NCBI RefSeq assembly: GCF_000013385.1
Contig: NC_007760.1
Location: 3,012,001 to 3,076,000 of the forward strand
DNA: 64,000 bases
DNA from: Anaeromyxobacter dehalogenans 2CP-C
GTDB taxonomy: Bacteria; Myxococcota; Myxococcia; Myxococcales; Anaeromyxobacteraceae
Direction of reading: 5' to 3'
Positions within the stretch are counted from its first letter, which is position 1, and every line of letters starts with the position of its first letter. A program made the translations under genes and the position numbers. The notes below the pieces were generated by a model that saw only the letters and a program-made list of their open reading frames with translations, did not search any database and had not been told where the DNA came from. This document shows, in pieces, positions 1-64,000 of this stretch.

Positions 1-703
1 ACAGCTCGCGCCGCGGGCGCCGCAGCACCGCCAGCACCGCGCGCGCGATCACCTCGGGCTGGTAGATGGGCGGCACCGGCTTCGGGTGGCCGGGCAGGCG
101 CGTGCGGACCAGCTCGAACTGCGGCGTGTTCACGGCGGGCAGGTGCACCATCGAGAGGCGCACCCGGCTGCGGTCGTGCGCGAGCTCGCAGCGGAGCGCG
201 TCGGTGAAGCCGCGGACCGCCGCCTTCGCGGCGCAGTACGCGCTCTGCAGCGGGATCGAGCGGTAGCAGAGCGCGGACCCGACCTGGACGACGTGACCGC
301 GGTCGTGGGGCAGCATGTGGCGGAGCGCGGCGCGCGTCCCGTGCACGTAGCCCAGGTACGTCACCTCGGTCACGCGCCGATACTCCTCTGCGGTCGTCTC
401 CATCACCGGGGCGAACACGCTCACCATCGCGTCGTTCACCCACACGTCGATGCCGCCCCACGCGCGCGCCACCGCGTCCGCGGCCGCCTCCACCGCGGCG
501 GCGTCCGAGACGTCGGCGACGACCGCGATGGCCTCGCCGCCCGCGGCGCGGATCTCGCGCGCGGCGTTCTCGAGCGCCTCGCCGTTCCGCGCGACCAGCG
601 CCACCCGCATCCGCGCCCGCCCCAGCTCGCGCGCCACCGCGCGCCCCACGCCCGCCGACGCGCCCGTCACCACCGCCACCTTCCCCGCCAGGTCCCTCCT
701 CAC
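1..703 (-). CDS. SDR-family short-chain dehydrogenase, C-terminus cut by window edge
   Basis: Predicted NAD(P)-dependent oxidoreductase of the classical short-chain dehydrogenase family; substrate unknown. The N-terminus shows the glycine-rich cofactor motif TGASAGVG (about residues 13-20) and the catalytic pair Y156-x3-K160 (YCAAK), with a Ser about 14 residues earlier. No ATG is available; the start is a GTG at 703 that overlaps the stop of the upstream small gene as GTGA, so the two are probably translationally coupled. The reading frame is still open at base 1, so the C-terminus is missing. The family assignment is firm, the reaction is not. Confidence 0.85.
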   Translation of the reverse strand, partial: MRRDLAGKVAVVTGASAGVGRAVARELGRARMRVALVARNGEALENAAREIRAAGGEAIAVVADVSDAAAVEAAADAVARAWGGIDVWVNDAMVSVFAPVMETTAEEYRRVTEVTYLGYVHGTRAALRHMLPHDRGHVVQVGSALCYRSIPLQSAYCAAKAAVRGFTDALRCELAHDRSRVRLSMVHLPAVNTPQFELVRTRLPGHPKPVPPIYQPEVIARAVLAVLRRPRREL

Positions 704-1065
704 CGCCGCGTCCCTCCCCCACCCTCTCGCTCCCCGGCGCCTCGCGGCGCGGGGGGCTCGTGCACCGGCTCGCCGGCCTCGCCCGTCTCGCCCGTCTCGC
801 CCTCGCCCGCCTGCCGCCCGCCGCGCGCCGGGTGGGCGCGGCGGGCCTCGTCCACGTGCGCCTTCCGCGTGCCGGCGCTCCGCTCCGCGGCGTCGGCCGC
901 GCGGCGCTGCGCGTCCGCCTCGGGCGCCTGCCCCGGCGGCTCGGCGCCCGGGTGTGGCGTCCCGTCGTCCACGCCGGGCGGCGCGGGGCCCGGGCCGCCG
1001 GCGAGCCCCTGCACCTTCGGCACCATCGACTCGTCACTGGGATGATCCGGCCGGTCGCTCGCCAT
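700..1065 (-). CDS. small hydrophilic protein of unknown function
   Basis: Encodes about 121 residues, rich in Gly, Pro, Glu, Asp and Arg, with no membrane segment or signal peptide and no domain I recognise. I chose the ATG at 1065 because GGAGGTGG sits about five bases upstream; the longer frame reaching 1143 has no such site and would overlap the 3' end of the neighbouring EEP gene. Its stop overlaps the GTG start of the SDR gene by four bases, which supports it being translated. Low complexity makes homology inference unsafe. Confidence 0.55.
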   Translation of the reverse strand: MASDRPDHPSDESMVPKVQGLAGGPGPAPPGVDDGTPHPGAEPPGQAPEADAQRRAADAAERSAGTRKAHVDEARRAHPARGGRQAGEGETGETGEAGEPVHEPPAPRGAGEREGGGGTRR

Positions 1066-1130
1066 GCGCCACCTCCGGCCGAAATGTCTGGACCCGGACG
1101 GCACGGCGGAACCCCTGCCGTCGCGCGCCG

Positions 1131-2015
1131 CTAGCGCAGCCACAGGTCCAGCACCACCGGCCGGTGATCCGAGGCCGCCTCCACGTCCGTCCCCCCGGCG
1201 ACCGCGGCCTGCACGACCGAGGCCGCGTCCGCCCGAGGGACGGCCAGGTGGTCGAGCGCCGCCCGGTCGCCGCCGCCGGACCAGGTCCAGGCCGCGTCCG
1301 GCGGCAGCGCCGCGGCGGGATCGACCCAGGCGCCGTCGCCGAAGAGCGGCCCGAGCGCGAACGACCCGGCCTCGTCGTTCAGGTCGCCGCCCGCCACGAC
1401 CCGGGCCCCGTCGCGGAGGAGCCGGTCGGCGATCTCGCGCATGCGCGCCGCCTGCGCGGCCCGGCGCGTCCCGTCGTCGGACAGCGCCGAGCTGAGGTGG
1501 CTGCCCACCAGCGCCAGCGTCCGGCCGCCGGGGAGCGCCGCGTGCGCCTCCACGCAGTCGCGCGGGAACAGCGGCCGGCCCGCGGCGTCGCGCTCGTCGC
1601 GGTGGCTGACGTAGGCGCGGAGCGGCAGCCGCGAGAGGACCGCCACGTCGATGCCGCGGGGGTCGTTCCCCTCCACCAGGCGCGCCTGCGCGTAGCCCGC
1701 CCGCGCCGCCAGGGCCTCCGCGAGCGCGGCGGTCTCCACCTCCTGCAGGAGCACCAGGTCGCCGTCGAGCCGCCCCAGCACCGCCGCGACGCGCGCCAGC
1801 CTCGCGTCCACCTCGCCGGCGGTGGCGACCGTGTCGAGCGCGCCGGGCGGCTCGGTCCGGTCGAGGTCGTCGAACAGGTCGTGGACGTTCCAGCTGACGA
1901 CGCGCACCAGCGCGGCGGGCGGCCCCGGCGGCGCGTCGAGGGGAGGCGGCGCGCAGGCGGCGGCGAGCGCGAGGACTGCGAGCGCGGCGGGGCGGGTGCG
2001 GTCGGGCCGGGGCAT
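1131..2015 (-). CDS. EEP-family (endonuclease/exonuclease/phosphatase) lipoprotein
   Basis: About 294 residues. The N-terminus is a lipoprotein signal peptide ending in LAAAC, so the protein is probably lipid-anchored outside the inner membrane. The body has the EEP signatures in order: SWNVHD, LLQEVE, GSHLSS, GGDLND and the terminal SDHRPVVLD. These are the metal-binding and catalytic positions of DNase I/sphingomyelinase/phosphodiesterase enzymes; the substrate cannot be read from sequence. I start at the ATG at 2015 rather than the ATG at 2048, which lies 11 codons further upstream, because it gives a better signal peptide. It follows the barrel gene of the multiheme operon on the same strand and may be its last-transcribed part. 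Confidence 0.8.
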   Translation of the reverse strand: MPRPDRTRPAALAVLALAAACAPPPLDAPPGPPAALVRVVSWNVHDLFDDLDRTEPPGALDTVATAGEVDARLARVAAVLGRLDGDLVLLQEVETAALAEALAARAGYAQARLVEGNDPRGIDVAVLSRLPLRAYVSHRDERDAAGRPLFPRDCVEAHAALPGGRTLALVGSHLSSALSDDGTRRAAQAARMREIADRLLRDGARVVAGGDLNDEAGSFALGPLFGDGAWVDPAAALPPDAAWTWSGGGDRAALDHLAVPRADAASVVQAAVAGGTDVEAASDHRPVVLDLWLR

Positions 2016-2057
2016 GCGCGCGGCGCCGTGCAAGCGCGGCGCCGCCACCCCCGCCGG

Positions 2058-3686
2058 TCAGTACGCCGCGAAGATCGTCGCGAACCCGGTCGTCCCGTAC
2101 GGCATGCTCCCGCCCTCCTCCGCGCCCGGGTCGAACGCGCCGCGGCCCGCCAGGCTGATCCGCAGCCCGAGGTGCCGGCCCAGATCAGCGGTCGCGCTGG
2201 CGAGCACCCCGACCTCGTCGCGGTCCACGCCGAACGCGGCGTCGTGCGACCAGCTCGCGCGCCCCACCAGCCGGAGCGCCTGGAACGGCCGCCACAGGAG
2301 CTGCGCGTACGCGCTCCGGCCGTCGAGCCAGCCCGACTCCTCCAGGTACCCCAGCGTCAGGCCGCCGCTCGCGCCGAGCAGCCGCGGCAGGCCCAGCTCC
2401 GGCCCGACCCAGCGCCGCTCCAGCCCGCTCGACACGTCGCGCGAGAAGCCGCCCGTGCCGCCCACCCGCAGCCAGCGCACCGGGTCCCAGCTCACGAACC
2501 CGTCCGCCGCGCGCGCGCGCCCGGGGAACGCCGCCGGGTCGAACGTCTGCGGCCACGCGAGCCCCGCGTGGCGGAAGCTGCCGCCCAGGAGCAGCCCGTC
2601 CACCGGCCGGACGCTCGCGTCCACGCGGGCCGAGTCCAGGTCGGCGCCGCCGCGCTTGCCGCCGCCGCCGACGTGCGCCTCGGCCGAGAGGTCCAGCCGG
2701 CGCAGGAACACGCGGCCGGTGAGCGACCCCTCCGCGCGCGTCCCCAGCTCCGGCGTGCGGACCATGGCGATGCGCCCCTCCTGCCGCCACGAGGCGCCGC
2801 GGCCGAGCGCGCCGTCGAGGATCCAGTACGCGCCGCCGGTCGCCCGGCGCGTGGTGGGCTCGGTGGTGTCGGGCTCCGGGACCGCCCCGCCGAACACGCC
2901 GCCCTCGGCGCGCGCGCCGAGCAGCCGCCCGCGCACGCCGGCCAGGCCGCCGTCGAACACGGTCGCCCCGGGGATGGCCCAGGGCAGCACCCGCCCGGCG
3001 GAGAGGCGCAGCGCGTCGCCGGGGGTTGCGGTGAGCTGCGCCTGCCAGAGGTAGAGCTGGGTGTCGTCGCGGGGGCGGAAGCGCGGCGCGTCGCGGCGGA
3101 GCCAGCGCTCGGCGCGGGCGTCCACGTCGAGCGTGAGCCAGGGCGCGAGCTCCGCCTCGCGGATGGCGACGTCCACGGCCGCGCGGTCCGAGGTGCCGGC
3201 GGTGGACGCGGTCCAGGCCTGGTAGGAGGCGCCCACCTCCGCGGTGCGGCTCCGCGGCACGGGGGCCGAGGCGGCGCCGGGGCCGGCGCGGAACTCGACC
3301 TGCGGGACCGCCGCGGCGGTGACGACCGCCAGCCGGCGGGCCAGCTCCGCGTCCCCGGGCGGCGGCGGGAGCGGCCTCGCCTCGGCCGCGAGCGCGGCGG
3401 GCTCGAACCGGAACGCGTCCCCGGGGCGCAGGCCGGCGCCGGCGCACGCCGCGTGGTGCGGCGCGAGCGACTCCACCGTGCACCGCCCGGCCGGCGCGCC
3501 GTTGCGCCGGAGCTCGAGCACCGCGCCCGGCGCGAGCCCGTCGTCGGAGCCCGCGTCGAGGTAGGCGCGCGAGGCGGTGGCGTAGGCGACCTGCCCGGTG
3601 CCGCGCGGGCGCTGCGTGCCCCGCGTGGATGCGGCGGGCGCGGCCGTCAGGGACACGGCCAGCACGAGGGCGAGCGCGCCCGGCAT
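2058..3686 (-). CDS. outer-membrane beta-barrel protein of the multiheme cytochrome operon
   Basis: 542 residues with a signal peptide (about residues 1-19), then a short beta domain (about 30-95) and a long region of alternating strands typical of outer-membrane barrels, ending in FAAY with a terminal aromatic residue as expected for a BAM-recognised last strand. It carries no heme motif. Its ATG overlaps the stop of the nine-heme lipoprotein gene as ATGA. From this position I infer a porin-like sheath for an outer-membrane cytochrome conduit, analogous in design to MtrB or the porin of porin-cytochrome complexes; sequence alone does not show homology to either. It could also be an unrelated porin. 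Confidence 0.75.
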   Translation of the reverse strand: MPGALALVLAVSLTAAPAASTRGTQRPRGTGQVAYATASRAYLDAGSDDGLAPGAVLELRRNGAPAGRCTVESLAPHHAACAGAGLRPGDAFRFEPAALAAEARPLPPPPGDAELARRLAVVTAAAVPQVEFRAGPGAASAPVPRSRTAEVGASYQAWTASTAGTSDRAAVDVAIREAELAPWLTLDVDARAERWLRRDAPRFRPRDDTQLYLWQAQLTATPGDALRLSAGRVLPWAIPGATVFDGGLAGVRGRLLGARAEGGVFGGAVPEPDTTEPTTRRATGGAYWILDGALGRGASWRQEGRIAMVRTPELGTRAEGSLTGRVFLRRLDLSAEAHVGGGGKRGGADLDSARVDASVRPVDGLLLGGSFRHAGLAWPQTFDPAAFPGRARAADGFVSWDPVRWLRVGGTGGFSRDVSSGLERRWVGPELGLPRLLGASGGLTLGYLEESGWLDGRSAYAQLLWRPFQALRLVGRASWSHDAAFGVDRDEVGVLASATADLGRHLGLRISLAGRGAFDPGAEEGGSMPYGTTGFATIFAAY

Positions 3687-4474
3687 CAGTTCACCCCCGT
3701 CGGATGGCAGCGGATGCAGGCGTCGGTGGCCCAGGCGTACCCGGAGATCTGGGTGTGGTGGGACGTCGTCTCGGTGTCACCATGGCAGGCCAGGCAGTCC
3801 TTCACGGCGAAGTCGGCCGCCCAGGCCTTGTCGGCGCGGGTGGCCGGGTGGCAGGTGAGGCAGGCGGCGCGGGTCCCGGAGTGCTTCAGGCCGGGCGCGA
3901 TCCCGAACGGCAGGTGCGCCGCGACGCGGTCCACCTGCGCCTCGGCGTGGCAGCGGACGCAGCGCGCCGAGTCGAACGCGTAGTCCGGCACCGCCGCGTG
4001 CGCGGTCGCCATGGAGGCCTGCTCGTGGTCGTGGCAGCCGGCGCAGCCGAGGACCTTCCGGTTCGCCGGGTCCACGTGGCACTCGGCGCAGCCGGCGGTG
4101 GCGTGGGCCGTCCCGGCGACGATCGGGAACAGCTTCGCGTGATCGACGCCCACCCCGGACTGGTGGCAGCCGTAGCAGGCCTCGCTTGCGAACTGGAACC
4201 CCGGAACGGCGCCGTGGCGCGTGGCCAGCGCCGCCTCGTCGGCGTGGTCGCCGGTGTGGCAGTGGATGCAGTCGAACTTCGCGAAGGTGTCGAACGCGCC
4301 GTGGCAGTCGTCGCAGGTGGCGGTCGCGTGCGGCGTGCCCGCCACGATCGGGAACCAGCGCTGCGCGTGGCCCGCGCGCGACGGCATGGTGAGGGACGGC
4401 GCGGAGCCCCCGCCCTCGCTGCACGCGAGCGCGAGCGCGGCGGCGGCGACGACGAACGTCTGAACGGTCCTCAT
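3686..4474 (-). CDS. nine-heme cytochrome c lipoprotein
   Basis: 262 residues. The signal peptide ends with a lipobox-like ALAC, predicting lipid attachment of the mature cysteine. I count nine CxxCH heme c sites (CDDCH, CIHCH, CYGCH, CAECH, CAGCH, CVRCH, CLTCH, CLACH, CIRCH) with many additional histidines available as distal ligands. The ATG at 4474 overlaps the upstream ten-heme gene stop (ATGA), and its own stop overlaps the barrel start in the same way. A lipid-anchored multiheme cytochrome directly before a barrel is the arrangement expected for the outer-membrane part of an electron conduit. Whether it faces the periplasm or the cell surface is unknown. Confidence 0.9.
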   Translation of the reverse strand: MRTVQTFVVAAAALALACSEGGGSAPSLTMPSRAGHAQRWFPIVAGTPHATATCDDCHGAFDTFAKFDCIHCHTGDHADEAALATRHGAVPGFQFASEACYGCHQSGVGVDHAKLFPIVAGTAHATAGCAECHVDPANRKVLGCAGCHDHEQASMATAHAAVPDYAFDSARCVRCHAEAQVDRVAAHLPFGIAPGLKHSGTRAACLTCHPATRADKAWAADFAVKDCLACHGDTETTSHHTQISGYAWATDACIRCHPTGVN

Positions 4475-5370
4475 CTCGGCACCCCGGTTCCGTGCAGGCC
4501 TCCGAACGCCGCCGAGAAGCGGTGGCACTCGTAGCACTTGCGGTTCACGAGCTGGAAGCCCGCCACGCCGTCGTGCTCCCCCGCGACGTTCCCGTGGCAG
4601 CGCAGGCAGTCGGCGGTGTCGGTGGCGCAGGTGAACGGCTGCGCGTAGTCCACCGCCGGGAAGCTCGAGTGGCAGTCCTTGCAGCGGATCCCGGCGTGCG
4701 GACCCGTCTTGATCGAGAAGCAGGCCTCGTGCGCGGGCAGCCCCGCCGGCGAGAACCGCCAGGCGCCGTGGCAGCCGCGGCAGTCCTGCGGGAAGCCGGC
4801 CAGGTCGTGGTTCACCGCCGCCGCGGCGGAGCCGGCGCGGGCCCAGTCGGCCTCGTGGCAGGCGATGCAGCGCGGCGTGGGCCGGGCGAAGGCGCGGTCG
4901 CGGCGGTCGCCGTGGCACGACTCGCACGCGACCAGGGCGTGGCGGCCGGTGAGCGGGAACGCGGTGCGCCGGTGCGCCTCCGGCCCGAACGTCGGGGTGG
5001 ACCAGGCGGTGGCGTCGTGGCAGGTCGCGCAGCGCGGCCCGAGGCGGCCGCCGTGGACGTCGCGGTGGCAGGCGGCGCAGGCGCGCGGCACCGGGTCGGC
5101 GAAGGTCCCGCTCGCGTGGCAGGCGCGGCACTGCGCGTCGCGGTGGCGTCCGTCGAGCGGGAAGCCGGTGCGCTCGTGCGCGAACGTCACCGCCTTCCAG
5201 CCGGCGGCGGTGTGGCACGCGGCGCAGTCGGTGTCGCCGCCGTGCGCGCCGGGGCCGGGGCGCGGCGCGGCGAGGTCGGCCCGGGGCGGCGGCGCGGCCG
5301 CGGCGGCGGCGGTCGCGAGGGTCGCGGTCGCGGCGAGGGCGAGCGCGAGGCGCGGAGCGGTGGCGATCAC
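4471..5370 (-). CDS. ten-heme periplasmic cytochrome c
   Basis: 299 residues starting at a GTG (5370) that overlaps the preceding gene's stop as GTGA. A long alanine-rich signal peptide (to about residue 26) directs export, with no lipobox. There are ten CxxCH motifs: CAACH twice, CRACH, CATCH, CESCH, CIACH, CRGCH, CKDCH, CLRCH and CYECH. Recurrent blocks such as H-x-R-T-x-FPL-x-GRH precede several heme sites and resemble repeats in its 20-heme neighbour, suggesting both arose from duplication of one module. Probable role: soluble or barrel-inserted electron carrier between the 20-heme protein and the lipoprotein. Confidence 0.9.
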   Translation of the reverse strand: MIATAPRLALALAATATLATAAAAAAPPPRADLAAPRPGPGAHGGDTDCAACHTAAGWKAVTFAHERTGFPLDGRHRDAQCRACHASGTFADPVPRACAACHRDVHGGRLGPRCATCHDATAWSTPTFGPEAHRRTAFPLTGRHALVACESCHGDRRDRAFARPTPRCIACHEADWARAGSAAAAVNHDLAGFPQDCRGCHGAWRFSPAGLPAHEACFSIKTGPHAGIRCKDCHSSFPAVDYAQPFTCATDTADCLRCHGNVAGEHDGVAGFQLVNRKCYECHRFSAAFGGLHGTGVPR

Positions 5371-7229
5371 GGCACGTACCCCCGGAACGCGCCCTGGTGG
5401 AAGTCGGCGTGGCAGCCCTGGCACTTCACGGCCAGCGGGCGGTAGCGGCGCACCGCCGCCCCGTCCACCTGCACCGCGGGGTGGCACTTCTCGCAGGCGA
5501 GCGCGCGGTGCTTGCCGTCGAGCGTGAACGCGGTGAACGGCTTCTGGTGCACGAAGCGGAGCGGCGCCGGCGCCTTCCAGCCGGCGGTCTCGTGGCAGCG
5601 GGCGCAGTCCGTCCCCTGCCCCTTCGCCGCGAGCTGGCCGGCGTGCGCGTCGGCGTGGCAGCCGGCGCACGCCTGGGGCACGCCGCGCCAGCGCACCACG
5701 CCCGCGCCGTCGGGCGCGTGGCACGAGCCGCAGGCGGCCCGCTCGTGCTTGCCGGTGAGCGGGAACCGCGCGTCGCGGGCGTGGTCGAAGCGCACCTTGC
5801 GGAAGGAGTCGAGCCCGTGGCAGGCGGTGCAGCCCTCGGCGCGGGTGCGCGCCTCGAACTGCCGGCCGTGCGGGTCCTTGTGGCAGCTGCGGCAGTCGGA
5901 GGGGCGCTGCAGGTCGAGCGACGCGAGGCTCACCGTCACCGGGCGGCGGTGGCGCGCGAGCTCGTCCCGGACCCGCGCCGGCACCTTCGCCGCGAGCCGC
6001 GCGTCCTTCGGGTGGCACAGCGCGCAGGCCACCGCGCGGTGCGCGCCCTCCAGCCGGTAGGCGGTGCGATCGTGGTCCTCCGGCTCGAAGCGGGCCGGGA
6101 GGAAGCGGTCCACGCCGTGGCAGCGGTCGCAGGCGCGCGGATCGGCCGCCCCGGCCGCAGTGCCGGCCGTCGAGGCGGGCCGCGGGAGGGCGCCTCCGGG
6201 CGCCGCCGCGCGGGCGAGCTGGCCCACGTGGGCGTCGGCGTGGCAGTCGGTGCAGCGCGCGAACGCGATGCCCTTGTAGCGCGCCCTCTCGCCGGGCCAC
6301 GGGCCGTGGCAGGCCTCGCAGGCCACCGTCGCGTGCGCGCCGCGCAGCGGGTAGCGGGTCTTCTCGTGGAAGGCGCGCTTCGCCCCGATTCCGGTCACGT
6401 GCTTCCAGTCCGCGGTGACGTGGCAGCTCGCGCACGCCTGGCCGAGCCGGTCCTGGTGCGGATCCTTGTGGCAGTCGGTGCAGGCCTGGAACGCCACGCC
6501 CTTGTAGCGGGCGTAGGCCGCCGCCCGCACCGGCGGCGTCATGCCGGGGCCGGGCGCGCCGGCGGCCTCCGCCACGTCCGCGTGGCACTTCGCGCAGGCG
6601 ACCTTCACGTGCTTCCCGTCGAGCCGGTACGCGGTGCGCGCGTGGTCGAAGCGCGCCGCCGGCTTCCAGGCGTCCTCGCCGTGGCACCTCGCGCAGTCGG
6701 GGCCGAGCTGGCCGCGGTGCTCGTCGAAGTGGCAGGCGGCGCAGCGCTGCGGCGCGCCCAGGCTCGTCTTCCGCTCCGGCTGCTTGCGCAGCAGCTCGGC
6801 GACGGCCGGGTCCGCCACGAGCCGCGGGTCGTGGCAGCGGGCGCAGTCCACCCGGCGGTGCTTGCCGCGCAGCTCGAACCCGGCCCGCGCGTGGTCGAAG
6901 CCCTTCTTGCCGCCCGGGCCCCAGTCCACCAGCGCGAAGTCCCGGCCCTGGTGCTCGTGATGGCACTTCTCGCACGCGCGCTCGGCCGCGGGGAGCCGGC
7001 CGTGGAGGCCCTGCCCGCGCGCGACCCGGTCCTTCAGCTCGGCGTGGCAGGCGAGGCAGCCGTCCGCCGAGAGCTGCTGCCCGGCCAGGTGGCACTTCGT
7101 GCAGCGCTGGAGCCCCTCCAGGCCCTGGTGAGGCCGGGAGAGCGGCCCGGGCGAGAACACGTCGGCGCGCGCGGCCGCCGGGGCGGCCAGCGCGAGCGAG
7201 GCGAGGAGCGCTGCGGTCGAGGGTTTCAC
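5367..7229 (-). CDS. twenty-heme periplasmic cytochrome c
   Basis: 620 residues from a GTG (7229) that overlaps the stop of the inner-membrane oxidoreductase gene (GTGA). The signal peptide is about 22 residues and ends AAARA. I count 20 CxxCH motifs spread along the whole chain. Repeated units carry the pattern F-DHAR-T-x-YRL-x-GKH-x3-CxxCH and GQL-x2-CxxCH, so the protein looks like a tandem array of a roughly 60-80-residue two-heme or three-heme module. That predicts an elongated heme wire across the periplasm. Downstream ten-heme and nine-heme proteins share the same repeat style. High heme count and operon position are direct observations; the wire role is inferred. Confidence 0.92.
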   Translation of the reverse strand: MKPSTAALLASLALAAPAAARADVFSPGPLSRPHQGLEGLQRCTKCHLAGQQLSADGCLACHAELKDRVARGQGLHGRLPAAERACEKCHHEHQGRDFALVDWGPGGKKGFDHARAGFELRGKHRRVDCARCHDPRLVADPAVAELLRKQPERKTSLGAPQRCAACHFDEHRGQLGPDCARCHGEDAWKPAARFDHARTAYRLDGKHVKVACAKCHADVAEAAGAPGPGMTPPVRAAAYARYKGVAFQACTDCHKDPHQDRLGQACASCHVTADWKHVTGIGAKRAFHEKTRYPLRGAHATVACEACHGPWPGERARYKGIAFARCTDCHADAHVGQLARAAAPGGALPRPASTAGTAAGAADPRACDRCHGVDRFLPARFEPEDHDRTAYRLEGAHRAVACALCHPKDARLAAKVPARVRDELARHRRPVTVSLASLDLQRPSDCRSCHKDPHGRQFEARTRAEGCTACHGLDSFRKVRFDHARDARFPLTGKHERAACGSCHAPDGAGVVRWRGVPQACAGCHADAHAGQLAAKGQGTDCARCHETAGWKAPAPLRFVHQKPFTAFTLDGKHRALACEKCHPAVQVDGAAVRRYRPLAVKCQGCHADFHQGAFRGYVP

Positions 7230-9472
7230 CGGTGGAGGAGCCCGTACCCGAGGTAGAGGGAGACGCCGATGTGCGCGGCGATGACGAGGACCAGGAACAC
7301 GGCCAGCGACGCGTGGAACACGCGCCAGCCGCGGAGCAGGCGCTTCAGCGAGGCGTAGAAGCGGATCTGCCAGCGCAGCCGCGCCAGCGCGACCAGCGTG
7401 GCGCGGAACTCGGCGTAGTGGCCGGTCCCGCGGAAGCGCCCGCGCACCCGCAGCAGGCGCAGGCGGAGCAGGAGCGACTCCGCCGGCATGCGCACGAACA
7501 GCAGCGCCAGCGAGCCGGCGCGGACCGGCGCGGTGGCGCGGTCGAGGAGCACCCGGGCCGGCGCGCCCGCCTCCTGCAGGAGCGGGCCGAGCGCCGCGCG
7601 GGAGCGCTCGAACCGCGCCAGCAGGTCGGCCAGCTCCACCGCCTTCCCGCCGTCGGAGGGGACCGTGCCGTAGATGAACCGCCCCACGATCCCGGTGCCG
7701 ACCACGATGCAGAGCGCGCCCGCGGTGCCGGTGGCGAGCAGGTTGTTCGACTGGAACGCGGAGTGGAACGCGATGACGAGCGGGCTCATGAAGCCCACGA
7801 ACACGTGGAAGTCGAGCCACCCGCGGATGCTCCCCAGCGGCGCGAAGCGCTTCCAGCGCTTGCGGACCGCGTAGAGGAAGTTCGAGAGCATGAACAGCGT
7901 CGCCACGATGCCGACGCCGTGGCCCCAGGGCCCGGCCGGCTTCATGGACGGGTGGAGCGGGGAGCGCAGCCGGTCGAGGCGCGCGAGCGGGTAGTACTCC
8001 CGCCCCTTCCACGCCAGCACCGCCAGGATCGCCACGCCGGCGAGCGCGTAGGCGGCGTGAAACGCGCGGCGGCGGCGCCGCTCCGCCACGGCCCGGCCCG
8101 CGCCGGCGGCGGGCCTGGCCTCGGCGGCGCCGCGCCCCGCGGGCCGCGCGCGGCCCGGCCGGCGGACCTGGCCGGGCGCCTCGCCGTGGTAGCGCCTGAG
8201 CGCCACGCCCGCCTTCGAGAGCAGCTCGAGCGGCAGCTCGCCGCCGACGTTCACCACCACGAAGTCGTTCTCCAGCGTGGCGGCGCGCCCGCCCACCTCG
8301 AGCACCACCTGGCGCGGGCGGATGGCGGTCACCTGCGAGCCGAGCAGCAGGCGCACCCGTCGCGCACCGGCCAGCTCCTGGAGGCGCGCGCGGTTCGCCT
8401 CGCGGCACCGCGCCAGCTCGGCGCCGCGGTACGAGAGCGTCACCTCCGCGCTGGACTCGGTGGCGAGCTGGATGGCCGCCTCCAGCGCCGCGTCGCCGCC
8501 GCCGACCACCAGCACCCGGTTGCCGTCGAACGCCTCCGGATCGCGCAGGCCGTACAGGACCTTCTCCTGCTCCTCGCCCGGCACGCCCAGCTTCCGCGGC
8601 GTGCCGCGGCGCCCGACCGCCAGCACCACCTTCGACGCCTGCACCGTGCCGCGATCGGTGCGCAGCTCGAAGCGGCCGTCCTCGCCGTCGAGGCCGGTGA
8701 CCTTGACGCCCTCCTCCACCGCGATCCCGGCCTTCGCGAGCACGCGCTGCCAGGAGGCGAGCAGCTCCTCCTTGCTGATGAGGCGCTTCCCGAACCGGCC
8801 CACCAGCGGCAGGTCCACCGGCTCGGTCATCGCCACCTTCTTGCGCGGGTAATGGGCGATCGAGCCGCCCATGGTCCCCTGCTCGAGGAGGCGGAACGGG
8901 ACGCCGCGGGCCTTCAGGCCGAGCGCGGTGGCGATGCCGGCCGGCCCCGCCCCCACGACGGCGACCGGCGCCTGCCGCGACGCGGTCTCGGCCAGCCGCT
9001 CCGCGACCTGGAGCCCCTGCTGGATCGCGTTCTTGATGAGCCCCATCCCGCCCAGCTCGCCGACGACGTGCACGCCGGGCCGGGAGGACTCGAAGAACTC
9101 GTCCACCTCCGGCAGGTCCACCCCGCGCTCGGCCGTGCCGAACACCAGGCGGATCGCGCCCACCGGGCACTCGGCGGCGCAGCGCCCGTGGCCGATGCAG
9201 TGGTCGGCGTGCACCAGCTTCGCGGCGCCGTCCACGATGCCGAGGATGTCGCCCTCCGGGCACGCGCGGAGGCAGGAGAGGCTGCCGATGCAGACGTTCG
9301 GGTCGATGACCGGGTGGAGCGAGCGGGCCAGGTGCTGGCCGCGGGCGCGCTTCGCCTCGAGCTCGGCGGCGTCGCGGCGCTCGCGGGCCCAGCGCCGGCC
9401 GAGGTGGCCGCCCGCGAGCAGGCCGACGCTGGCGAGGGAGCCGGAGACGATCCAGAGGGTGGCGAGGTCCAT
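7226..9472 (-). CDS. inner-membrane fusion: ferredoxin + FAD/NAD(P) oxidoreductase + cytochrome b-like membrane domain
   Basis: 748 residues. N-terminal membrane anchor (about 5-25), then a ferredoxin-like domain with Cys 61, 67, 71 and 92, 98, 102; both motifs lack the second cysteine of the usual CxxCxxCxxxCP (Ser64 and His95 instead). Next comes a thioredoxin-reductase-like domain with two dinucleotide folds (GAGPAG about 174-179, GGGDAAL about 324-330). After an Arg/Ala-rich linker, the C-terminal third has about five membrane helices with histidines placed for b-type hemes (His556/His570, and an FHAS...AAHIG pair in the last helix). First gene of the multiheme operon. Likely links NAD(P)H or quinol to periplasmic cytochromes; direction of flow is not decidable from sequence. 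Confidence 0.85.
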   Translation of the reverse strand: MDLATLWIVSGSLASVGLLAGGHLGRRWARERRDAAELEAKRARGQHLARSLHPVIDPNVCIGSLSCLRACPEGDILGIVDGAAKLVHADHCIGHGRCAAECPVGAIRLVFGTAERGVDLPEVDEFFESSRPGVHVVGELGGMGLIKNAIQQGLQVAERLAETASRQAPVAVVGAGPAGIATALGLKARGVPFRLLEQGTMGGSIAHYPRKKVAMTEPVDLPLVGRFGKRLISKEELLASWQRVLAKAGIAVEEGVKVTGLDGEDGRFELRTDRGTVQASKVVLAVGRRGTPRKLGVPGEEQEKVLYGLRDPEAFDGNRVLVVGGGDAALEAAIQLATESSAEVTLSYRGAELARCREANRARLQELAGARRVRLLLGSQVTAIRPRQVVLEVGGRAATLENDFVVVNVGGELPLELLSKAGVALRRYHGEAPGQVRRPGRARPAGRGAAEARPAAGAGRAVAERRRRRAFHAAYALAGVAILAVLAWKGREYYPLARLDRLRSPLHPSMKPAGPWGHGVGIVATLFMLSNFLYAVRKRWKRFAPLGSIRGWLDFHVFVGFMSPLVIAFHSAFQSNNLLATGTAGALCIVVGTGIVGRFIYGTVPSDGGKAVELADLLARFERSRAALGPLLQEAGAPARVLLDRATAPVRAGSLALLFVRMPAESLLLRLRLLRVRGRFRGTGHYAEFRATLVALARLRWQIRFYASLKRLLRGWRVFHASLAVFLVLVIAAHIGVSLYLGYGLLHR

Positions 9473-9540
9473 GGAGTTCGGGCGCCGCGGCAGCCTGTCG
9501 CACGCTCGCGGGATTGACCTGGATCACCGAGGTTCGGCCA

Positions 9541-9578
9541 CGTCACCCCCCGTCAGGGAGGTTTGACGGTCGGTGACG
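9541..9578. promoter_or_regulatory. large imperfect palindrome upstream of the multiheme operon
   Basis: CGTCACC (9541-9547) is matched by GGTGACG (9572-9578), and the inner CCGTCA (9550-9555) by TGACGG (9564-9569), around a GGGAGGTT centre. It lies 69 bases upstream of the first cytochrome-operon gene and about 175 bases upstream of cysK, between divergent genes. There is no T tract, so it is more likely an operator or RNA leader element than a terminator. No binding protein is known to me for this sequence. Confidence 0.4.
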
Positions 9579-9646
9579 GACGCACCGCGCTCCGAGACCG
9601 CGTCTCAGCGCCGCGATCGCGCGCCGCCCCGCGCTCGGCGGCCGCC

Positions 9647-9711
9647 GTCCGCGGCGGACCGCCGCTCCGTCCGCTTGACAGGAGGCGCGTCCGCTTCTAA
9701 GGATGTCCGCT
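9647..9711 (+). promoter_or_regulatory. cluster of GTCCGC elements and candidate promoter ahead of cysK
   Basis: A 13-base palindrome GTCCGC-G-GCGGAC (9647-9659) is followed by three same-direction copies of GTCCGCT at 9669, 9689 and 9705. A consensus -35 box TTGACA (9675-9680) is embedded between the copies. At 17 bases from it lies only a weak TAAGGA (9698-9703); a better -10-like TATAAC (9711-9716) is 30 bases away. The arrangement suggests a regulator binding repeated half-sites over the cysK promoter. The repeats are directly visible; regulation is inferred. Confidence 0.4.
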
Positions 9712-9752
9712 ATAACGGAATCGGCCGGCGGTCGCCGGCGGGAGCGAGGCGC

Positions 9753-10688
9753 ATGCGGATCGCGGACGACGTCACGAAGCTCATCGGAAACACGCCGCTG
9801 GTGCGGCTCAACCGGATCATCGACGGCGCGCGCGCGACGGTGGTGGCCAAGCTGGAGAGCTTCAACCCGGCCTCCAGCGTGAAGGACCGCATCGGCGTGG
9901 CGATGATCGAGGCGGCCGAGCGGGACGGGAAGATCAAGCCGGACACCATCCTGCTCGAGCCGACGAGCGGCAACACCGGCATCGGGCTCGCGTTCGCGGC
10001 GGCGGCGAAGGGCTACAAGCTCGTCCTCACCATGCCCGACACCATGAGCGTGGAGCGGCGCAAGCTGCTGGCGGCGTTCGGCGCGAAGCTGGTGCTCACG
10101 CCCGGCGCCGAGGGCATGAAGGGCGCCATCGCGAAGGCGCAGGCGCTCGCGGCCGAGGATCCGCGGCACCTCATCCTCCAGCAGTTCGAGAACCCAGCCA
10201 ACCCCGAGATCCACCGCCGCACCACCGCGGAGGAGATCTGGCGCGACACCGACGGCAAGGTGGACGTCGTGGTCGCCGGGACCGGCACGGGAGGGACGAT
10301 CACGGGGGTCGCGCAGGTGCTGAAGGCGCGCAAGCCGTCCATCCGCATCGTGGCCGCCGAGCCGGCCGACTCGGCGGTGATCTCCGGCGGCAAGCCGGGG
10401 CCGCACAAGATCCAGGGCTGGGGCCCGGGCTTCGTGCCGAAGGTGCTCGACCCCTCGCTCATCGACGAGGTGATCACGGTCCAGAACGCCGACGCCGGCG
10501 ACTTCGGCCGCCGGCTCACGCGGGAGGAGGGCATCCTGTCCGGCATCTCCTGCGGCGGGGCGGCCTGGGCGGCGCGCGAGGTGGCGCGGCGGCCCGAGAA
10601 CGCGGGCAAGCTCATCGTGGTGGTGCTGCCCGACACCGGCGAGCGGTACCTGACGACCTGGCTGTTCGAGGAGGCGCCGGCGGCGTAG
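9753..10688 (+). CDS. cysK: cysteine synthase A (O-acetylserine sulfhydrylase)
   Basis: 311 residues, the usual family length. PLP-dependent enzyme that makes cysteine from O-acetylserine and sulfide in the cytoplasm. Visible: the PLP lysine K44 in NPASSVKDR, the substrate loop [10 protein letters not shown] (about 79-88), the phosphate-binding [10 protein letters not shown], and SGISCGGA near the C-terminus. The ATG at 9753 is preceded by GGAGCGAGG; an upstream in-frame extension exists but has no ribosome site and would not fit the family. It is transcribed divergently from the cytochrome operon. Heme c maturation and Fe-S clusters both need cysteine, so the juxtaposition may be meaningful, though it could be chance. 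Confidence 0.95.
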
Positions 10689-10875
10689 GTCGGCGGAAAC
10701 GGCCGGCGCCTTCGCGGCGGCGATCCCTCCCGGGGGACGCCGCCGCGCCGCGTCACGAGGCTTGCCTCCGGGTCGCGCTCCGTGCGGGGCGCCAGCGTTC
10801 AGTTGCGGCCGGCGCTCGGGCGCCCCTACCTTTCCGCGGCCCCGCCGGCACGGCCGGCGACCGGAGACGCGGACC

Positions 10876-11583
10876 ATGACCCAGGCTTCTCGTTCGGAGT
10901 TCCGCGCCGAGCTGCTCTCCCGGATCCCGCGGTGGTACTCGCCCTGGGGGCACCTGCTCTTCCCCGCGGTGGCGGGCCTCGCGATCGCCGCGTTCGCGCT
11001 CTCGCGCATCGAGGACCTCGCGGCCTGGCAGCTCGCCGCCGTCCCCGCGTTCCTCGTGTTCGGCAACGCGGTCGAGTGGACCGCGCACCGCGGGATGCTG
11101 CACCGGCGACTGCGCTTCGCCGAGGTGTTCTACGTGCGCCACACGCCGCAGCACCACGCGGTGTACGTGGCCGACGACATGGCCATGCGCGACTGGCGGG
11201 AGCTGAAGCTGGTGCTGCTCCCGGCCTACGGCGTGCTCGCCATCCTCGCCGTCACGTCGCCGCTCACGCTCGCCTTCCTGTGGCTCCGCCAGCCCAACCT
11301 GGCCGCGCTGTGGGTCGCAAGCGTGGTGCTCTACGTGCTCTCCTACGAGTGGCTCCACCTCGCCTATCACCTGCCCGCCGACCGGTGGCTGGCGCGGACC
11401 GCGCTCGTCCGCACGCTGCGGCGCCACCACCAGCTCCACCACGCGCCGCACCTCATGAACCGCTGGAACTTCAACGTGACCGTGCCGCTCTGGGACTGGG
11501 TGCGGGGCACGCTCTACCCGGCGCCCGCGCCCGGCTCCCGTCCCGCCGCGCAGCCCACCGGCGCGGCTGGCCGCGCGCCTTGA
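10876..11583 (+). CDS. fatty acid hydroxylase/sterol desaturase-family membrane protein
   Basis: 235 residues with about four hydrophobic segments (about 20-40, 50-65, 115-140, 145-165). The histidine boxes of the di-iron membrane hydroxylase family are present: HRGMLH, HTPQHH, HLAYH and the C-terminal HHQLHHAPH. Enzymes of this family use two irons and oxygen to hydroxylate or desaturate lipids; the substrate here is unknown. I start at the ATG at 10876, which gives the normal N-terminus. It is followed by the tRNA-Glu promoter. The oxygen-dependent chemistry is notable in a neighbourhood otherwise suggesting anaerobic respiration. Confidence 0.85.
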   Translation: MTQASRSEFRAELLSRIPRWYSPWGHLLFPAVAGLAIAAFALSRIEDLAAWQLAAVPAFLVFGNAVEWTAHRGMLHRRLRFAEVFYVRHTPQHHAVYVADDMAMRDWRELKLVLLPAYGVLAILAVTSPLTLAFLWLRQPNLAALWVASVVLYVLSYEWLHLAYHLPADRWLARTALVRTLRRHHQLHHAPHLMNRWNFNVTVPLWDWVRGTLYPAPAPGSRPAAQPTGAAGRAP

Positions 11584-11625
11584 TCTCGCGCAGCCGGCGC
11601 CCTCCCCGTCCGGGAAACGCGCCCC

Positions 11626-11654
11626 TTTACACGAGCCCAAGGGTCGGGTACTAG
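11626..11654 (+). promoter_or_regulatory. promoter of tRNA-Glu
   Basis: TTTACA (11626-11631) and TACTAG (11649-11654) are separated by exactly 17 bases, and the predicted transcription start falls at the first base of the tRNA. Confidence 0.65.
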
Positions 11655-11661
11655 ACCGCGC

Positions 11662-11734
11662 GACCCCATCGTCTAGAGGCCCAGGACACGGCCCTTTCAA
11701 GGCTGTAACCGGGGTTCGAATCCCCGTGGGGTCA
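11662..11734 (+). tRNA. tRNA-Glu (anticodon UUC)
   Basis: A 73-base cloverleaf. The acceptor stem pairs GACCCCA with TGGGGTC, the D arm contains the Glu-type TCGTCTAGAGG, the anticodon loop is CTTTCAA with TTC at positions 34-36, and the T arm has GGTTCGAAT. The 3' CCA is not encoded, so it must be added post-transcriptionally. It stands alone, with its own promoter and a hairpin terminator 18 bases downstream. Confidence 0.97.
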
Positions 11735-11751
11735 CAGGATTTTTCGCGAAC

Positions 11752-11785
11752 CGCCCGGCCCGACCCTGGACCGGGCGTTCGTGTT
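11752..11785 (+). terminator. intrinsic terminator after tRNA-Glu
   Basis: CGCCCGG (11752-11758) pairs with CCGGGCG (11771-11777), followed by the T-rich TTCGTGTTT. Confidence 0.7.
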
Positions 11786-12233
11786 TGGAACTGGCCCCGC
11801 GGCCGGGCGAGATGCGCCGGCTGCGGCGGTCGCCCGAAGTGGCCGGCGACCCGCCATCTGCCGCCGTCCATCGTCATCGTGATCTGATCGAGAAGGCGCC
11901 GCGTCCTCGAAGCCGGGGGGCCGTGGGGGCGGGTCCTCGTGGACGCTCCCGCCCTCGCCCGCTCGCGCGACGTCTCGGCTTTGCGGACGGGGTCCGCGGA
12001 ACGCGGCTTCGAGGGTTGCGAGGACGGCAAGAAGCCGCAGCTTCCCCTCCACGCCTCCCATCCACGTCAGGCCGCCGCGAACGCCCGGACCGCCGACCTA
12101 GCGGCCCGTGCCAGTACAGGGCCCGCTGGAGGTCCCGTTGCGATCAACAGCCGGCGCCCCGTACGCTACGTGAATCCGGCGTGCGCGCCGGCGGGCGCGG
12201 CGCTATCAGGTCGCGAACGCGGAGGATGCCCTG
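11786..12233. other. intergenic stretch without a recognisable gene
   Basis: About 450 bases between the tRNA terminator and the next gene. Frames here are short or lack ribosome sites and read as Arg/Pro-rich noise. I looked for a repeat of the tRNA 3' end that would mark an integrated element and found none in the window. Nothing can be supported beyond the GGAGG ribosome site of the following gene at its right edge. Confidence 0.5.
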
Positions 12234-12854
12234 ATGAACGCCTCGAAGCAGGCTCGTGCCGTGCTGTTCGTGTGCTGCCTCGCCGCCGTGCTGCAAGCAG
12301 GGCCCGCTCGCGCGGCCCCGGCGTCGGCCGGAGCGAGCCCGGCGGCCGCTCCGCAGGCGCGCGACGGCCAGCACGACTTCGACTTCGAGATCGGGACCTG
12401 GAAGACGCGGCTCAAGCGGCTGAAGGCCCCGCTCACCGGCTCGACCACCTGGCTCGAGTACGAGGGCACCACGGTCGTGCGGAAGGTGTGGGGCGGCCGC
12501 GCCAACCTGGTCGAGCTGGACGCCGCCGGGCCGGCCGGCCGGCTCGAGCTCCTGAGCCTCCGTCTGTACAACCCCGCGTCGCGCCAGTGGAGCCTGAACG
12601 TCGCGAGCGTCCGCGGCGGGACGCTCGGGCCGCCCACGGTGGGCGAGTTCAAGGACGGGCGCGGCGAGTTCTACTCCATGGAGACGATGGACGGCCGGGC
12701 CGTCCTGGTCCGGTTCGTGGTGTCGGACGTCACCGCCGACTCGTGCCGGTTCGAGCAGGCCTTCTCCGTGGACGGCGGCAAGACCTGGGAGGTGAACTGG
12801 GTCGCGGTGGACACGCGCGTGAAGGACGGCGCCGGCTCGGGCGCGGCGCGGTAG
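12234..12854 (+). CDS. secreted protein of unknown function
   Basis: 206 residues with a clear Sec signal peptide (about 1-28, ending PARA). The mature part begins with HDFDFEIGTWKT, a motif I associate with a widespread family of exported bacterial proteins of about 180 residues that lack an assigned function; a lipocalin-like beta barrel is plausible from the alternating strands (residues 50-195). GGAGG lies 11 bases before the ATG. It is monocistronic and converges on the metallopeptidase-like gene. Confidence 0.7.
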   Translation: MNASKQARAVLFVCCLAAVLQAGPARAAPASAGASPAAAPQARDGQHDFDFEIGTWKTRLKRLKAPLTGSTTWLEYEGTTVVRKVWGGRANLVELDAAGPAGRLELLSLRLYNPASRQWSLNVASVRGGTLGPPTVGEFKDGRGEFYSMETMDGRAVLVRFVVSDVTADSCRFEQAFSVDGGKTWEVNWVAVDTRVKDGAGSGAAR

Positions 12855-12874
12855 CGCACCGCGCCGGAACACGG

Positions 12875-14095
12875 TCACCGCCCCGCCGGCGGCGCCGCCC
12901 CGGCCAGCGCCTCGGGGCCGAGGAACGCCTCGACGGTGCGCGCCAGCCGCTCGCCGGTGAGGTCGCCGCGCCGCACTGCGTCCACGAGGAACGCGGGGAC
13001 CACCACCGGGCCGCCCGCGGCCGCCTCCGCGCGCCGGAGCTCGACGTAGAGCGCGGCGGCGAGCACGTGCATGCCGTCGTCGTGCTTGCGCCAGTAGCCG
13101 GCCTGGTCGGCGCGTCCGACGCCGAGCTGGTCCGCGATGACGGCCTCCATGGCCTCCACCACGTCCTCCTCGACGTAGCCCTCGACGGTGTTGTAGCCGA
13201 ACGACCGGTCGTGGTGCTCCACGCGCGCGCGGACGAGCGGATCGGCGCCGAGCGCCGCCACCGCCTGCGCGATGTCGGGGCGGGAGGCGTCGTACGGCGG
13301 GTGCATCATCTCGTGGATGGCGTTGCGCACCATCACGTCGGAGGCGAACGTCACGTCGGCGAGGAACCGCGTCCCGACGATGCGGATGCCGTGCGGCCGC
13401 GCGAACGCGAGCACGTTGACGGTGATGCGGCGCGACGGCAGCGGCTTCCCGAGCCGCGCCTCGACGGCGGGCGCGACGTCGTGGGCGCCGAGGAACGGGC
13501 CGAGCTCGGCGATGCGCCGCTCGATCCCCGGGCGCGCCTGCCGCTCCCAGTAGTCCTCGAACCCGGCGCGGCCGAGCGCCTGGAGCGCGCGGACGAGGTG
13601 CGGCCGGGCGCGCTCGTAGGCGGCCCACCCCTCGTCGCTCCAGTACGGCGTGCGCTCGAGGGCGGCCCGCGCCCGCACCGGATCGCGCGCCACCCGGAGC
13701 AGCCAGGCGATCGACCCGCGCGCGCGCGCCGGCGCGGCCCCGAGCCCGCCCGCCTCGGCGGCGGAGAACACGAGGCCGAGGCGCGCCGAGACGATGCCGG
13801 CGACCTCGTCCTTCAGGATCCGCTTCACCTGGCGGAACGCGTCGCGCTCGGCGGCGGTGAACCTCGCGTCGAAGTGGCGGTACGCCTCCTCGAAGTACCG
13901 CACGTAGAACGGATCGCCGCCCAGCACGCCGACCAGGCAGAGCGCGTCGTACGCGGGCGCGGCGGTGACCTCCCACTCGGTCGTGCGCGCGGCGGGCGCG
14001 GCGTGGGCGGGGAGCGCGCGCGCCGCGGCGGGCGCGGTGGCGAGCGCGAGGGCCAGTGCGAAGGCGAAGGCGGGCGTCGAGCGGCGTTCGTTCAT
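12875..14095 (-). CDS. secreted metallopeptidase-like protein with HEMMH motif
   Basis: 406 residues with a signal peptide (about 1-29). Residues 261-265 read HEMMH, the HExxH zinc-peptidase signature, within VRNAIHEMMHPPYD; acidic residues in VEGYVEEDVVEAME, about 60 residues later, could provide the third zinc ligand as in gluzincins. I do not recognise the precise family, and no protease has been shown. The ATG at 14095 has no Shine-Dalgarno but has TGC-TATCCG six bases upstream, resembling an extended -10 box and thus a possible leaderless start. Alternative starts further upstream would destroy the signal peptide. Confidence 0.6.
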   Translation of the reverse strand: MNERRSTPAFAFALALALATAPAAARALPAHAAPAARTTEWEVTAAPAYDALCLVGVLGGDPFYVRYFEEAYRHFDARFTAAERDAFRQVKRILKDEVAGIVSARLGLVFSAAEAGGLGAAPARARGSIAWLLRVARDPVRARAALERTPYWSDEGWAAYERARPHLVRALQALGRAGFEDYWERQARPGIERRIAELGPFLGAHDVAPAVEARLGKPLPSRRITVNVLAFARPHGIRIVGTRFLADVTFASDVMVRNAIHEMMHPPYDASRPDIAQAVAALGADPLVRARVEHHDRSFGYNTVEGYVEEDVVEAMEAVIADQLGVGRADQAGYWRKHDDGMHVLAAALYVELRRAEAAAGGPVVVPAFLVDAVRRGDLTGERLARTVEAFLGPEALAGAAPPAGR

Positions 14096-14139
14096 GCCCG
14101 CCGGATAGCAGGCCGGACGCGCCCCGGGCTTGTACCGGA

Positions 14140-14952
14140 TTAACCTGGCCGCCCCGCCGGCCCGGCACGCCCCATCCGCGCAGCGCGGTACTGGCTGGGC
14201 GTCAGCCCGGTCGCCTCCCGGAAGCGGCGCGCGAGGTGCGGGTGATCCGCGAACCCGCACGCGGCGGCGGTCTCGGTCACGGTCCGCCCCGGCTCGGCGA
14301 GCACGTCGAAGGCGCGCCGGAGCCGGACCCCGGCCAGGAACTGGCCCACCGTGCACCCGAGCACGCGCCGGAACGTGCGCGCGACGTGCGCGGGGTGGAC
14401 GCCCGCCGCGCGCGCCACGTCGGCGAGGCCGAGCGGCTCGTCGGACCGGTCGTGCAGGAGCTCCACCGCGCGCCGGAGCCAGCCGGGACGCCCCGCCTCA
14501 TCCGCCGCAGGCGCGAGCGCCGCGAGCTGCAGCGCCGCGTCCTCGGCCGCCGGGCCCGCGCCGGACAGGGCCCGGAAGAGCCCCAGCGCCGCCGCGTACG
14601 GTACCCCGCCCCGCGCCATCCGGGCGGCGGCGCCGGCCGCGGGCCGCACCCCGGCCTCCTCGAGCAGGCCGGGCGGCAGCTCGAGGTTGAGCAGGTGTCC
14701 GCCGGAGGGCGAGAACCGGTCCTCGTGCGCCTCGCCGGGCGGGTGCCAGATCACGGTCCCGAGCGCGCACTCGCGCTCGCCGGCCGCGGTCCGCTCGCGG
14801 TAGGTGCCGGAGAGCAGGCAGGACACGTAGGCGCGCTCGTGGCGGTGCGGTGGAAGCGCCTCGCCGCCCGCGAACAGCGCCTCGCTCACCTCGAAGCGGC
14901 CCGCGCGCCGCCGGCGGACGATGTCGCCCAGGTACGCCACGCCCGGATCCAT
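14140..14952 (-). CDS. AraC-family transcriptional regulator with cupin sensor domain
   Basis: 270 residues. The N-terminal half is a cupin-like beta barrel (about 20-110, with PPHRHERAYVS as the metal/ligand-binding histidine cluster). The C-terminal 100 residues carry the double helix-turn-helix of AraC/XylS proteins, ending in the family signature GFADHPHLARRFREATGLTP. DNA-binding regulator with unknown effector. The neighbours are the metallopeptidase-like gene downstream and the iron-permease-like gene upstream on the same strand; no operator is evident. Confidence 0.88.
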   Translation of the reverse strand: MDPGVAYLGDIVRRRRAGRFEVSEALFAGGEALPPHRHERAYVSCLLSGTYRERTAAGERECALGTVIWHPPGEAHEDRFSPSGGHLLNLELPPGLLEEAGVRPAAGAAARMARGGVPYAAALGLFRALSGAGPAAEDAALQLAALAPAADEAGRPGWLRRAVELLHDRSDEPLGLADVARAAGVHPAHVARTFRRVLGCTVGQFLAGVRLRRAFDVLAEPGRTVTETAAACGFADHPHLARRFREATGLTPSQYRAARMGRAGPAGRPG

Positions 14953-15002
14953 ACGTCACCCGCCCGCCGGGCGCACGCGCACCGAAGGGCCGCTCGCCGC
15001 GG

Positions 15003-15410
15003 TCAGTGCGCGGATCCCGCTGCGCCGCCGGCCTGCTTGGCCTGCTCCCGCGCGGTGGCCCGGGCCCGCACCTTCCTGAACTCGGCCTCGAGCTCGGTCA
15101 GCTCGTCCTCGGTGGCGTGCTCGAGGTCGGCGAAGATGTTCCGGGCCCGCCGCTGCGCGCGGATGAGCTCGTCGATCTTCAGGTGCAGCGCCCGGGTCTC
15201 GCGGTTCTGCGTGGCCTGGATGAGGAACACCATCAGGAACGTCACCACCGTGGTGCCGGTGTTCACCACCAGCTGCCAGCTGTCGCTGAAGCCGAACAGC
15301 GGCCCGGTGGCGGCCCAGACGACCACCGACCCGGCCGCCACCAGGAACGCCCGGTACGTCCCGACGGCGTCGGAGATGAAGAAGGCCAGGCGCTGGAACG
15401 CGTCCTTCAC
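15003..15410 (-). CDS. low-affinity iron permease family small membrane protein
   Basis: 135 residues with two membrane helices (about 20-36 and 45-66) followed by a charged, probably coiled-coil tail (80-120). The pattern, including LVVNTGTTVVTFLMVFLIQ then QNRETRALHLKIDEL, is that of the family named after the yeast low-affinity iron permease Fet4. In bacteria transport has rarely been shown, so iron transport is a family name, not evidence. The last about ten residues are Ala/Gly-rich. Confidence 0.8.
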   Translation of the reverse strand: MKDAFQRLAFFISDAVGTYRAFLVAAGSVVVWAATGPLFGFSDSWQLVVNTGTTVVTFLMVFLIQATQNRETRALHLKIDELIRAQRRARNIFADLEHATEDELTELEAEFRKVRARATAREQAKQAGGAAGSAH

Positions 15411-15485
15411 GCCGACAATGTGAGCACCGGACGGCGAGCGGCTCCCGCCGCTGCCCGGCGCCCGCTCGCGCGGCCGCCCGGCGGC

Positions 15486-16112
15486 CTACGGTGCGGTCCC
15501 GTAACCGCCCCGCTCCACGGCGACCACCTTGCCGGCCTCCAGCCGGGCGACCAGCGTGAAGCGCTGCGGCCCGAAGTCGAACGTCCACAGCTCCACCGGC
15601 ACCCGCGCCTCGCCGGGCGCGCCGCCCTGCACCCCGGGCGGCAGCGCGCGCGGCTCGACGGCCACGTCCTTCGCGATCGGCTCGCCGCAGCGGACCAGCA
15701 GGTCGAGCTTGCTCTCGCCGACCCGCACCGCGGACGGATCGCAGCTCGCGCGCCCGGGGGTCCGCACCGCGGCCACCCGCTCGGGCGCGTACCCGTACCC
15801 CCCGCGCTCGATCGCCACCACCCTGCCGCCCTCCACGGTGACGAGGTCGATGAAGCGCTGCGGGCCGTGGTTGTAGGTCCACTGCTCCACGAGGACGACC
15901 GAGTCCTGGGACGCCCGGCCGGCGATCACGAGCACGCTGCGCTCGATCTCGCGCGCGTCGCGGAGCGCCGGCTCGCCGCACCTCGCGAGCAGGTCCAGCC
16001 GGGAGGCGCCGAGCTCGACGGTGCCGCCGTCGCAGCGGAGCGACGACTCGCCGGCGTGGGCGGACGGTGCGAGCAGCGCGAGCAGCAGGAGCGCGAGCGA
16101 CCGGGCGTGCAT
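15486..16112 (-). CDS. exported protein with two DUF2845 repeats
   Basis: 208 residues with a signal peptide (1-20). The mature protein is two tandem copies (about 24-114 and 119-208) of the same unit: C-x9-10-G-x-S-(R/K)LDLL-x-RCGEP near the start, then an E(Q/L)WT(Y/F)-x2-GPQRF block and an ERGGYG end. This is the DUF2845 fold; each copy has two cysteines that may pair in the periplasm. GGAGG precedes the ATG at 16112. Function unknown. Confidence 0.8.
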   Translation of the reverse strand: MHARSLALLLLALLAPSAHAGESSLRCDGGTVELGASRLDLLARCGEPALRDAREIERSVLVIAGRASQDSVVLVEQWTYNHGPQRFIDLVTVEGGRVVAIERGGYGYAPERVAAVRTPGRASCDPSAVRVGESKLDLLVRCGEPIAKDVAVEPRALPPGVQGGAPGEARVPVELWTFDFGPQRFTLVARLEAGKVVAVERGGYGTAP

Positions 16113-16141
16113 GCGGGGGCCTCCTCGAAGACCGGGGAGCA

Positions 16142-16160
16142 CACCGTACCACGGTCGGTG
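16142..16160. promoter_or_regulatory. dyad between divergent genes
   Basis: ACCGT (16143-16147) and ACGGT (16151-16155) form an inverted repeat. It lies 30 bases upstream of the DUF2845 gene and about 95 bases upstream of the universal stress gene, a plausible operator position; nothing further supports it. Confidence 0.25.
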
Positions 16161-16254
16161 AACGTCCGGGGGCGCGCCAGGCGTCCGCGCGCCCCGCCCC
16201 CGGCCCGCTGCGCGCCGCGGCCGCGCGACCGCATCCTTCCGGCGGAGGGCCCGC

Positions 16255-16659
16255 ATGACCGAGATCCCCTGGAAGACCGTCTGCTGCCCGGTGGACCTGT
16301 CCGACGCCTCGCGCGCGGCGCTGCGCGTCGCCAGCGACGTGTGCCGGCGCCTGGACGCGTCGCTCACCCTGCTGCACGTCCAGGAGGGCGAGCCGGCCTC
16401 GGAGCGGCTCGCCGAGTGGCGGGCCGCGGCCGAGGCGGCCGGGGTGAAGCGCGTCGCCGCCGAGGAGACCGGCGGGAACCCGGAGATCGCCATCGCGGAC
16501 TGGGCCGACGCCCACGGCGTGGACCTGGTGGTGATGGGCACGCACGGCCGCACCGGGCGGACCCACGCGCTGGTCGGCTCGGTGGCCGAGAGCACGGTCC
16601 GGCGGGCGCGCTGCCCGGTGATGGTGGTCCACGACGAGTGGACCGGCACGCTGCACTGA
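16255..16659 (+). CDS. universal stress protein (UspA family)
   Basis: 134 residues, one Usp domain. It shows the ATP-binding pattern G-x2-G-x9-G-S in MGTHGRTGRTHALVGSVAE (about 98-116) and the N-terminal VDLSDAS nucleotide loop, so it belongs to the ATP-binding subclass. Cytoplasmic stress-response protein of unspecified target. It converges with metF, with only nine bases between the two stops, so no separate terminator is seen. Confidence 0.93.
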   Translation: MTEIPWKTVCCPVDLSDASRAALRVASDVCRRLDASLTLLHVQEGEPASERLAEWRAAAEAAGVKRVAAEETGGNPEIAIADWADAHGVDLVVMGTHGRTGRTHALVGSVAESTVRRARCPVMVVHDEWTGTLH

Positions 16660-16668
16660 GGACCGGGC

Positions 16669-17571
16669 TCAGCCGCGCCAGGGCTCGCTGGCGCGGAGCG
16701 CCGCCACGATGGCGCGCGTCGAGGGCGAGCGGTTCAGCGTGTAGAAGTGGATCCCGGGCGCGCCGCGGCGGAGCAGGTCGGCGCACTGCAGCGTGGCGTA
16801 GGCCACGCCCAGCTCGCGGGCGCCGTCCGGGTCGGCGCGCCGGACCTCCATCGCCGCCCGGAGCGGCGGCGGGATGGCGGCGCCGCACATCGCGGTGAAC
16901 CGCTCCACCTGCTCGACGTTGGTGAACGGCATGATCCCGGGCACCACCGGCACCTCGACGCCCGCGGCGCGCGCGCGCTCGACGAAGCGGAAGTAGTGCG
17001 CGTTCTCGAAGAACAGCTGCGTCACCAGGAAGTCCGTCCCGGCCTCGACCTTCAGCTTCAGGTTGCGGAGGTCCTGCGCCAGGTCGCGGGTCTCGACGTG
17101 GCCCTCGGGGTACGCGGCGGCGCCCACGCAGAAGCGCCAGCGCTCCGGCCGCGACCGGATGAACGCGACCAGCTCGCTCGCGTGCGTGAAGCCGTCCGGG
17201 TGCGGGACGAACGCGCTCTGCCCCCGCGGCGCGTCGCCGCGCAGCGCCAGCACGTTCTGGATGCCGGCGTCCGCCACCTCGTCGAGCACCGCCGCGATCT
17301 CCTCGCGCGACGCCCCCACGCACGTGACGTGCGCCATCGCCTCCACCTCGGCGTCGCGCTTGAGCCGCTTCACCAGGTCGATGGTCTTCGCGCGGGTGGA
17401 CCCGCCGGCGCCGTACGTCACCGACACGTAGGCGGGGCCGAGCGGGCGCAGCGCCTCGACGGTCTCGAACAGGCCGCGCACCCCGTCGTCGGTCTTGGGC
17501 GGGAAGAACTCGAAGGAGAAGATGGGCTCGCCCCGCTCACGGGCGAAGCGCAGGAGGTCGGTGATCCGCAC
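16669..17571 (-). CDS. metF: 5,10-methylenetetrahydrofolate reductase
   Basis: 300 residues, typical bacterial length. Flavoprotein that reduces methylene-THF to methyl-THF for methionine synthesis. The sequence has the N-terminal FEFFPPKTDDG, the VTYGAGGS loop, NVLALRGDAPRG, the FLVTQLFFE strand and PGIMPFTN, all MetF hallmarks along the TIM barrel. The start is a GTG at 17571, giving the expected MRITDLLRF N-terminus. I looked for a SAM- or SAH-riboswitch in the 93 bases up to greB; the leader is too short for a SAM-I element and shows no convincing fold. Confidence 0.95.
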   Translation of the reverse strand: MRITDLLRFARERGEPIFSFEFFPPKTDDGVRGLFETVEALRPLGPAYVSVTYGAGGSTRAKTIDLVKRLKRDAEVEAMAHVTCVGASREEIAAVLDEVADAGIQNVLALRGDAPRGQSAFVPHPDGFTHASELVAFIRSRPERWRFCVGAAAYPEGHVETRDLAQDLRNLKLKVEAGTDFLVTQLFFENAHYFRFVERARAAGVEVPVVPGIMPFTNVEQVERFTAMCGAAIPPPLRAAMEVRRADPDGARELGVAYATLQCADLLRRGAPGIHFYTLNRSPSTRAIVAALRASEPWRG

Positions 17572-17621
17572 AGGCCCGCGAGAGTAGCCCGGCCCGGCGG
17601 CGCGGCGCCAGCTTCCTGCGG

Positions 17622-17650
17622 TTGACAGCGGCGCCGCTCCGCGGGAATCG
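17622..17650 (+). promoter_or_regulatory. candidate greB promoter
   Basis: Consensus -35 TTGACA (17622-17627) with a weak -10, GAATCG (17645-17650), at 17-base spacing, 15 bases before the greB ATG. Confidence 0.35.
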
Positions 17651-17664
17651 TTCGTCGCACCGCC

Positions 17665-18156
17665 ATGGCCAGGACGCCCCGCTACATCACCCCCGAAGGC
17701 TTCCGGCGCCTCGCCGCCGAGCACACCCGGATCTGGACCGAGCAGCGGCCGCGCATCGTGGCCGAGGTCGAGGCCGCCGCCGCGCTCGGCGACCGCAGCG
17801 AGAACGCCGAGTACATCTACGGCAAGAAGAAGCTGCGCGAGCTGGACCGCCGGCTGCGCTTCCTCTCGGAGAAGATGGACTCGCTCTCGGTCGTCGAGCC
17901 GCGGGCCCACCCGGACGGCCGCGCCTTCTTCGGCGCCTGGGTGACGGTCGAGCAGGAGGACGGGCAGGAGCGGAGGTACCGGCTGGTCGGGCCGGACGAG
18001 TTCGACGTGTCGGCGGGGCTCATCAGCGTGGACGCGCCGCTCGGCCGCGCGCTGCTCGGGAAGCGCGAGGGCGACGTGGTGGTGGTGCACCGGCCCGCCG
18101 GCATGGTGGAGTTCACCGTGGTGGAGGTCTCCTGGTCGGCCCCGGAGGACGGATGA
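17665..18156 (+). CDS. greB: transcription elongation factor GreB
   Basis: 163 residues. N-terminal antiparallel coiled coil carrying the acidic tip GDRSENAEYIYGKKKLRE (about 39-56), which inserts into the RNA polymerase secondary channel and triggers transcript cleavage, followed by the C-terminal FKBP-like domain. The Y-x-Y-GKKKLRE signature favours GreB over GreA. Its stop overlaps the next gene's ATG (ATGA), so the two are co-translated. Confidence 0.92.
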   Translation: MARTPRYITPEGFRRLAAEHTRIWTEQRPRIVAEVEAAAALGDRSENAEYIYGKKKLRELDRRLRFLSEKMDSLSVVEPRAHPDGRAFFGAWVTVEQEDGQERRYRLVGPDEFDVSAGLISVDAPLGRALLGKREGDVVVVHRPAGMVEFTVVEVSWSAPEDG

Positions 18157-18662
18157 CGATCGAGACGGATCGGGCGGCGCAGCGCGCGCGCGTCGAGCGC
18201 TTCGCCCGCGAGCACCCCGGCAGCGTGATGTACGACGGCGCCACCCTGCTCGACGTCTACTCCGGGAAGGCGCTGCACCTCGACTGGATGCGCGTGGCGC
18301 GCCTGGAGGAGCGCTCCGACGCCGAGACCGGGCGCCCGTACCTGGCGCTGGGCCGCGACGACGGCAGCGAGGTCGCGATGGCCGAGCAGGGCGTGGTGTT
18401 CCCGCCGTGCACCACCGGGACCGGACCGCTGGAGGGGCTCCCGCGCGCGGTCTGCTTCCGCGACCTGGCGCAGGCCGAGGGCCGGCTCACCCACTTCCTG
18501 CTCGACCACCCGGACGAGCGCCCGAGCGCGACGCACGTGTCGCTGTTCCTGTTCTGCCTGGCGGTGGTGGACGGGGCGCGCGCGGCGGGGTTCGACGTGT
18601 CGCGCGAGGAGCGGCGGCTCGAGGCCGTGCTGAACGAGCTCGAGGCGCGCAAGCGCGGCTGA
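18153..18662 (+). CDS. conserved-looking cytoplasmic protein coupled to greB
   Basis: 169 residues, no signal peptide or membrane segment, no domain I recognise. The N-terminal half alternates strands (YLALGRDDGSEVAMAEQGVVF), the C-terminal half is helical. It begins within the greB stop codon (ATGA), which predicts coupled translation and perhaps a related function in transcription. Codon use matches the neighbours. Confidence 0.65.
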   Translation: MTIETDRAAQRARVERFAREHPGSVMYDGATLLDVYSGKALHLDWMRVARLEERSDAETGRPYLALGRDDGSEVAMAEQGVVFPPCTTGTGPLEGLPRAVCFRDLAQAEGRLTHFLLDHPDERPSATHVSLFLFCLAVVDGARAAGFDVSREERRLEAVLNELEARKRG

Positions 18663-18780
18663 GCAGGCCCCGCCTCCGCGGGTGCGCCACCGCCGCACGC
18701 GGCCCATCTTTGCCCCGGTGGCGCGCGGCCGGCGTGCCCGGGCGGCGGGCCGGCCGCCGCGCGGAGGGAGGGCGACCGGG

Positions 18781-19566
18781 GTGCGCTTCCGCGTGGTCAC
18801 CTGGAACGTGCACGGCCTGCGCGGCGCGGGCCGCCGCCCCGATCCCGAGCGCATCGCCCGCGTGCTCGACGACATCGGCGCGGACGTGGCCGGGCTGCAG
18901 GAGGTGGGCGCGAGCCTGCCGGGCGCCGACGCGCACGCGGCCGAGGCGCTCGCGCGGCTCACCGGCCTCAACGGCGCGTTCGGCCCGACGCTCCAGCACG
19001 CGCGCGGCTTCGCGTACGGGAACGCCATCCTCTCGCGCCACCCCATCGACGCGACGCGCACCTACGACCTGTCGGTGCCCGGCCGCGAGCCCCGCGGCTG
19101 CCTGCGCGCCGACGTCGTCCTCGGCCCGATGCGCGTCCACGTGTTCGCGGCCCACCTCGGCCTGCACTGGCGCGAGCGGCGCCGCCAGGCCGCCGCGCTG
19201 CTGTCGGCGGACATCCTGCGCGACGCGGCGCTCTCCCACCCGCTCGTGCTGGTCGGGGACTTCAACTCGCCCTCGGACCGCTCGGCGGTGCCGCGCTGGC
19301 TGCGCCGAACGCTCACCGACTGCGCGGTCGCGGCCGGCCGGCCCGCCGCCACGTTCCCGTCCGCCTGGCCGCTCCTGCGGCTGGACCGCGCCTACGTGGA
19401 CGCCGCGCTGCGCGTCGTCGCCTGCGAGGTGGTGCGGACGCCGCGCGCCCGGCGCGCCTCGGACCACCTGCCGCTGGTCGTCGAGCTGGAGCTCACCGAG
19501 GCCGCGCGCCGGCCGCCCGCCCCGCGGCCGGTCGAGGCGCCTGGCGTCCGGACGCGCACCGGCTGA
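18781..19566 (+). CDS. EEP-family phosphodiesterase/nuclease, cytoplasmic
   Basis: 261 residues from a GTG at 18781, chosen because GGAGGGAGG lies upstream and the protein then begins directly with the first strand VRFRVVTWNVHG. Motifs of the endonuclease/exonuclease/phosphatase fold appear in order: TWNVHG, LQEVG, AHLGLHW, GDFNSPSD and SDHLPLVV. Unlike the EEP protein at 1131-2015 it has no signal peptide. The substrate (DNA, lipid headgroup or other phosphodiester) is not indicated. Confidence 0.85.
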   Translation: MRFRVVTWNVHGLRGAGRRPDPERIARVLDDIGADVAGLQEVGASLPGADAHAAEALARLTGLNGAFGPTLQHARGFAYGNAILSRHPIDATRTYDLSVPGREPRGCLRADVVLGPMRVHVFAAHLGLHWRERRRQAAALLSADILRDAALSHPLVLVGDFNSPSDRSAVPRWLRRTLTDCAVAAGRPAATFPSAWPLLRLDRAYVDAALRVVACEVVRTPRARRASDHLPLVVELELTEAARRPPAPRPVEAPGVRTRTG

Positions 19567-19574
19567 TCCCGCCG

Positions 19575-19594
19575 CCGCCGGCGCGCGCCGGCGG
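19575..19594 (+). terminator. GC-rich hairpin after the EEP gene
   Basis: A perfect 20-base palindrome, able to form an 8-bp stem with a GCGC loop, nine bases after the stop codon. There is no T tract. Confidence 0.4.
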
Positions 19595-19677
19595 TGGACG
19601 ACGGCGGGGCCTCGATCGCGCCCCGCCCGATGCGCAGGCTGTGACGCGGGCCCGGGAGCGGGCGGGAGGGATACGAC

Positions 19678-19968
19678 ATGGCGATGTCCTGGAAGGCGAT
19701 GAAGGGGATGCTCGACCGCGAGCTGCTCTTGAAGCGGATGGGGCTGGAGGAGCGCAGCCCGGCCGGCGACTTCTTCACCGGCCTCGGCCTGTTCTCGGTC
19801 GGCGTGCTGGTGGGCGCCGGGCTGGGCATGATGTTCGCGCCGAGGCGCGGCGAGGACCTGCGCGCGATGATGACCGACGCGTGGCGGCAGCGGACCGGCA
19901 AGCCGGCGCAGGGGCCCGACTACCAGGCCATGGGCGCCGAGACGGCGATGCCGTCGCCGGCGCACTGA
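19678..19968 (+). CDS. YtxH-like small membrane-anchored protein
   Basis: 96 residues. One membrane helix (about 33-53, FFTGLGLFSVGVLVGAGLG) followed by the characteristic MMFAPRRGEDLR, the YtxH-type signature seen in stress-associated small proteins. A short N-terminal amphipathic segment precedes it. Role unknown; probably inner-membrane with a cytoplasmic C-terminus. It converges with engB. Confidence 0.75.
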   Translation: MAMSWKAMKGMLDRELLLKRMGLEERSPAGDFFTGLGLFSVGVLVGAGLGMMFAPRRGEDLRAMMTDAWRQRTGKPAQGPDYQAMGAETAMPSPAH

Positions 19969-19982
19969 CGGCTGCCGGACGG

Positions 19983-20633
19983 CTACGCCGGCGGGTCGGC
20001 CTCGGCGGTCCGCGCCTCCTCGGCGGCGAGCGCGGCGAGCCGCGCCCAGAGCGCGTCGGTGCCGGTGCCCTCCACCGCGGAGAACGGCACCGCGTCGCCG
20101 CGGGCCAGGCCGAGCGCGCGCTCCACCTGCTGGAGCGCGAGCACGCGGCGCGCCTTGGGCAGCTTGTCCGTCTTGGTCGCCGCCACGACGAGGCGCCGCC
20201 CCGCCGACACCAGGAACGCGGCGGCGTCCTCGTCGCTCTCCGACGGCGCGTGGCGCGCGTCCACGATGAGCACCACCGCGCGCAGCACGTCGCGGTCGCG
20301 CAGGTAGTCCTCGATCATCGCGGTCCAGCGATCGCGCTCGGCCCGCGAGACCTTGGCGTAGCCGTAGCCGGGCAGGTCGCAGAAGCGGATCGCGCGCGGG
20401 CGCGCCGCCGGGGTGGGCCGGTACGAGAGGTCGAAGAACTGGAGCGCGCGGGTGCGCCCGGGCGTGGACGAGACGCGCGCCAGCCCCTTGCGGCGGGCGA
20501 GCGCGTTCAGCATCGACGACTTCCCCACGTTGGAGCGGCCCACGAACGCGATCTCGGGCGTGGCGCCGCGCGGCCACTCCTCGGGGCGGGTGGCGGTCTT
20601 GTCGAAGTCGGCGGAGACGACCTGGATCGGCAC
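19983..20633 (-). CDS. engB: ribosome biogenesis GTPase EngB (YihA/YsxC)
   Basis: 216 residues, start GTG at 20633 with an AGGAG site that overlaps the stop of the cytochrome gene upstream. G1 motif GRSNVGKSS (about 32-40), G3 region DLPGYGYAKV, G4 TKTDK, and the switch sequence SSTPGRT are all present. GTPase for large-subunit assembly, usually essential. The C-terminus is about ten residues longer than typical and acidic/alanine-rich. Its operon partner, a tetraheme cytochrome, is unusual. Confidence 0.94.
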   Translation of the reverse strand: MPIQVVSADFDKTATRPEEWPRGATPEIAFVGRSNVGKSSMLNALARRKGLARVSSTPGRTRALQFFDLSYRPTPAARPRAIRFCDLPGYGYAKVSRAERDRWTAMIEDYLRDRDVLRAVVLIVDARHAPSESDEDAAAFLVSAGRRLVVAATKTDKLPKARRVLALQQVERALGLARGDAVPFSAVEGTGTDALWARLAALAAEEARTAEADPPA

Positions 20634-20642
20634 GTCGGGCTC

Positions 20643-21164
20643 CTAGCGGCCGCCGGGGCGGCGGGCGGGGGCCGGGGCTGGCCGCGCCGGCGCGCGGGGA
20701 CCCGTCGGCGCGGCGGCGTCGCCGGGCGCCGGGGTCCAGTGATCGATGAGCGGCAGCTTTCGCTTCGGGTCGAAGCGCAGCAGGCTCGGCGTCGAGTCGG
20801 TGTGGCAGGCGAGGCAGGTCTTCGGGCCCGGATCCACCAGGCCCACCGCGCGCGCCAGCTCGCGGTCGCGCATGACGTGGTCGGCCGCGTAGGCGCGCCC
20901 CGGGCCGTGGCACGTCTCGCAGGAGACGCCGGCGAGCCCGTCCTCGCGGTCGGGCGCGTGGCAGGAGAGGCAGCGCGGGTCGTCCCGGCGCTCCGCCGGC
21001 AGCACCTCGAGCGCGCGCGCGTGAGGGCTCACCCGCCAGCGCTCGTACGCGGACGGGTGGCAGGCCTTGCACGCCTCGGGTCCCACCTTGTCGCCTGCGG
21101 CGCGCGCGGCGGGCGGGAGGGCGAGGATCGCGGCGAGGAGCGGGAGGCGGAGGGCGGGGAGCAC
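20643..21164 (-). CDS. tetraheme cytochrome c
   Basis: 173 residues from GTG 21164, or 181 from ATG 21188. The N-terminal signal peptide ends AARA. Four heme sites: CKACH, CLSCH, CETCH and CLACH. The opening GPEACKACHPSAYERW is typical of the cytochrome c554/c' type multiheme family. The last 30 residues are Pro/Ala/Arg-rich. I prefer the GTG because a -10-like TATACT on this strand lies just upstream of it and covers the first codons of the longer version. Co-transcribed with engB, nine bases apart. Confidence 0.85.
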   Translation of the reverse strand: MLPALRLPLLAAILALPPAARAAGDKVGPEACKACHPSAYERWRVSPHARALEVLPAERRDDPRCLSCHAPDREDGLAGVSCETCHGPGRAYAADHVMRDRELARAVGLVDPGPKTCLACHTDSTPSLLRFDPKRKLPLIDHWTPAPGDAAAPTGPRAPARPAPAPARRPGGR

Positions 21165-21173
21165 GGGGGCCGG

Positions 21174-21181
21174 AGTATAAT
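21174..21181. promoter_or_regulatory. symmetrical bidirectional -10 element
   Basis: The eight bases AGTATAAT give a perfect TATAAT on the plus strand (21176-21181) and TATACT on the minus strand (21179-21174). They lie five bases before the plus-strand ATG (21187) and nine before the minus-strand GTG (21164). No -35 box is obvious on either side. Confidence 0.5.
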
Positions 21182-21186
21182 GCGGC

Positions 21187-21675
21187 ATGCGCCTCGTCTG
21201 GCTCTCCACCGCGATCCTCCTCGCCCTCGGCCCCGTTTCCGCCGCCGCACGCCCGTGGAAGGGCGTCACCCCGGGCGTCACGGCGCAGGCCGAGGTGGTC
21301 GGGAAGTTCGGCGAGCCCACCGCCCGCACCCGCCGCGGGGCGCGCACCGTCCTCGCGTACTACGGCGACCAGGCGCTGGAGGGGACCAAGCAGGCGCAGT
21401 TCCACCTCGATCCGGCCGGCACGGTCCAGGAGATCACCATCTTCCTGACCGTCCCGCTCGACGCGGACACCATCGAGGGGACCTACGGCAAGCCCACGCA
21501 GAAGACGTTCGTGGAGGACACCTTCCAGAAGGTCTGGCTCTACCCGGCGCAGGGCGTGACCGTGTACTTCGCGAAGGACGGGAGCGTCGAGGCGCTCTCG
21601 TTCGCGGCGGGGCGGCAGAAGGCCGCGCCCGCCTCCGCGAAGCCGGCCGCGGCCGAGACCGCCACGACGCGCTGA
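21187..21675 (+). CDS. secreted protein of unknown function
   Basis: 162 residues with a signal peptide (about 1-21). The mature part opens with WKGVTPGVTAQAEVVGKFGEP, a pattern resembling small periplasmic SmpA/OmlA-like or DUF4878-like repeat proteins in which a G-x-PT loop follows a helix; the motif recurs as IEGTYGKPT about 65 residues later, so the protein may be two related halves. The ATG has no clear ribosome site and lies five bases after a perfect TATAAT, so the transcript may be leaderless. Confidence 0.65.
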   Translation: MRLVWLSTAILLALGPVSAAARPWKGVTPGVTAQAEVVGKFGEPTARTRRGARTVLAYYGDQALEGTKQAQFHLDPAGTVQEITIFLTVPLDADTIEGTYGKPTQKTFVEDTFQKVWLYPAQGVTVYFAKDGSVEALSFAAGRQKAAPASAKPAAAETATTR

Positions 21676-21681
21676 GGCGGC

Positions 21682-22317
21682 GTGCGCGTCATCGGGCTGA
21701 CCGGCGGGATCGCGACCGGCAAGAGCACCTTCGCGGCGCTGCTCCGGGCGCGGGGCGCGCCGGTGGTGGACGCGGACGCGCTGGCGCGGGCCGCGGTCGA
21801 GCCCGGCACGCCGGCGCTGGCCGAGATCGCCCGGACGTTCGGCGCGGAGGTGCTGCGCCCGGACGGCGCGCTCGACCGCAAGGCGCTCGGCGCGCGCGTG
21901 TTCGCCGACCCGGGCGCGCGGCGCCGGCTCGAGGCCATCACCCACCCCGCCGTCCGCCTCGCCATGCGCGAGGAGACCGCCCGCCTGGCCGCGCAGGGCC
22001 ACCCGCTCGCGTTCTACGACACGCCGCTGCTGTACGAGGTCGGGCTGGAGGCCCTGCTCGACGCGGTGGTGGTGGTCTGGGCGCCGCGCGACGTGCAGCG
22101 CGAGCGCCTGATGCGCCGCGACGGGCTCGGCGGCGCCGAGGCCGACGCGCGCCTGGCGGCGCAGCTCCCGGTGGACGAGAAGGCGGCGCGCGCCGACTTC
22201 GTGGTCGAGAACGCCGGCGCCCCCGAGGCGCTGGCCGGCAAGGCCGACCGCCTGCTGGCGGACCTGCGGGGGGGCCGGGGGCGCAGGCTTCCCAACGCGC
22301 CCCCCGTGCGCTATTGA
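21682..22317 (+). CDS. coaE: dephospho-CoA kinase
   Basis: 211 residues from a GTG. Last step of coenzyme A synthesis, phosphorylating the 3'-hydroxyl of dephospho-CoA. P-loop GLTGGIATGKST (about 5-16), the lid and substrate segment VVDADALAR, and the HP motif ITHPAVR are present. It lies six bases after the secreted-protein gene and eight before the SDR gene, so the three are probably one transcript. Confidence 0.94.
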   Translation: MRVIGLTGGIATGKSTFAALLRARGAPVVDADALARAAVEPGTPALAEIARTFGAEVLRPDGALDRKALGARVFADPGARRRLEAITHPAVRLAMREETARLAAQGHPLAFYDTPLLYEVGLEALLDAVVVVWAPRDVQRERLMRRDGLGGAEADARLAAQLPVDEKAARADFVVENAGAPEALAGKADRLLADLRGGRGRRLPNAPPVRY

Positions 22318-22324
22318 CCGCGGC

Positions 22325-23476
22325 ATGGGGGCCGGCGCGCGCGTCCACTTCGTCACGGGGTACCCGGGGTTCATCGGGAAGCGGCTGGTGCGCCGCCTCC
22401 TCGAGGACGCGCTGCGCGGCGACGATCGCGTGGTGCTCCTGGTCCAGCCGCGCAACGCCGCCGCGGCGCGGGCCGACCTGGGCGCGCTCGGCGCCGAGCG
22501 GGCCGAGGTGCTGGAGGGGGACGTCGAGCAGATGCACCTCGGCCTCTCCGGCGCCGAGTGGAAGGCGCTCGCCCGCGAGGTGACCGACGTCTGGCACCTG
22601 GCGGCGCGCACGTGGCTGGGCGCCTCGCGCCCGGAGTTCCGCCGGGTGAACCTCGAGGGCACGCGCAACGTGCTGGAGCTGGGCCGCGCGGCCCGCCGGC
22701 TCCGGCGGCTCAACCACTTCTCGACGGCGTTCGTCTCGGGCGACCGGGTAGGCGTCATCCTCGAGGACGAGCTGGCCATGGGCCAGCGCTTCCACAACGC
22801 GTACGAGGAGACGAAGTACCAGGGCGAGCTGCTGGTCCGCGCGGCGCAGTCGGAGCTGCCCGCGACCATCTACCGCCCCAGCATCGTGGTGGGCGACTCG
22901 CGCACCGGCGAGATCGACCGGTTCGAGGGGCCCTACGCGCTCGCCATCCTGCTGGTGGCCTCCCCGCTGGCGGTCCCGCTGCCGCTCCCGGGCGACGCCG
23001 TGGCGCCGCTCAACGTGGTCCCGGTGGACTTCGTGGTGAACGCGGCCGTGGCCATCGGCGAGGCGCCCGCCGCGGCCGGCCGCACCGTGCACCTGGTGGA
23101 CCCGTCGCCGCTCTCCGCCCGGCGCGTGTACGAGCTCATCGCCGCGCACGCGGGCAAGCGCCTGCCGTCGGTGTCGGTCCCGGCGCGCGTGCTCCAGGCG
23201 CTGCTCCAGCTGCCGCTGCTGGAGCGGCTCTCGCGCGTGCACCGGCCCGCCATCGAGTACGTGAACCACCTCGCCATCTACAACTGCCGCAACCTGCTCG
23301 AGCTGCTCGACGGCACCGGCCTGCGCTGCCCGCCCATCTCCAGCTACCTCGACCGGCTCATCGACTTCGTGCAGGGGACGTTCGAGAAGCGCCGCGAGGC
23401 CGAGCTGGCGCAGCTCGCGGGCGACGCCGACGACCCGCTCGATCCGCCCGCCCCGCCCGCGTCCGGCGCCGCCTGA
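22325..23476 (+). CDS. extended SDR (male-sterility/acyl-reductase-like NAD(P)-binding domain)
   Basis: 383 residues. Rossmann motif TGYPGFIGKRLVRRLL (about 11-26), an active-site YEETKYQGE with the Y-x3-K-type pair and an HFSTAFVSG strand; the fold matches the NAD-binding-4 (male sterility) branch of SDRs that includes fatty-acyl reductases and lipid dehydrogenases. Not a full acyl-CoA reductase: the C-terminus is only a short helical cap. Next to two dehydratase genes, it may act on acyl or polyketide-like chains. Substrate unknown. Confidence 0.8.
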   Translation: MGAGARVHFVTGYPGFIGKRLVRRLLEDALRGDDRVVLLVQPRNAAAARADLGALGAERAEVLEGDVEQMHLGLSGAEWKALAREVTDVWHLAARTWLGASRPEFRRVNLEGTRNVLELGRAARRLRRLNHFSTAFVSGDRVGVILEDELAMGQRFHNAYEETKYQGELLVRAAQSELPATIYRPSIVVGDSRTGEIDRFEGPYALAILLVASPLAVPLPLPGDAVAPLNVVPVDFVVNAAVAIGEAPAAAGRTVHLVDPSPLSARRVYELIAAHAGKRLPSVSVPARVLQALLQLPLLERLSRVHRPAIEYVNHLAIYNCRNLLELLDGTGLRCPPISSYLDRLIDFVQGTFEKRREAELAQLAGDADDPLDPPAPPASGAA

Positions 23477-23574
23477 TCCGTCCGCCCGCGCGCCCGCGCG
23501 GTGACGCCCCGCGTCGTGATTCCGAGGGGGTGCGCGGGCTTGTGCTCCGCCCGGACCTCCCTTACACGGGAGGG

Positions 23575-23982
23575 ATGAAACGCCTCCAGGACTTCACCGT
23601 GGGCGACACCTTCGAAGCGATCCGGGAGGTGGACTCGTACCGGCCGATCTACTACGCGGCGGCCTCCGGCGACTTCAACCCGATCCACATCGACCCGCAG
23701 GTGGGCCGCGCGGCCGGCTACTCCGGCGCCATCCTCCAGGGCATGTGCACCTTCTCGTGGCTGTCGGACGCGTGCGTCGCGTACCTGGGCGATCCGGCGC
23801 GCCTGCGCCGGATCCGGGCCCGCTTCACGAAGCCGGTGCAGGTGGGCGACGTGATCCGGTTCCAGGGCCGGTGCGTCGCGCTCGACGGCCCGCGGATCGC
23901 GCTCGAGCTGGAGGCGACGAACCAGCGCGGCGAGGAGGTCCTGAAGGGCGCGGTGGCCGAGGGCCACCTCGGAGAGGGGTGA
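23575..23982 (+). CDS. MaoC-type (R)-hydratase/dehydratase subunit
   Basis: 135 residues, one hotdog domain. It contains the hydratase 2 motif with catalytic Asp and His, YAAASGDFNPIHIDP (about 30-44), and ends with a strand-rich region. GGGAGGG precedes the ATG. Four bases separate it from the next gene, which encodes a hotdog domain lacking this motif; together they resemble the HadB/HadA heterodimer that dehydrates 3-hydroxyacyl thioesters in mycobacteria, in reversed order. Family known, substrate inferred. Confidence 0.85.
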   Translation: MKRLQDFTVGDTFEAIREVDSYRPIYYAAASGDFNPIHIDPQVGRAAGYSGAILQGMCTFSWLSDACVAYLGDPARLRRIRARFTKPVQVGDVIRFQGRCVALDGPRIALELEATNQRGEEVLKGAVAEGHLGEG

Positions 23983-23986
23983 CCGC

Positions 23987-24463
23987 GTGCCCATCGACCG
24001 CAAGCACCTGGGCCGGCGCTACGGCCCGTACCGCTTCACCGTGGGCCTCGAGCAGATCCGCGACTTCGCCTCCGCGACCGGCGGCGGCGTGCCGGGCCGG
24101 GTCTTCGCGGTGGCGCCGGAGCGCGCCCACGCGTGGACCTGGGACGAGGCCGCGGCCGCCGCCTCGCCGCACGGCGGGCTGGTGGCGCCGCCCACCTTCG
24201 CGGCCGCGTTCGCGATCCAGCCGTTCGCGACCGCCTGCGCGGACCCGGAGCTGGGCGTGAACGTGCTCCGCCTGGTCCACGCCGAGCAGTCCTTCGAGCT
24301 GGAGGCGCCGGTGCGCCCCGGCGACGTGCTCGAGACCGAGGGCGAGATCACCCGGATCCAGGACCGGGGCAGCCTCGACTTCCTCGAGGTCACCACCGAG
24401 ACCCGCAACCAGCGCGGCGAGCGCGTGGTGCGCGGGGTCTGGACCGCGATCATCCGGAACTGA
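23987..24463 (+). CDS. FAS1-like dehydratase subunit (HadA-like hotdog protein)
   Basis: 158 residues from GTG 23987. N-terminal MaoC-like (PF13452 type) hotdog domain: Y-x-FTVGLEQIRDFASATG, then VAPPTFAAAFAIQPF and a LVHAEQSFELEAPVRPGD segment. It lacks the D-x4-H active-site motif present in the preceding MaoC subunit, as expected for the substrate-binding half of a HadAB-type heterodimer. It overlaps nothing but lies four bases downstream, so the two are co-expressed. Confidence 0.82.
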   Translation: MPIDRKHLGRRYGPYRFTVGLEQIRDFASATGGGVPGRVFAVAPERAHAWTWDEAAAAASPHGGLVAPPTFAAAFAIQPFATACADPELGVNVLRLVHAEQSFELEAPVRPGDVLETEGEITRIQDRGSLDFLEVTTETRNQRGERVVRGVWTAIIRN

Positions 24464-24466
24464 CGC

Positions 24467-25219
24467 TCAGGTCGTGATGACCCCGTCCGCGATCAGGTTC
24501 GCGAGGATGCGCGCCGTGTCGAGGCGCGGGAGCCCGGAGAGCGCGAACAGCGCCTCGTAGTCCACGAACCCGTCGATCTGCGCGAGCAGGAACCCGGCCC
24601 GGTGGTCGAGGTTCAGCCACATGATCTCCTCCGGCTTGATGGCGAGCCGGGGGACGCCGCCGAGCGGGCCGAGCTTCGACTCGTACATGGCGATGAGGGT
24701 GGCCTCGTTCTGGCGCAGGTACTCGCGCGCCTCGCGGTGGTCCGGGTCCACCTGCAGGATCTTCTCGATCAGCTCCAGCGACCCGGTGAAGTCGCCCAGC
24801 GCGAACAGCTCGCGGGCGGCCTGCATCCAGACCTCCACGTCGCGGCCGCCGGGGGACTCGCCGGGCGCGGACTTCGCCGGCACCAGCGGGCGGATGTCGG
24901 ACTTCTCCGCCACCGCGTCGAGGTCCAGGCCGCCCTCCGGGTCGAGCTCCAGCTCGATGATCTCCGCCGCCGCGGGCAGCGCGTCCCAGGGCGAGTGCCC
25001 GGGGGCGGCGGCGGGCGGCGCGGCGGGGGCCGGGAGCGGGACCGGCTCGGCCGTGGCGCCGCCGGGCATCCCGCCGCCGAGCAGGGTCAGGTACGAGCGC
25101 GCCTTGGGGTTGCCCGGATCGCGCTCCAGCGCCTGCTGGAACGAGCGCAGCGCCTCCCCCACCCGCCCCGCCACGTAGGCCTTGATGCCGCGGTCGATGA
25201 GCTCGCTCACGTCCGGCAC
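24467..25219 (-). CDS. TPR protein with C-terminal winged-helix-like domain
   Basis: 250 residues from a GTG. Two TPR-like segments (about 10-45 and 125-170) flank a Pro/Ala-rich linker; the C-terminal 60 residues (RAGFLLAQIDGFVDYEAL to LIADGVI) look like a small winged-helix domain often attached to myxobacterial regulatory TPR proteins. It is the third gene of the J-domain/Hsp70 operon, three bases after the Hsp70 stop, and may bind clients or partners of that chaperone. No enzymatic motif. Confidence 0.7.
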   Translation of the reverse strand: MPDVSELIDRGIKAYVAGRVGEALRSFQQALERDPGNPKARSYLTLLGGGMPGGATAEPVPLPAPAAPPAAAPGHSPWDALPAAAEIIELELDPEGGLDLDAVAEKSDIRPLVPAKSAPGESPGGRDVEVWMQAARELFALGDFTGSLELIEKILQVDPDHREAREYLRQNEATLIAMYESKLGPLGGVPRLAIKPEEIMWLNLDHRAGFLLAQIDGFVDYEALFALSGLPRLDTARILANLIADGVITT

Positions 25220-25222
25220 GGC

Positions 25223-27081
<1,859 letters not shown>

Positions 27082-27085
<4 letters not shown>

Positions 27086-28047
27086 CCCAGGAAGCTCCAC
27101 CGCAGCCGCTTCAGCCGCTCGCGCGCCTGCTCCAGCTTCGGGTCCAGCTCCACCGCGCGCTCCAGCGCGCGGCGGGCCTCCTTGCGCGCCCCCAGCGCGT
27201 CGAGCGCCAGCCCCAGCGCCTCGTGCGCGAACCCCGCCGACGGCTGGGCGCGGACCGCCGCCTCGGCCAGCCCGCGCGCCGCCACCGCGTCGCCCGCGGC
27301 GAGCGCCGCCCGGGCGCCGCCCGCGGCCGCGCGCGCGTGGCGGGGGTCGGCCTCGAGCGCCTCGCGGAACGCGGCGAGCGCCCTGGCCGGCGCACCCATG
27401 GCCTCGGCCGCCAGCCCGCGCTCGTAGGCGTCGCCGGCGCGCTGCACCGCCGCCCGCCGCCGCGCCTCGGCCGCGAGCGCGGCCACCTCGGCGTTCTGCG
27501 GGTCCATCCCCTGCGCCAGCACCAGGTCGTTCGCGGCCTGGGCCACCTGCCCGGCCTGCAGGGCTTCCTTCCCCCGCCGCACCAGGTCGGCCACGCGCGC
27601 GGCGCGGGCCACCAGCGGGCTCTGCCGGGCGAGCCGCGCCCGGCGCTCCGCCGACCGGCGCTCGTCCTCGAGCTTGCGGAGCTCCATCCGGGCGAACTCG
27701 TCGGCGGGCGCGGTCTCCCGCGCGTAGGCGGCGCGCCGGGCCTCGTCGCACAGCACGTCGCGCGCCTCGGTGAGGCGCCGGAAGACCTTCTCGAGCCGCG
27801 CGCGGTAGCTGCCCAGCCGCTTCCCCGGGTAGCGGTCCGGGTGGAAGACCTTCACCTTCTCGAGGTACGCGGCGCGCGCGGCCTCCACGGGCGCGCTCCA
27901 GGGCAGGCCCAGGACGTCCCAGTGCGTCCAGCGCGGCAGGCTCCCCTCGGCGAACAGGATCTCGCGGCGCCGCTCGGCGTCGAGGTCCACGTCCTCCTGG
28001 AGATCCGCCGGATCGAACGCGAAGCCGCTGTATCGATCCACGCTCAA
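27082..28047 (-). CDS. J-domain protein with TPR-like tail
   Basis: 321 residues from a TTG at 28047 (a GTG six bases further in is the alternative); GGGGGG lies at the right distance from the TTG. The J-domain is at about 40-112, with WDVLGLPWSAP, the HPD tripeptide in KVFHPDRYPG, and the helix IV region VLCDEARRAAYA. The rest is helical repeats (about 150-315) of TPR type. HPD indicates it stimulates an Hsp70 ATPase, most likely the next gene's product, with which it overlaps by four bases. Confidence 0.88.
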
Positions 28048-28080
28048 CCGTTTCCCCCCGCCCGACCTCGGCGGCCCCGA

Positions 28081-28109
28081 GATTAACGACCGGGACCGCA
28101 GGGGGTCAA
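28081..28109 (-). promoter_or_regulatory. promoter of the J-domain/Hsp70/TPR operon
   Basis: On the minus strand TTGACC (28109-28104) and TTAATC (28086-28081) are separated by 17 bases, with the start codon about 27 bases beyond the predicted transcription start. Confidence 0.6.
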
Positions 28110-28136
28110 ATCCGCTCCGGCGCGCGCGCCCGCCCC

Positions 28137-28165
28137 ACGGGCCCCGGACACGCGCCGGGGCCCGT
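28137..28165 (-). terminator. hairpin terminator of argD-argF
   Basis: An uninterrupted 11-bp stem (ACGGGCCCCGG, 28137-28147, with CCGGGGCCCGT, 28155-28165) and a 7-base loop, 12 bases after the argF stop. There is no T tract. Confidence 0.6.
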
Positions 28166-28177
28166 CCGGGCGGCCAG

Positions 28178-29107
28178 TCACCGGCCGGCGAGCAGCAGCT
28201 CGAGCAGCGCCTTCTGGGCGTGCAGCCGGTTCTCGGCCTCGTCGAAGACCGCCGACTGCGGCCCCTCCAGGACCTCGTCGGTGATCTCCTCGCCGCGGTG
28301 CGCGGGGAGGCAGTGGAGCACCACGGCGTTCGGCCGCGCCTGGGCCATGAGCGCCCGGTCCACGATGAACCCCTCGAAGCGGCGGCGGCGCTCCTCCGCC
28401 TCCTCCTCCTGGCCCATGCTGGCCCAGACGTCGGTGTTCACCACGTGCGCGCCCGCCACCGCCTCGGCCGGCGAGCGGAAGACCTTCGCGCGTCCGGCGG
28501 CCCGGGCGAGCAGCGCCGGGTCCGGATCGTAGCCCGCCGGGCAGGCGAGGTGCAGCTCGAACCCGAGCAGCACGCATGCCTCGAGCCAGCTGTTCGCCAT
28601 GTTGTTGCCGTCGCCCACCCACGCCACGCGCAGGCCGGGCTTGGTGAGCGCGTCCGAGCCGAAGCGCTCGGTGACCGTGAGCAGGTCGGCCAGCACCTGG
28701 CACGGGTGCGAGGCGTCGGTGAGCGCGTTCACCACCGGCACGCCGGCGTAGCGCGCCATCTCCTCGATCTTGTCGTGCCCGTAGGTGCGCACCACCAGGC
28801 AGTCCAGGTAGCGCGACAGCACGCGGGCGGTGTCGCGGATGGGCTCGCCGCGCCCGAGCTGCGTGTCCCGCGGCGAGAGCATGATCGCGCCCGCGCCGAG
28901 CTGGTTCGCCGCCACCTCGAACGACACGCGGGTGCGGGTGGAGGCCTTCTCGAACACCAGGCCGACCGTGCGCCGCTCCAGCGGGCGCGGGCCGCTCTTG
29001 CCGAGGAGCTTCCACTCCGCGGCGCGCTCCACCAGCTCGAGCAGCTCCGAGCGGTCCAGGTCGGTGATGCGGAGGAAGTCGCGCTTCTCGCGAGGCGAGG
29101 TGGCCAT
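28178..29107 (-). CDS. argF: ornithine carbamoyltransferase
   Basis: 309 residues. Cytoplasmic enzyme of arginine synthesis making citrulline from ornithine and carbamoyl phosphate. The carbamoyl-phosphate loop STRTRVSFE, HPCQVLADLLT, the ornithine-binding D-x-W-x-SMG (DVWASMG) and HCLPAHRG are all present. The ATG at 29107 has a GAGGA site. Preceded by argD 12 bases upstream, so both are one operon. The usual pathway neighbours argB, argC and argG are not in the window. Confidence 0.96.
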   Translation of the reverse strand: MATSPREKRDFLRITDLDRSELLELVERAAEWKLLGKSGPRPLERRTVGLVFEKASTRTRVSFEVAANQLGAGAIMLSPRDTQLGRGEPIRDTARVLSRYLDCLVVRTYGHDKIEEMARYAGVPVVNALTDASHPCQVLADLLTVTERFGSDALTKPGLRVAWVGDGNNMANSWLEACVLLGFELHLACPAGYDPDPALLARAAGRAKVFRSPAEAVAGAHVVNTDVWASMGQEEEAEERRRRFEGFIVDRALMAQARPNAVVLHCLPAHRGEEITDEVLEGPQSAVFDEAENRLHAQKALLELLLAGR

Positions 29108-29119
29108 CGGGGTCCTCTC

Positions 29120-30325
29120 TCAGGGCTTCGCGGGCGCCGCCGCCAGGGCCGCGCCGAGCCGCTCCACGGCCAGGTCGGCCTCGGCGGCGGTCAGGTTGAG
29201 CGGCGGGGCCAGGCGCAGCACGTCCTCGCCGATGGCGTTCACGAGCAGGCCGCGCGCGCGGGCGGCCTTCATCACCTCGGCGGCCGCCACGCCCTGCACG
29301 ACGACCCCGAGCAGCATGCCCCGGCCGCGGACCCGGGCCACCCGGCCGCCGGAGGCGAGCCGCTCCAGGCCGGCGCGGAGCCGCGCCGCGACCTCGCGCG
29401 AGCGCTCCAGCACGCCGCCCCGCAGCTCGGCGAGCACCGCCAGCGCCACCGCGCAGGCGAGCGGGTTGCCGCCGTAGGTGGTGCCGTGGCTGCCCGGGGT
29501 GAGGTGCTGGCCGACTTCCTCGGTCGCGAGCATCGCGCCGATGGGGAACCCGCCGCCGAGCGCCTTCGCGCTCGACATGAGGTCGGGGGTGATCCCCTCC
29601 CACTCGTGCGCCCAGAACTTCCCGGTGCGACCCATGCCGGTCTGCACCTCGTCGAGGCACAGCAGCACGCCCTTCTTCCGCGTCAGCTCGCGCACCGCGC
29701 GCAGGTAGCCCTCCGGCGGCGGGACCACGCCGGACTCGCCCATGATCGGCTCGACCATGAACGCGGCCACGGTGTCGTCGAGCGCCGCCTCGAGCGCGGC
29801 GAGGTCGCCGTACTTCACGTGGCGGACGCCGGGGACCAGCGGCGCGAAGCCCGCCTGGTACTTCGGCTGGCCGCCCACGGTGACGGTGAAGAGCGACCGG
29901 CCGTGGAACGAGTCGTCGCAGGAGACGATCACGTTCCGCTCCGGGTGGCCGCGGTCGTGGTGGTACTTGCGCGCGAGCTTCAGCACCGCCTCGTTCGCCT
30001 CGCCGCCGCTGTTGCAGAAGAACGCGCGCGACGCCCAGGGCGTCACCGCCAGCAGCGCCTCGGCGAGCTCGACCTGGCGCGGGATGTAGTAGTGGTTCGA
30101 GACGTGCCAGACGGTGCGGGCCTGCTCCTCGAGCGCCTTCACCAGCGCCGGGTGGCAGTGGCCGAGCGCGTCCACCGCCACGCCGCCGAGGAAGTCGAGG
30201 TACTCGTTGCCGTCCGCGTCCCAGACGCGGACGCCCTCGCCGCGCGCGATGGCCACCGGCTGCTGCCGGTAGTTGGGCGTGAGCACCTTCTGCGCGCGCT
30301 CGGCGATCGACTCGTTGCGTGTCAT
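29120..30325 (-). CDS. argD: acetylornithine aminotransferase
   Basis: 401 residues, class III PLP aminotransferase that converts N-acetylglutamate semialdehyde to acetylornithine. The PLP lysine lies in SSAKALGGGFPIGAM (about residues 249-263), with FCNSGGEANEA and HGTTYGGNPLAC as cofactor- and substrate-loop signatures. Succinyl-diaminopimelate or GABA transamination is a possible side activity of the family, but argF downstream supports arginine. There is no Shine-Dalgarno before the ATG; an extended -10-like TGC-TATAAG sits six bases upstream. Confidence 0.94.
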   Translation of the reverse strand: MTRNESIAERAQKVLTPNYRQQPVAIARGEGVRVWDADGNEYLDFLGGVAVDALGHCHPALVKALEEQARTVWHVSNHYYIPRQVELAEALLAVTPWASRAFFCNSGGEANEAVLKLARKYHHDRGHPERNVIVSCDDSFHGRSLFTVTVGGQPKYQAGFAPLVPGVRHVKYGDLAALEAALDDTVAAFMVEPIMGESGVVPPPEGYLRAVRELTRKKGVLLCLDEVQTGMGRTGKFWAHEWEGITPDLMSSAKALGGGFPIGAMLATEEVGQHLTPGSHGTTYGGNPLACAVALAVLAELRGGVLERSREVAARLRAGLERLASGGRVARVRGRGMLLGVVVQGVAAAEVMKAARARGLLVNAIGEDVLRLAPPLNLTAAEADLAVERLGAALAAAPAKP

Positions 30326-30331
30326 TCCGCG

Positions 30332-30340
30332 CTTATAGCA
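30332..30340 (-). promoter_or_regulatory. extended -10 element directly before argD
   Basis: TGC-TATAAG on the minus strand ends six bases before the argD ATG, which would place transcription initiation at or next to the start codon. No -35 box is evident. Confidence 0.4.
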
Positions 30341-30381
30341 GCCGGGCGGCGGAGAGTTCCAGATCCGCGAGCGCCCGCGCC

Positions 30382-31823
<1,442 letters not shown>

Positions 31824-31824
<1 letters not shown>

Positions 31825-32369
31825 CACAGCTCCTCGATGGTGAGGTTGCCGTTCGTGTAGATGCAGATCTCGGCGGCGAGCTTCATGGCCTCCTCGGCCA
31901 CCCGGCGCGCGTCGAGCGAGGAGTGGGCGAGCAGCGCGCGCGCCGCGGCGAGCGCGTAGGGACCGCCGGAGCCGATCGCCACCGCCGCGCCGTTCGCCAC
32001 CGGGTCCGGCTCGATGACGTCGCCCGCGCCGGACAGCACCAGCACGTGCTCGCGGTCGGCCACCACCAGCAGCGCCTCCAGCCGGCGCAGCATCCGGTCG
32101 GTGCGCCACTGCTTCGCGAGCTCCACCGCGGCCCGCGGCAGCGAGCGCGCGTGCTCCTTCAGCTTCTTCTCGAACAGCTCGAAGAGCTGGAACGCGTCGG
32201 CGGTCGCGCCGGCGAACCCCGCCACCACCTGACCCTCGCCCAGCCGCCGGACCTTGCGGGCGGTGGCCTTCATGACGGTCTTGTCCAGGGTGACCTGGCC
32301 GTCGCCGGCGATCACCACCCTGCCCTCGCGGCGCACGCAGAGGACGGTCGTTCCGTGCATGGGGCGCAT
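31824..32369 (-). CDS. hslV: ATP-dependent protease peptidase subunit HslV
   Basis: 181 residues as drawn from the ATG at 32369; the second ATG (32360, MHGTT) is an equally good or better start by family comparison. Proteasome-beta-like threonine peptidase: the nucleophile is the first Thr of GTTVLCVRR after N-terminal trimming, with the catalytic region [17 protein letters not shown] and [14 protein letters not shown]. Forms the HslVU protease with the next gene. xerC lies 77 bases upstream, the order known from Firmicutes. Confidence 0.95.
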
Positions 32370-32446
32370 GTCCGAGAGGTAGCGCGGCCGCGGCCGGGGG
32401 GCAACGATTCACGGCGGCCCGCCCCGCGCCCTCGCCCGTCCCCGCG

Positions 32447-33475
32447 TCAGCGCGCGCCGCGGCCGCCCCTGGCGCTGCGGCCGGGCGCCGCGCCGCGAGC
32501 GCCGCCTTCCGGGTCGGCGCCCCCCGCGCCGCCCGCGGCGCCCGCGTGCGCGCGCGGATGGGCCGCGTCGTAGACCGCCGCGAGCCGCTTCCAGTCGAGG
32601 TGCGTGTAGCGCTGCGTGGTGGAGAGCGAGGCGTGCCCGAGCAGCTCCTGGATGCCGCGCAGGTCGGCGCCGTTGCCGAGCAGGTGCGTGGCGAAGCAGT
32701 GGCGCAGCACGTGCGGGTGCACGTGGCGCGGCAGGCCGGAGGCGAGCACCCAGCCGTCCAGGCGGCGCGCCACCGACCGGCTGGTGAGACGGCCGCCGCG
32801 GAAGTTCAGGAACACCGCCTCCGCGGCGCCGGCGTGGTCCGGCCCCGCGGCCAGCACCGGGCGGGCGCCGTCCAGGTAGCGCCGGAGCGCCTCCGCGGCC
32901 GGGGCGCCGAACGGCACGATGCGCTCCTTGTTCCGCTTGCCGAGCACGCGCACCAGCCCGCCGGCGAGATCGAGGTCCTCGAGGTCGAGCCCGGTCAGCT
33001 CGGAGACGCGCAGCCCGCTCCCGTACAGCAGCTCCAGGAACGCGCGGTCGCGCAGCGCGAGCGGCGCCTCGCCGGCGGCGTCCGGCGTCTCCACCAGCGC
33101 CGCGACCTCCTCCTCGGGCAGCACCTCCGGCAGGCGCTTCGGCCGCTTCGGGCTGGCGACCGCGCGGGCGGGGTTCCCGGGCGCCAGCCCCTCGCGCACC
33201 AGGAAGCGGTACAGCGAGCGCAGCGCGGAGAGCTTGCGGCCGAGGCTCACCGCCCCGGCGGCGCCGGCCTGCCGCGCCAGGAAGCCGCGCACCAGCGCGG
33301 GCGAGGACGGCACGAGCGGCTGGCCCTGGTCGGCGAGGTAGGCCGCGTACTGGGCCAGGTCCACCTGGTACGCCTTGCGCGTGTGCGGGGACGCCCGCTT
33401 CTCCGAGGCGAGGTACGCGTCGAAGCGCCGGAGCTCCTCCGGCAGCTCGGTGGGGGCGGCCGCGTCGGGGGTCAT
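32447..33475 (-). CDS. xerC: tyrosine recombinase XerC
   Basis: 342 residues. N-terminal SAM-like core-binding domain (about 15-105) and a C-terminal catalytic domain with the full set: Arg in [10 protein letters not shown], Lys in [12 protein letters not shown]-x-x-R in [14 protein letters not shown], His in [11 protein letters not shown] and the nucleophile Tyr in QRYTHLD. Resolves chromosome dimers at dif. About 35 Gly/Ala/Arg-rich residues extend beyond the normal C-terminus. Genomic order with hslVU and trmFO/topA, not phage genes, identifies it as housekeeping. Confidence 0.93.
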
Positions 33476-33525
33476 CGGGGATCGCGTACCACCGCGCCGC
33501 CGGGCGCGATAGTTCCTGGCGGAGG

Positions 33526-35115
33526 CTAGGGCGGCAGCTCGGCCACGTAGGCGCCCTGGCGCTTCTCGTGGAGGACGGCGTACGCCAGGCGGCGCGAGTC
33601 CGGGCCTAGGAACTGGGCCGAGCCGGGCAGCACGTAGGTGTCCACCCGCGTCAGCTTCCCGTCCTTCCAGACGCCCACGTCGAGCGCGTCGCGGTCCATG
33701 CGCTGCCAGGTGACCAGCAGCCGCCCGGGGTCGCGCGGGTCGTACTCGAAGCTCTTCGCCCCGTCCACCACCCGCTCCGGCTTCGCGCCGGCGGCGAGCC
33801 CCTCGGCCGGGACGCGCTCCACGTCGCAGCCCTCTCCGTTCCGGACGCAGCGGGTCCGGTAGTAGAGCCAGCGCGCGTCCGGCGAGAAGGAGAAGCCGAA
33901 CGCGCCCTGCGCCACCTGCACCGCGGCGGTGCCCGGGGGGGCGTCGAGCTGCGCGAGCATCAGGTCCACCGAGTACCCGCCGCGCGTGGTGTGCTGCAGG
34001 AACGCGAGGCGCTTGCCGTCGGCGGAGAGCTCGAGGTCGGTCACGTTGGCGCCGTAGGTGCGCGAGGGCAGGTCGAGCCCGCCCGCGCCGGCGGTGCCGG
34101 AGCGGACCCGGGCGTCGAAGCGCTCCAGCCAGGCGAGCCGCGGCGCCCGCTGCGCCCAGCGCAGCTCGCCCACGTCGCGCGCGAGCACCGCGTCGCCGGG
34201 CTTCGCCGCCAGGACCAGGTGCAGGTCGCCCTGCTTCCCGGGGGTCGCGTCCGCCAGGAACGCGAGGGCGCGGCCGTCGCGGGAGAACGCGAACGCCTGC
34301 ACGTCCTTGCCGAGCACCGCCTGGCGCGGGCCGGCCAGGTGGAGCGCGTAGCCGCCCCCGTCCTGCACGGTGTACGCGTACGCGCCGCCCGGCGCGAGCG
34401 CGTAGTCGCCGCTCCGCTCCGCCACGCGGCGCGCCCGCCCGTCCGCCCCGACCACCGACAGCGCCGCGCCGGCCGAGGCGCCCTGGCGCACCAGCAGCGC
34501 CGGCCCGTCCCCGCCGCCCCAGCCCGGCCCGGCCTCGAGCGAGCCCACCCGGTCCAGCCCCGCCACCGGCTCGGGCTCGCCGCCGCCGCGCGACACGAGC
34601 AGCCGGCCGTCGGCGACGAACAGCAGGTCCTCGGTCCCGGGGGCGAACCCGGCGAACGACACCGCCGTCCCGAGCGTCCGCGGCGCGCCGCCCGCCCGCG
34701 CCACCACCAGCGTGCCGCGCGCGGTCGGGTAGTCGTAGTCGCCGAGCGCCGCGAGCGTCGCGCCGGCCGGGCTCCAGAGCAGGCCGTGCGGGAGCGTGGT
34801 GACCGCGCCCGCCACCCGGCGCGCCTCCCCGCCCGCGCTCGGCACCAGCCGCAGGTCGCAGCTCGCGGTGCGCGGCGGCAGGAACTGCCCGCGCGCCTCG
34901 TTGCAGCCCTCGAGCACCGCCAGCCAGGCGCCGTCGGCCGAGGCCTTCACGGCGCGCACCGGGCCGCGCAGCAGGGCGCGCCCCGCCGCGCCGCCGGCGG
35001 CGGACTCCGGCTCCTTCCTCGCGCTGCAGGACGCGGCGGCGAGCGCGAGCGCCAGCGCGGCGGCGCCGGTCAGCCCGCGGCGGGGACGGCGGGGGGTGGT
35101 GCGGTGTCGATCCAC
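33526..35115 (-). CDS. lipoprotein with beta-propeller (WD40/TolB-like) repeats
   Basis: 529 residues from a GTG at 35115 that overlaps the end of trmFO by 46 bases. The signal peptide ends ALAAASC, so it is predicted to be lipid-anchored. The mature part has repeats of the type S-x-DG-(K/R)-x-LAFL, for example [22 protein letters not shown] and SPDARWLYY, typical of PD40/TolB propellers. Periplasmic protein-protein interaction role likely; no enzymatic residues seen. Other starts would remove the signal peptide. Confidence 0.75.
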
Positions 35116-36422
35116 GGTGCCAGCTCCTTGCGCGCCCGCTCCACGTGGGCCTCCTTGCGGCCGGCCTTGCCGCGGTGGCGCCCGGTGAGCGGGGGGAACA
35201 GCGCGAAGACCACGTTGCTCGGCTGGTAATCGTACCCCGGCGGATGCGCCTCGCCGGTGAGATGTCGATGGAGGGCGCCCAGGGCGGTCGCCGCGGGGGG
35301 CGGCCGGAAGGCCCGCTCCGCCAGCCGGTCCAGCACCGCCCGCGCCGCCATCAGCCCGCAGGCGGCCGACTCCACGTACCCCTCCACGCCGGTGATCTGC
35401 CCGGCCAGGAACAGGTGCGGGGCGGCGCGCACCGACAGGTCCGGCGCGAGGACGCGGGGCGCGTCCACGAACGTGTTGCGGTGGATCTGGCCGAGCCGGA
35501 CGAACTCGGCGTTCGCGAGGCCGGGGAGGAACGCGCGGAAGATGCGGCGCTGCTCCGGCCAGGTGAGGCGCGTCTGGAAGCCCACCAGGTTCCAGGCGGT
35601 GCCCTCGACGTCCTCGCGGCGGAGCTGCACCACCGCGTGCGGCCAGCGCCCGGTGCGCGGGTCCTCGAGCCCCACCGGCTTGAGCGGTCCGTGGGCGAGG
35701 ACCTCCGTCCCGCGCTCCGCCATGACCTCGATCGGCAGGCAGCCCTCGAAGTACCGCGGCTCCTCGAAGCCGTGCGCGGGCACCTTCTCGCCCTGGAGCA
35801 GCGCGTCCACGAACGCGTGGTACTGCGCCTCGTCGAGCGGCAGGTTCAGGTAGTCGTCGCCGCTCCCCTTGCCGTAGCGGGAGCGCGCGTACGCGATGCT
35901 CCGGTCGATCGACTCCGCCGCCACGATGGGCGCGATGGCGTCGTAGAAGTGCAGGCGCCCGCCGGTGGCCTCGGCGAGGCGCGCCGCCAGCGCGTCGCCG
36001 GTGAGCGGCCCCGTGGCGATCACGGCGAGCGCGGGGGGCGGCGGCAGGTCCTCCACCTCGCGGTGGACGATTCGCACGCCGGGGTGGCCCGAGAGCCGCG
36101 CCGTGACCGCCTCGCTGAACCGCTCGCGGTCCACCGCGAGCGCGTCGCCGGCGGGCACGCGCGTCGCGTCCGCGCAGCCGAGCACGAGGCTCCCGAGGCG
36201 GCGCAGCTCCTCGTGGAGCAGGCCGACGGCGTTCTGCGGGTTGTCGGAGCGGAGCGAGTTGGAGCACACCAGCTCGGCCAGGCCGGGCAGGACGTGCGCC
36301 GGCGAGCGGCGCTCCGGCTTCATCTCGACGAGCTCGACGGCCACGCCCGCGCGCGCGAGCTGCCACGCCGCCTCGCTCCCCGCCAGGCCTCCCCCGATCA
36401 CGGTCACCCGCGTGTCGCCCAT
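35070..36422 (-). CDS. trmFO: tRNA uridine(54) C5-methyltransferase, folate-dependent (TrmFO)
   Basis: 450 residues. FAD- and methylene-THF-dependent enzyme that makes ribothymidine 54 in tRNA. FAD fold [14 protein letters not shown] (about 10-23), a CSNSLRSD segment and the catalytic cysteine in [15 protein letters not shown]; the C-terminal GLLAGQ-like element appears as [13 protein letters not shown]. Its 3' end overlaps the following lipoprotein gene. Found between topA and xerC, as in Firmicutes. Confidence 0.95.
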
Positions 36423-36625
36423 GCGCCCCTTCCGTCTCCGCCGCGCCCCGGCCGGTCGCCCGCCCTGCAGGCGCTCCCCGTCGCCTCGTCCGGCCGACCG
36501 TCCTGGCCGCGCGCCCGGAGGGTGCGCAACGTCACGAGGAGCGCGCACGGCCCGGGACGGCGGCGGCGGAGGGGATGGCCGGGCCGGGCGCGCTCCATCT
36601 ATCCCCGCTGCGAAAGGAACGCAAC

Positions 36626-37009
36626 GTGAGCGACAAGGACCTTGGGCCGCTGCGGGCCGAGCTGCTCCGGCGGCGCCGCACGCTCCTCGAGACCTCGCGC
36701 CGCGCGAGCGCCGAGCTCGACGCGCTGCGGGCGGCGGACCGCGATCCCGAGTTCGAGGAGGGCGCGCAGGCCGAGCACGAGCAGTACACGCTGGCGCGCC
36801 TCGGCGAGAACCAGCGCCGCGAGCTCGTGCTGATCGACGCCGCCCTCGCGCGCGTGGACGCCGGGGAGTACGGCATCTGCCGCGACTGCGAGCAGGACAT
36901 CGACCCGCGCCGCCTCGCCGCCCTGCCCTACGCGCTGCTCTGCACCGAGTGCGCGCAGCGCCGCGAGCGGGCGCAGTACGCGCTCCAGGGCGAGCCGCCC
37001 ACGATGTAG
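36626..37009 (+). CDS. DksA/TraR-type zinc-finger protein
   Basis: 127 residues from a GTG with AAGGA at the right spacing. Helical coiled coil (about 5-75) followed by a four-cysteine zinc finger, CRDC (about 90-93) and CTEC (about 111-114). It matches the DksA/TraR family that binds RNA polymerase; the coiled-coil tip has acidic residues (D, E) but not the exact DxxDxA of E. coli DksA. It may be a regulatory paralogue. It converges with topA across a strong hairpin. Confidence 0.88.
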
Positions 37010-37024
37010 CCCGGGTGCGCCGGA

Positions 37025-37054
37025 GGCCGGCCCGGGGGAGCCCCGGCGCCGGCC
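37025..37054. terminator. bidirectional hairpin terminator between dksA-like gene and topA
   Basis: GGCCGGC (37025-37031) pairs with GCCGGCC (37048-37054), continuing inward as CCGGGG/CCCCGG around GAG, giving 13 paired positions with one unpaired C. It lies 15 bases after the plus-strand stop and 28 bases beyond topA. Confidence 0.65.
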
Positions 37055-37082
37055 TTCGCGTGTCCGCGGCGGCCGCGGGGCG

Positions 37083-39578
<2,496 letters not shown>

Positions 39579-39581
39579 CCT

Positions 39582-40457
39582 CTAGATCCCCTCTCGACTG
39601 CGGCGCAGAAAGTAATGGCCCGGCCGCTGCTCGCACAGACCTTCCAGCTCGAGCGTCAGGAGCCCCGCCAGCGCGGCTCCCACCGGGATGCCCGCCTCGC
39701 GGGCGAGCTCGTCGGCGTGGCGCGGCCGCCGCCCCAGCGCCCGGAGCAGGGCCGAGCCCCGGTCGTCGAGCGCGGGCAGCTCCGCCTGGACCGGGGCGGG
39801 CGCCGCGAGGCCCAGCCCCGCGAGCACGTCCGCGGCGCTCGCCGCCACCCCGGCGCCCTCGCGCAGCAGCGCGAGCGGCCCCGCCGACAGCGGGTCGCGC
39901 ACGTCGCCCGGCACCGCGAACACCTTCACGCCCTGGGCGCGGGCCCACGACGCGGTGATGAGCGAGCCGCTCCCCTGCCGCGCCCGCACCACCACCACCG
40001 CGTCCGCCAGGGCCGCGATGATCCGGTTGCGGGCCGGGAAGTGGTGGCGCAGCCCGGGGCTCCCGTCCGGCAGCTCGGACACGAGCGCGCCGCCCGCCCC
40101 CAGGATGCGCGCGAACAGCGCGCGGTGCTGGGCCGGGTAGGCGACGTCCACGCCGGTGCCGAGCACCGCGACGGTGTGGCCCCCGGCCTCGAGCGCGCCG
40201 CGGTGGGCGGCGCCGTCCACGCCCGCGGCGCCGCCGGAGATCACCGACACCCCGGCCCGCGCCAGCCCGGCCGCCAGGTCGCGCGCCAGCAGCTCGCCGT
40301 ACTCGTCGGTCGCCCGCGCGCCGACCAGCGCGACGCTGCAGGCCGCCGTCCCCAGCTCGCCGCGCACGCGGAGCTGGCGAGGCGCGTCCGCGAGGCGCGC
40401 CAGGCGCTCGGGATAGTGGCCGTCTCCGGGCCGGAGGGTGCGCGCGTCGAGGGGCAA
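39582..40457 (-). CDS. dprA: DNA-protecting protein DprA
   Basis: 291 residues from a TTG at 40457; there is no ribosome site, but no better in-frame start exists downstream of the promoter. Rossmann-like DprA/Smf core: SVALVGARATDEYG, ISGGAAGVDGAAHRGAL, VLGTGVDVAYP and FPARNRIIAALA, then a C-terminal winged-helix segment. It loads RecA on incoming single-stranded DNA in transformation. The N-terminal SAM domain present in some homologues is missing. Confidence 0.93.
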   Translation of the reverse strand: MPLDARTLRPGDGHYPERLARLADAPRQLRVRGELGTAACSVALVGARATDEYGELLARDLAAGLARAGVSVISGGAAGVDGAAHRGALEAGGHTVAVLGTGVDVAYPAQHRALFARILGAGGALVSELPDGSPGLRHHFPARNRIIAALADAVVVVRARQGSGSLITASWARAQGVKVFAVPGDVRDPLSAGPLALLREGAGVAASAADVLAGLGLAAPAPVQAELPALDDRGSALLRALGRRPRHADELAREAGIPVGAALAGLLTLELEGLCEQRPGHYFLRRSREGI

Positions 40458-40492
40458 GGTGGTTGCTGCGGTGCGAGCCTGTGAAGGCGGGC

Positions 40493-40521
40493 CATATACC
40501 CGTGGGGTCCCACAGCGTCAA
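40493..40521 (-). promoter_or_regulatory. promoter of dprA-topA, with a dyad in the spacer
   Basis: Minus strand: TTGACG (40521-40516), 17 bases, TATATG (40498-40493). Within the spacer GTGGG and CCCAC form an inverted repeat around two bases, a plausible operator position. The dprA start is about 30 bases beyond the expected initiation point. Confidence 0.65.
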
Positions 40522-40628
40522 GCGAGGCCGCCGGGACGCATGCATGGGGCGTGCACGAAAAGACCCCAGGAAGACGGGGCAATCCCCCGCCCGCCCGGCC
40601 GCCGGACGGCCAGCGTCCGCCCCGCCGC

Positions 40629-41951
40629 CTACTGGGGGAGCGCGCGCGCGGTCCGCATCTCGAAGCGGTCGCCCACGAGCAGCTCGACGCGGCTGCGCGT
40701 CACCAGCGCGGCCGAGGCGTGCTCGCGCGCGTCGATGACCAGCAGGTCGCCCACGTCCTCCTTCGGGAGGGCCGGGTCGTTCGGGACCGCGTTGGGCTCC
40801 AGGCCGTAGAGGTCGCCCGAACGGACCACCTTGAGGCTGTTGCCGGTCTGGACGCCGTCGGCGCTGCCGCGGTCCACGAACACCACCTGGTGCTCGGCGA
40901 ACTGGGTCACGACCGACACCGGCGAGGCGATGATCACGCCGTGCAGGTCGCGCTGGTTCGCGCGCGGGTTCACCGGGCGGAACACCTTGTCGGTCCAGGG
41001 CCCGAGCAGCGCGCCGCGCTCGATGACGTCGTTCGCGCTCGCGATCACGAGCGTGGCGGCCTTGTCGTCCACCGCCACCACCTTGGCCGAGCCGAGGATG
41101 CGGGTCTGGTAGCCGAACAGCTCCTTCGTGATCGGGTGCCGGATCGGCCGCTCGGTCTTGTAGACCACGTACGTCTCGCCGGGCTTCACGCCGGCCGCGC
41201 GCTTGAAGTGCGCGTAGCCGCGGTCGAGCGAGGACAGCATGAGCTTCTCCTCGAACGCGGCCTCGATCGCGCCGGACTCGTCCAGCTCGCCCGGCGTGAC
41301 GAAGCTCTCGTGGAGCGCATAGCGCTGCTTCGCCGGGACGAAGCCGATCTTGTACGGGCCGGACACCGCCACCACGTCCTGCTCCTCGGCCGAGGCCGGG
41401 GCCTTCATGTCGGCGCGGGAGAAGTCCTCCAGCTCGCGCACCGGCGCGGGCTCCTCCTCCACCTCGTCCACGCCGGCGACCGCCTCGACGCGCGCGGGCG
41501 CCTCGTCGGCGAACGGGTAGAAGCGGAGCAGGTTGCCCGGGTAGATCCAGTGCGGGTTGGTGATCTCCGGGTTGTAGGACCAGATCTTGGGCCAGTACCA
41601 GGGGTTCGAGAGGAAGCGCCCGGAGATGTCCCAGAGCGTGTCGCCCTCGCGGACCGTGTACGTCTCCGGGTTCCCGGCGCCGCCGGCGGCGGGGACGGCC
41701 TCGGGCGCGGCGCCGAGCTCGATGGGCGGGGTGCCCTCGGCCTCGGCGGCGAGCGGCACCGCGTCGCCCGCGGGCGGCGCGTCCGCCGGCGCGGCGCTCG
41801 CGCCGGTGGCGGCGTCGATGGCCTGCTCCACGCGCGCGTTCCCCTGGTCCGAGGTGGCCTGGACGCCGCGGGCCGCGTCGAGCGCGCCGGCCTGGGCGAG
41901 CGCGGCGGCCGGGACGAGGGCCAGCAGGGCGACGACGTGCTTGCGGATCAT
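40629..41951 (-). CDS. exported LysM-domain protein
   Basis: 440 residues with signal peptide 1-19. One LysM domain (about 97-147, YTVREGDTLWDISGRFLSN to YPGNLLRFYP), binding peptidoglycan, followed by a large C-terminal region (about 190-435) of beta-rich sequence with no enzyme motif I recognise. The ATG has an AAGGAG site and overlaps the stop of the TPR-like lipoprotein gene (ATGA), so the two probably work together in the envelope. Upstream of dprA in the same direction, but dprA has its own promoter. Confidence 0.85.
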   Translation of the reverse strand: MIRKHVVALLALVPAAALAQAGALDAARGVQATSDQGNARVEQAIDAATGASAAPADAPPAGDAVPLAAEAEGTPPIELGAAPEAVPAAGGAGNPETYTVREGDTLWDISGRFLSNPWYWPKIWSYNPEITNPHWIYPGNLLRFYPFADEAPARVEAVAGVDEVEEEPAPVRELEDFSRADMKAPASAEEQDVVAVSGPYKIGFVPAKQRYALHESFVTPGELDESGAIEAAFEEKLMLSSLDRGYAHFKRAAGVKPGETYVVYKTERPIRHPITKELFGYQTRILGSAKVVAVDDKAATLVIASANDVIERGALLGPWTDKVFRPVNPRANQRDLHGVIIASPVSVVTQFAEHQVVFVDRGSADGVQTGNSLKVVRSGDLYGLEPNAVPNDPALPKEDVGDLLVIDAREHASAALVTRSRVELLVGDRFEMRTARALPQ

Positions 41952-42817
41952 GGAGCGCTCCTTGTGGCCGCGGCGGCCGGCGACGCATCGCCCGCCCGCG
42001 CGGAGAGGTGGCCGAGGCGTCCGCCCGCGCGCTGCGCGGCCGGGGTCCCCGGGTAATCGTCTACGAGCCGCTGGAGGAGGCTGCGCTCCTCGTCGGCGCG
42101 GCCGAGCCGGGCGGCGCACGCGGCGAGCCGCTCCAGCGCGGCGCTCATGGCGTCGCCGGCCGGGTACTCGTCCGCGGTCCGGCGCACCAGCGCGCACGCG
42201 GCCTCGTTGCGTCCGGCCGCGGCGTACGCCTCCGCCGACTCGAGCAGCGCGTTGTCGGCGGCCGGGTGGCGCGGGTAGCGGGCGGTGAAGTCCTCGAGCG
42301 CGTGGGCCCGGTCCAGCCCGCCCTTGCGCCGCGCCGCGCGCAGCTCCCCGTCGGCCTCGGCCGCGATCCCGCGGCCGCCCGGCGAGGCCAGGGCGTCGAG
42401 GCGCGCGGGATCCGGCTCGGCGATGCGCACCGCGGTGGGCACCGGCGGCGCCGCGCGCGCCGCGCGCGCCGGGCTCGCGCGCGGGGGCGCGAGCTTCACC
42501 ACCTGGAGATCCGGCGGCACGACCGGGACCGCGGACACGAAGCCGGAGACCTCCGGCTCGACCGGGCGCGGCTCGGGCGCCGGGCGCGGGGGGACCGGGG
42601 CCGAGGCCGGGCGCGCCGGGGCGGCGCGGCCGCGGACGGCGAGCGCGTCCACCTGGCCGGAGAGCGCCTCGACCCGCCGCGACAGCTCCTCGTTCTCGCG
42701 CCGGAGCGCGCGCAGCTCGCCGCGGAGGCCGTCCACGTCCTCGCGCGAGACGGCGCCGCCGGCGCAGCCGGCGACGAGGAGCAGGGCCGCCGAGGCCTCT
42801 CGCACGAAGGGTCTCAA
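41948..42817 (-). CDS. YbgF/CpoB-like coiled-coil and TPR lipoprotein
   Basis: 289 residues from a TTG at 42817 (a GTG four codons further in is possible but leaves a very short signal). Lipobox LLVAGC near residue 18, then a coiled coil (about 28-60, LRGELRALRRENEELSRRVE), a Pro/Ala-rich linker and a helical TPR-like C-terminus (about 160-270, with TARYPRHPAADNALLESAEAY). This coiled-coil/TPR architecture resembles the Tol-Pal-associated CpoB, but no tol genes are present, so the name is only structural. Confidence 0.7.
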   Translation of the reverse strand: MRPFVREASAALLLVAGCAGGAVSREDVDGLRGELRALRRENEELSRRVEALSGQVDALAVRGRAAPARPASAPVPPRPAPEPRPVEPEVSGFVSAVPVVPPDLQVVKLAPPRASPARAARAAPPVPTAVRIAEPDPARLDALASPGGRGIAAEADGELRAARRKGGLDRAHALEDFTARYPRHPAADNALLESAEAYAAAGRNEAACALVRRTADEYPAGDAMSAALERLAACAARLGRADEERSLLQRLVDDYPGTPAAQRAGGRLGHLSARAGDASPAAAATRSAP

Positions 42818-42851
42818 GATCCGGGAAATTCTAGGTGACCCCGGCTTTCCG

Positions 42852-43610
42852 TCAAGGAAGGGGGGCCGCCCCCGGCATCGGGCCGGGTGGGGCGATGAAG
42901 GCGATCTGCCGACCCGTGCGCCCGGCGTCGCGCCGGTGGGAGAAGAACCGCGCCGGCTCGCAGGCGGTGCAGCGGTCCAGGCGATCGACGTGCTCCGGGC
43001 GCACCCCGGCCTCGAGCAGCACGGCCCGGTTCGCCTCCCAGAGGTCGAGGCGCGGGGCCGGCCCGTCGCGGACCACGCCCGGCCCGAGCGCGGCGGCGAA
43101 GCGCGCGGCCAGGTCCGGCGAGACCTCGTAGCAGCAGGGGCCGATGGACGGGCCGATGGCGGCGAGCAGCCGCTCCGGGCGCGCCCCGGCCTCGCGGCAC
43201 AGCGCCCGCACGCCCTCCCCTGCCGCCCTGGCGAGCGTCCCGCGCCAGCCGGCGTGCACGGCCGCCACGGCCCCGCCGTCGGGGTCCGCCAGCAGCACCG
43301 GCACGCAGTCGGCCACCGAGACGCAGGCGGCCACGCCGGCGCGGAGCGACACGACGGCGTCGGCCTCCTCCGCCGGCGCGCAGGGCGCGTCGAGCCGCAC
43401 CGCGCGCGCGCCGTGCACCTGCCGGACCCGGGCGAAGCCCAGCCCGGTGGCCGCCTCCAGCCGCCCCCAGTTCTCGGCCACGCGCGCCGGATCGTCGCCG
43501 ACCGCGCCGCCCAGGTTCAGCGCGTCCCAGGGCGGGGGCGAGGCGCCGCCGGCGCGCGTGGTGAAGCCGTGCGGCCAGGCCGCCAGGAGCGCCGAGCGCA
43601 CGAGGTCCAT
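42852..43610 (-). CDS. pgeF: peptidoglycan editing factor/multicopper laccase-domain protein
   Basis: 252 residues. YfiH/PgeF family: His of VRQVHGARAV, Cys of VADCVPVLL and His of VHAGWRGTLA form the conserved metal-binding triad; GPSIGPCCYEV follows. Members have been described as purine nucleoside phosphorylases and as peptidoglycan editing enzymes. The gene lies upstream of two envelope genes, consistent with the latter. There is no Shine-Dalgarno; TGG-TATGAG ends six bases before the ATG. Confidence 0.9.
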   Translation of the reverse strand: MDLVRSALLAAWPHGFTTRAGGASPPPWDALNLGGAVGDDPARVAENWGRLEAATGLGFARVRQVHGARAVRLDAPCAPAEEADAVVSLRAGVAACVSVADCVPVLLADPDGGAVAAVHAGWRGTLARAAGEGVRALCREAGARPERLLAAIGPSIGPCCYEVSPDLAARFAAALGPGVVRDGPAPRLDLWEANRAVLLEAGVRPEHVDRLDRCTACEPARFFSHRRDAGRTGRQIAFIAPPGPMPGAAPLP

Positions 43611-43616
43611 CCCGCT

Positions 43617-43625
43617 CTCATACCA
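43617..43625 (-). promoter_or_regulatory. extended -10 element directly before pgeF
   Basis: TGG-TATGAG on the minus strand lies six bases upstream of the ATG at 43610, the same geometry as before argD. Confidence 0.35.
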
Positions 43626-43655
43626 GAGGGCGCGCGCGGCGGGGCGCGGCGGTCC

Positions 43656-43684
43656 TTGATCGCCTCCCGCGCGGGCACTACGCT
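43656..43684 (+). promoter_or_regulatory. promoter of the diguanylate cyclase gene
   Basis: TTGATC (43656-43661), 17 bases, TACGCT (43679-43684), 14 bases before the ATG. Confidence 0.5.
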
Positions 43685-43698
43685 TGCCGGTCCTGCCC

Positions 43699-45183
43699 AT
43701 GCTCCGCTCGATCCGACGCTCCCTCGGCCGCAAGCTGCTCGTCGCGGTGGGGCTCCCCTCGCTGGCGTTCACGCTGGCGCTGGTGCTCTGGCTGCGGCAC
43801 CGGACCCGCTTCGCCGCGCCGGACCTCGAGCCGGTCTACGGCATCGCGGTGCTGGCGGTCCTGCTGTTCGGCGCGCTGATGTGGGTCACGTTCGCGCTCG
43901 CCATGCGCTGGGTGATCGAGCAGCCGCTCCAGCGCCTGGCCGCCGGCCTGCGCCACGTGCGCGAGGGCGACTACCTCTACCGGCTGCCGGTGGAGGGCCC
44001 GGACGAGCTGGGGATGGTGGCGGAGACGTTCAACACCACCCTGGCCGCGCTCACCGACCTGCACGCCCGCCGCCTCGAGGACGAGCGCGAGCGGGTCCTG
44101 ACGGCGCAGCTCGAGGCGCGCGTGAAGGAGCTGACGCTCCTGTTCGACCTGGCGCGGCGGCTGGGCGGGACGCTCGAGCTGGACCGGCTCGTCGCGACGC
44201 TCACCGAGCTGGTCGGCCGGGGCCTCGGCGACCACGCGTTCGCGCTGCTCCTCGCCGAGGAGGGCACCGGCGACCTGGTGGTGCGGAGCGTGTCCGGGCT
44301 GCCGGACTCCGCGACCGGCGTGCGCATCCGGGCGGGCGAGGGCCCGGCCGGCTGGGCGGTGCGCGAGCGCGCGACCGTGCTCGTCAAGGACACCGGCGCC
44401 GACCCGCGCCGGCCGGTGCTGGCCTGGCAGGGCGAGGCGCTGGGCTCGATCCTGGCCGTCCCCATGATCCACCGCGAGGACTGCGCCGGCGTGCTGGCGT
44501 TCTTCCGGCCCGCCACGGACGCGTTCGCGCCCGACGAGGTCCGGCTGCTCGAGTCGGTCGCCGGCCAGGCCGCGCTCGCCATCGAGAACGCCCGGCTCCA
44601 CCAGAAGATGGTCCGGCTCTCGCAAAGCGACGCGCTCACCGGCGTGCACAACCGGCGCAGCCTGTTCGCGCGCCTCGACATGGAGCGGGAGCGCTGCGAG
44701 CGCTTCGACCACCCCATGGCGCTGGCCCTGGTGGACGTGGACCGCTTCAAGCAGTTCAACGAGGCGTTCGGGCACGCGGCGGGCGACGGCATCCTGCGCC
44801 GCGTGGCGGAGCTGCTCGCGGGCGCGGTCCGCAAGGTGGACCTGGTGGCCCGCTACGGCGGCGAGGAGTTCGCGGTGATCTTCCCGCGCGCCGACCGCGA
44901 GGCGGCGCTGCTCGCGTCGGAGAAGCTCCGGCAGGCGGTGGAGGCCGCGGCCCTCCCGCACGACGCCTCCGAGCGCGGCCACGTGACCATCTCGGTCGGC
45001 GTGGCGGTGTGGCCCGACGACGCCCGGGAGCTGGGCGCGCTCATCGACGCGGCCGACGCCGCGCTCTACGCGGCGAAGCGCGCCGGGCGCGACGCCGTCC
45101 GCGCCCACGAGGCCGGGATGCGCGTCCACCCCGGCCGGCGCCGGGACGTGCGCACCACCGCCGACGCCGAGGCGGATGCGTGA
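43699..45183 (+). CDS. membrane diguanylate cyclase (HAMP-GAF-GGDEF)
   Basis: 494 residues from ATG 43699. Two membrane helices (about 15-33 and 48-70) enclose a very short periplasmic loop; a HAMP-like segment (about 75-125), a GAF domain (about 150-300) and a GGDEF domain (about 320-470) follow. Catalytic GGEEF is at 387-391 and the inhibitory I-site R378-x-x-D381 is intact, so it should make c-di-GMP with product inhibition. No EAL domain. The PilZ protein at 59643-60545 is a possible effector elsewhere in the window. Confidence 0.93.
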   Translation: MLRSIRRSLGRKLLVAVGLPSLAFTLALVLWLRHRTRFAAPDLEPVYGIAVLAVLLFGALMWVTFALAMRWVIEQPLQRLAAGLRHVREGDYLYRLPVEGPDELGMVAETFNTTLAALTDLHARRLEDERERVLTAQLEARVKELTLLFDLARRLGGTLELDRLVATLTELVGRGLGDHAFALLLAEEGTGDLVVRSVSGLPDSATGVRIRAGEGPAGWAVRERATVLVKDTGADPRRPVLAWQGEALGSILAVPMIHREDCAGVLAFFRPATDAFAPDEVRLLESVAGQAALAIENARLHQKMVRLSQSDALTGVHNRRSLFARLDMERERCERFDHPMALALVDVDRFKQFNEAFGHAAGDGILRRVAELLAGAVRKVDLVARYGGEEFAVIFPRADREAALLASEKLRQAVEAAALPHDASERGHVTISVGVAVWPDDARELGALIDAADAALYAAKRAGRDAVRAHEAGMRVHPGRRRDVRTTADAEADA

Positions 45184-45210
45184 GCGCCCGTCCGCGGGGC
45201 CGCCCCCGCG

Positions 45211-48200
45211 CTACTTGACGGGGTCCTTCACCGCGGCGGCCGGCGCGGCCTCGGCCGGCGCCACGCCGGAGGCGGGGGCGGCCACGTTCCGCCCGCCGCG
45301 CAGCCGCGCCACCTCGAGCTCCAGGGCCTTCTCCCGCCGCGCCCGCTCCTGCAGCGCCGCCTGGAGGCGGGCCAGCTCCTGGGCCCGGGCCTGGTCGCGC
45401 CGCTGCAGCTCCTCGCGGAAGCGCGCCTGCGCCTCCTCCACCGCGCGCGCGGCGCGCCCCTCCGCCTCGCGCCGCTCGGCGCCGAGCTGATCCAGCCGCC
45501 GGGCCGCCTCGGCCGCCCGCGCCTCCGCCGCGGCCGCCCGCGCCGCGAGATCCTTCTCGGCCCGCGCCCGGGCCTGGCCGGCGGCGGCCAGCGCCGCCTC
45601 CAGCTCCAGGACCCGCGCGCGCCCGGCCTGCGCGCCGGCGGCCTCGCGCGCCGCCTGCTCGGCGCGGACCTTCAGCTCGGCCGCGCGGGCCTCGGCCCGC
45701 GTCACGCGGCCGAGCAGCTCGGCCTCGACGCGCTGCCGCTCCCGCAGCGCCGCGGCCAGCGCCTGGTCCACCTCGCCCGCGCGCCGCTCGGCGCGCTCGG
45801 CCCGCTCCGCCGCGGCGGCGCGCTCGGCGGCGCCCTCCCCGGCGCGCCGCTCCGCCTCCTCCAGCGCCCGCTCCGCCGCGTCGCGCCCGGCCGCGGCCGA
45901 GGTCGCGCGCTCGTCGGCCTCGGCGATGCGCCGCCGGTCCTCCTCGGCGCGCGCCGTCGCCTGCTCGGCCGCGGCGCGCTCGCGCCGCTCGGCCGCGCGG
46001 AGCCCCTCGGCCCGCGCGGTCAGCTCCGCCTGGAGGTCCTCCTCGCGGCGGGCGCGCTCGCGCGACAGCTCCTCGAAGCGCGCGTGCAGCGACTCGGCGG
46101 CCTCGGTCTTGCGGGCCAGCTCCGAGAGCAGCTCCTCCTCGCGGCGCGCGTGCTCGGCCTCCACCGCCGCCGCCCGGGCCCGGGACCGCTCCTCGGCCTC
46201 GGCGCGCTCGGCCGCGGCCCGCGTCAGCTCCGTCTCCAGGCGCGCCCGCTCGGCGTCGGCCACCTGCCGCGCGGCCTCCGCGCGCCGCAACTCCTCGCGC
46301 AGGCCGGCGCGCTCGGCGCCGGCGGACTCCAGCTCGGCGGCCAGCGCGTCGCGCTGCGTCCGCGTCTCGTCGCGCTCCCGCGACGCGTCCGCGAGCAGCC
46401 CGGCCAGCTCCTCCGCGCGCGCGGCGGAGCGCCCGGCCTCGCCGGCCAGCTCGGCCTCGCGCGCCGCCGCGGCCTGCCGCGCCGCGGAGAGCTCGCCCTG
46501 CAGCCGGTCCGCCTCGCGGGACGCGGCGGCGAGCAGGCCCGCCTGCTCCTCCACCCGGGAGCCCAGCTCGCCGACCTTCCGCTCCATCTCGCGCGAGAGC
46601 GCCTCGCGCACCTCGCGGGCCTCGGCCAGCTCGCGCTGCAGCGCGGCCACGCGCTCCGCGCGCGCCTCCGCCTCGGCCTCGGCGGCCTCCGCGCGCGCCT
46701 CCGCCTTCCGGCTCGCCTCCGCGCGCGCCGCCAGCTCCTTGCCCAGCTCTCCCTCGCGCCGCTGCGCCTGCCGGCGCGCCTCGTCGCGCGCGGCCTCCGC
46801 CTGCGCCGCGGCCGCGCGGAGCGCCTCGGCCTCGCGGCCCGCCTCGGCCCGCGCCGCCTCGAGCGCCGCCCGCGCCTCGGCCAGCTCGGCCTCCAGCGCC
46901 TCGCCGCGGGCCCGCGCCTCCGCCTCGCGGGCGGCGAGCGCCGCCTCGCGGGCCGCGGCGGCGGACGCGTCCTCGGCCGCGCGCGCGGTCGCGCGGGCGA
47001 TCTCCTCCCGCGCCGCCACCACCGTGTCCTCGGCGCTGCGCGCGCGGGCCTGGGTCTCCGCGAGCGCCGCCTCCAGCTCCGCGCGGCGCTCGTCCAGCGC
47101 GCGCGCCTCGGCGCGCGCCGCGTCGCGCGCGGCCGCCGCCTCGCGCGCCCGCCCGGCCTCCGCCGCGAGCGCCTCCTCCCGCGCCGCGAGCGCCGCCCGG
47201 AGCGCGTCGCGCTCCCGGCCCGCCCCGTCGGCCAGCCCGCGCAGCCGCTCCGCCTCGGCCCGCAGCGCGTCGCGCTCCTCGGAGAGCGCCGCCTCCCGCG
47301 CGGCCGCCTCCTCGCGCGTCGCCGCCAGCGCGCGGCCGACCGCCGCCGCCTCCTCCTTCGTCCGATCGCGCTCGCGCGCCGCGGCGGCGCCGGCCGCCTC
47401 GGCCGCCTCCAGCCGCTCCGCCGCCTCGCGGGCCGCCTCGGCCGCGGCGGCCCGGGCCCCGTCGCGCTCCGCCTCGAGCTCGGCCCGCAGCGCCTCGACC
47501 TCGGCGCGCGCCTCCTCCTCGCGCTCCGCGAGCTCGCGCGCCAGCCCCTCGATCTCGCCCTCCAGCGACCCGATCTGCTGCAGGTGGTCCTGGATCTCGC
47601 GGCCGAGGTCGTCCTCGCGCCCGCGCGCGGTGTCGCGGAAGCGCTTGTACTCCTCGTCGAGCAGGCGCAGCCGCTGCTCGCGCTCGCGGATCGCGTCCTC
47701 GCGCTCGTCGATGCGCGCCTGCAGCGCCGCCTCGTTCTCGCGCGCGGCCTGCTGGGCGCGGTCGCGCTCGGCCTCCACCTCGGCGGTGGCGGCCTCCGCC
47801 GCGTTCAGCCGCTGCTCGAGCGCCGCCCGGTCCCGCTCCGACTCGGTGCGGAGCCGGTCGCGCTCGGCCGTGAGCGCCGCCTCCCGCGCCGCCGCCTCGG
47901 CGTGGCGGCGCTCGTGGTCGCCCTCGCTCGCGGCGGCCTCGCCCTGCGCCCGCGCCAGCTCCTCCTCGAGCGCCCGGCGCGCCGCGGCCTGCTCCTCCAG
48001 CCGCGCCGCGGCCTCGCGCGCGGCGTCCTCGGCCGCGCGCCGCGCCTGCGCGAGCGCCTCGTCGGCGGCCGCGACCTCCTCGGTGCGGCGGGAGATCTCG
48101 TCCTGCAGCTCGCGCTCGCGCGCCTCGGCCCGCGCCGCCTCCGCGCGCGCCGCCCGGTCCATCCGGACGATCTCCTCCTGCGCGCGGTCCAGCGCGACCT

Positions 48201-49302
48201 TGCGGTGCGCCAGGTCGTCGTCGCGGCGGCGCACCTCGCGCTCCAGCTCGTGGATGCGCCGCTCGGCGCCGGCGACCACCTCGATGAGCTCCTTCTCCTG
48301 CCCGAACTTCTCCAGCAGGAGGCCGTCGATCGAGGCGCCGAACTCGCGCTCCTTCTCCACGAACAGGTCGCGCGCCCCGGCGAGCCGCCGCAGCAGGTCG
48401 TCCACCTGCAGCTTCGCCGCCTGCAGCTCCACCTCGCGCTCGTGCATGCGGGCGTCGAACGAGGCCAGCTCGCGCTCGCGCACCGCCCAGATCTCGCCCA
48501 GCCGGGCCAGCTGCGCCTCGCGCCAGCGCAGGTCCTCGCGCAGCAGCTCGGCCCGGCCCTCCGGCGTCTGCAGCAGCTCGCGCCGCGGCGGCGGCCGCCG
48601 GCGGTGCGCGTCGGCGAGCAGATCCTCCCGGCGCTCGGAGATCGACTGGAACACGCGGTCCACGAAGAGGCGGTCCTCGTCGGTCACCGTGGACCGCAGC
48701 GGCTTCTTCGGCACCGGCGGCGGCGCGGCGCCGGCCTCGTGGGCCGGTGGCGGCGCGGCGGCGGCCTCGGCGGCCGCCTCGGCCGCGACCTCGGCCCCGC
48801 CCTCGGGCGCGGCGCGGGCGGCGCGCGCCTCCGGGTCCAGCGCCGCGTCCAGCTCGGCGTCGAGCGCCTGGACCTCGTCGTCGGGCAGCACCGCGTCGTC
48901 GGCGCTCTCCGGCTCGGGCTCGGCGGCGGCCAGGATCCCGCCGGCGAGCTTGCGGAGCGCCTCGGTGTCGAGCGGCATGGCCAGGTAGCCGTTCGCGGCC
49001 CATGGCGTGCGCGCGTGCTCGGCGAGGGCCTCGGGCGCCGTCTCCGACGCGTACAGGATCACCGGCAGGCGCGCGGTGGCGCGGTCGTGGCGGAGCTGCG
49101 CGCACAGCGAGAAGCCCGACAGGTCGGGGAGCTCCGCGCGCACCACGCACAGGTCGGGCCGGTGCGACGCGACCTCCAGCTCCGCCTCGGCGGCGCTGGC
49201 GGCGAGGCGGGTGACGCACCCGTCCTCGTGGAAGAGCGACGCCAGGGACAGCGCGAATGCGTGGTCGGGCTCGACGATGAGGACGCGCTTCGTGGGTTCC
49301 AT
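45211..49302 (-). CDS. AglZ-like giant protein: pseudo-receiver plus long coiled coil
   Basis: 1363 residues. Residues 1 to about 125 form a response-regulator receiver fold, but the phospho-acceptor Asp is replaced by Arg55 (in CVVRAELPD) and the conserved Lys by Met (GYLAMPLD), so phosphorylation is not expected. From about 200 to 1330 the chain is almost pure Ala/Glu/Arg heptad coiled coil. The same architecture and nearly the same length occur in Myxococcus AglZ, the MglA-binding scaffold of gliding motility. Homology is inferred from architecture. A strong antisense ORF bias is a composition artefact of Ala/Arg/Glu codons. Confidence 0.8.
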   Translation of the reverse strand: MEPTKRVLIVEPDHAFALSLASLFHEDGCVTRLAASAAEAELEVASHRPDLCVVRAELPDLSGFSLCAQLRHDRATARLPVILYASETAPEALAEHARTPWAANGYLAMPLDTEALRKLAGGILAAAEPEPESADDAVLPDDEVQALDAELDAALDPEARAARAAPEGGAEVAAEAAAEAAAAPPPAHEAGAAPPPVPKKPLRSTVTDEDRLFVDRVFQSISERREDLLADAHRRRPPPRRELLQTPEGRAELLREDLRWREAQLARLGEIWAVRERELASFDARMHEREVELQAAKLQVDDLLRRLAGARDLFVEKEREFGASIDGLLLEKFGQEKELIEVVAGAERRIHELEREVRRRDDDLAHRKVALDRAQEEIVRMDRAARAEAARAEARERELQDEISRRTEEVAAADEALAQARRAAEDAAREAAARLEEQAAARRALEEELARAQGEAAASEGDHERRHAEAAAREAALTAERDRLRTESERDRAALEQRLNAAEAATAEVEAERDRAQQAARENEAALQARIDEREDAIREREQRLRLLDEEYKRFRDTARGREDDLGREIQDHLQQIGSLEGEIEGLARELAEREEEARAEVEALRAELEAERDGARAAAAEAAREAAERLEAAEAAGAAAARERDRTKEEAAAVGRALAATREEAAAREAALSEERDALRAEAERLRGLADGAGRERDALRAALAAREEALAAEAGRAREAAAARDAARAEARALDERRAELEAALAETQARARSAEDTVVAAREEIARATARAAEDASAAAAREAALAAREAEARARGEALEAELAEARAALEAARAEAGREAEALRAAAAQAEAARDEARRQAQRREGELGKELAARAEASRKAEARAEAAEAEAEARAERVAALQRELAEAREVREALSREMERKVGELGSRVEEQAGLLAAASREADRLQGELSAARQAAAAREAELAGEAGRSAARAEELAGLLADASRERDETRTQRDALAAELESAGAERAGLREELRRAEAARQVADAERARLETELTRAAAERAEAEERSRARAAAVEAEHARREEELLSELARKTEAAESLHARFEELSRERARREEDLQAELTARAEGLRAAERRERAAAEQATARAEEDRRRIAEADERATSAAAGRDAAERALEEAERRAGEGAAERAAAAERAERAERRAGEVDQALAAALRERQRVEAELLGRVTRAEARAAELKVRAEQAAREAAGAQAGRARVLELEAALAAAGQARARAEKDLAARAAAAEARAAEAARRLDQLGAERREAEGRAARAVEEAQARFREELQRRDQARAQELARLQAALQERARREKALELEVARLRGGRNVAAPASGVAPAEAAPAAAVKDPVK

Positions 49303-49500
49303 GGTGGACCGCGGGAGGGCTCCCGCTCGGGCGGCCGAGTGTAACCTGCCCCCGCGTCAATCTAGGCATCGGTCTTCCCGCGGAATCCGCGCACATCGGA
49401 GCCACGCCGTGCGGGTCGGCCGCGGCGGGGAGCGGGATTGCCGCCGCCGCGGGGTGGACCGAACGTGTCGGCGCCGGCGCTCCTGCGCCCGCTCCCGCCG

Positions 49501-50115
49501 ATGCCCTTCCTCCCGCTGCTCCTCGCCGCCGCCGCCGCCGCGGGCCCCGCCGCGCCCGCCGCCGGCGCGCCCCCGGAGAACCTCCTCCGCGGACCGGCCC
49601 GGTGCGTGCTCCGATATCTCGACGCGGTGCGCCTCGCGGGGCCGCGCGCCCCCGCCGTCCGGGGACGCGCCGGCGCGCCGGCGCCGGGCACCTACGCCCG
49701 CGCGCGCGCGCTCACCGCGCCCCGCGCCCTCGACGACGCCGACCGCGCCGCGGCGGCCGGAGGGTCGCACCCGCTCGCACCGTGGGCCGAGGCGGCGCGC
49801 GGCACCGTGCTCGAGTCCTTCCAGCTCCTCGCGGTGCGCCGGGCCCCGCGCGGCACGGCGGTGGTGACGGTCCGGGAGCGCTGGTGGCGCGCGTCAGGCG
49901 CTCCCTCGCTCGCGAGCTCGGTGAGCGAGTACCTGGTCGCCCGGGTGGCGGGGGAGTGGCGGATCGCCGCCCGGAGCGCGGGCGGCACCCTCGACGACGA
50001 GGTGATCGACGCCGGGTACGGCGGCTGGTTCGATCCGCCGCCGTCCCCGGGGAGCCTCTCTCCCCGCCCCGCGCGCGCCACCTCGGTCCAGGGCCGTGCC
50101 GGGCCGCAGCGGTGA
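49501..50115 (+). CDS. secreted protein of unknown function
   Basis: 204 residues from ATG 49501. Signal peptide about 1-23, ending AAGA. A conserved-looking core (about 75-180) includes VTVRERWWR and YLVARVAGEWRIAARS, resembling small NTF2- or lipocalin-like periplasmic proteins, but I cannot name a family. A GTG at 49465 would add 12 residues before the signal peptide and is less likely. The C-terminal tail is Pro/Arg-rich. Confidence 0.55.
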   Translation: MPFLPLLLAAAAAAGPAAPAAGAPPENLLRGPARCVLRYLDAVRLAGPRAPAVRGRAGAPAPGTYARARALTAPRALDDADRAAAAGGSHPLAPWAEAARGTVLESFQLLAVRRAPRGTAVVTVRERWWRASGAPSLASSVSEYLVARVAGEWRIAARSAGGTLDDEVIDAGYGGWFDPPPSPGSLSPRPARATSVQGRAGPQR

Positions 50116-50161
50116 CGTCCGTTCCCGGCCTCGCCCGGCCGCAGGGTACACTGCGCCCGCC

Positions 50162-50890
50162 ATGGCCCCCTCGCGCACCCTCGTCGTCGGCGACGTGCAC
50201 GGCTGCCTGGCGGAGCTCGAGGACCTGCTCGTCGCCGCGCGGTACGAGCCCGCGCGGGACCGGCTGGTGTTCCTCGGCGACCTGATGGACCGCGGCCCCG
50301 ATCCGGTGGGCGTGGTCCGGCGCGTCCGCGCGCTCGGGGCCGACTGCCTGCTCGGGAACCACGAGGAGAAGCACCTGCGCTACGCGGCGCACGAGGCGCG
50401 GCGGCGCGAGGACCCGCACCACCGGAACCCGGTCCGGCTCGACCCGAGGCGCACCGAGGAGCACCTGCGGCTCTCGCCCGACGACCTCGCCTGGATGGCC
50501 GCGCTGCCGCGCGCGCTCCGGCTCGACGGCCGGTGGCTCGCCGTGCACGGGGGGCTGCTGCCGGGCCGCCCGCTCTCGCGCCAGCCGCCGGACTGGCTCA
50601 TCCGGCTGCGCTTCCTCGACGCCACCGGCCGGCCGGTCTCGCGCGAGCACGGCGGCGAGGCGGGCGTGGTGCGCTGGGCACAGCGGTGGACCGGGCCGAG
50701 CTCGGTGGTCTACGGCCACCACGCGCGCGAGGAGGTGGTGGTGGACGAGCCGGCCCCGGGCGTCCGGTGCGTCGGCATCGACACCGGGTGCGTCTACGGC
50801 GGGAAGCTCACCGCGCTCGCGCTGCCGGGCGGCGAGCGCGTCCAGGTCCCCTCCCGCCAGCGGAAGGCGACGCCCGAGCAGGATGATTGA
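50162..50890 (+). CDS. PPP-type serine/threonine phosphatase (metallophosphoesterase)
   Basis: 242 residues. It has the three PPP metal motifs: GDVHG (about 10-14), GDLMDRG (about 40-46) and GNHEEKH (about 67-73), plus HGGLLPG, and YGHH near the end. It is close in length to bacteriophage-lambda-type and bacterial PrpA/PrpB or symmetrical Ap4A hydrolases; the insert HEARRREDPHHRN between motifs is unusual. Cytoplasmic. TACACT lies nine bases before the ATG and no Shine-Dalgarno is seen. Confidence 0.87.
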   Translation: MAPSRTLVVGDVHGCLAELEDLLVAARYEPARDRLVFLGDLMDRGPDPVGVVRRVRALGADCLLGNHEEKHLRYAAHEARRREDPHHRNPVRLDPRRTEEHLRLSPDDLAWMAALPRALRLDGRWLAVHGGLLPGRPLSRQPPDWLIRLRFLDATGRPVSREHGGEAGVVRWAQRWTGPSSVVYGHHAREEVVVDEPAPGVRCVGIDTGCVYGGKLTALALPGGERVQVPSRQRKATPEQDD

Positions 50891-50976
50891 GGCGGGGGGC
50901 GATCCGACGGGGCGTGCCGCCCCGCCCCACCGAGCGAAGCGCGTCGGGGCCCCACCCCGGACTGCGCGGGTCCCGT

Positions 50977-51038
50977 GACCTCGCGCGCCCGCCTTCGCGG
51001 GCTCGCGCGAGGTCCCCGCGGGCGCGGCTGCGCCGCGC
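50977..51038. repeat. two adjacent GC-rich palindromes between convergent genes
   Basis: The first is GACCTCGCGCG (50977-50987) against CGCGCGAGGTC (51004-51014), with inner CCCGC/GCGGG and a CTTC loop. The second is GCGCGGC (51022-51028) against GCCGCGC (51032-51038) with a TGC loop. They can act as a bidirectional terminator for the phosphatase and MoxR genes, or be a REP-like repeat; a genome-wide count would tell. Confidence 0.5.
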
Positions 51039-51070
51039 GCTGCGCTACCCTGGGCTCGCCTCGCGTCCCG

Positions 51071-51991
51071 CTAGCCGAGCTGCGCCGCGGCGGCGAGCTC
51101 GCCCTTGCGCTCGCGCGCGAGCGCCACGTCGGCCTCGTACTTGAGCGCGAGGTTGAGCGTCTGGTCGAGCAGCGCCGGGTCGAGCCGCTCGGCGTTCAGG
51201 ATCGCGAGGGCGCGCACCCAGTCCAGCGTCTCCGAGATCGACGGCGCCTTCTTCAGGTCGAGCGTGCGGAGCTTCTGCACGGTCGCGACCACGCTGCGCG
51301 CCAGCGCCTCGGAGGCCTCCGGGACGCGGGCGCGGACGATGGCGAGCTCGCGCTCGCGCGCCGGGAAGTCGATGAACAGGTGGAGGCAGCGCCGCTTCAG
51401 GGCGTCGGAGAGATCCCGGGCCGCGTTGGAGGTGAGCACCACCCGCGGGACCTGGCGCGCGCGCACCGTGCCGAGCTCCGGCACGGTCACGGCCCAGTCC
51501 GAGAGCACCTCCAGCAGGAAGGCCTCGAACTCCGGGTCGGCCTTGTCGATCTCGTCCACCAGGAGCAGCGCCGGGGTGTCGCTGGTGAGCGCGCGCAGGA
51601 CCGGCCGCGGCACCAGGAACCGCTCGCTGAAGAACACGTTCCCCTCGCCCGCGATCCGGTCGGCCGCCTCGGCGAGGCTGCCGGCGCCCTCCACGGCGGC
51701 GCCGATCCGGTCCTTGAGGAGCTGCGTGTACAGGAGCTGCTTCGCGTACTCCCACTCGTACAGCGCCTTGGACTCGTCCAGGCCCTCGTAGCACTGCAGC
51801 CGGATCAAGGTGCGGCCGGCCGCCCGCGCGAACGCGTGCGCCAGCTCGGTCTTGCCCACGCCGGCGGGGCCCTCGACCAGGATGGGCTTCTCGAGCCGGT
51901 CCGCCAGGTAGACCGCCGTCGCGATCTCGCGCGACGGGAGGTACCCCGCCTCGGCCAGCTTCGCAGACACCTCGTCGAGTGATCCGAACAT
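51071..51991 (-). CDS. MoxR-family AAA+ ATPase
   Basis: 306 residues. Walker A EGPAGVGKTEL (about 40-50), Walker B LLLVDEIDKAD, sensor 1 VVLTSNAARDLS and arginine finger region LKRRC. MoxR ATPases act as chaperones for maturation of metal-containing enzymes or protein complexes, usually with a VWA-domain partner; the partner gene is not adjacent on the plus-coordinate side, and the downstream side is the palindrome region. So its client is unknown. Confidence 0.92.
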   Translation of the reverse strand: MFGSLDEVSAKLAEAGYLPSREIATAVYLADRLEKPILVEGPAGVGKTELAHAFARAAGRTLIRLQCYEGLDESKALYEWEYAKQLLYTQLLKDRIGAAVEGAGSLAEAADRIAGEGNVFFSERFLVPRPVLRALTSDTPALLLVDEIDKADPEFEAFLLEVLSDWAVTVPELGTVRARQVPRVVLTSNAARDLSDALKRRCLHLFIDFPARERELAIVRARVPEASEALARSVVATVQKLRTLDLKKAPSISETLDWVRALAILNAERLDPALLDQTLNLALKYEADVALARERKGELAAAAQLG

Positions 51992-52401
51992 CGCCCCTCC
52001 GCCGCCGCGCCCCGGCGGCCCGCCAAGCCTAACCCCGCGTCGGGGGCGGGGCGAGCCGAACGCGGTCCTGGCGCCGGCGCCGGACCCTCCTGTCGCCTGC
52101 GACGCACCGAATTACAGCCCCGTCCCGGCCCGGGCGCGCGCAATCGCCGGATTTCACGGCCCGCGACCGCCCCGCGGGCGCGGCACGAGGATTGAAGCGG
52201 GGGAGCCCGAGTCCCGCCGGAGGCCGGCCACGGACCCCGCCATGACGAAGCTCCTGCCAAACGCTCGAAGCGCGGGGCCCAGCTCCCGTCGTACGTCCTG
52301 ATCGAAGCGGGGCCGGCCGCTCGATCCCCTCCACCGCCGCAGCCGCCCTGCGGGGCGCGCGGCGGAGATCACCGTGGTGCCCGGCGCGGGTGCGCCGGCG
52401 G
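51992..52401. other. intergenic stretch without a supported gene
   Basis: About 410 bases between the MoxR start and the terminator of the debranching enzyme gene. One minus-strand frame (about 52154-52373) could read as a short peptide containing RELGPALRAFGRSF, but it has no ribosome site and I do not annotate it. Nothing else is recognisable. Confidence 0.4.
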
Positions 52402-52421
52402 GGCCGCGCGCGAGCGCGGCC
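52402..52421 (-). terminator. hairpin with GNRA-type loop after the debranching gene
   Basis: GGCCGCGC (52402-52409) pairs with GCGCGGCC (52414-52421) around a four-base loop (GCGA read on the plus strand, TCGC in the minus-strand transcript), about 30 bases beyond the stop codon. No T tract. Confidence 0.5.
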
Positions 52422-52449
52422 CGCTTCATTTCAGGCGTCCCGCCCACCC

Positions 52450-54705
52450 TCAGACCTCGATCCGGACCTTCAGCTCCCCGCCCTGGATCTCCAGCACCTC
52501 GGCGAACGCGTTCGCCTTGCCGCGGGTGAACCGCAGGCTGGCCCGGGCGGGCCCGACGCGGAGCCCGTGCAGCACCAGCTCGTCGAGCCAGGGCGGGAGC
52601 CAGGGCTGCACCACCCGCAGCGTCCGGCGCGGCGCGTCCGCCTGCAGGCCGAGCACGGCCCGCACGAGCAGGAACCAGGCCGCCGAGGACCACGCCTGCG
52701 GCGAGCACGCGACCGGGTAGCTCACCGGGAACTGCCCGGACGCGCGCGACAGGCCGCAGAACAGCTCGGGCATGCGGAGCTGGCGGAAGTGCTGCGCCGC
52801 GTCCCAGAGGCCGGTCAGCACCTGCCCCGCCTGCCGCGTCATGCCGTAGGAGGCCATGCCCATGGCGCAGAGCGCGTTGTCGTGCGGCCAGACGGTGCCG
52901 TCGTGGTAGCTGAGCGGGTTGTAGGCGCGCTGCCCGGCCGCGAGCGTCCGGATGCCCCACCCGCTCCACGACTCGCGCCCGAGCAGCGAGGCCGCCACCT
53001 GGCGCGCGCGCGCGTCGGAGATGGCGCCCGAGAACAGCAGGTGGCCCGGGTTGGAGGTCACCGCGTCCACCTGGCGCTCGTCGCGATCGAGCGCGATGGC
53101 GTAGGTCCCCTTCCCCTCCATCCAGAAGCGCTCCTCCAGCCGCTCCGCGTGCAGCCGCGCCGCCGTGACCAGCGCCTGCGCCTCGGAGCGCCGGCCCCGC
53201 CGCCGGAGCAGCGCCGCCATGCGCCGGCGCGCGTCGATGCAGTAGCCCTGCACCTCCACCAGCGCGATGGGCGGCTCGGCCGGCGTCCCGTCCGCGAACG
53301 GCACGCCGTCGTGGCTGTCCTTCCACCCCTGGTTCCGCAGCCCCTGCGGCGTGCGCCGCTGGTACTCCACCAGGCCGTCGTCGTCGGGATCGGCCCAGCG
53401 GTCCATCCACGCGAGCGCGCGCTCCGCGGCGGGGAGCAGCGCCTCCACGGTCTCGTGGTCGTCGGTCCACAGGTCGTACTCGGAGAGCAGCATCAGGAAC
53501 AGCGGCGTCGAGTCCACCGAGCCGTAGTAGGGCGTGTGCGGCACCTCGCCGGCGGCCGCCATCTCGCCGAAGCGGATCTCGTGGGGGATCTTGCCGGGCT
53601 CCTCGTCGCGGGTCGGGTCGTCGCGCTCGCCCTGCAGCCGGGCCAGGAACCGGAGCGCGTCGCGCGCCACCTCGGGCTGCGCGACCAGCGCCTCGTACCC
53701 CGCGATGAGCGCGTCGCGGCCGAACGGGCAGGTGTACCAGGGGATGCCCGCCGAGATGACCGGCGCGCCGAAGTGGTAGACGGTGAGCGCCTTCAGGTCC
53801 GCGACCGCCTGCTCGAGCGCGGAGGTGAAGAGGTCGTTCGAGGTGGCGAACCGGGTGGCCTGCGCGGCGTACGCCGAGTAGGCCTCGTGCGTGCACGAGG
53901 CCCGGGCGCCGAACGGCCGCGGCGCCGACGGCGGGACCGGCCGCTCCTCGTCGAGGCCGCGGGTCCGGCCCGGCGCGCCGTGCTCGATGCCCGCGGCCAC
54001 CGCGAAGTGGACCTCGACGTGCTCGGCCGGCTCGAGGTGCAGCTTCACGCGGGCGCCCCGGCCGTCGAGCGAGGCGAGCGCCGCCGGCGCACCGTCCGGC
54101 CCCACCCCGCGGATCCGCACCTCGGTGGCGTAGCGCCGGCCGTCGCGCCCGTCGTACCGCAGCACCACCTGGTCCCGCTCCACCTTCGGCGCGTGGTAGC
54201 TGCCGCGCTCGCGGCGGCGGGCGCCGCGGATCTCGAAGACGTCGGCGAAGTCGGCCGCCCACTCCATGGCGATCCACGCGTCCACCGCCTTGCCCTGGAA
54301 GTTGGTGAGCACCAGCCGGTCCACCAGCACGTCGTCGATGAGCATGTCGCGGCGCAGGTGGACGTAGTTGAGCGGCTCGCGGCCGAGCAGGTCGCCCTCG
54401 TGGAGGCTCGTGACGGTGAAGTCCACCTGGGCCACGTAGTCGGAGGAGACCTGCGAGGACAGGCAGAGCAGCGGCCCGCCGGACACCGACATCCGCCAGG
54501 CGGACAGGTGGCGGGTGTCGGTGAGGAACAGGCCGAGGTCCCGCGCGCCGGCGGGGGCCACGTCCCCGAGCCGGTTCGCGACCAGGAACAGGTTGCCGCG
54601 CTTCAGGACGAGCTTGTCTACCCCGGTCGCCTCCGGGCGATCGGACGGGTCGGCGTAGCCGAGCAGCTCCTCGGGGCGTGCGATCACGGCGCGGCCGTCG
54701 TCCAT
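52450..54705 (-). CDS. glycogen debranching enzyme-like amylo-alpha-1,6-glucosidase
   Basis: 751 residues. N-terminal glycogen-debranching beta domain (about 30-230, LVLKRGNLFLVANRLGDV, FLTDTRHLS) and a C-terminal (alpha/alpha)6 barrel (about 290-745) with GIPWYTCPFGRDALI, PYYGSVDSTPLFL and SYHDGTVWPHDNAL, the hallmarks of the bacterial GDE/amylo-1,6-glucosidase family. It cleaves alpha-1,6 branches or related oligosaccharides in the cytoplasm. A GGGGGGAGG site precedes the ATG, which lies within the end of the glycosyltransferase gene. Confidence 0.9.
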   Translation of the reverse strand: MDDGRAVIARPEELLGYADPSDRPEATGVDKLVLKRGNLFLVANRLGDVAPAGARDLGLFLTDTRHLSAWRMSVSGGPLLCLSSQVSSDYVAQVDFTVTSLHEGDLLGREPLNYVHLRRDMLIDDVLVDRLVLTNFQGKAVDAWIAMEWAADFADVFEIRGARRRERGSYHAPKVERDQVVLRYDGRDGRRYATEVRIRGVGPDGAPAALASLDGRGARVKLHLEPAEHVEVHFAVAAGIEHGAPGRTRGLDEERPVPPSAPRPFGARASCTHEAYSAYAAQATRFATSNDLFTSALEQAVADLKALTVYHFGAPVISAGIPWYTCPFGRDALIAGYEALVAQPEVARDALRFLARLQGERDDPTRDEEPGKIPHEIRFGEMAAAGEVPHTPYYGSVDSTPLFLMLLSEYDLWTDDHETVEALLPAAERALAWMDRWADPDDDGLVEYQRRTPQGLRNQGWKDSHDGVPFADGTPAEPPIALVEVQGYCIDARRRMAALLRRRGRRSEAQALVTAARLHAERLEERFWMEGKGTYAIALDRDERQVDAVTSNPGHLLFSGAISDARARQVAASLLGRESWSGWGIRTLAAGQRAYNPLSYHDGTVWPHDNALCAMGMASYGMTRQAGQVLTGLWDAAQHFRQLRMPELFCGLSRASGQFPVSYPVACSPQAWSSAAWFLLVRAVLGLQADAPRRTLRVVQPWLPPWLDELVLHGLRVGPARASLRFTRGKANAFAEVLEIQGGELKVRIEV

Positions 54706-55760
54706 CCTCCCCCCTCGTCCACCGCGGGCGCGGCGGGCTCCGCGCGCGCGGTGGCGGCCCGGTACGCCGCGACGTAGTCCGACGCCATCCGGTCCGCCGA
54801 GAACCGCTCGCGCGCCCGCCGCTGGATGATCCGCCGGTCGAGCCGCCCGGCGCGCCGGAGCGCCGCCGCCATCTCCGCCGCGTTGCGCACCAGGAACCCG
54901 TCGATCCCGTCCACCACGATCTCCGGCGCGGCGCCGAGCGGGAACGCGATCACCGGGCAGCCCGCCAGCAGCGCCTCGATCATCACCAGCCCGAACGGCT
55001 CCTCCCAGCGCAGCGGCACGAGCAGCGCCCGGGCGCGGGCCAGCAGGCGCCGCTTCTCGGCGAGGCCGGCGCGCCGCGTCCAGGCGACGTGCGGCGCGGC
55101 CAGCGCCGGCGCGAGCACCTCGTCGTCCCAGCCCTCGGGGTGCGCGTCGTCCGCGTGCACGTCGCCGGCCACGTCGATGCGCAGGCCGGCCCGCCGCGCC
55201 GCCTCCACCGCCAGCTCGGGCGCCTTGCACCACGCCAGCCGGCCCAGGAAGAACGCGCCGCCGCCGCCGTCGCCCTCGCCCACGTCGGGGTAGAGGTCCG
55301 GGTCGAGGCCGTGGTGGACCACCCGGTGCGCGGGCGGGGACGACAGCTCGGCCTGCCGCCGCGAGATGGCGACGCGCAGCACCGCCGGGACGCGCGCGTA
55401 GAAGCGCGTGAGCGCCGCGTCGGGCGCGTGGTGCAGGGTGTAGACCACCGGCGCGTGCAGCGCGCCGGTGAACGCGAGCATGGCCGGGAGGTGCGCGTGC
55501 ACCACGTCGAAGCCGCCGCGGGCGATCTCCGCCGCCGCGTAGCGGCAGTGGAGCAGCCCGGCGTAGGGCTCGGGCGGCCAGACCGGCGCCTCGAAGGTCG
55601 CGCGGAGCCCGGGGGCGCGCGAGTCGCCGGTCGCGAACACCGCCACCCGGTGGCCGGCCCGCACCAGCGCGCGGGCCAGCGCGTCCACCACCAGCTCGGT
55701 CCCGCCGTAGCCCGGGGGCGGCACCGCCACGAACGGCGTCGAGACGATCGCGACGTGCAC
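54684..55760 (-). CDS. GT4-family glycosyltransferase
   Basis: 358 residues from a GTG. Two Rossmann domains of GT-B fold: N-terminal PPGYGGTELVVDALARAL (about 16-33) and C-terminal EEPFGLVMIEALLAGCPVIAF with the E-x7-E nucleotide-sugar motif. It overlaps the debranching enzyme gene by 22 bases, an arrangement suggesting a trehalose/glycogen-like or cell-surface polysaccharide pathway. Donor and acceptor are unknown. Confidence 0.9.
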   Translation of the reverse strand: MHVAIVSTPFVAVPPPGYGGTELVVDALARALVRAGHRVAVFATGDSRAPGLRATFEAPVWPPEPYAGLLHCRYAAAEIARGGFDVVHAHLPAMLAFTGALHAPVVYTLHHAPDAALTRFYARVPAVLRVAISRRQAELSSPPAHRVVHHGLDPDLYPDVGEGDGGGGAFFLGRLAWCKAPELAVEAARRAGLRIDVAGDVHADDAHPEGWDDEVLAPALAAPHVAWTRRAGLAEKRRLLARARALLVPLRWEEPFGLVMIEALLAGCPVIAFPLGAAPEIVVDGIDGFLVRNAAEMAAALRRAGRLDRRIIQRRARERFSADRMASDYVAAYRAATARAEPAAPAVDEGGGWTTAAP

Positions 55761-55885
55761 GATGTGAAAGCTAGGACCGGCGCCCGGCGCGGACCACCGC
55801 CGGGCGCCCGGGCGCGTGCGCCGGCGGCAGGCCGGCGCTAGGTATGGACGCTCGCGGCCCGGAGGCCGCGCGGAGGCGACACGAC

Positions 55886-56557
55886 ATGGCGCTCATCGGC
55901 AAGGACGACGCGGAGCAGATCCGCACGGAGCTGGAGGGCGCGCTGCAGGGCGACGTCAAGCTGACGCTCGTCGGCCCGAGCGCCCTCGCCCCGCCGGCCC
56001 GGGATCTCACCCCGCAGATCCGCCAGCTGCTGGAGGAGGTGGCGGCGCTCTCGCCGAAGCTCGCGTTCGAGTACCTGGACCTGCCCACCCCCGAGCAGCG
56101 CGAGGCGCTCGGGCTGGCGCCCGACGAGGCCGGCCCGCTCACGATCCTCTCCGGCGCCGCGCGCGGGCGCGTGCGCTACCTCGGCGCGCCCGCCGGCCAC
56201 GAGTTCCCCAACCTCGTCAACGGCATCATCGACGTGTCGCGCGGCGAGTCCGGGCTGTCGCCCGCCTCGCGGGAGGCGCTCGCCCGGATTTCACGCCCAG
56301 TTCACATCAAGGTGTTCTTCACGCCCACTTGACCGTACTGCCCCCAGGCGGCCGGTCTGGCCCATGCCATCGCGGTGGAGAGCGCCCACGTCGTCGCCGA
56401 CGCCATCGAGGCCCAGGAGTTCCCCGACCTCGCGGCGCGGTACCAGGTGATGGGCGTGCCCAAGACGATCGTGAACGACGTCGAGGAGTTCGTCGGCGCC
56501 GTCCCCGAGGACGAGTTCGTGGCGCACGTGCTCCGGGCGGCCGGCGTGCCGGCCTGA
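55886..56557 (+). CDS. predicted selenoprotein: PDO-type glutaredoxin-like protein with U-P-Y-C active site
   Basis: Read through an in-frame TGA at 56330-56332 (codon 149), the protein has 223 residues and two thioredoxin-like folds. The N-terminal fold (about 1-115) has lost its CxxC; the C-terminal fold has VFFTPT-U-PYCP (U149 to C152) and the cis-proline loop MGVPKTIVND. Relatives have C-P-Y-C at this place. The sequence after the TGA can form a hairpin (56347-56368) with a GGTCT loop, as in SECIS elements. Without readthrough the protein stops just before its active site. Frame and length across the TGA are continuous. Start ATG 55886. Sec is inferred; a nonsense mutation is the alternative. 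Confidence 0.85.
56347..56368 (+). promoter_or_regulatory. SECIS-like hairpin after the in-frame TGA
   Basis: GGC-GGCC (56347-56353), loop GGTCT (56354-56358), GGCC (56359-56362), a three-base bulge CAT, and GCC (56366-56368). The apical loop begins 21 bases after the TGA, within the range of bacterial SECIS elements, and GGUCU is the loop sequence that SelB recognises in E. coli fdhF. Confidence 0.7.
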
Positions 56558-56747
56558 GCGGCGGCGGGCGACGCCGGCGCCGCGCGGCGGCCGCGCCTCC
56601 GCCCCTGCCGCCTTGGTGCGTGCCGCGTTCGCGCGTCGCGCGGTCGCGCGGGTGGCCGGTCGTCCGCTCCCCTGGCAGCATCCCCTGCACGCCTCGCCGC
56701 GCCGGGTCGGGGGACCCGGGCAGGCGGGCGCGAGGATCGGGGGATCC

Positions 56748-58466
56748 ATGCAGCCGAAGTCCGCCTTCCGGCGCGCGCACGTCGCGCGCCTCGCCACGCT
56801 CGCGCTCGCCGCCGCGGCGCTCGCGGCCTGCTCGTCCGGAGGCGGCGCGTCCGCGCCGTCCGCGCCGCAGGCTCCGGCCGGCGGCGCGCCGGTCCCGAGG
56901 TCGATCTCGGTCTCGCCGGCGGCCACCACGCTCGCGGCCGGCTTCACCCAGCGGCTCACCGCCATCGCCACCTTCTCCGACGGCTCGAAGCGGGACGTCA
57001 CCGCCACCGCCGCCTGGGAGTCCTCGGCGCCGGCCGCCGCCGCGGTGACCGGGGGCGAGGTCACCGGCGTCGCGCCCGGCGCGGCGACGGTGGGCGCCCG
57101 CTGGTCCGGGCTGCGCGGCACGGCCGAGGTGACGGTCACCTCGGCCGTCCTCCAGTCCGTCGTCGTGACGCCGCCGTTCCCGAGCCTGCCGCTCGGCGCC
57201 GACCTGCAGCTCGCGGCGACCGGGCTGTTCTCCGACGGCAGCGCGCGGGACGTGACCGCGGAGGCGGCCTGGGAGAGCGCGGCGCCTGCGACCGCCGCGG
57301 TGCCCTCGCCCGGCCTGGTGCACCCGGTCGCGCCCGGGGACGCGGCCGTCTCGGCGACGCTGGAAGGCGTGCGCGGCGCGACCACGGTCAGCGTGACGGC
57401 CGCCACGCTCGAGGCGCTGGACGTGTACCCGGGCGCCGCCACCCTGGCCCGCGGCACCTCGACCGCGTTCACCGCGGTCGCCACGTACTCCGACGGCACC
57501 GCCGCCGACCTCACCGCGCAGGCGGCCTGGGCCGCGAGCGGGCCCGAGGTGACGCTCTCGGCGCCCGGCCCGGAGGGCGTGGTGGTCACCGGGGCGGCCG
57601 AGGGCACCGCCACGGTGACGGCGGCGTTCGGCGGCCTGACCAGCGCGGCGACGGTGACGGTCACCGCGGCCGAGCTCACCGGGCTCGCGGTGTCCCCGGC
57701 CGCGCTCGACCTGCCGGTCGGGCTCTCCGGCGCGCTCGAGGCCACCGGCACGTTCTCCGACGGCTCGACCCAGGACCTGACCGCGCAGGTGGCGTGGGTG
57801 TCCTCCGACGCGGCCGTGGCGGCCGCCTCCAACGCGCCCGGCAGCGAGGGGCTCGTCAGCGCGCTCTCCGCCGGCGACGCGACCGTCAGCGCGACCCTGT
57901 TCGGCCGGACCGCGTCGGCGGCGGTGACGGTCCGCGCGGTGGTGCTCCAGTCCATCGCGGTGACGCCCGGGACGGCGTCGGTGCCCGCGGGCTACCAGGT
58001 CCGGTTCCGGGCGACCGGCACCTACAGCGACGGCTCGACGCACGAGCTGACCGGGAGCGCGGCCTGGATCAGCGCCGATCCGGCGATCGCGACCGTGGTC
58101 GCCACCGGGACCGGCGCGGGCACCGCGACCGGCGTGGCGCCCGGGACCACCCGGATCTCGGCGGGGCTGGACGGCGTCGTCGGCGAGGCGACGCTGACGG
58201 TGGGCTCGGCCCGGCTCGTCTCGGTGGCGGTGACGCCGTCGCCGTTCGAGGTGGGGGTGGGCGGGACCGCGCAGCTGACCGCCACTGGCACGTTCAGCGA
58301 CGGCGGCACGCTCGACGTCACGCGGCAGAGCGTCTGGAGCTCCAGCGCCAAGTCCGTCGCGACCGTCTCGCGGGGCGGCGTGGTGACCGGGCTCCGGGCC
58401 GGGGCGGTGACGATCCAGGCGAACCGCGCCGGCCGGAAGGGCCGGGCCGACGGCACGGTCCGGTGA
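56748..58466 (+). CDS. lipoprotein with six BIG2/Ig-like repeats
   Basis: 572 residues. Lipoprotein signal ending LAAC (about residue 28). The mature part is six tandem Ig-like domains of about 85-90 residues, each opening with a form of L-x-S-(I/V)-x-V-(T/S)-P, e.g. LQSVVVTPPF, LTGLAVSPAA, LQSIAVTPGT, then A-T-(G)-T-(F/Y)-SDG and a V-T-x-A-x-W block. BIG2 proteins are cell-surface adhesion or scaffold proteins. Its copies are not identical, so no recent duplication is evident. Confidence 0.9.
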   Translation: MQPKSAFRRAHVARLATLALAAAALAACSSGGGASAPSAPQAPAGGAPVPRSISVSPAATTLAAGFTQRLTAIATFSDGSKRDVTATAAWESSAPAAAAVTGGEVTGVAPGAATVGARWSGLRGTAEVTVTSAVLQSVVVTPPFPSLPLGADLQLAATGLFSDGSARDVTAEAAWESAAPATAAVPSPGLVHPVAPGDAAVSATLEGVRGATTVSVTAATLEALDVYPGAATLARGTSTAFTAVATYSDGTAADLTAQAAWAASGPEVTLSAPGPEGVVVTGAAEGTATVTAAFGGLTSAATVTVTAAELTGLAVSPAALDLPVGLSGALEATGTFSDGSTQDLTAQVAWVSSDAAVAAASNAPGSEGLVSALSAGDATVSATLFGRTASAAVTVRAVVLQSIAVTPGTASVPAGYQVRFRATGTYSDGSTHELTGSAAWISADPAIATVVATGTGAGTATGVAPGTTRISAGLDGVVGEATLTVGSARLVSVAVTPSPFEVGVGGTAQLTATGTFSDGGTLDVTRQSVWSSSAKSVATVSRGGVVTGLRAGAVTIQANRAGRKGRADGTVR

Positions 58467-58533
58467 GCGAGCCGGGGCGCGGCCAGGGAGCTTGCTGGCC
58501 GCGCCCACCGGTTGAGGCTAGACTCACCGTCTT

Positions 58534-59646
58534 ATGGAAGGACAGGGTCCGCTCAGCGAGGAGCTGTTCCACTCGTTCCTGCAGCTCGCCGTGAAGCGCC
58601 AGGCGAGCGACGTGCACTTCGAGGTGGGCTATCCGCCCACCTACCGGGTGTTCGGGGAGCTGCTGTCGGCGAAGTACCCGCCGCTGACGCACGCGGACAC
58701 GGAGGCGATCGCGAACTTCGTCCTCCAGGCCCCGGGCTCCGGCTTCACGCCGCTCGACTTCCGCGAGGTGGACCGCAGCTACTCGCTGCCCGGCGTGTCC
58801 CGCTTCCGCGCGTCCATCTTCAAGCAGCGCGGCAGCTGGGGCGCGGTGATGCGCACCATCCCGTTCCAGATCCCGGACTTCGACACGCTCAACCTGCCGC
58901 CGGTGATCCGCACCATCGCCGAGGCGCGCCGCGGCCTCATCTGCGTGACCGGCGCCACCGGCAACGGCAAGTCCACCACCGTCGCCAGCATCATCAACAC
59001 CATCATCCAGCAGGAGCGGCTCCACGTCGTCACGGTCGAGGATCCGATCGAGTTCATCTTCGCCGGCGGCAAGGGCCTGGTGATCCAGCGCGAGGTCGGC
59101 TCGGACACCGCCAGCTACAGCGACGCGCTGCGGGCCGCGCTCCGGCAGGACCCGGACATCATCATGGTGGGCGAGCTGCGCGACCGCGAGGCGGCCGACA
59201 TCTGCCTGAAGGCGGCGGAGACCGGGCACCTCGTCATCACCTCGCTGCACACGCCCGACGTGCCCCGCGCGGTCGGGCGCATCGTGGGCCTGTTCCCGGC
59301 CGACGAGCAGGACAGCGTCCGGGCGCGGCTCGCCGACAACCTGCAAGCCGTCATCGCGCTCCGGCTGCTCATGCGCGCCGACGCGACCGGGCTCATCCCC
59401 GCGGTGGAGTCGCTGCTCGCCACCACCAGCGTGCGCGAGCTGATCCGCGACGGCTCCAAGATCAACGAGCTGCGCACGTACATGGACACCGCCGGCGCCG
59501 ACCTGGGGATGCACAGCTTCGACCAGTACCTGTACCGCCTGCACGAGGCGAAGCGCATCGGCCTCGACACCGCGCTGGCGAACGCGACGCACCGCGCCGA
59601 CCTGGAGCGGCGGATCATGATGGAGACGGGGGGCCGTCCCGCGTGA
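58534..59646 (+). CDS. PilT/PilU-like twitching ATPase
   Basis: 370 residues. Secretion ATPase of the type IV pilus retraction subfamily: N-terminal PAS-like domain (about 10-110), Walker A GATGNGKS (140-147), Asp box EDPIEF, Walker B IIMVGELRDREAA, and His boxes SLHTPD and AETGHLVITSLH. The ASDVHFEVG start is typical of PilT/PilU. No other pilus gene adjoins, so it may be an accessory retraction motor (PilU-like). The stop overlaps the PilZ gene start (GTGA). Confidence 0.93.
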   Translation: MEGQGPLSEELFHSFLQLAVKRQASDVHFEVGYPPTYRVFGELLSAKYPPLTHADTEAIANFVLQAPGSGFTPLDFREVDRSYSLPGVSRFRASIFKQRGSWGAVMRTIPFQIPDFDTLNLPPVIRTIAEARRGLICVTGATGNGKSTTVASIINTIIQQERLHVVTVEDPIEFIFAGGKGLVIQREVGSDTASYSDALRAALRQDPDIIMVGELRDREAADICLKAAETGHLVITSLHTPDVPRAVGRIVGLFPADEQDSVRARLADNLQAVIALRLLMRADATGLIPAVESLLATTSVRELIRDGSKINELRTYMDTAGADLGMHSFDQYLYRLHEAKRIGLDTALANATHRADLERRIMMETGGRPA

Positions 59647-60545
59647 TCGCCGCCGGCGCCCCAGCGGCGTCGCGCGTTCTGGTGGTGGGCTCGGACGCCG
59701 ACGTCTCCATCGCGCTGCACCTGCACCTCGAGCGTGCGGGGCACGCGGTCTACTGCCTCCCCGGGCCCGGGGAGCTCGAGGCGTTCGTGCGCGCCGCCGC
59801 CCCGCACACGGTGGTGCTGCTGCTCCCCGCGGTGCCGGACGGCACCTGGGGCGCCGCGCTCACCACCGCCGCCAGCGCCGCCCGCGTGGGCGTGCGCGTG
59901 GTGATGGTCGCGCCGTCGCGCGAGATCGTGGAGCCGCTCGCCGCGGTGGCCGGCGCGGAGCGCGCCCTGGCGCGCGCCGAGGTGCTCTCGCGCCCGCTCG
60001 TGGTGATGGAGCGGCTGCCGGGCAGCGCCCCTCCCCCGGCTCCGCCGCTCCCGGCGCCGGCCGCGCCGCTCCCGGGGGCGACGCCGGCGGACGTGCTGCG
60101 CCCGGCCGCCTCGGTGCTCGTCCCCGATCCGCCGCCGGCGCGGCCGCGGCCGCCCTCGGTGGACCTGATGGCCCTCATCGACGAGGAGCTGGTGGACGAG
60201 CCGAAGGCCCGCCCCACCGTCACCCGCGTCGAGGTGAACGTGAGCCTCGTCTCGGAGCACAACTTCTACGTGGGCGCGACCCGCCGGGTGGACTCCGGCG
60301 GCGTGTTCATCGCCACGGCGCTGCCGCCGGCGGTCGGCACCCGGCTGCAGGTGCGGCTCGGCCTCGCCGACGGGCGCAAGCTGGATCTCGAGGGCGAGGT
60401 CGCGTTCGTGCGCGAGAAGAGCGCCACCACCGGGCGGCAGCCCTCCGGCTGCGGCGTGAAGCTGCTCGCGCTCCCGGGCTGGGCGGTGGACGCGATCGAC
60501 CGCTTCACGCTCGCGCGCCAGCCCATCGTCTACACGCCGCGGTAG
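59643..60545 (+). CDS. PilZ-domain protein with degenerate receiver-like N-terminus
   Basis: 300 residues from a GTG coupled to the pilT-like gene. Residues about 10-125 resemble a receiver domain (VLVVGSDADVSIALHLHL) without a clear phospho-acceptor Asp in the expected place; a Pro-rich linker follows; about 195-295 is a PilZ-type domain (SLVSEHNFYVG, DSGGVFIAT, LEGEVAFVRE). The canonical c-di-GMP motif RxxxR is not clear, so binding is uncertain; D/NSxxG appears as DSGGV. It probably modulates the ATPase. Confidence 0.8.
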   Translation: MIAAGAPAASRVLVVGSDADVSIALHLHLERAGHAVYCLPGPGELEAFVRAAAPHTVVLLLPAVPDGTWGAALTTAASAARVGVRVVMVAPSREIVEPLAAVAGAERALARAEVLSRPLVVMERLPGSAPPPAPPLPAPAAPLPGATPADVLRPAASVLVPDPPPARPRPPSVDLMALIDEELVDEPKARPTVTRVEVNVSLVSEHNFYVGATRRVDSGGVFIATALPPAVGTRLQVRLGLADGRKLDLEGEVAFVREKSATTGRQPSGCGVKLLALPGWAVDAIDRFTLARQPIVYTPR

Positions 60546-60560
60546 CGGCGCGGGCCGGGG

Positions 60561-61680
60561 TCACTCGTCCACGGCGCGGTCGGTGCGCCGCACGCCCATC
60601 AGGTAGGGCTGGATGAACGGGTCGAGGTCGCCGTCCAGGACGTCGTCCACCTTGCCCGTCTCCACCCCGGTGCGCAGGTCCTTGACCATCTGGTAGGGCT
60701 GCAGCACGTAGCTGCGGATCTGCGAGCCGAAGTCGATGTCCTTCTTCAGCGCCTCGGCGGCGTCGCGGGCGGCCGCGCGCTTCTTCTCCTCGAGATCGTA
60801 GAGCTTGGCGCGCAGGATCTTCCAGGCCACGTTGCGGTTCTTCTGCTGGCTGCGCTCGTTCTGCACCGCCACCACGATGCCGGTGGGCAGGTGCGTCATG
60901 CGCACCGCCGAGTCCGTCTTGTTCACCTTCTGCCCGCCGGCGCCCGAGGAGCGGTAGGTGTCGATGCGGACGTCGGCCTCCTTGATGTCGATGACGATGT
61001 CGTCGTCGATCTCCGGGGTCACGTCCACCGCCGCGAAGCTGGTCTGGCGGCGTGCGTTCTGGTCGAACGGGCTGATGCGCACCAGGCGGTGCACGCCGCG
61101 CTCCGCCTTGAGCCAGCCGTACGGGTGATCGCCGCGCACGATGAACGAGGCGGAGCTGATCCCGGCCTCCTCGCCCGCGACCAGGTCGGCCGGCTCCACC
61201 TCCCAGCCGCGCCGCTCGCAGTAGCGCACGTACATCCGGTAGAGCATGGCGGCCCAGTCCATCGCCTCCACGCCGCCCGCCCCGCTCTTCACCTCGACGA
61301 TGGCGCCGGCCGCGTCGTGCGGGCCGGAGAGCATCTTCTGCAGCTCGAGCCCCTCCAGCTGGCGGCCCACCGCCTCGGCGGCCTCGGCCGCCTCGGCGCG
61401 GGTGGCCTCGTCGCGCGCCTCCTCGGCGAGCTCGTTCAGCGCCTGCGCGTCGTCGAGCGACCGGCGGACCGCGGCGCAGGCCTGGGTCACCTGCTCGAGC
61501 TGGGCCTTCTCCTTCAGCAGCCCCTGCGCCTTGACGTTGTCGGTCCAGAACGCCGGGTCCTCCGAGAGCTTCGAGATCTCCGCGACCCTCAGCTCCTTCC
61601 GCTCGACGTCAAAGCGACCCCCGGAGCGCCTCCAGGCGTCGGGTGAGCTCGGCGATGCGCTCGGCGGTGGGGGAAGCCAT
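60561..61680 (-). CDS. prfB: peptide chain release factor 2 with programmed +1 frameshift
   Basis: Reads 23 codons from ATG 61680 to CTT (61614-61612), hits TGA (61611-61609), and continues in the +1 frame (GAC at 61610-61608) to 60561, giving 372 residues. The frameshift site CTTTGAC and its upstream GGGGG are those of the standard prfB autoregulatory shift. The product has the stop-recognition SPF and the GGQ catalytic motif (SSGAGGQKVN). When RF2 is scarce the ribosome shifts; when abundant it terminates at TGA. Do not annotate as a pseudogene. Confidence 0.96.
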
Positions 61681-61705
61681 GGCTCGGGTCCTCCGGGTTC
61701 CTTCG

Positions 61706-63475
61706 CTACGCGGCGGCGCTCCGGCCGTCGCGGCCCTCCCGGCGCACGCGACGGGCGAGCGCGGGGTGGGTGGCCGCCAGGGCGGCGGCGGCGATGAGCG
61801 CGCTGCCCCAGGCGAAGAGGTCGCCGACTGTAGTGTAGAGCGTGCGCCCCCGCAACCGCGGGACGCGGGCGAGCAGCAGGCGCGCGGGCTCCTGCGGGTC
61901 CGGCGCGAGATCGGGATCGACCGGGCCCACGTCCAGCGCGCCCGGCGCCAGCTCGCCGGTGGGCAGGATCACCGCCGACACCCCGGCGTAGGCGGGCCGG
62001 ACCACCGCGCGCCGCGCCTCGATCGCGCGCATCCGCACGATGGCGAGGAACTGGTACGGGCCGGACGAGTAGCCGTACCAGGCGTCGTTGGTGGGGTTCA
62101 CCAGCAGCTCCGGCTCGGGGTCGCGGCGCGCGAACGCCACGTTGATCTCCGGGAAGATCGCGTCGTAGCAGATCATGGGCGCGACGCGGACCGGCCCGGA
62201 GGGCGCGGGCGCCGCCGCGGCCCCGGCCGCCGGAGCGCCCGGCACGGCCGAGGCGAGCGCGGGCCCCGCCGCCGGCGCGGCGGCGAGCGGGAACTCGAGC
62301 ACGCTCAGGTCGGTGCCCGGCTCGGCCGGCGCGAGGCTCGGCACCAGGTGCCGCACGAACGGCAGCCAGCGCTGCAGCGGCACGTACTCGCCGAACGGCA
62401 CCAGGTGGTGCTTCAGGTACTTCCCCAGCACCTGCCGCCCGGGGGAGACCATGAACTGCGCGTTCCCGACGCGCGGCACCCGCTCGCCGTTCGCGGCGCG
62501 GGTCCACTCCACCGTGGTCGCCCCGAGCAGCACGTGCGCGCGCTCGAGCGGCGGCAGCCCGGCGGCGGGCGTCGCGAAGCTCCGGACGTCCGGCGCCACG
62601 TACAGCGGGTAGGCCGCCTCCGGCCACGCCACCAGGTCGGCGCCGGCGCGGTCCGCCTCCACCGTAAGCGGCACGAGGCGCGCCAGGATCTGCGCGCGGT
62701 GGTTGCGCGCCGCGTTCTTCACCGACTGGTCCACGTTCGGCTGCACCACGCCCACCGTGATCGACGGCGCCGCGGCGGCCTCGGCGCGCACGGCACGCAC
62801 CCGCAGGGCGCCGCCGGCCACCACCGCCGCGACCAGCGCCGCGGTGCCGGCCAGCGCCCGCCGCGGGAGCGGCCGCCGCTCGCGCCGCGCCTCCAGCGCC
62901 TCGGCCAGCACCGCGTTCACCAGCACCACGAGCGCCGCGATCCCGTACACGCCGGTGGCGGCCGCGAGCTGCGCCACCGCCGGAGTGCGCGCCTGCGTGT
63001 AGCCCACGTTCGCCCAGGGGAACCCGGAGAACAGGTAGTTGCGGGACAGCTCGAACGCGACCCACACCGGCGGGAGCACCGCCCAGGCCGGCCAGCCCAG
63101 CCGCGCGCGGACGCGCTGCGCCACCGCGAACGCGCCGGCCCAGTGCGCCGCCATGTACAGCACCAGCAGCGACAGGGCGAACACCGAGAACGCGAGCGAC
63201 AGGCCGCCGAACGCGGTCATGGCGTGCGAGACCCAGTAGATGGCCGCGAAGAAGTAGGCGAGGCCCGCCACCAGGCCGAGGCGGGCCGCCTGCCACGCGC
63301 CGCGCGCGCGCCGCAGCGCCACGAACGCGGGCACGAGCGCCACCCAGGCGACCAGCTCCAGCCGGCCGGCGGGGTCCACCTCGCGGATCGAGAGGAACGG
63401 CACCACCAGCGGCAGCGCCAGCGCGAGCGCGAGCCCGGAGGCGATCGCGAGGAGGTAGGGGACGAGGCGCGTCAT
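61706..63475 (-). CDS. lnt: apolipoprotein N-acyltransferase
   Basis: 589 residues. Seven-plus membrane helices in the N-terminal 210 residues and a nitrilase domain (about 235-500) with catalytic Glu in VAWPEAAYP, Lys in LGKYLKHHLVPFGEY and Cys in APMICYDAIFPE. Attaches the third fatty acid to lipoproteins. The nitrilase domain contains an Ala/Pro-rich insert (about 385-425). It ends 25 bases upstream of prfB. Several lipoproteins in the window would be its substrates. Confidence 0.95.
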   Translation of the reverse strand: MTRLVPYLLAIASGLALALALPLVVPFLSIREVDPAGRLELVAWVALVPAFVALRRARGAWQAARLGLVAGLAYFFAAIYWVSHAMTAFGGLSLAFSVFALSLLVLYMAAHWAGAFAVAQRVRARLGWPAWAVLPPVWVAFELSRNYLFSGFPWANVGYTQARTPAVAQLAAATGVYGIAALVVLVNAVLAEALEARRERRPLPRRALAGTAALVAAVVAGGALRVRAVRAEAAAAPSITVGVVQPNVDQSVKNAARNHRAQILARLVPLTVEADRAGADLVAWPEAAYPLYVAPDVRSFATPAAGLPPLERAHVLLGATTVEWTRAANGERVPRVGNAQFMVSPGRQVLGKYLKHHLVPFGEYVPLQRWLPFVRHLVPSLAPAEPGTDLSVLEFPLAAAPAAGPALASAVPGAPAAGAAAAPAPSGPVRVAPMICYDAIFPEINVAFARRDPEPELLVNPTNDAWYGYSSGPYQFLAIVRMRAIEARRAVVRPAYAGVSAVILPTGELAPGALDVGPVDPDLAPDPQEPARLLLARVPRLRGRTLYTTVGDLFAWGSALIAAAALAATHPALARRVRREGRDGRSAAA

Positions 63476-63548
63476 CGAGCGTTCCTGCGGCGGCGACGGG
63501 GGCCGCGGCGCGCCGGGATCCTGTCGGCGGCGGGCCGGCGGCGCCCGG

Positions 63549-63926
63549 TCAGCGGACCTTCCCGCCGGGCCCGCCCTCCGGGCCGTCCGGCGCCTCCGCC
63601 TGCTGCGCCTGCGCGGCGCCGTACGCCTCGGCGGCGGCGAGGTAGTACGCGACCGCCTCGCGCACCAGGTGGCCGACCGGCCGGCCGAGCCGCGACGCGG
63701 TGGCGGTCATGGCCTCGGCGAGGTCGGCGGGCATCCGGACCGGCACCACCCGCGCCTGGGCCAGCGCCGCCTCCAGCCGCTCCAGCGCCTGGCTGGGCCG
63801 CGACACGCGGAAGTCGCCCGCCTCGATCATGTCCTTGATCCGGCGCGCGAGGTCTTCGCGCGTGAACCACGCGCCGTCGAGCCAGACCGACTCGGAGTCG
63901 AGATCGATGTCGGCGAACGGGTCCAT
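63549..63926 (-). CDS. ribbon-helix-helix-type small protein
   Basis: 125 residues, AAGGA before the ATG. A helical N-terminus (about 25-60) and a CopG-like ribbon-helix-helix core (about 65-100, VPVRMPADLAEAM then GRPVGHLVREAVAYYL); a Pro/Gly tail. RHH proteins bind DNA as dimers, often as antitoxins, but no toxin-like neighbour is in the window: the next gene is lnt. Target unknown. Confidence 0.7.
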   Translation of the reverse strand: MDPFADIDLDSESVWLDGAWFTREDLARRIKDMIEAGDFRVSRPSQALERLEAALAQARVVPVRMPADLAEAMTATASRLGRPVGHLVREAVAYYLAAAEAYGAAQAQQAEAPDGPEGGPGGKVR

Positions 63927-64000
63927 CGGTCCTTTGCCTCGCCGGCGCGCCCCTCGCGCCGGCCCTCGCGGAGCGCCGCCCCGACGAGCCCCTCCGCCCG

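Follow-up and report, generated by a model that had tools for sequence, protein, structure and literature searches.

Genes at the locus

The window, by which we mean the whole 64 000-nucleotide stretch of Anaeromyxobacter dehalogenans 2CP-C, a bacterium of soils and sediments, that was analysed, carries on its minus strand a run of five open reading frames (positions 2058–9472) that encode, in reading order, a flavoprotein/cytochrome b fusion, 20-heme, 10-heme and 9-heme cytochromes and a predicted β-barrel (Table 1). An initial annotation of this DNA had described a five-gene cluster with 39 hemes c, and all five frames were recovered together with that number of CXXCH motifs (20 + 10 + 9 over the three cytochromes); over 2000 shuffles of each, the 20-, 10- and 9-heme proteins averaged 0.18, 0.11 and 0.11 motifs, respectively, and reached at most 5, 2 and 2. 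It had also described a four-base overlap at every junction, which holds for the first three (GTGA, GTGA and ATGA) but not for the fourth, between the 9-heme and barrel genes, where TGATG gives an overlap of one base. The five genes probably lie on a single transcript. Of the 28 related loci that have both the 20-heme and the 10-heme gene called, 26 show an overlap of precisely 4 bases between the two; gene counts across loci depend on a caller that at times overlooks a start or joins cytochromes into one. The fusion is absent from several near-complete Anaeromyxobacter genomes. A nearby RND efflux pump, considered as a clue to metal stress, was discarded, being present in three loci only. No experimental work on the operon was found in the literature searched.

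Table 1. Genes of the operon and parts of their products (window coordinates for genes, residue numbers for parts)
Feature	ID	Position	Strand	Remarks
Flavoprotein/cytochrome b fusion	P0001	7226..9472	-	ATG start, 748 aa
Fusion, N-terminus		residues 1-21		TM-like segment
Fusion, ferredoxin-like domain				motifs CIGSLSCLRACP (61) and CIGHGRCAAECP (92)
Fusion, FAD/NAD(P) domain		residues about 170-430		YpdA/thioredoxin-reductase-like
Fusion, diheme cytochrome b domain		residues about 466-748		PCC3-IMP-like; H556/H570, H720/H734
20-heme cytochrome	P0002	5367..7229	-	GTG start, 620 aa; signal peptide by eye
10-heme cytochrome	P0003	4471..5370	-	GTG start, 299 aa; signal peptide by eye
9-heme lipoprotein (putative)	P0004	3686..4474	-	ATG start, 262 aa
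Outer-membrane β-barrel (predicted)	P0005	2058..3686	-	ATG start, 542 aa; signal peptide by eye
Barrel protein, small β domain		residues about 30-93
Barrel protein, 22-strand barrel (predicted)		residues 148-541

Barrel and cytochromes

The last gene product is predicted to be a 22-stranded outer-membrane barrel. An AlphaFold2 model built with a 21-sequence alignment (mean pLDDT 80, pTM 0.64) places 22 β-strands in the C-terminal part, and its comparison with solved structures listed 50 outer-membrane barrels (porins, receptors and ushers; Z 15.3–19.4); folding without the alignment was unusable (pLDDT 32.5). MtrB is missing from these fold lists, an absence that is uninformative. Neither NCBIfam nor Pfam has a family for the protein at E ≤ 0.1, and in a search for MtrB-type relatives its profile matched no PDB sequence at E ≤ 1. 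Comparison with 18 PCC3-type porins gave no clear homology (hhalign 4.7%, E 0.0084), and none was detected with a Gemmatimonadaceae barrel. Barrels diverge fast, so descent from PCC3 porins may still hold, although we do not claim membership.

The 20-heme protein is homologous to the PCC3 periplasmic cytochromes (hhalign E 4.8e-99, comparing 31 such proteins with 20 PCC3-type cytochromes of 21 or 24 hemes). The 10-heme protein matches the C-terminal half of the same PCC3 cytochromes (E 2.5e-42) and, slightly more weakly, its own 20-heme neighbor (E 3.8e-36); as the first match is only somewhat better, it may descend from either. One Anaeromyxobacter genome has the 20- and 10-heme proteins in a single 30-heme frame, which supports placing them in that order. 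Identification of the 10-heme protein as MtrA is not supported at family level, with 29.6 bits to TIGR03508 (DmsE/MtrA; curated cut-off 192.2). Its family profile matched 6r2q chain A, which we take to be MtrA despite a different molecule name in the table, along part of its length with E 3.5e-6, more weakly than it matched a 16-heme cytochrome.

The gene following that for the 10-heme protein is the barrel gene in 19 of 28 loci, a further multiheme gene in eight and neither in one; counting barrels that follow after one more cytochrome gene raises the figure to 26, the remaining two loci being one interrupted by a contig end (L033) and one that shows no barrel (L049). The initial annotation had paired the lipoprotein with the barrel, but conservation is stronger for the pairing of the 10-heme protein with the barrel, and we presume these two to be partners. 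At its N-terminus the 9-heme protein resembles a lipobox (...LALAC), as do most relatives in its position, and it is presumed to be exposed at the cell surface. This position varies over the loci, being occupied by proteins of 8–14 hemes or replaced by proteins of 27–51 hemes nearby; large cytochromes recur near the loci, many with lipoprotein-like N-termini.

The fusion protein and its separate counterparts

The b domain of the fusion has two WX3HX13H motifs (starting at W552 and W716) with TGXXG between them; searched alone it has no Pfam match at E ≤ 0.01, the ferric reductase-like transmembrane domain included. By sequence, the solved structures closest to the flavin domain are of YpdA/Bdr type (7a76 and 7a7b), and TIGR04018 (YpdA) is matched at 138.8 bits, below its curated cut-off of 339.9. 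YpdA/Bdr-type enzymes use NADPH, and this distant match suggests that the fusion may use NAD(P)H. Fe–S motifs among relatives were counted only where both lay exactly 31 residues apart; this dropped some sequences, of which 19 were inspected separately.

PCC3 is a published porin–cytochrome class, described as functionally untested in the accessible part of its source, which gives two WX3HX13H motifs plus SGXXG as the signature of its inner-membrane protein, IMP (He et al. 2017, PMC5566968). The C-terminal half of the fusion is homologous to this diheme b protein (hhalign 99.7%, 33 fusion b domains against 12 stand-alone IMPs). A profile of nine stand-alone PCC3-type IMPs, run against whole genomes at E ≤ 1e-5, had the fusion b domain as its sole match both in Myxococcus sp. 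RHSTA-1-4 (E 1.6e-19) and in A. oryzae (E 2.3e-22). The N-terminal half corresponds to a separate Fe–S flavoprotein gene that adjoins the IMP gene in other bacteria and is homologous over its length. The two parts are fused as flavoprotein–b in one clade and as b–flavoprotein in four other loci, from other Myxococcota.

Co-occurrence of the two proteins was scored at strict cut-offs in 229 genomes of a single class, that of G027 (probably Gammaproteobacteria). Both were found in 28 genomes, IMP alone in one, the flavoprotein alone in three and neither in 197, with an IMP scored as present at E ≤ 1e-40; seven of the 197 genomes have weak IMP matches. Fisher's test gives 2e-31, treating genomes as independent and ignoring kinship. 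At most seven candidates were scored per genome (10 in the preceding search), making misses possible, and a flavoprotein in two pieces with a stop (G067) was scored as one. An earlier version of the test had drawn its 18 IMP-negative genomes from a listing, not at random, and was redone on all 229. For the 32 strong IMP copies, the flavoprotein is on the same contig in 27, on the opposite strand in 26 and within 1 kb in 20. In the sole IMP-only genome a truncated flavoprotein adjoins the IMP, and one of the flavoprotein-only genomes has a PCC3-type cluster interrupted by a contig end. The Fe–S flavoprotein is thus an almost invariable partner of the PCC3-type IMP in the class sampled; natural fusion in two orders together with near one-to-one co-occurrence names it as the cytoplasmic partner. 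The PCC3 component list omits it in the part of the source available (He et al. 2017, PMC5566968).

Proposed electron route

Our preferred reading, to which we give a probability of roughly 0.6, is that the operon encodes a PCC3-related trans-envelope conduit driven by a cytoplasmic NAD(P)H-oxidizing Fe–S flavoprotein fused to a transmembrane diheme cytochrome b. Taking topology, cofactors and substrate as we infer them, electrons would pass on the cytoplasmic side from NAD(P)H to FAD and two atypical Fe–S clusters, then to a cytoplasmic-side b heme (H556/H720) and a periplasmic-side b heme (H570/H734), from there along the 20-heme wire to the 10-heme protein plugging the 22-strand barrel, and finally through the 9-heme lipoprotein, probably at the surface, to an external acceptor, for which Fe(III), Mn(IV) and U(VI) are candidates. 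The action would resemble that of ferric reductases and NADPH oxidases, with a cytoplasmic reductant, a stacked b-heme pair and transmembrane delivery, to which cytochrome wiring past the outer membrane would be added. The initial annotation's proposal of a gene run for a chain from cytoplasmic face to cell surface is backed by both anatomy and conservation. Outward transfer by this route would conserve no energy, which is odd for a respiratory system.

Other readings of the operon differ in the donor, the direction or the destination of the electrons. The b domain might instead oxidize menaquinol, leaving the flavoprotein half as a regulatory or secondary entry point; the two HX13H motifs have been likened to those of quinone-reactive cytochromes b, and the part of that paper available draws the PCC3 IMP exchanging electrons with the quinone pool (He et al. 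2017, PMC5566968). A dispensable accessory would not be expected to accompany the b protein almost without exception in the class sampled and to be fused to it in two orders, and we regard a quinone-linked conduit as unlikely. The same source, as far as available, modeled a conduit that takes electrons from a donor outside the cell and delivers them to the quinone pool, and it places PCC3 in some iron oxidizers (He et al. 2017, PMC5566968). The chain here could be imagined to run inwards, with Fe(II), Mn(II) or a solid donor supplying electrons for the reduction of NAD(P)+; in the available portion of the report on Sideroxydans CL21, expression of one PCC3 inner-membrane gene rises with iron oxidation. 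Against this, both PCC3 clusters of Sideroxydans ES-1 are down on Fe(II), and the authors of that study infer that, in the conditions they used, neither seems to take part in Fe(II) oxidation; moving Fe(II) electrons to NAD(P)+ would be uphill and would run against the membrane potential; and the presumed host is described, in the literature as partly available, as an Fe(III) reducer. We consider uptake improbable, more so than the quinone link.

Least probable of all is that the lipoprotein faces the periplasm, the cytochromes storing charge there and the barrel having another role. Protein localization is a matter of prediction here, and the genome paper proposes that large cytochromes may serve as capacitors; the position of the barrel gene, directly or one cytochrome gene after the 10-heme gene at nearly all loci, argues against such a store, as do the large, often lipoprotein-like cytochromes nearby.

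Extending the preferred NAD(P)H-driven reading from this operon to its class is a tentative step, at somewhat less than even odds: PCC3-type conduits in general would be reductases that span the envelope and draw on NAD(P)H, a wired equivalent of FRE/NOX bypassing the quinone pool, rather than quinone-feeding Fe(II) oxidases, with the flavoprotein as an uncounted fifth component whose always-histidine-substituted Fe–S motif would set the redox potential. PCC3 is reported, in the parts of the literature available, from iron-oxidizing and other bacteria, and these accounts give no test of its function, its direction or its chemistry at the inner membrane. Comparison with relatives suggests an enzyme that would power this whole poorly understood class of wires, and with the fusion, whether PCC3 works with quinone or with NAD(P)H, and in which direction, becomes a matter for an assay on a single protein. 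Similar conduits occur in Myxococcus and Bradyrhizobium lineages, which are known as aerobes and where extracellular electron transfer is not usually expected.

Comparison with known systems

The operon shares with PCC3 the grouping in one cluster of a diheme b protein that carries two WX3HX13H motifs, a periplasmic cytochrome homologous to that of PCC3 (20 hemes, of the ~21-heme type), a gene for a barrel and one more cytochrome, here the 9-heme lipoprotein, a candidate for the extracellular slot; the flavoprotein neighboring PCC3 IMPs is homologous to the fusion's N-terminal half. It differs in that flavoprotein and b protein are fused, a 10-heme protein is added, the series of cytochromes ends with a small lipoprotein and TGXXG replaces SGXXG. 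As its 542-aa barrel lacks detectable homology to PCC3 porins, we class the operon as a variant related to PCC3 rather than as a member in the strict sense. Three loci assigned by resemblance to PCC4, a class from He et al. 2017 (PMC5566968), likewise have an FAD/Fe–S protein adjoining a 2xWX3HX13H IMP and a 10-heme cytochrome, but there the FAD/Fe–S protein, of ~800 aa, has its domains arranged differently, and the similarity of the IMP is weak.

MtrCAB/MtoAB and the Geobacter-type Pcc (OmbB-OmaB-OmcB) have the same general layout of a multiheme cytochrome paired with a barrel, and a surface cytochrome; unlike in MtrCAB/MtoAB, the 10-heme protein here has no family-level DmsE/MtrA match. The available part of one survey gives a single pcc cluster for each genome of this kind searched, that of 2CP-C being of the two-gene type with Adeh_3392 (12 or 14 hemes) as periplasmic cytochrome (Shi et al. 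2014), so the cluster listed there is not this operon. The operon, missing from that survey as far as it is available, is then a second porin–cytochrome candidate for a model metal and halide respirer.

The inner-membrane partner differs from CymA/NapC-type quinol dehydrogenases, as initially annotated: the fusion has no CXXCH, and no tetraheme c-type NapC/NirT domain is among the 24 Pfam matches listed at E ≤ 0.1. The YpdA/Bdr bacillithiol disulfide reductases, closest solved relatives of its flavin domain, differ in that the fusion scores under their family cut-off and embeds this domain in a membrane Fe–S/cytochrome b protein. Relative to FRE/NOX, the flavin domain is of the pyridine nucleotide-disulfide oxidoreductase type with Fe–S motifs and the b domain lacks a Pfam match, while both follow the plan of a flavin reductase on the cytoplasmic side connected to a diheme b domain in the membrane with two HX13H motifs.

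Relation of the operon to PCC3

Profile and BLAST tests linked the two halves of the fusion (an Fe-S flavoprotein followed by a diheme cytochrome b) to two separate proteins found at PCC3-type porin-cytochrome loci, a stand-alone Fe-S flavoprotein and the PCC3 inner-membrane protein (IMP). He et al. (2017; PMC5566968, in its available text) describe PCC3 as comprising a porin, two cytochromes (one extracellular, the other periplasmic with a median of 21 hemes) and an inner-membrane protein that bears SGXXG and two WX3HX13H motifs and is believed to be quinone-reactive. They list Bradyrhizobium as a carrier; the terms Anaeromyxobacter and myxo are absent from the main text. We saw PCC3-type clusters in loci from Bradyrhizobium, Hyphomicrobium, Caulobacterales and Marinagarivorans, and also in members of G027's class (presumably Gammaproteobacteria, since G027 is the source of a Pseudomonadales locus). 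They encode IMP, a cytochrome with 18-24 hemes and another carrying as many as 83; a barrel measuring about 480-850 aa is also present where the locus extends far enough. The flavoprotein gene lies close by and is mostly divergent.

The initial annotation's five genes on a common strand with 39 CXXCH motifs were borne out, the motif number far exceeding shuffled expectation; it had also placed a 4-base overlap at every junction, which holds for three, but the fourth reads TGATG. The upstream flank is a divergent PALP-family gene, which we take to be cysteine synthase-like, and the downstream flank an endonuclease/exonuclease/phosphatase-family gene. Six long minus-strand ORFs were scanned elsewhere in the window, and four had no Pfam match at E<=1e-5. 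The single pcc cluster that Shi et al. (2014) report for 2CP-C (PMC4245776, available text) is not this operon, because it is of the two-gene type with periplasmic cytochrome Adeh_3392.

Related loci

Scanning named genomes with a profile yielded 64 related loci. Myxococcota carriers include Anaeromyxobacter, Myxococcus sp. RHSTA-1-4, Archangium and others, and there the fusion is repeatedly followed by the 20-heme and 10-heme genes and after them by a small cytochrome, a barrel or both. Where the fusion was called in a single frame (32 loci), the 20-heme ORF begins within 400 bases of it in 29 (exceptions L027, L042 and L051), and 26 of 28 measured 20-heme/10-heme junctions are 4-base overlaps. 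The gene directly after the 10-heme gene (28 loci) is a barrel in 19. In eight it is a multiheme gene, and seven of these then show a barrel (L033 stops there); neither was seen at this point in L049. Proteins with 27-51 hemes lie nearby in other loci, several with lipoprotein-like N-termini. Within the host's family a fusion match was found in 16 of 24 genomes, some partial or stop-containing; the distribution is patchy, since three Anaeromyxobacter genomes that are 99-100% complete (G003, G004, G008) have no match.

Three loci carry RND efflux components near the flavoprotein or fusion gene, ACR_tran with an HlyD_D23 adaptor or, at a locus end, that adaptor by itself, possibly a link to metal stress.

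Features in the window and in related loci (L numbers)
Feature	Position	Detail
ORF without Pfam match	window 18487-22869	minus strand, 1460 aa
ORF without Pfam match	window 24450-26687	minus strand, 745 aa
ORF without Pfam match	window 33526-36366	minus strand, 946 aa
ORF without Pfam match	window 36928-41988	minus strand, 1686 aa
20-heme and 10-heme proteins head to tail	L087:6568-9171	single 867-aa ORF, 30 CXXCH (G005, Anaeromyxobacter)
RND components	L051:12284-16573	between fusion and 14-heme lipoprotein-like cytochrome
RND components	L021:4069-9322	
RND components	L059:20619-21242	
Giant cytochrome, Bradyrhizobium	L067:1-7044	83 CXXCH, extends to locus end
Giant cytochrome, Bradyrhizobium	L080:2-6889	83 CXXCH, extends to locus end
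Giant cytochrome, Bradyrhizobium	L059:102-6761	73 CXXCH
Ankyrin/Sel1-repeat gene	L123:5545-7557	
Ankyrin/Sel1-repeat gene	L059:11232-12728	
Presumed ccmFGHI genes	L059:13020-17378	four cytochrome c maturation-like genes near alphaproteobacterial clusters, by eye; similar in L061, L062, L067, L070, L077, L082
About 800-aa protein	L144:7055-9478	N-terminal flavin domain, C-terminal CxxCxxC
About 800-aa protein	L145:7632-10001	N-terminal flavin domain, C-terminal CxxCxxC
About 800-aa protein	L146:6347-8779	N-terminal flavin domain, C-terminal CxxCxxC

Co-occurrence of the flavoprotein and IMP in one class

Of 229 genomes of G027's class, 36 had an IMP profile match at E<=1e-12, which reached E<=1e-40 in 29, and 31 had a flavoprotein match at E<=1e-60. 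Both occurred in 28, strong IMP alone in one, flavoprotein alone in three and neither in 197, counting there the seven genomes with weak IMP matches. In the IMP-only genome (G224) a truncated flavoprotein adjoins IMP. The flavoprotein-only cases are a PCC3-type cluster interrupted by a contig end (G211), a partial gene that shares a 3.5-kb contig with neighbouring small multiheme ORFs (G131), and a flavin domain within a protein of 777 aa near which no IMP was seen (G172). For the 32 strong IMP copies the flavoprotein lies on the same contig in 27 and on another in four; one has no full-length copy. Flavin-only matches fell in proteins of about 800 aa in the seven weak-IMP genomes, in IMP-negative G042 and at a second place in G238.

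The flavoprotein is not counted as a PCC3 component in the available text of PMC5566968, PMC10734462, PMC12442390, PMC12016527, PMC13386937 and PMC8788666 or in our literature searches, and the gene-cluster drawings of He et al. may show the gene.

Fusion domains, motifs and history

Pfam and NCBIfam place a ferredoxin-like dicluster and a pyridine nucleotide-disulphide oxidoreductase in the fusion; YpdA is the closest family to the flavin domain, with a score under the family cut-off, and 7a76 and 7a7b are its closest solved structures. Hydropathic segments are 1-21, 469-489, 518-536, 551-573, 577-605 and 712-747. Residues 168-186 also score, but they are the beginning of the FAD-binding domain. 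By the positive-inside rule the flavin part is probably cytoplasmic, since positive residues follow the first segment and precede the b domain; H556/H720 and H570/H734 would then hold one heme near each membrane face.

The second cysteine position of motif 2 is histidine in all 66 flavoprotein sequences of 370 residues or more whose two motifs are spaced 31 residues apart, and in all 19 further ones excluded by this filter; motif 2 was not seen in truncated gene L143 or broken locus L063. All 38 fusions among the 66 (34 flavoprotein-b, four b-flavoprotein) have serine as the motif 1 residue. The 28 counted as stand-alone have cysteine (24), serine (3, including L072, a fusion interrupted by a contig end) or alanine (1), and the 19 excluded have cysteine (15), serine (3, two being fusions or fusion pieces) or threonine (1). 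CXXHXXC(X)nCP ferredoxins were isolated as [3Fe-4S], with more positive potentials in His/Asn forms and lower in the Ser form (PMC6237146, available text). A similar cluster type or potential shift in the two-motif domain is only a lead, because those ferredoxins hold a single cluster.

In a tree of the 66 domains, flavoprotein-b fusions group into a single clade (100/99) made up of Myxococcota plus a few rows lacking a phylum label, with L072 inside it. A separate clade (100/100) holds three b-flavoprotein fusions; the fourth, L071, is a long branch of unsure placement beside the flavoprotein-b clade. This suggests two or more separate joining events for the same two domains, with the order reversed between them.

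Direction of electron flow

Evidence on direction is mixed. According to the available text of each source, PCC3 clusters of Sideroxydans ES-1 are down on Fe(II) (PMC8788666), one IMP copy of Sideroxydans CL21 is up with iron oxidation (PMC12442390), and IMP values tabulated for the ES-1 proteome range between 25.6 and 60.7 with no clear pattern (PMC12016527). With NAD(P)H as donor, electrons would run downhill on their way out, with the membrane potential in their favour. No energy would be conserved by such a flow, so a sink or an assimilatory reductase fits better than a respiratory chain.

Comparison with PCC3 and PCC4

Many PCC3-type loci have similar-sized genes where, in the two scanned, an ankyrin/Sel1-repeat gene follows the stand-alone flavoprotein gene. 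For the giant cytochromes tabulated, the comparable figure of He et al. is 85, for Agromonas oligotrophica S58 (PMC5566968, available text).

The barrel of our operon gave a 22-strand model and a fold match to outer-membrane barrels, and comparison with PCC3 porins revealed no homology, so the outer-membrane step seems changed or diverged beyond recognition. The PCC3-type order of IMP, periplasmic cytochrome, extracellular cytochrome and porin is that of Slit_1446-1449 in Sideroxydans ES-1, as far as the available text gives it. In L144, L145 and L146, the loci inspected from three of the seven weak-IMP genomes, the flavin proteins directly adjoin weakly IMP-like proteins with two WX3HX13H motifs, pairs that resemble PCC4. 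This suggests a flavin/Fe-S partner in PCC4 as well.

Follow-up and report, generated by a model that had tools for sequence, protein, structure and literature searches.

Classical archaeal protein disulfide oxidoreductases (PDOs) contain two redox centres, and in the N-terminal domain of AhpF the second thioredoxin fold alone carries the active CxxC motif that passes electrons on. Reviews of 2022 and 2026 treat TIGR02187, under the name 'homolog of AhpF N-terminal domain (Grx-like domain protein)', as a predicted selenoprotein family with a UxxC motif, and its selenocysteine (Sec) form was described from Carboxydothermus and Symbiobacterium in a 2006 paper. A catalogue of 2006 recorded Anaeromyxobacter dehalogenans as rich in selenoproteins; the genus is not named for the TIGR02187 family in the 2006 paper, though one of the two thioredoxins listed there may be the gene described here. 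Since both the PDO family and its Sec form have been published before, the present gene extends a known kind of protein by one well-supported member. As far as the literature examined says, Anaeromyxobacter joins the hosts of the Sec form of TIGR02187 as a new group.

We analyzed a window of 64,000 nucleotides from the genome of A. dehalogenans 2CP-C, which is a single contig of 5,013,479 bases. Within it, a reading frame starts with ATG at 55886 and runs for 148 codons to an in-frame TGA at 56330-56332 (codon 149), behind which 74 sense codons lead to a terminal TGA at 56555-56557. Readthrough would give a product of 223 residues with TPT-U-PYC (UPYC at 149-152) and the cis-Pro loop GVPKT. 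A first-pass annotation of this stretch had placed the TGA at the first Cys of a CPYC motif (TPT-TGA-PYC), in a frame that stays open to a normal stop with the cis-Pro loop intact; both points were borne out, with the TGA falling inside the family-profile match and 75 codons, stop included, following it. On sequence grounds, the gene almost certainly encodes a selenocysteine PDO in which TGA 149 is read as Sec. The features are listed in Table 1.

Table 1. Features of the Sec-PDO gene, with positions in the window.
Feature	Positions	Strand	Basis
Gene for 223-residue selenocysteine PDO, TGA predicted to be read through	55886..56557	+	
N-terminal thioredoxin-fold domain, approximately residues 24-120; lacks the CxxC seen in other Myxococcota homologues	55955..56245	+	alignment and model
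C-terminal thioredoxin-fold domain, Thioredoxin_3, UPYC and cis-Pro GVPKT, residues 139-216	56300..56533	+	profile and model
In-frame TGA, residue 149, first position of UPYC, predicted to be read as selenocysteine	56330..56332	+	TGA/Cys alignment
Candidate bacterial SECIS hairpin GGC-GGCC(GGUCU)GGCC-cau-GCC, with conserved rare codons GGT and CAT	56347..56370	+	

Profile searches assigned the product to TIGR02187 ('PDO_seleno_TRX', NCBIfam), with a match over residues 7-217 that is unbroken across the TGA and scores 203.6 bits (cut-off 185; E 2.2e-60); it also has the two fused thioredoxin folds and the C-terminal UxxC of the family. The gene had been called unannotatable-looking at first pass, which was overstated, since it falls within a model that NCBI uses for naming and whose title contains 'seleno'. 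Pfam Thioredoxin_3 matched with E 3e-17 and DUF7088 matched residues 19-78, while the glutaredoxin and thioredoxin profiles PF00462 and PF00085 fitted far more poorly (E 5e-5 and 1e-3, respectively). We rejected a classical single-domain glutaredoxin, given a PF00462 score of 19.5 bits against a cut-off of 22.9 and the presence of two domains. The protein sequence matched the solved PDO structures 1j08 (E 1e-37) and 1a8l (E 5e-37). An AlphaFold2 model with Cys at position 149 contained two thioredoxin folds at a mean pLDDT of 92.8, and its best PDB match was the Pyrococcus furiosus PDO (1a8l), aligned over the whole length with a TM-score of 0.88.

The protein shares with the archaeal and Aquifex PDOs (1a8l, 1j08, 2ayt, 2hls) a two-domain, whole-length fold (TM 0.84-0.88, 29-37% identity) and a CPYC-like C-terminal site, but differs from them in having one redox centre, with Sec predicted at the attacking position; the additional CxxC in the N-terminal domain that marks a classical two-site PDO is absent. 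It resembles the N-terminal domain of AhpF (1zyn, 5h29) in its tandem thioredoxin folds (TM of approximately 0.8 to the model) and in its layout, i.e., a redox motif in the second fold only, but is not fused to a flavoprotein reductase and would have Sec for Cys. Selenocysteine glutaredoxins and thioredoxins (PF00462, PF00085) likewise have a UxxC thioredoxin fold, from which the same chemistry is expected, but are single-domain proteins. With the TIGR02187 Sec family (example ABB15282.1), the protein has in common the UxxC motif and a score over the NCBIfam cut-off; it may differ from the Carboxydothermus and Symbiobacterium proteins in the loss of the N-terminal CxxC, a loss judged against Myxococcota homologues. 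The earlier proposal of a two-domain PDO with Sec therefore stands as to fold and family, but the redox motif is confined to the C-terminal domain.

A homologue search of 195 genomes in the phylum returned three other close matches, all from Anaeromyxobacter (98, 98, and 86% identity) and each with one internal TGA. This TGA is at codon 149 in all four Anaeromyxobacter genomes holding the gene, i.e., A. dehalogenans 2CP-C, strain PSR-1, A. oryzae Red232, and G031. There was no match in the other five Anaeromyxobacter genomes searched, while selA was detected in nine of nine, so the gene is patchy in the genus and the Sec trait general. The concern raised at first pass, that close relatives might have TGC at this site and no conserved hairpin, did not materialize: the codon is TGA in all four and the hairpin is kept. 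In the codons after the TGA, two close relatives each differ from the window by two synonymous and no non-synonymous changes; A. oryzae differs by 13 synonymous and five non-synonymous changes in 75 codons, a count that includes the terminal stop. Such synonymous-biased change is the pattern of translated sequence, unlike that of a dead tail after a stop, and the 75 codons past the TGA are under protein-level purifying selection. Translation table 11 reads TGA as an ordinary stop, and a true stop or a sequencing error at this site would leave a pseudogene or a truncated protein of 148 residues with the N-terminal domain only. This is very improbable: the TGA is common to four separately assembled genomes, the codons behind it are under purifying selection, truncation would leave a product that, by the alignment, lacks any redox motif, and the genome contains Sec machinery and other Sec genes. 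The pseudogene and table-11 stop readings were rejected on this conservation.

Outside the genus, the nearest homologue among the 195 genomes is 46% identical to the window PDO. In agreement with the first-pass expectation of Cys at position 149, this column of the alignment is invariant Cys in all 12 aligned Myxococcota homologues from other genera, within motifs such as TPTCPYC, SPTCPLC, TPSCPYC, and TTCPNC. Because all aligned homologues outside the genus have Cys, the simplest reading would be that Sec took the place of Cys within the Anaeromyxobacter lineage; Cys-to-Sec change was found to be the commonest direction in thiol-redox families (PMC1794560). In six full-length homologues (L029, L030, L032, L033, L034, L043), the N-terminal domain carries a CxxC of its own; in the aligned Anaeromyxobacter sequences this motif is replaced, and UPYC remains as the single redox centre. 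A separate group of Myxococcota homologues (L035, L036, L037, L039, L045), also without the N-terminal CxxC, combines AhpF-like tandem thioredoxin folds with a C-terminal extension of HEAT-like repeats of the type DAALRGDTADLLGQIG...DPNPDVAEIA.

The first-pass reading called for selA, selB, selC, and selD in the genome, and all four were found. Profile searches detected selA (515 bits, cut-off 268), selB (315 bits with its neighbours in frame, cut-off 242), and selD (380 bits, cut-off 125), and Infernal and ARAGORN agreed on a tRNA-Sec with anticodon TCA. In the host genome, five more genes bear an in-frame TGA, all from recognized selenoprotein families: one thioredoxin (WAPW-U-PTC), three peroxiredoxins at G000:C1:321632, 3222791, and 1320672, and selD itself, whose TGA lies close to the N-terminus (HGAG-U-ACK). 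These genes agree with the 2006 catalogue, which lists 11 selenoproteins in A. dehalogenans, including SelD, three peroxiredoxins, and two thioredoxins. A PF00085 search of the genome gave one TGA-bearing match, located elsewhere than the PDO gene. At G000:C1:1319720-1321076 of the host genome, two peroxiredoxin-family genes, one of the Cys and one of the Sec type, adjoin, with approximately 570 bases between them. Sec UGAs can in principle receive some Cys, and this, together with the Cys of relatives at residue 149, would fit readthrough by near-cognate suppression that places Cys or Trp, and not Sec, at the UGA. We regard such suppression as extremely improbable, given the tRNA-Sec (TCA), the full SelA/B/D set, and the retention of a hairpin with rare codons that ordinary suppression does not need. 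Instead, we infer that selenocysteine is inserted at residue 149 in vivo.

The published rule for bacterial SECIS (bSECIS) elements specifies an upper stem of 4-16 bp, a loop of 3-9 nt with G in the first two loop bases, a position 16-37 nt after the UGA, and a minimum free energy of at most -7.5 (loop and spacing rules from PMC13188914). The candidate hairpin, with its loop 21 nt past the UGA, has this form, albeit a form of low specificity: of 2,249 codon positions taken as controls from five genes nearby, 30% also pass, with a GGUC(U) loop in only 0.9%. Because the generic bSECIS form fits so many control positions in G+C-rich DNA, the hairpin alone is weak evidence. Its energy in the window is -10.8 kcal/mol with the outer pairs and -5.8 for the inner 4-bp hairpin alone; the A. 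oryzae hairpin is two pairs longer and reaches -12.1 kcal/mol. In unconstrained folding, the GGUCU hairpin was the predicted fold of the PSR-1 and A. oryzae sequences, and another arrangement was preferred for the first 46-54 nt after the TGA of the window sequence. The GGTCT-loop hairpin reported at first pass is thus present and conserved, but is not the minimum-energy fold of these 46-54 nt. The folding energy of the post-TGA stretch in the window was not unusual (z-score -1.07), and no bacterial SECIS model in Rfam fired on this sequence.

Codon choice inside the hairpin appears to be a stronger sign of a SECIS element than folding energy. Codons ending in T are rare in five window genes (17 of 2,354), as are GGT among Gly codons (2 of 176) and CAT among His codons (0 of 53). 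The GGT of the loop and the CAT of the hairpin are kept in four of four genomes, and are the only A/T-ending codons of the gene so kept; the probability of two T-ending codons in eight by chance is approximately 0.001, as computed after the pattern was seen. Synonymous change was reduced, marginally, in the 20 codons after the TGA (2/19 vs. 60/171; Fisher P = 0.04). Across the hairpin, the run of identical codons was not significantly long by shuffling (P = 0.12). Separately, the gene contains eight A/T-ending codons, five of which (ATT, TCA, CCA, GTT, ACT) lie in the 14 codons preceding the Sec TGA (56288-56329). This cluster is partly common to G031 and PSR-1 and absent from A. oryzae, and possibly reflects either drift or a less structured RNA upstream of the UGA.

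Upstream of the gene is a glycosyltransferase gene, and downstream lie genes for a protein with Big_2 Ig-like repeats and for a type II/IV secretion-type ATPase; no redox partner gene was found in its neighbourhood in the window. The glycosyltransferase and ATPase also flank the PDO gene of A. oryzae. The Big_2 protein (56613-58466), with five bacterial Ig-like repeats and a lipoprotein-like start, is not among the ORFs at the matching place in A. oryzae, where the ATPase directly follows the PDO gene. Since the PDO gene stands apart from redox partner genes, its partners cannot be read from context and its substrates we can only infer.

The product would be a cytosolic two-domain thioredoxin-fold protein of the PDO/AhpF-N-terminal-domain family. 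SelB and tRNA-Sec would decode UGA 149 as selenocysteine, aided by the hairpin just behind it. In the catalytic cycle that we envisage, the Sec149 selenolate of UPYC would attack a substrate disulfide, or an oxidized Sec or Cys of a peroxiredoxin; Cys152 would resolve the mixed selenylsulfide; and thioredoxin reductase or another thioredoxin-like carrier would re-reduce the Sec149/Cys152 pair. The likely role would be a relay to disulfide or selenylsulfide substrates, e.g., Sec peroxiredoxins, and the PDO may be a partner of anaerobic redox metabolism. The host genome contains one thioredoxin reductase with full score, at G000:C1:4563708-4564607, and an electron relay from thioredoxin reductase through the PDO to the Sec peroxiredoxins of the genome can be tentatively suggested. 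More speculatively, loss of the N-terminal CxxC might have been coupled with the Cys-to-Sec change, giving a single-centre PDO that serves as a dedicated Sec-based reductant of Sec peroxiredoxins, i.e., a selenium-to-selenium relay.

While the general picture of selenocysteine use is unchanged by this gene, it adds a well-supported member to the Anaeromyxobacter selenoproteome, namely a predicted Sec PDO that retains one active site only, with rare A/T-ending codons kept inside the putative SECIS hairpin of its gene in a very G+C-rich genome.
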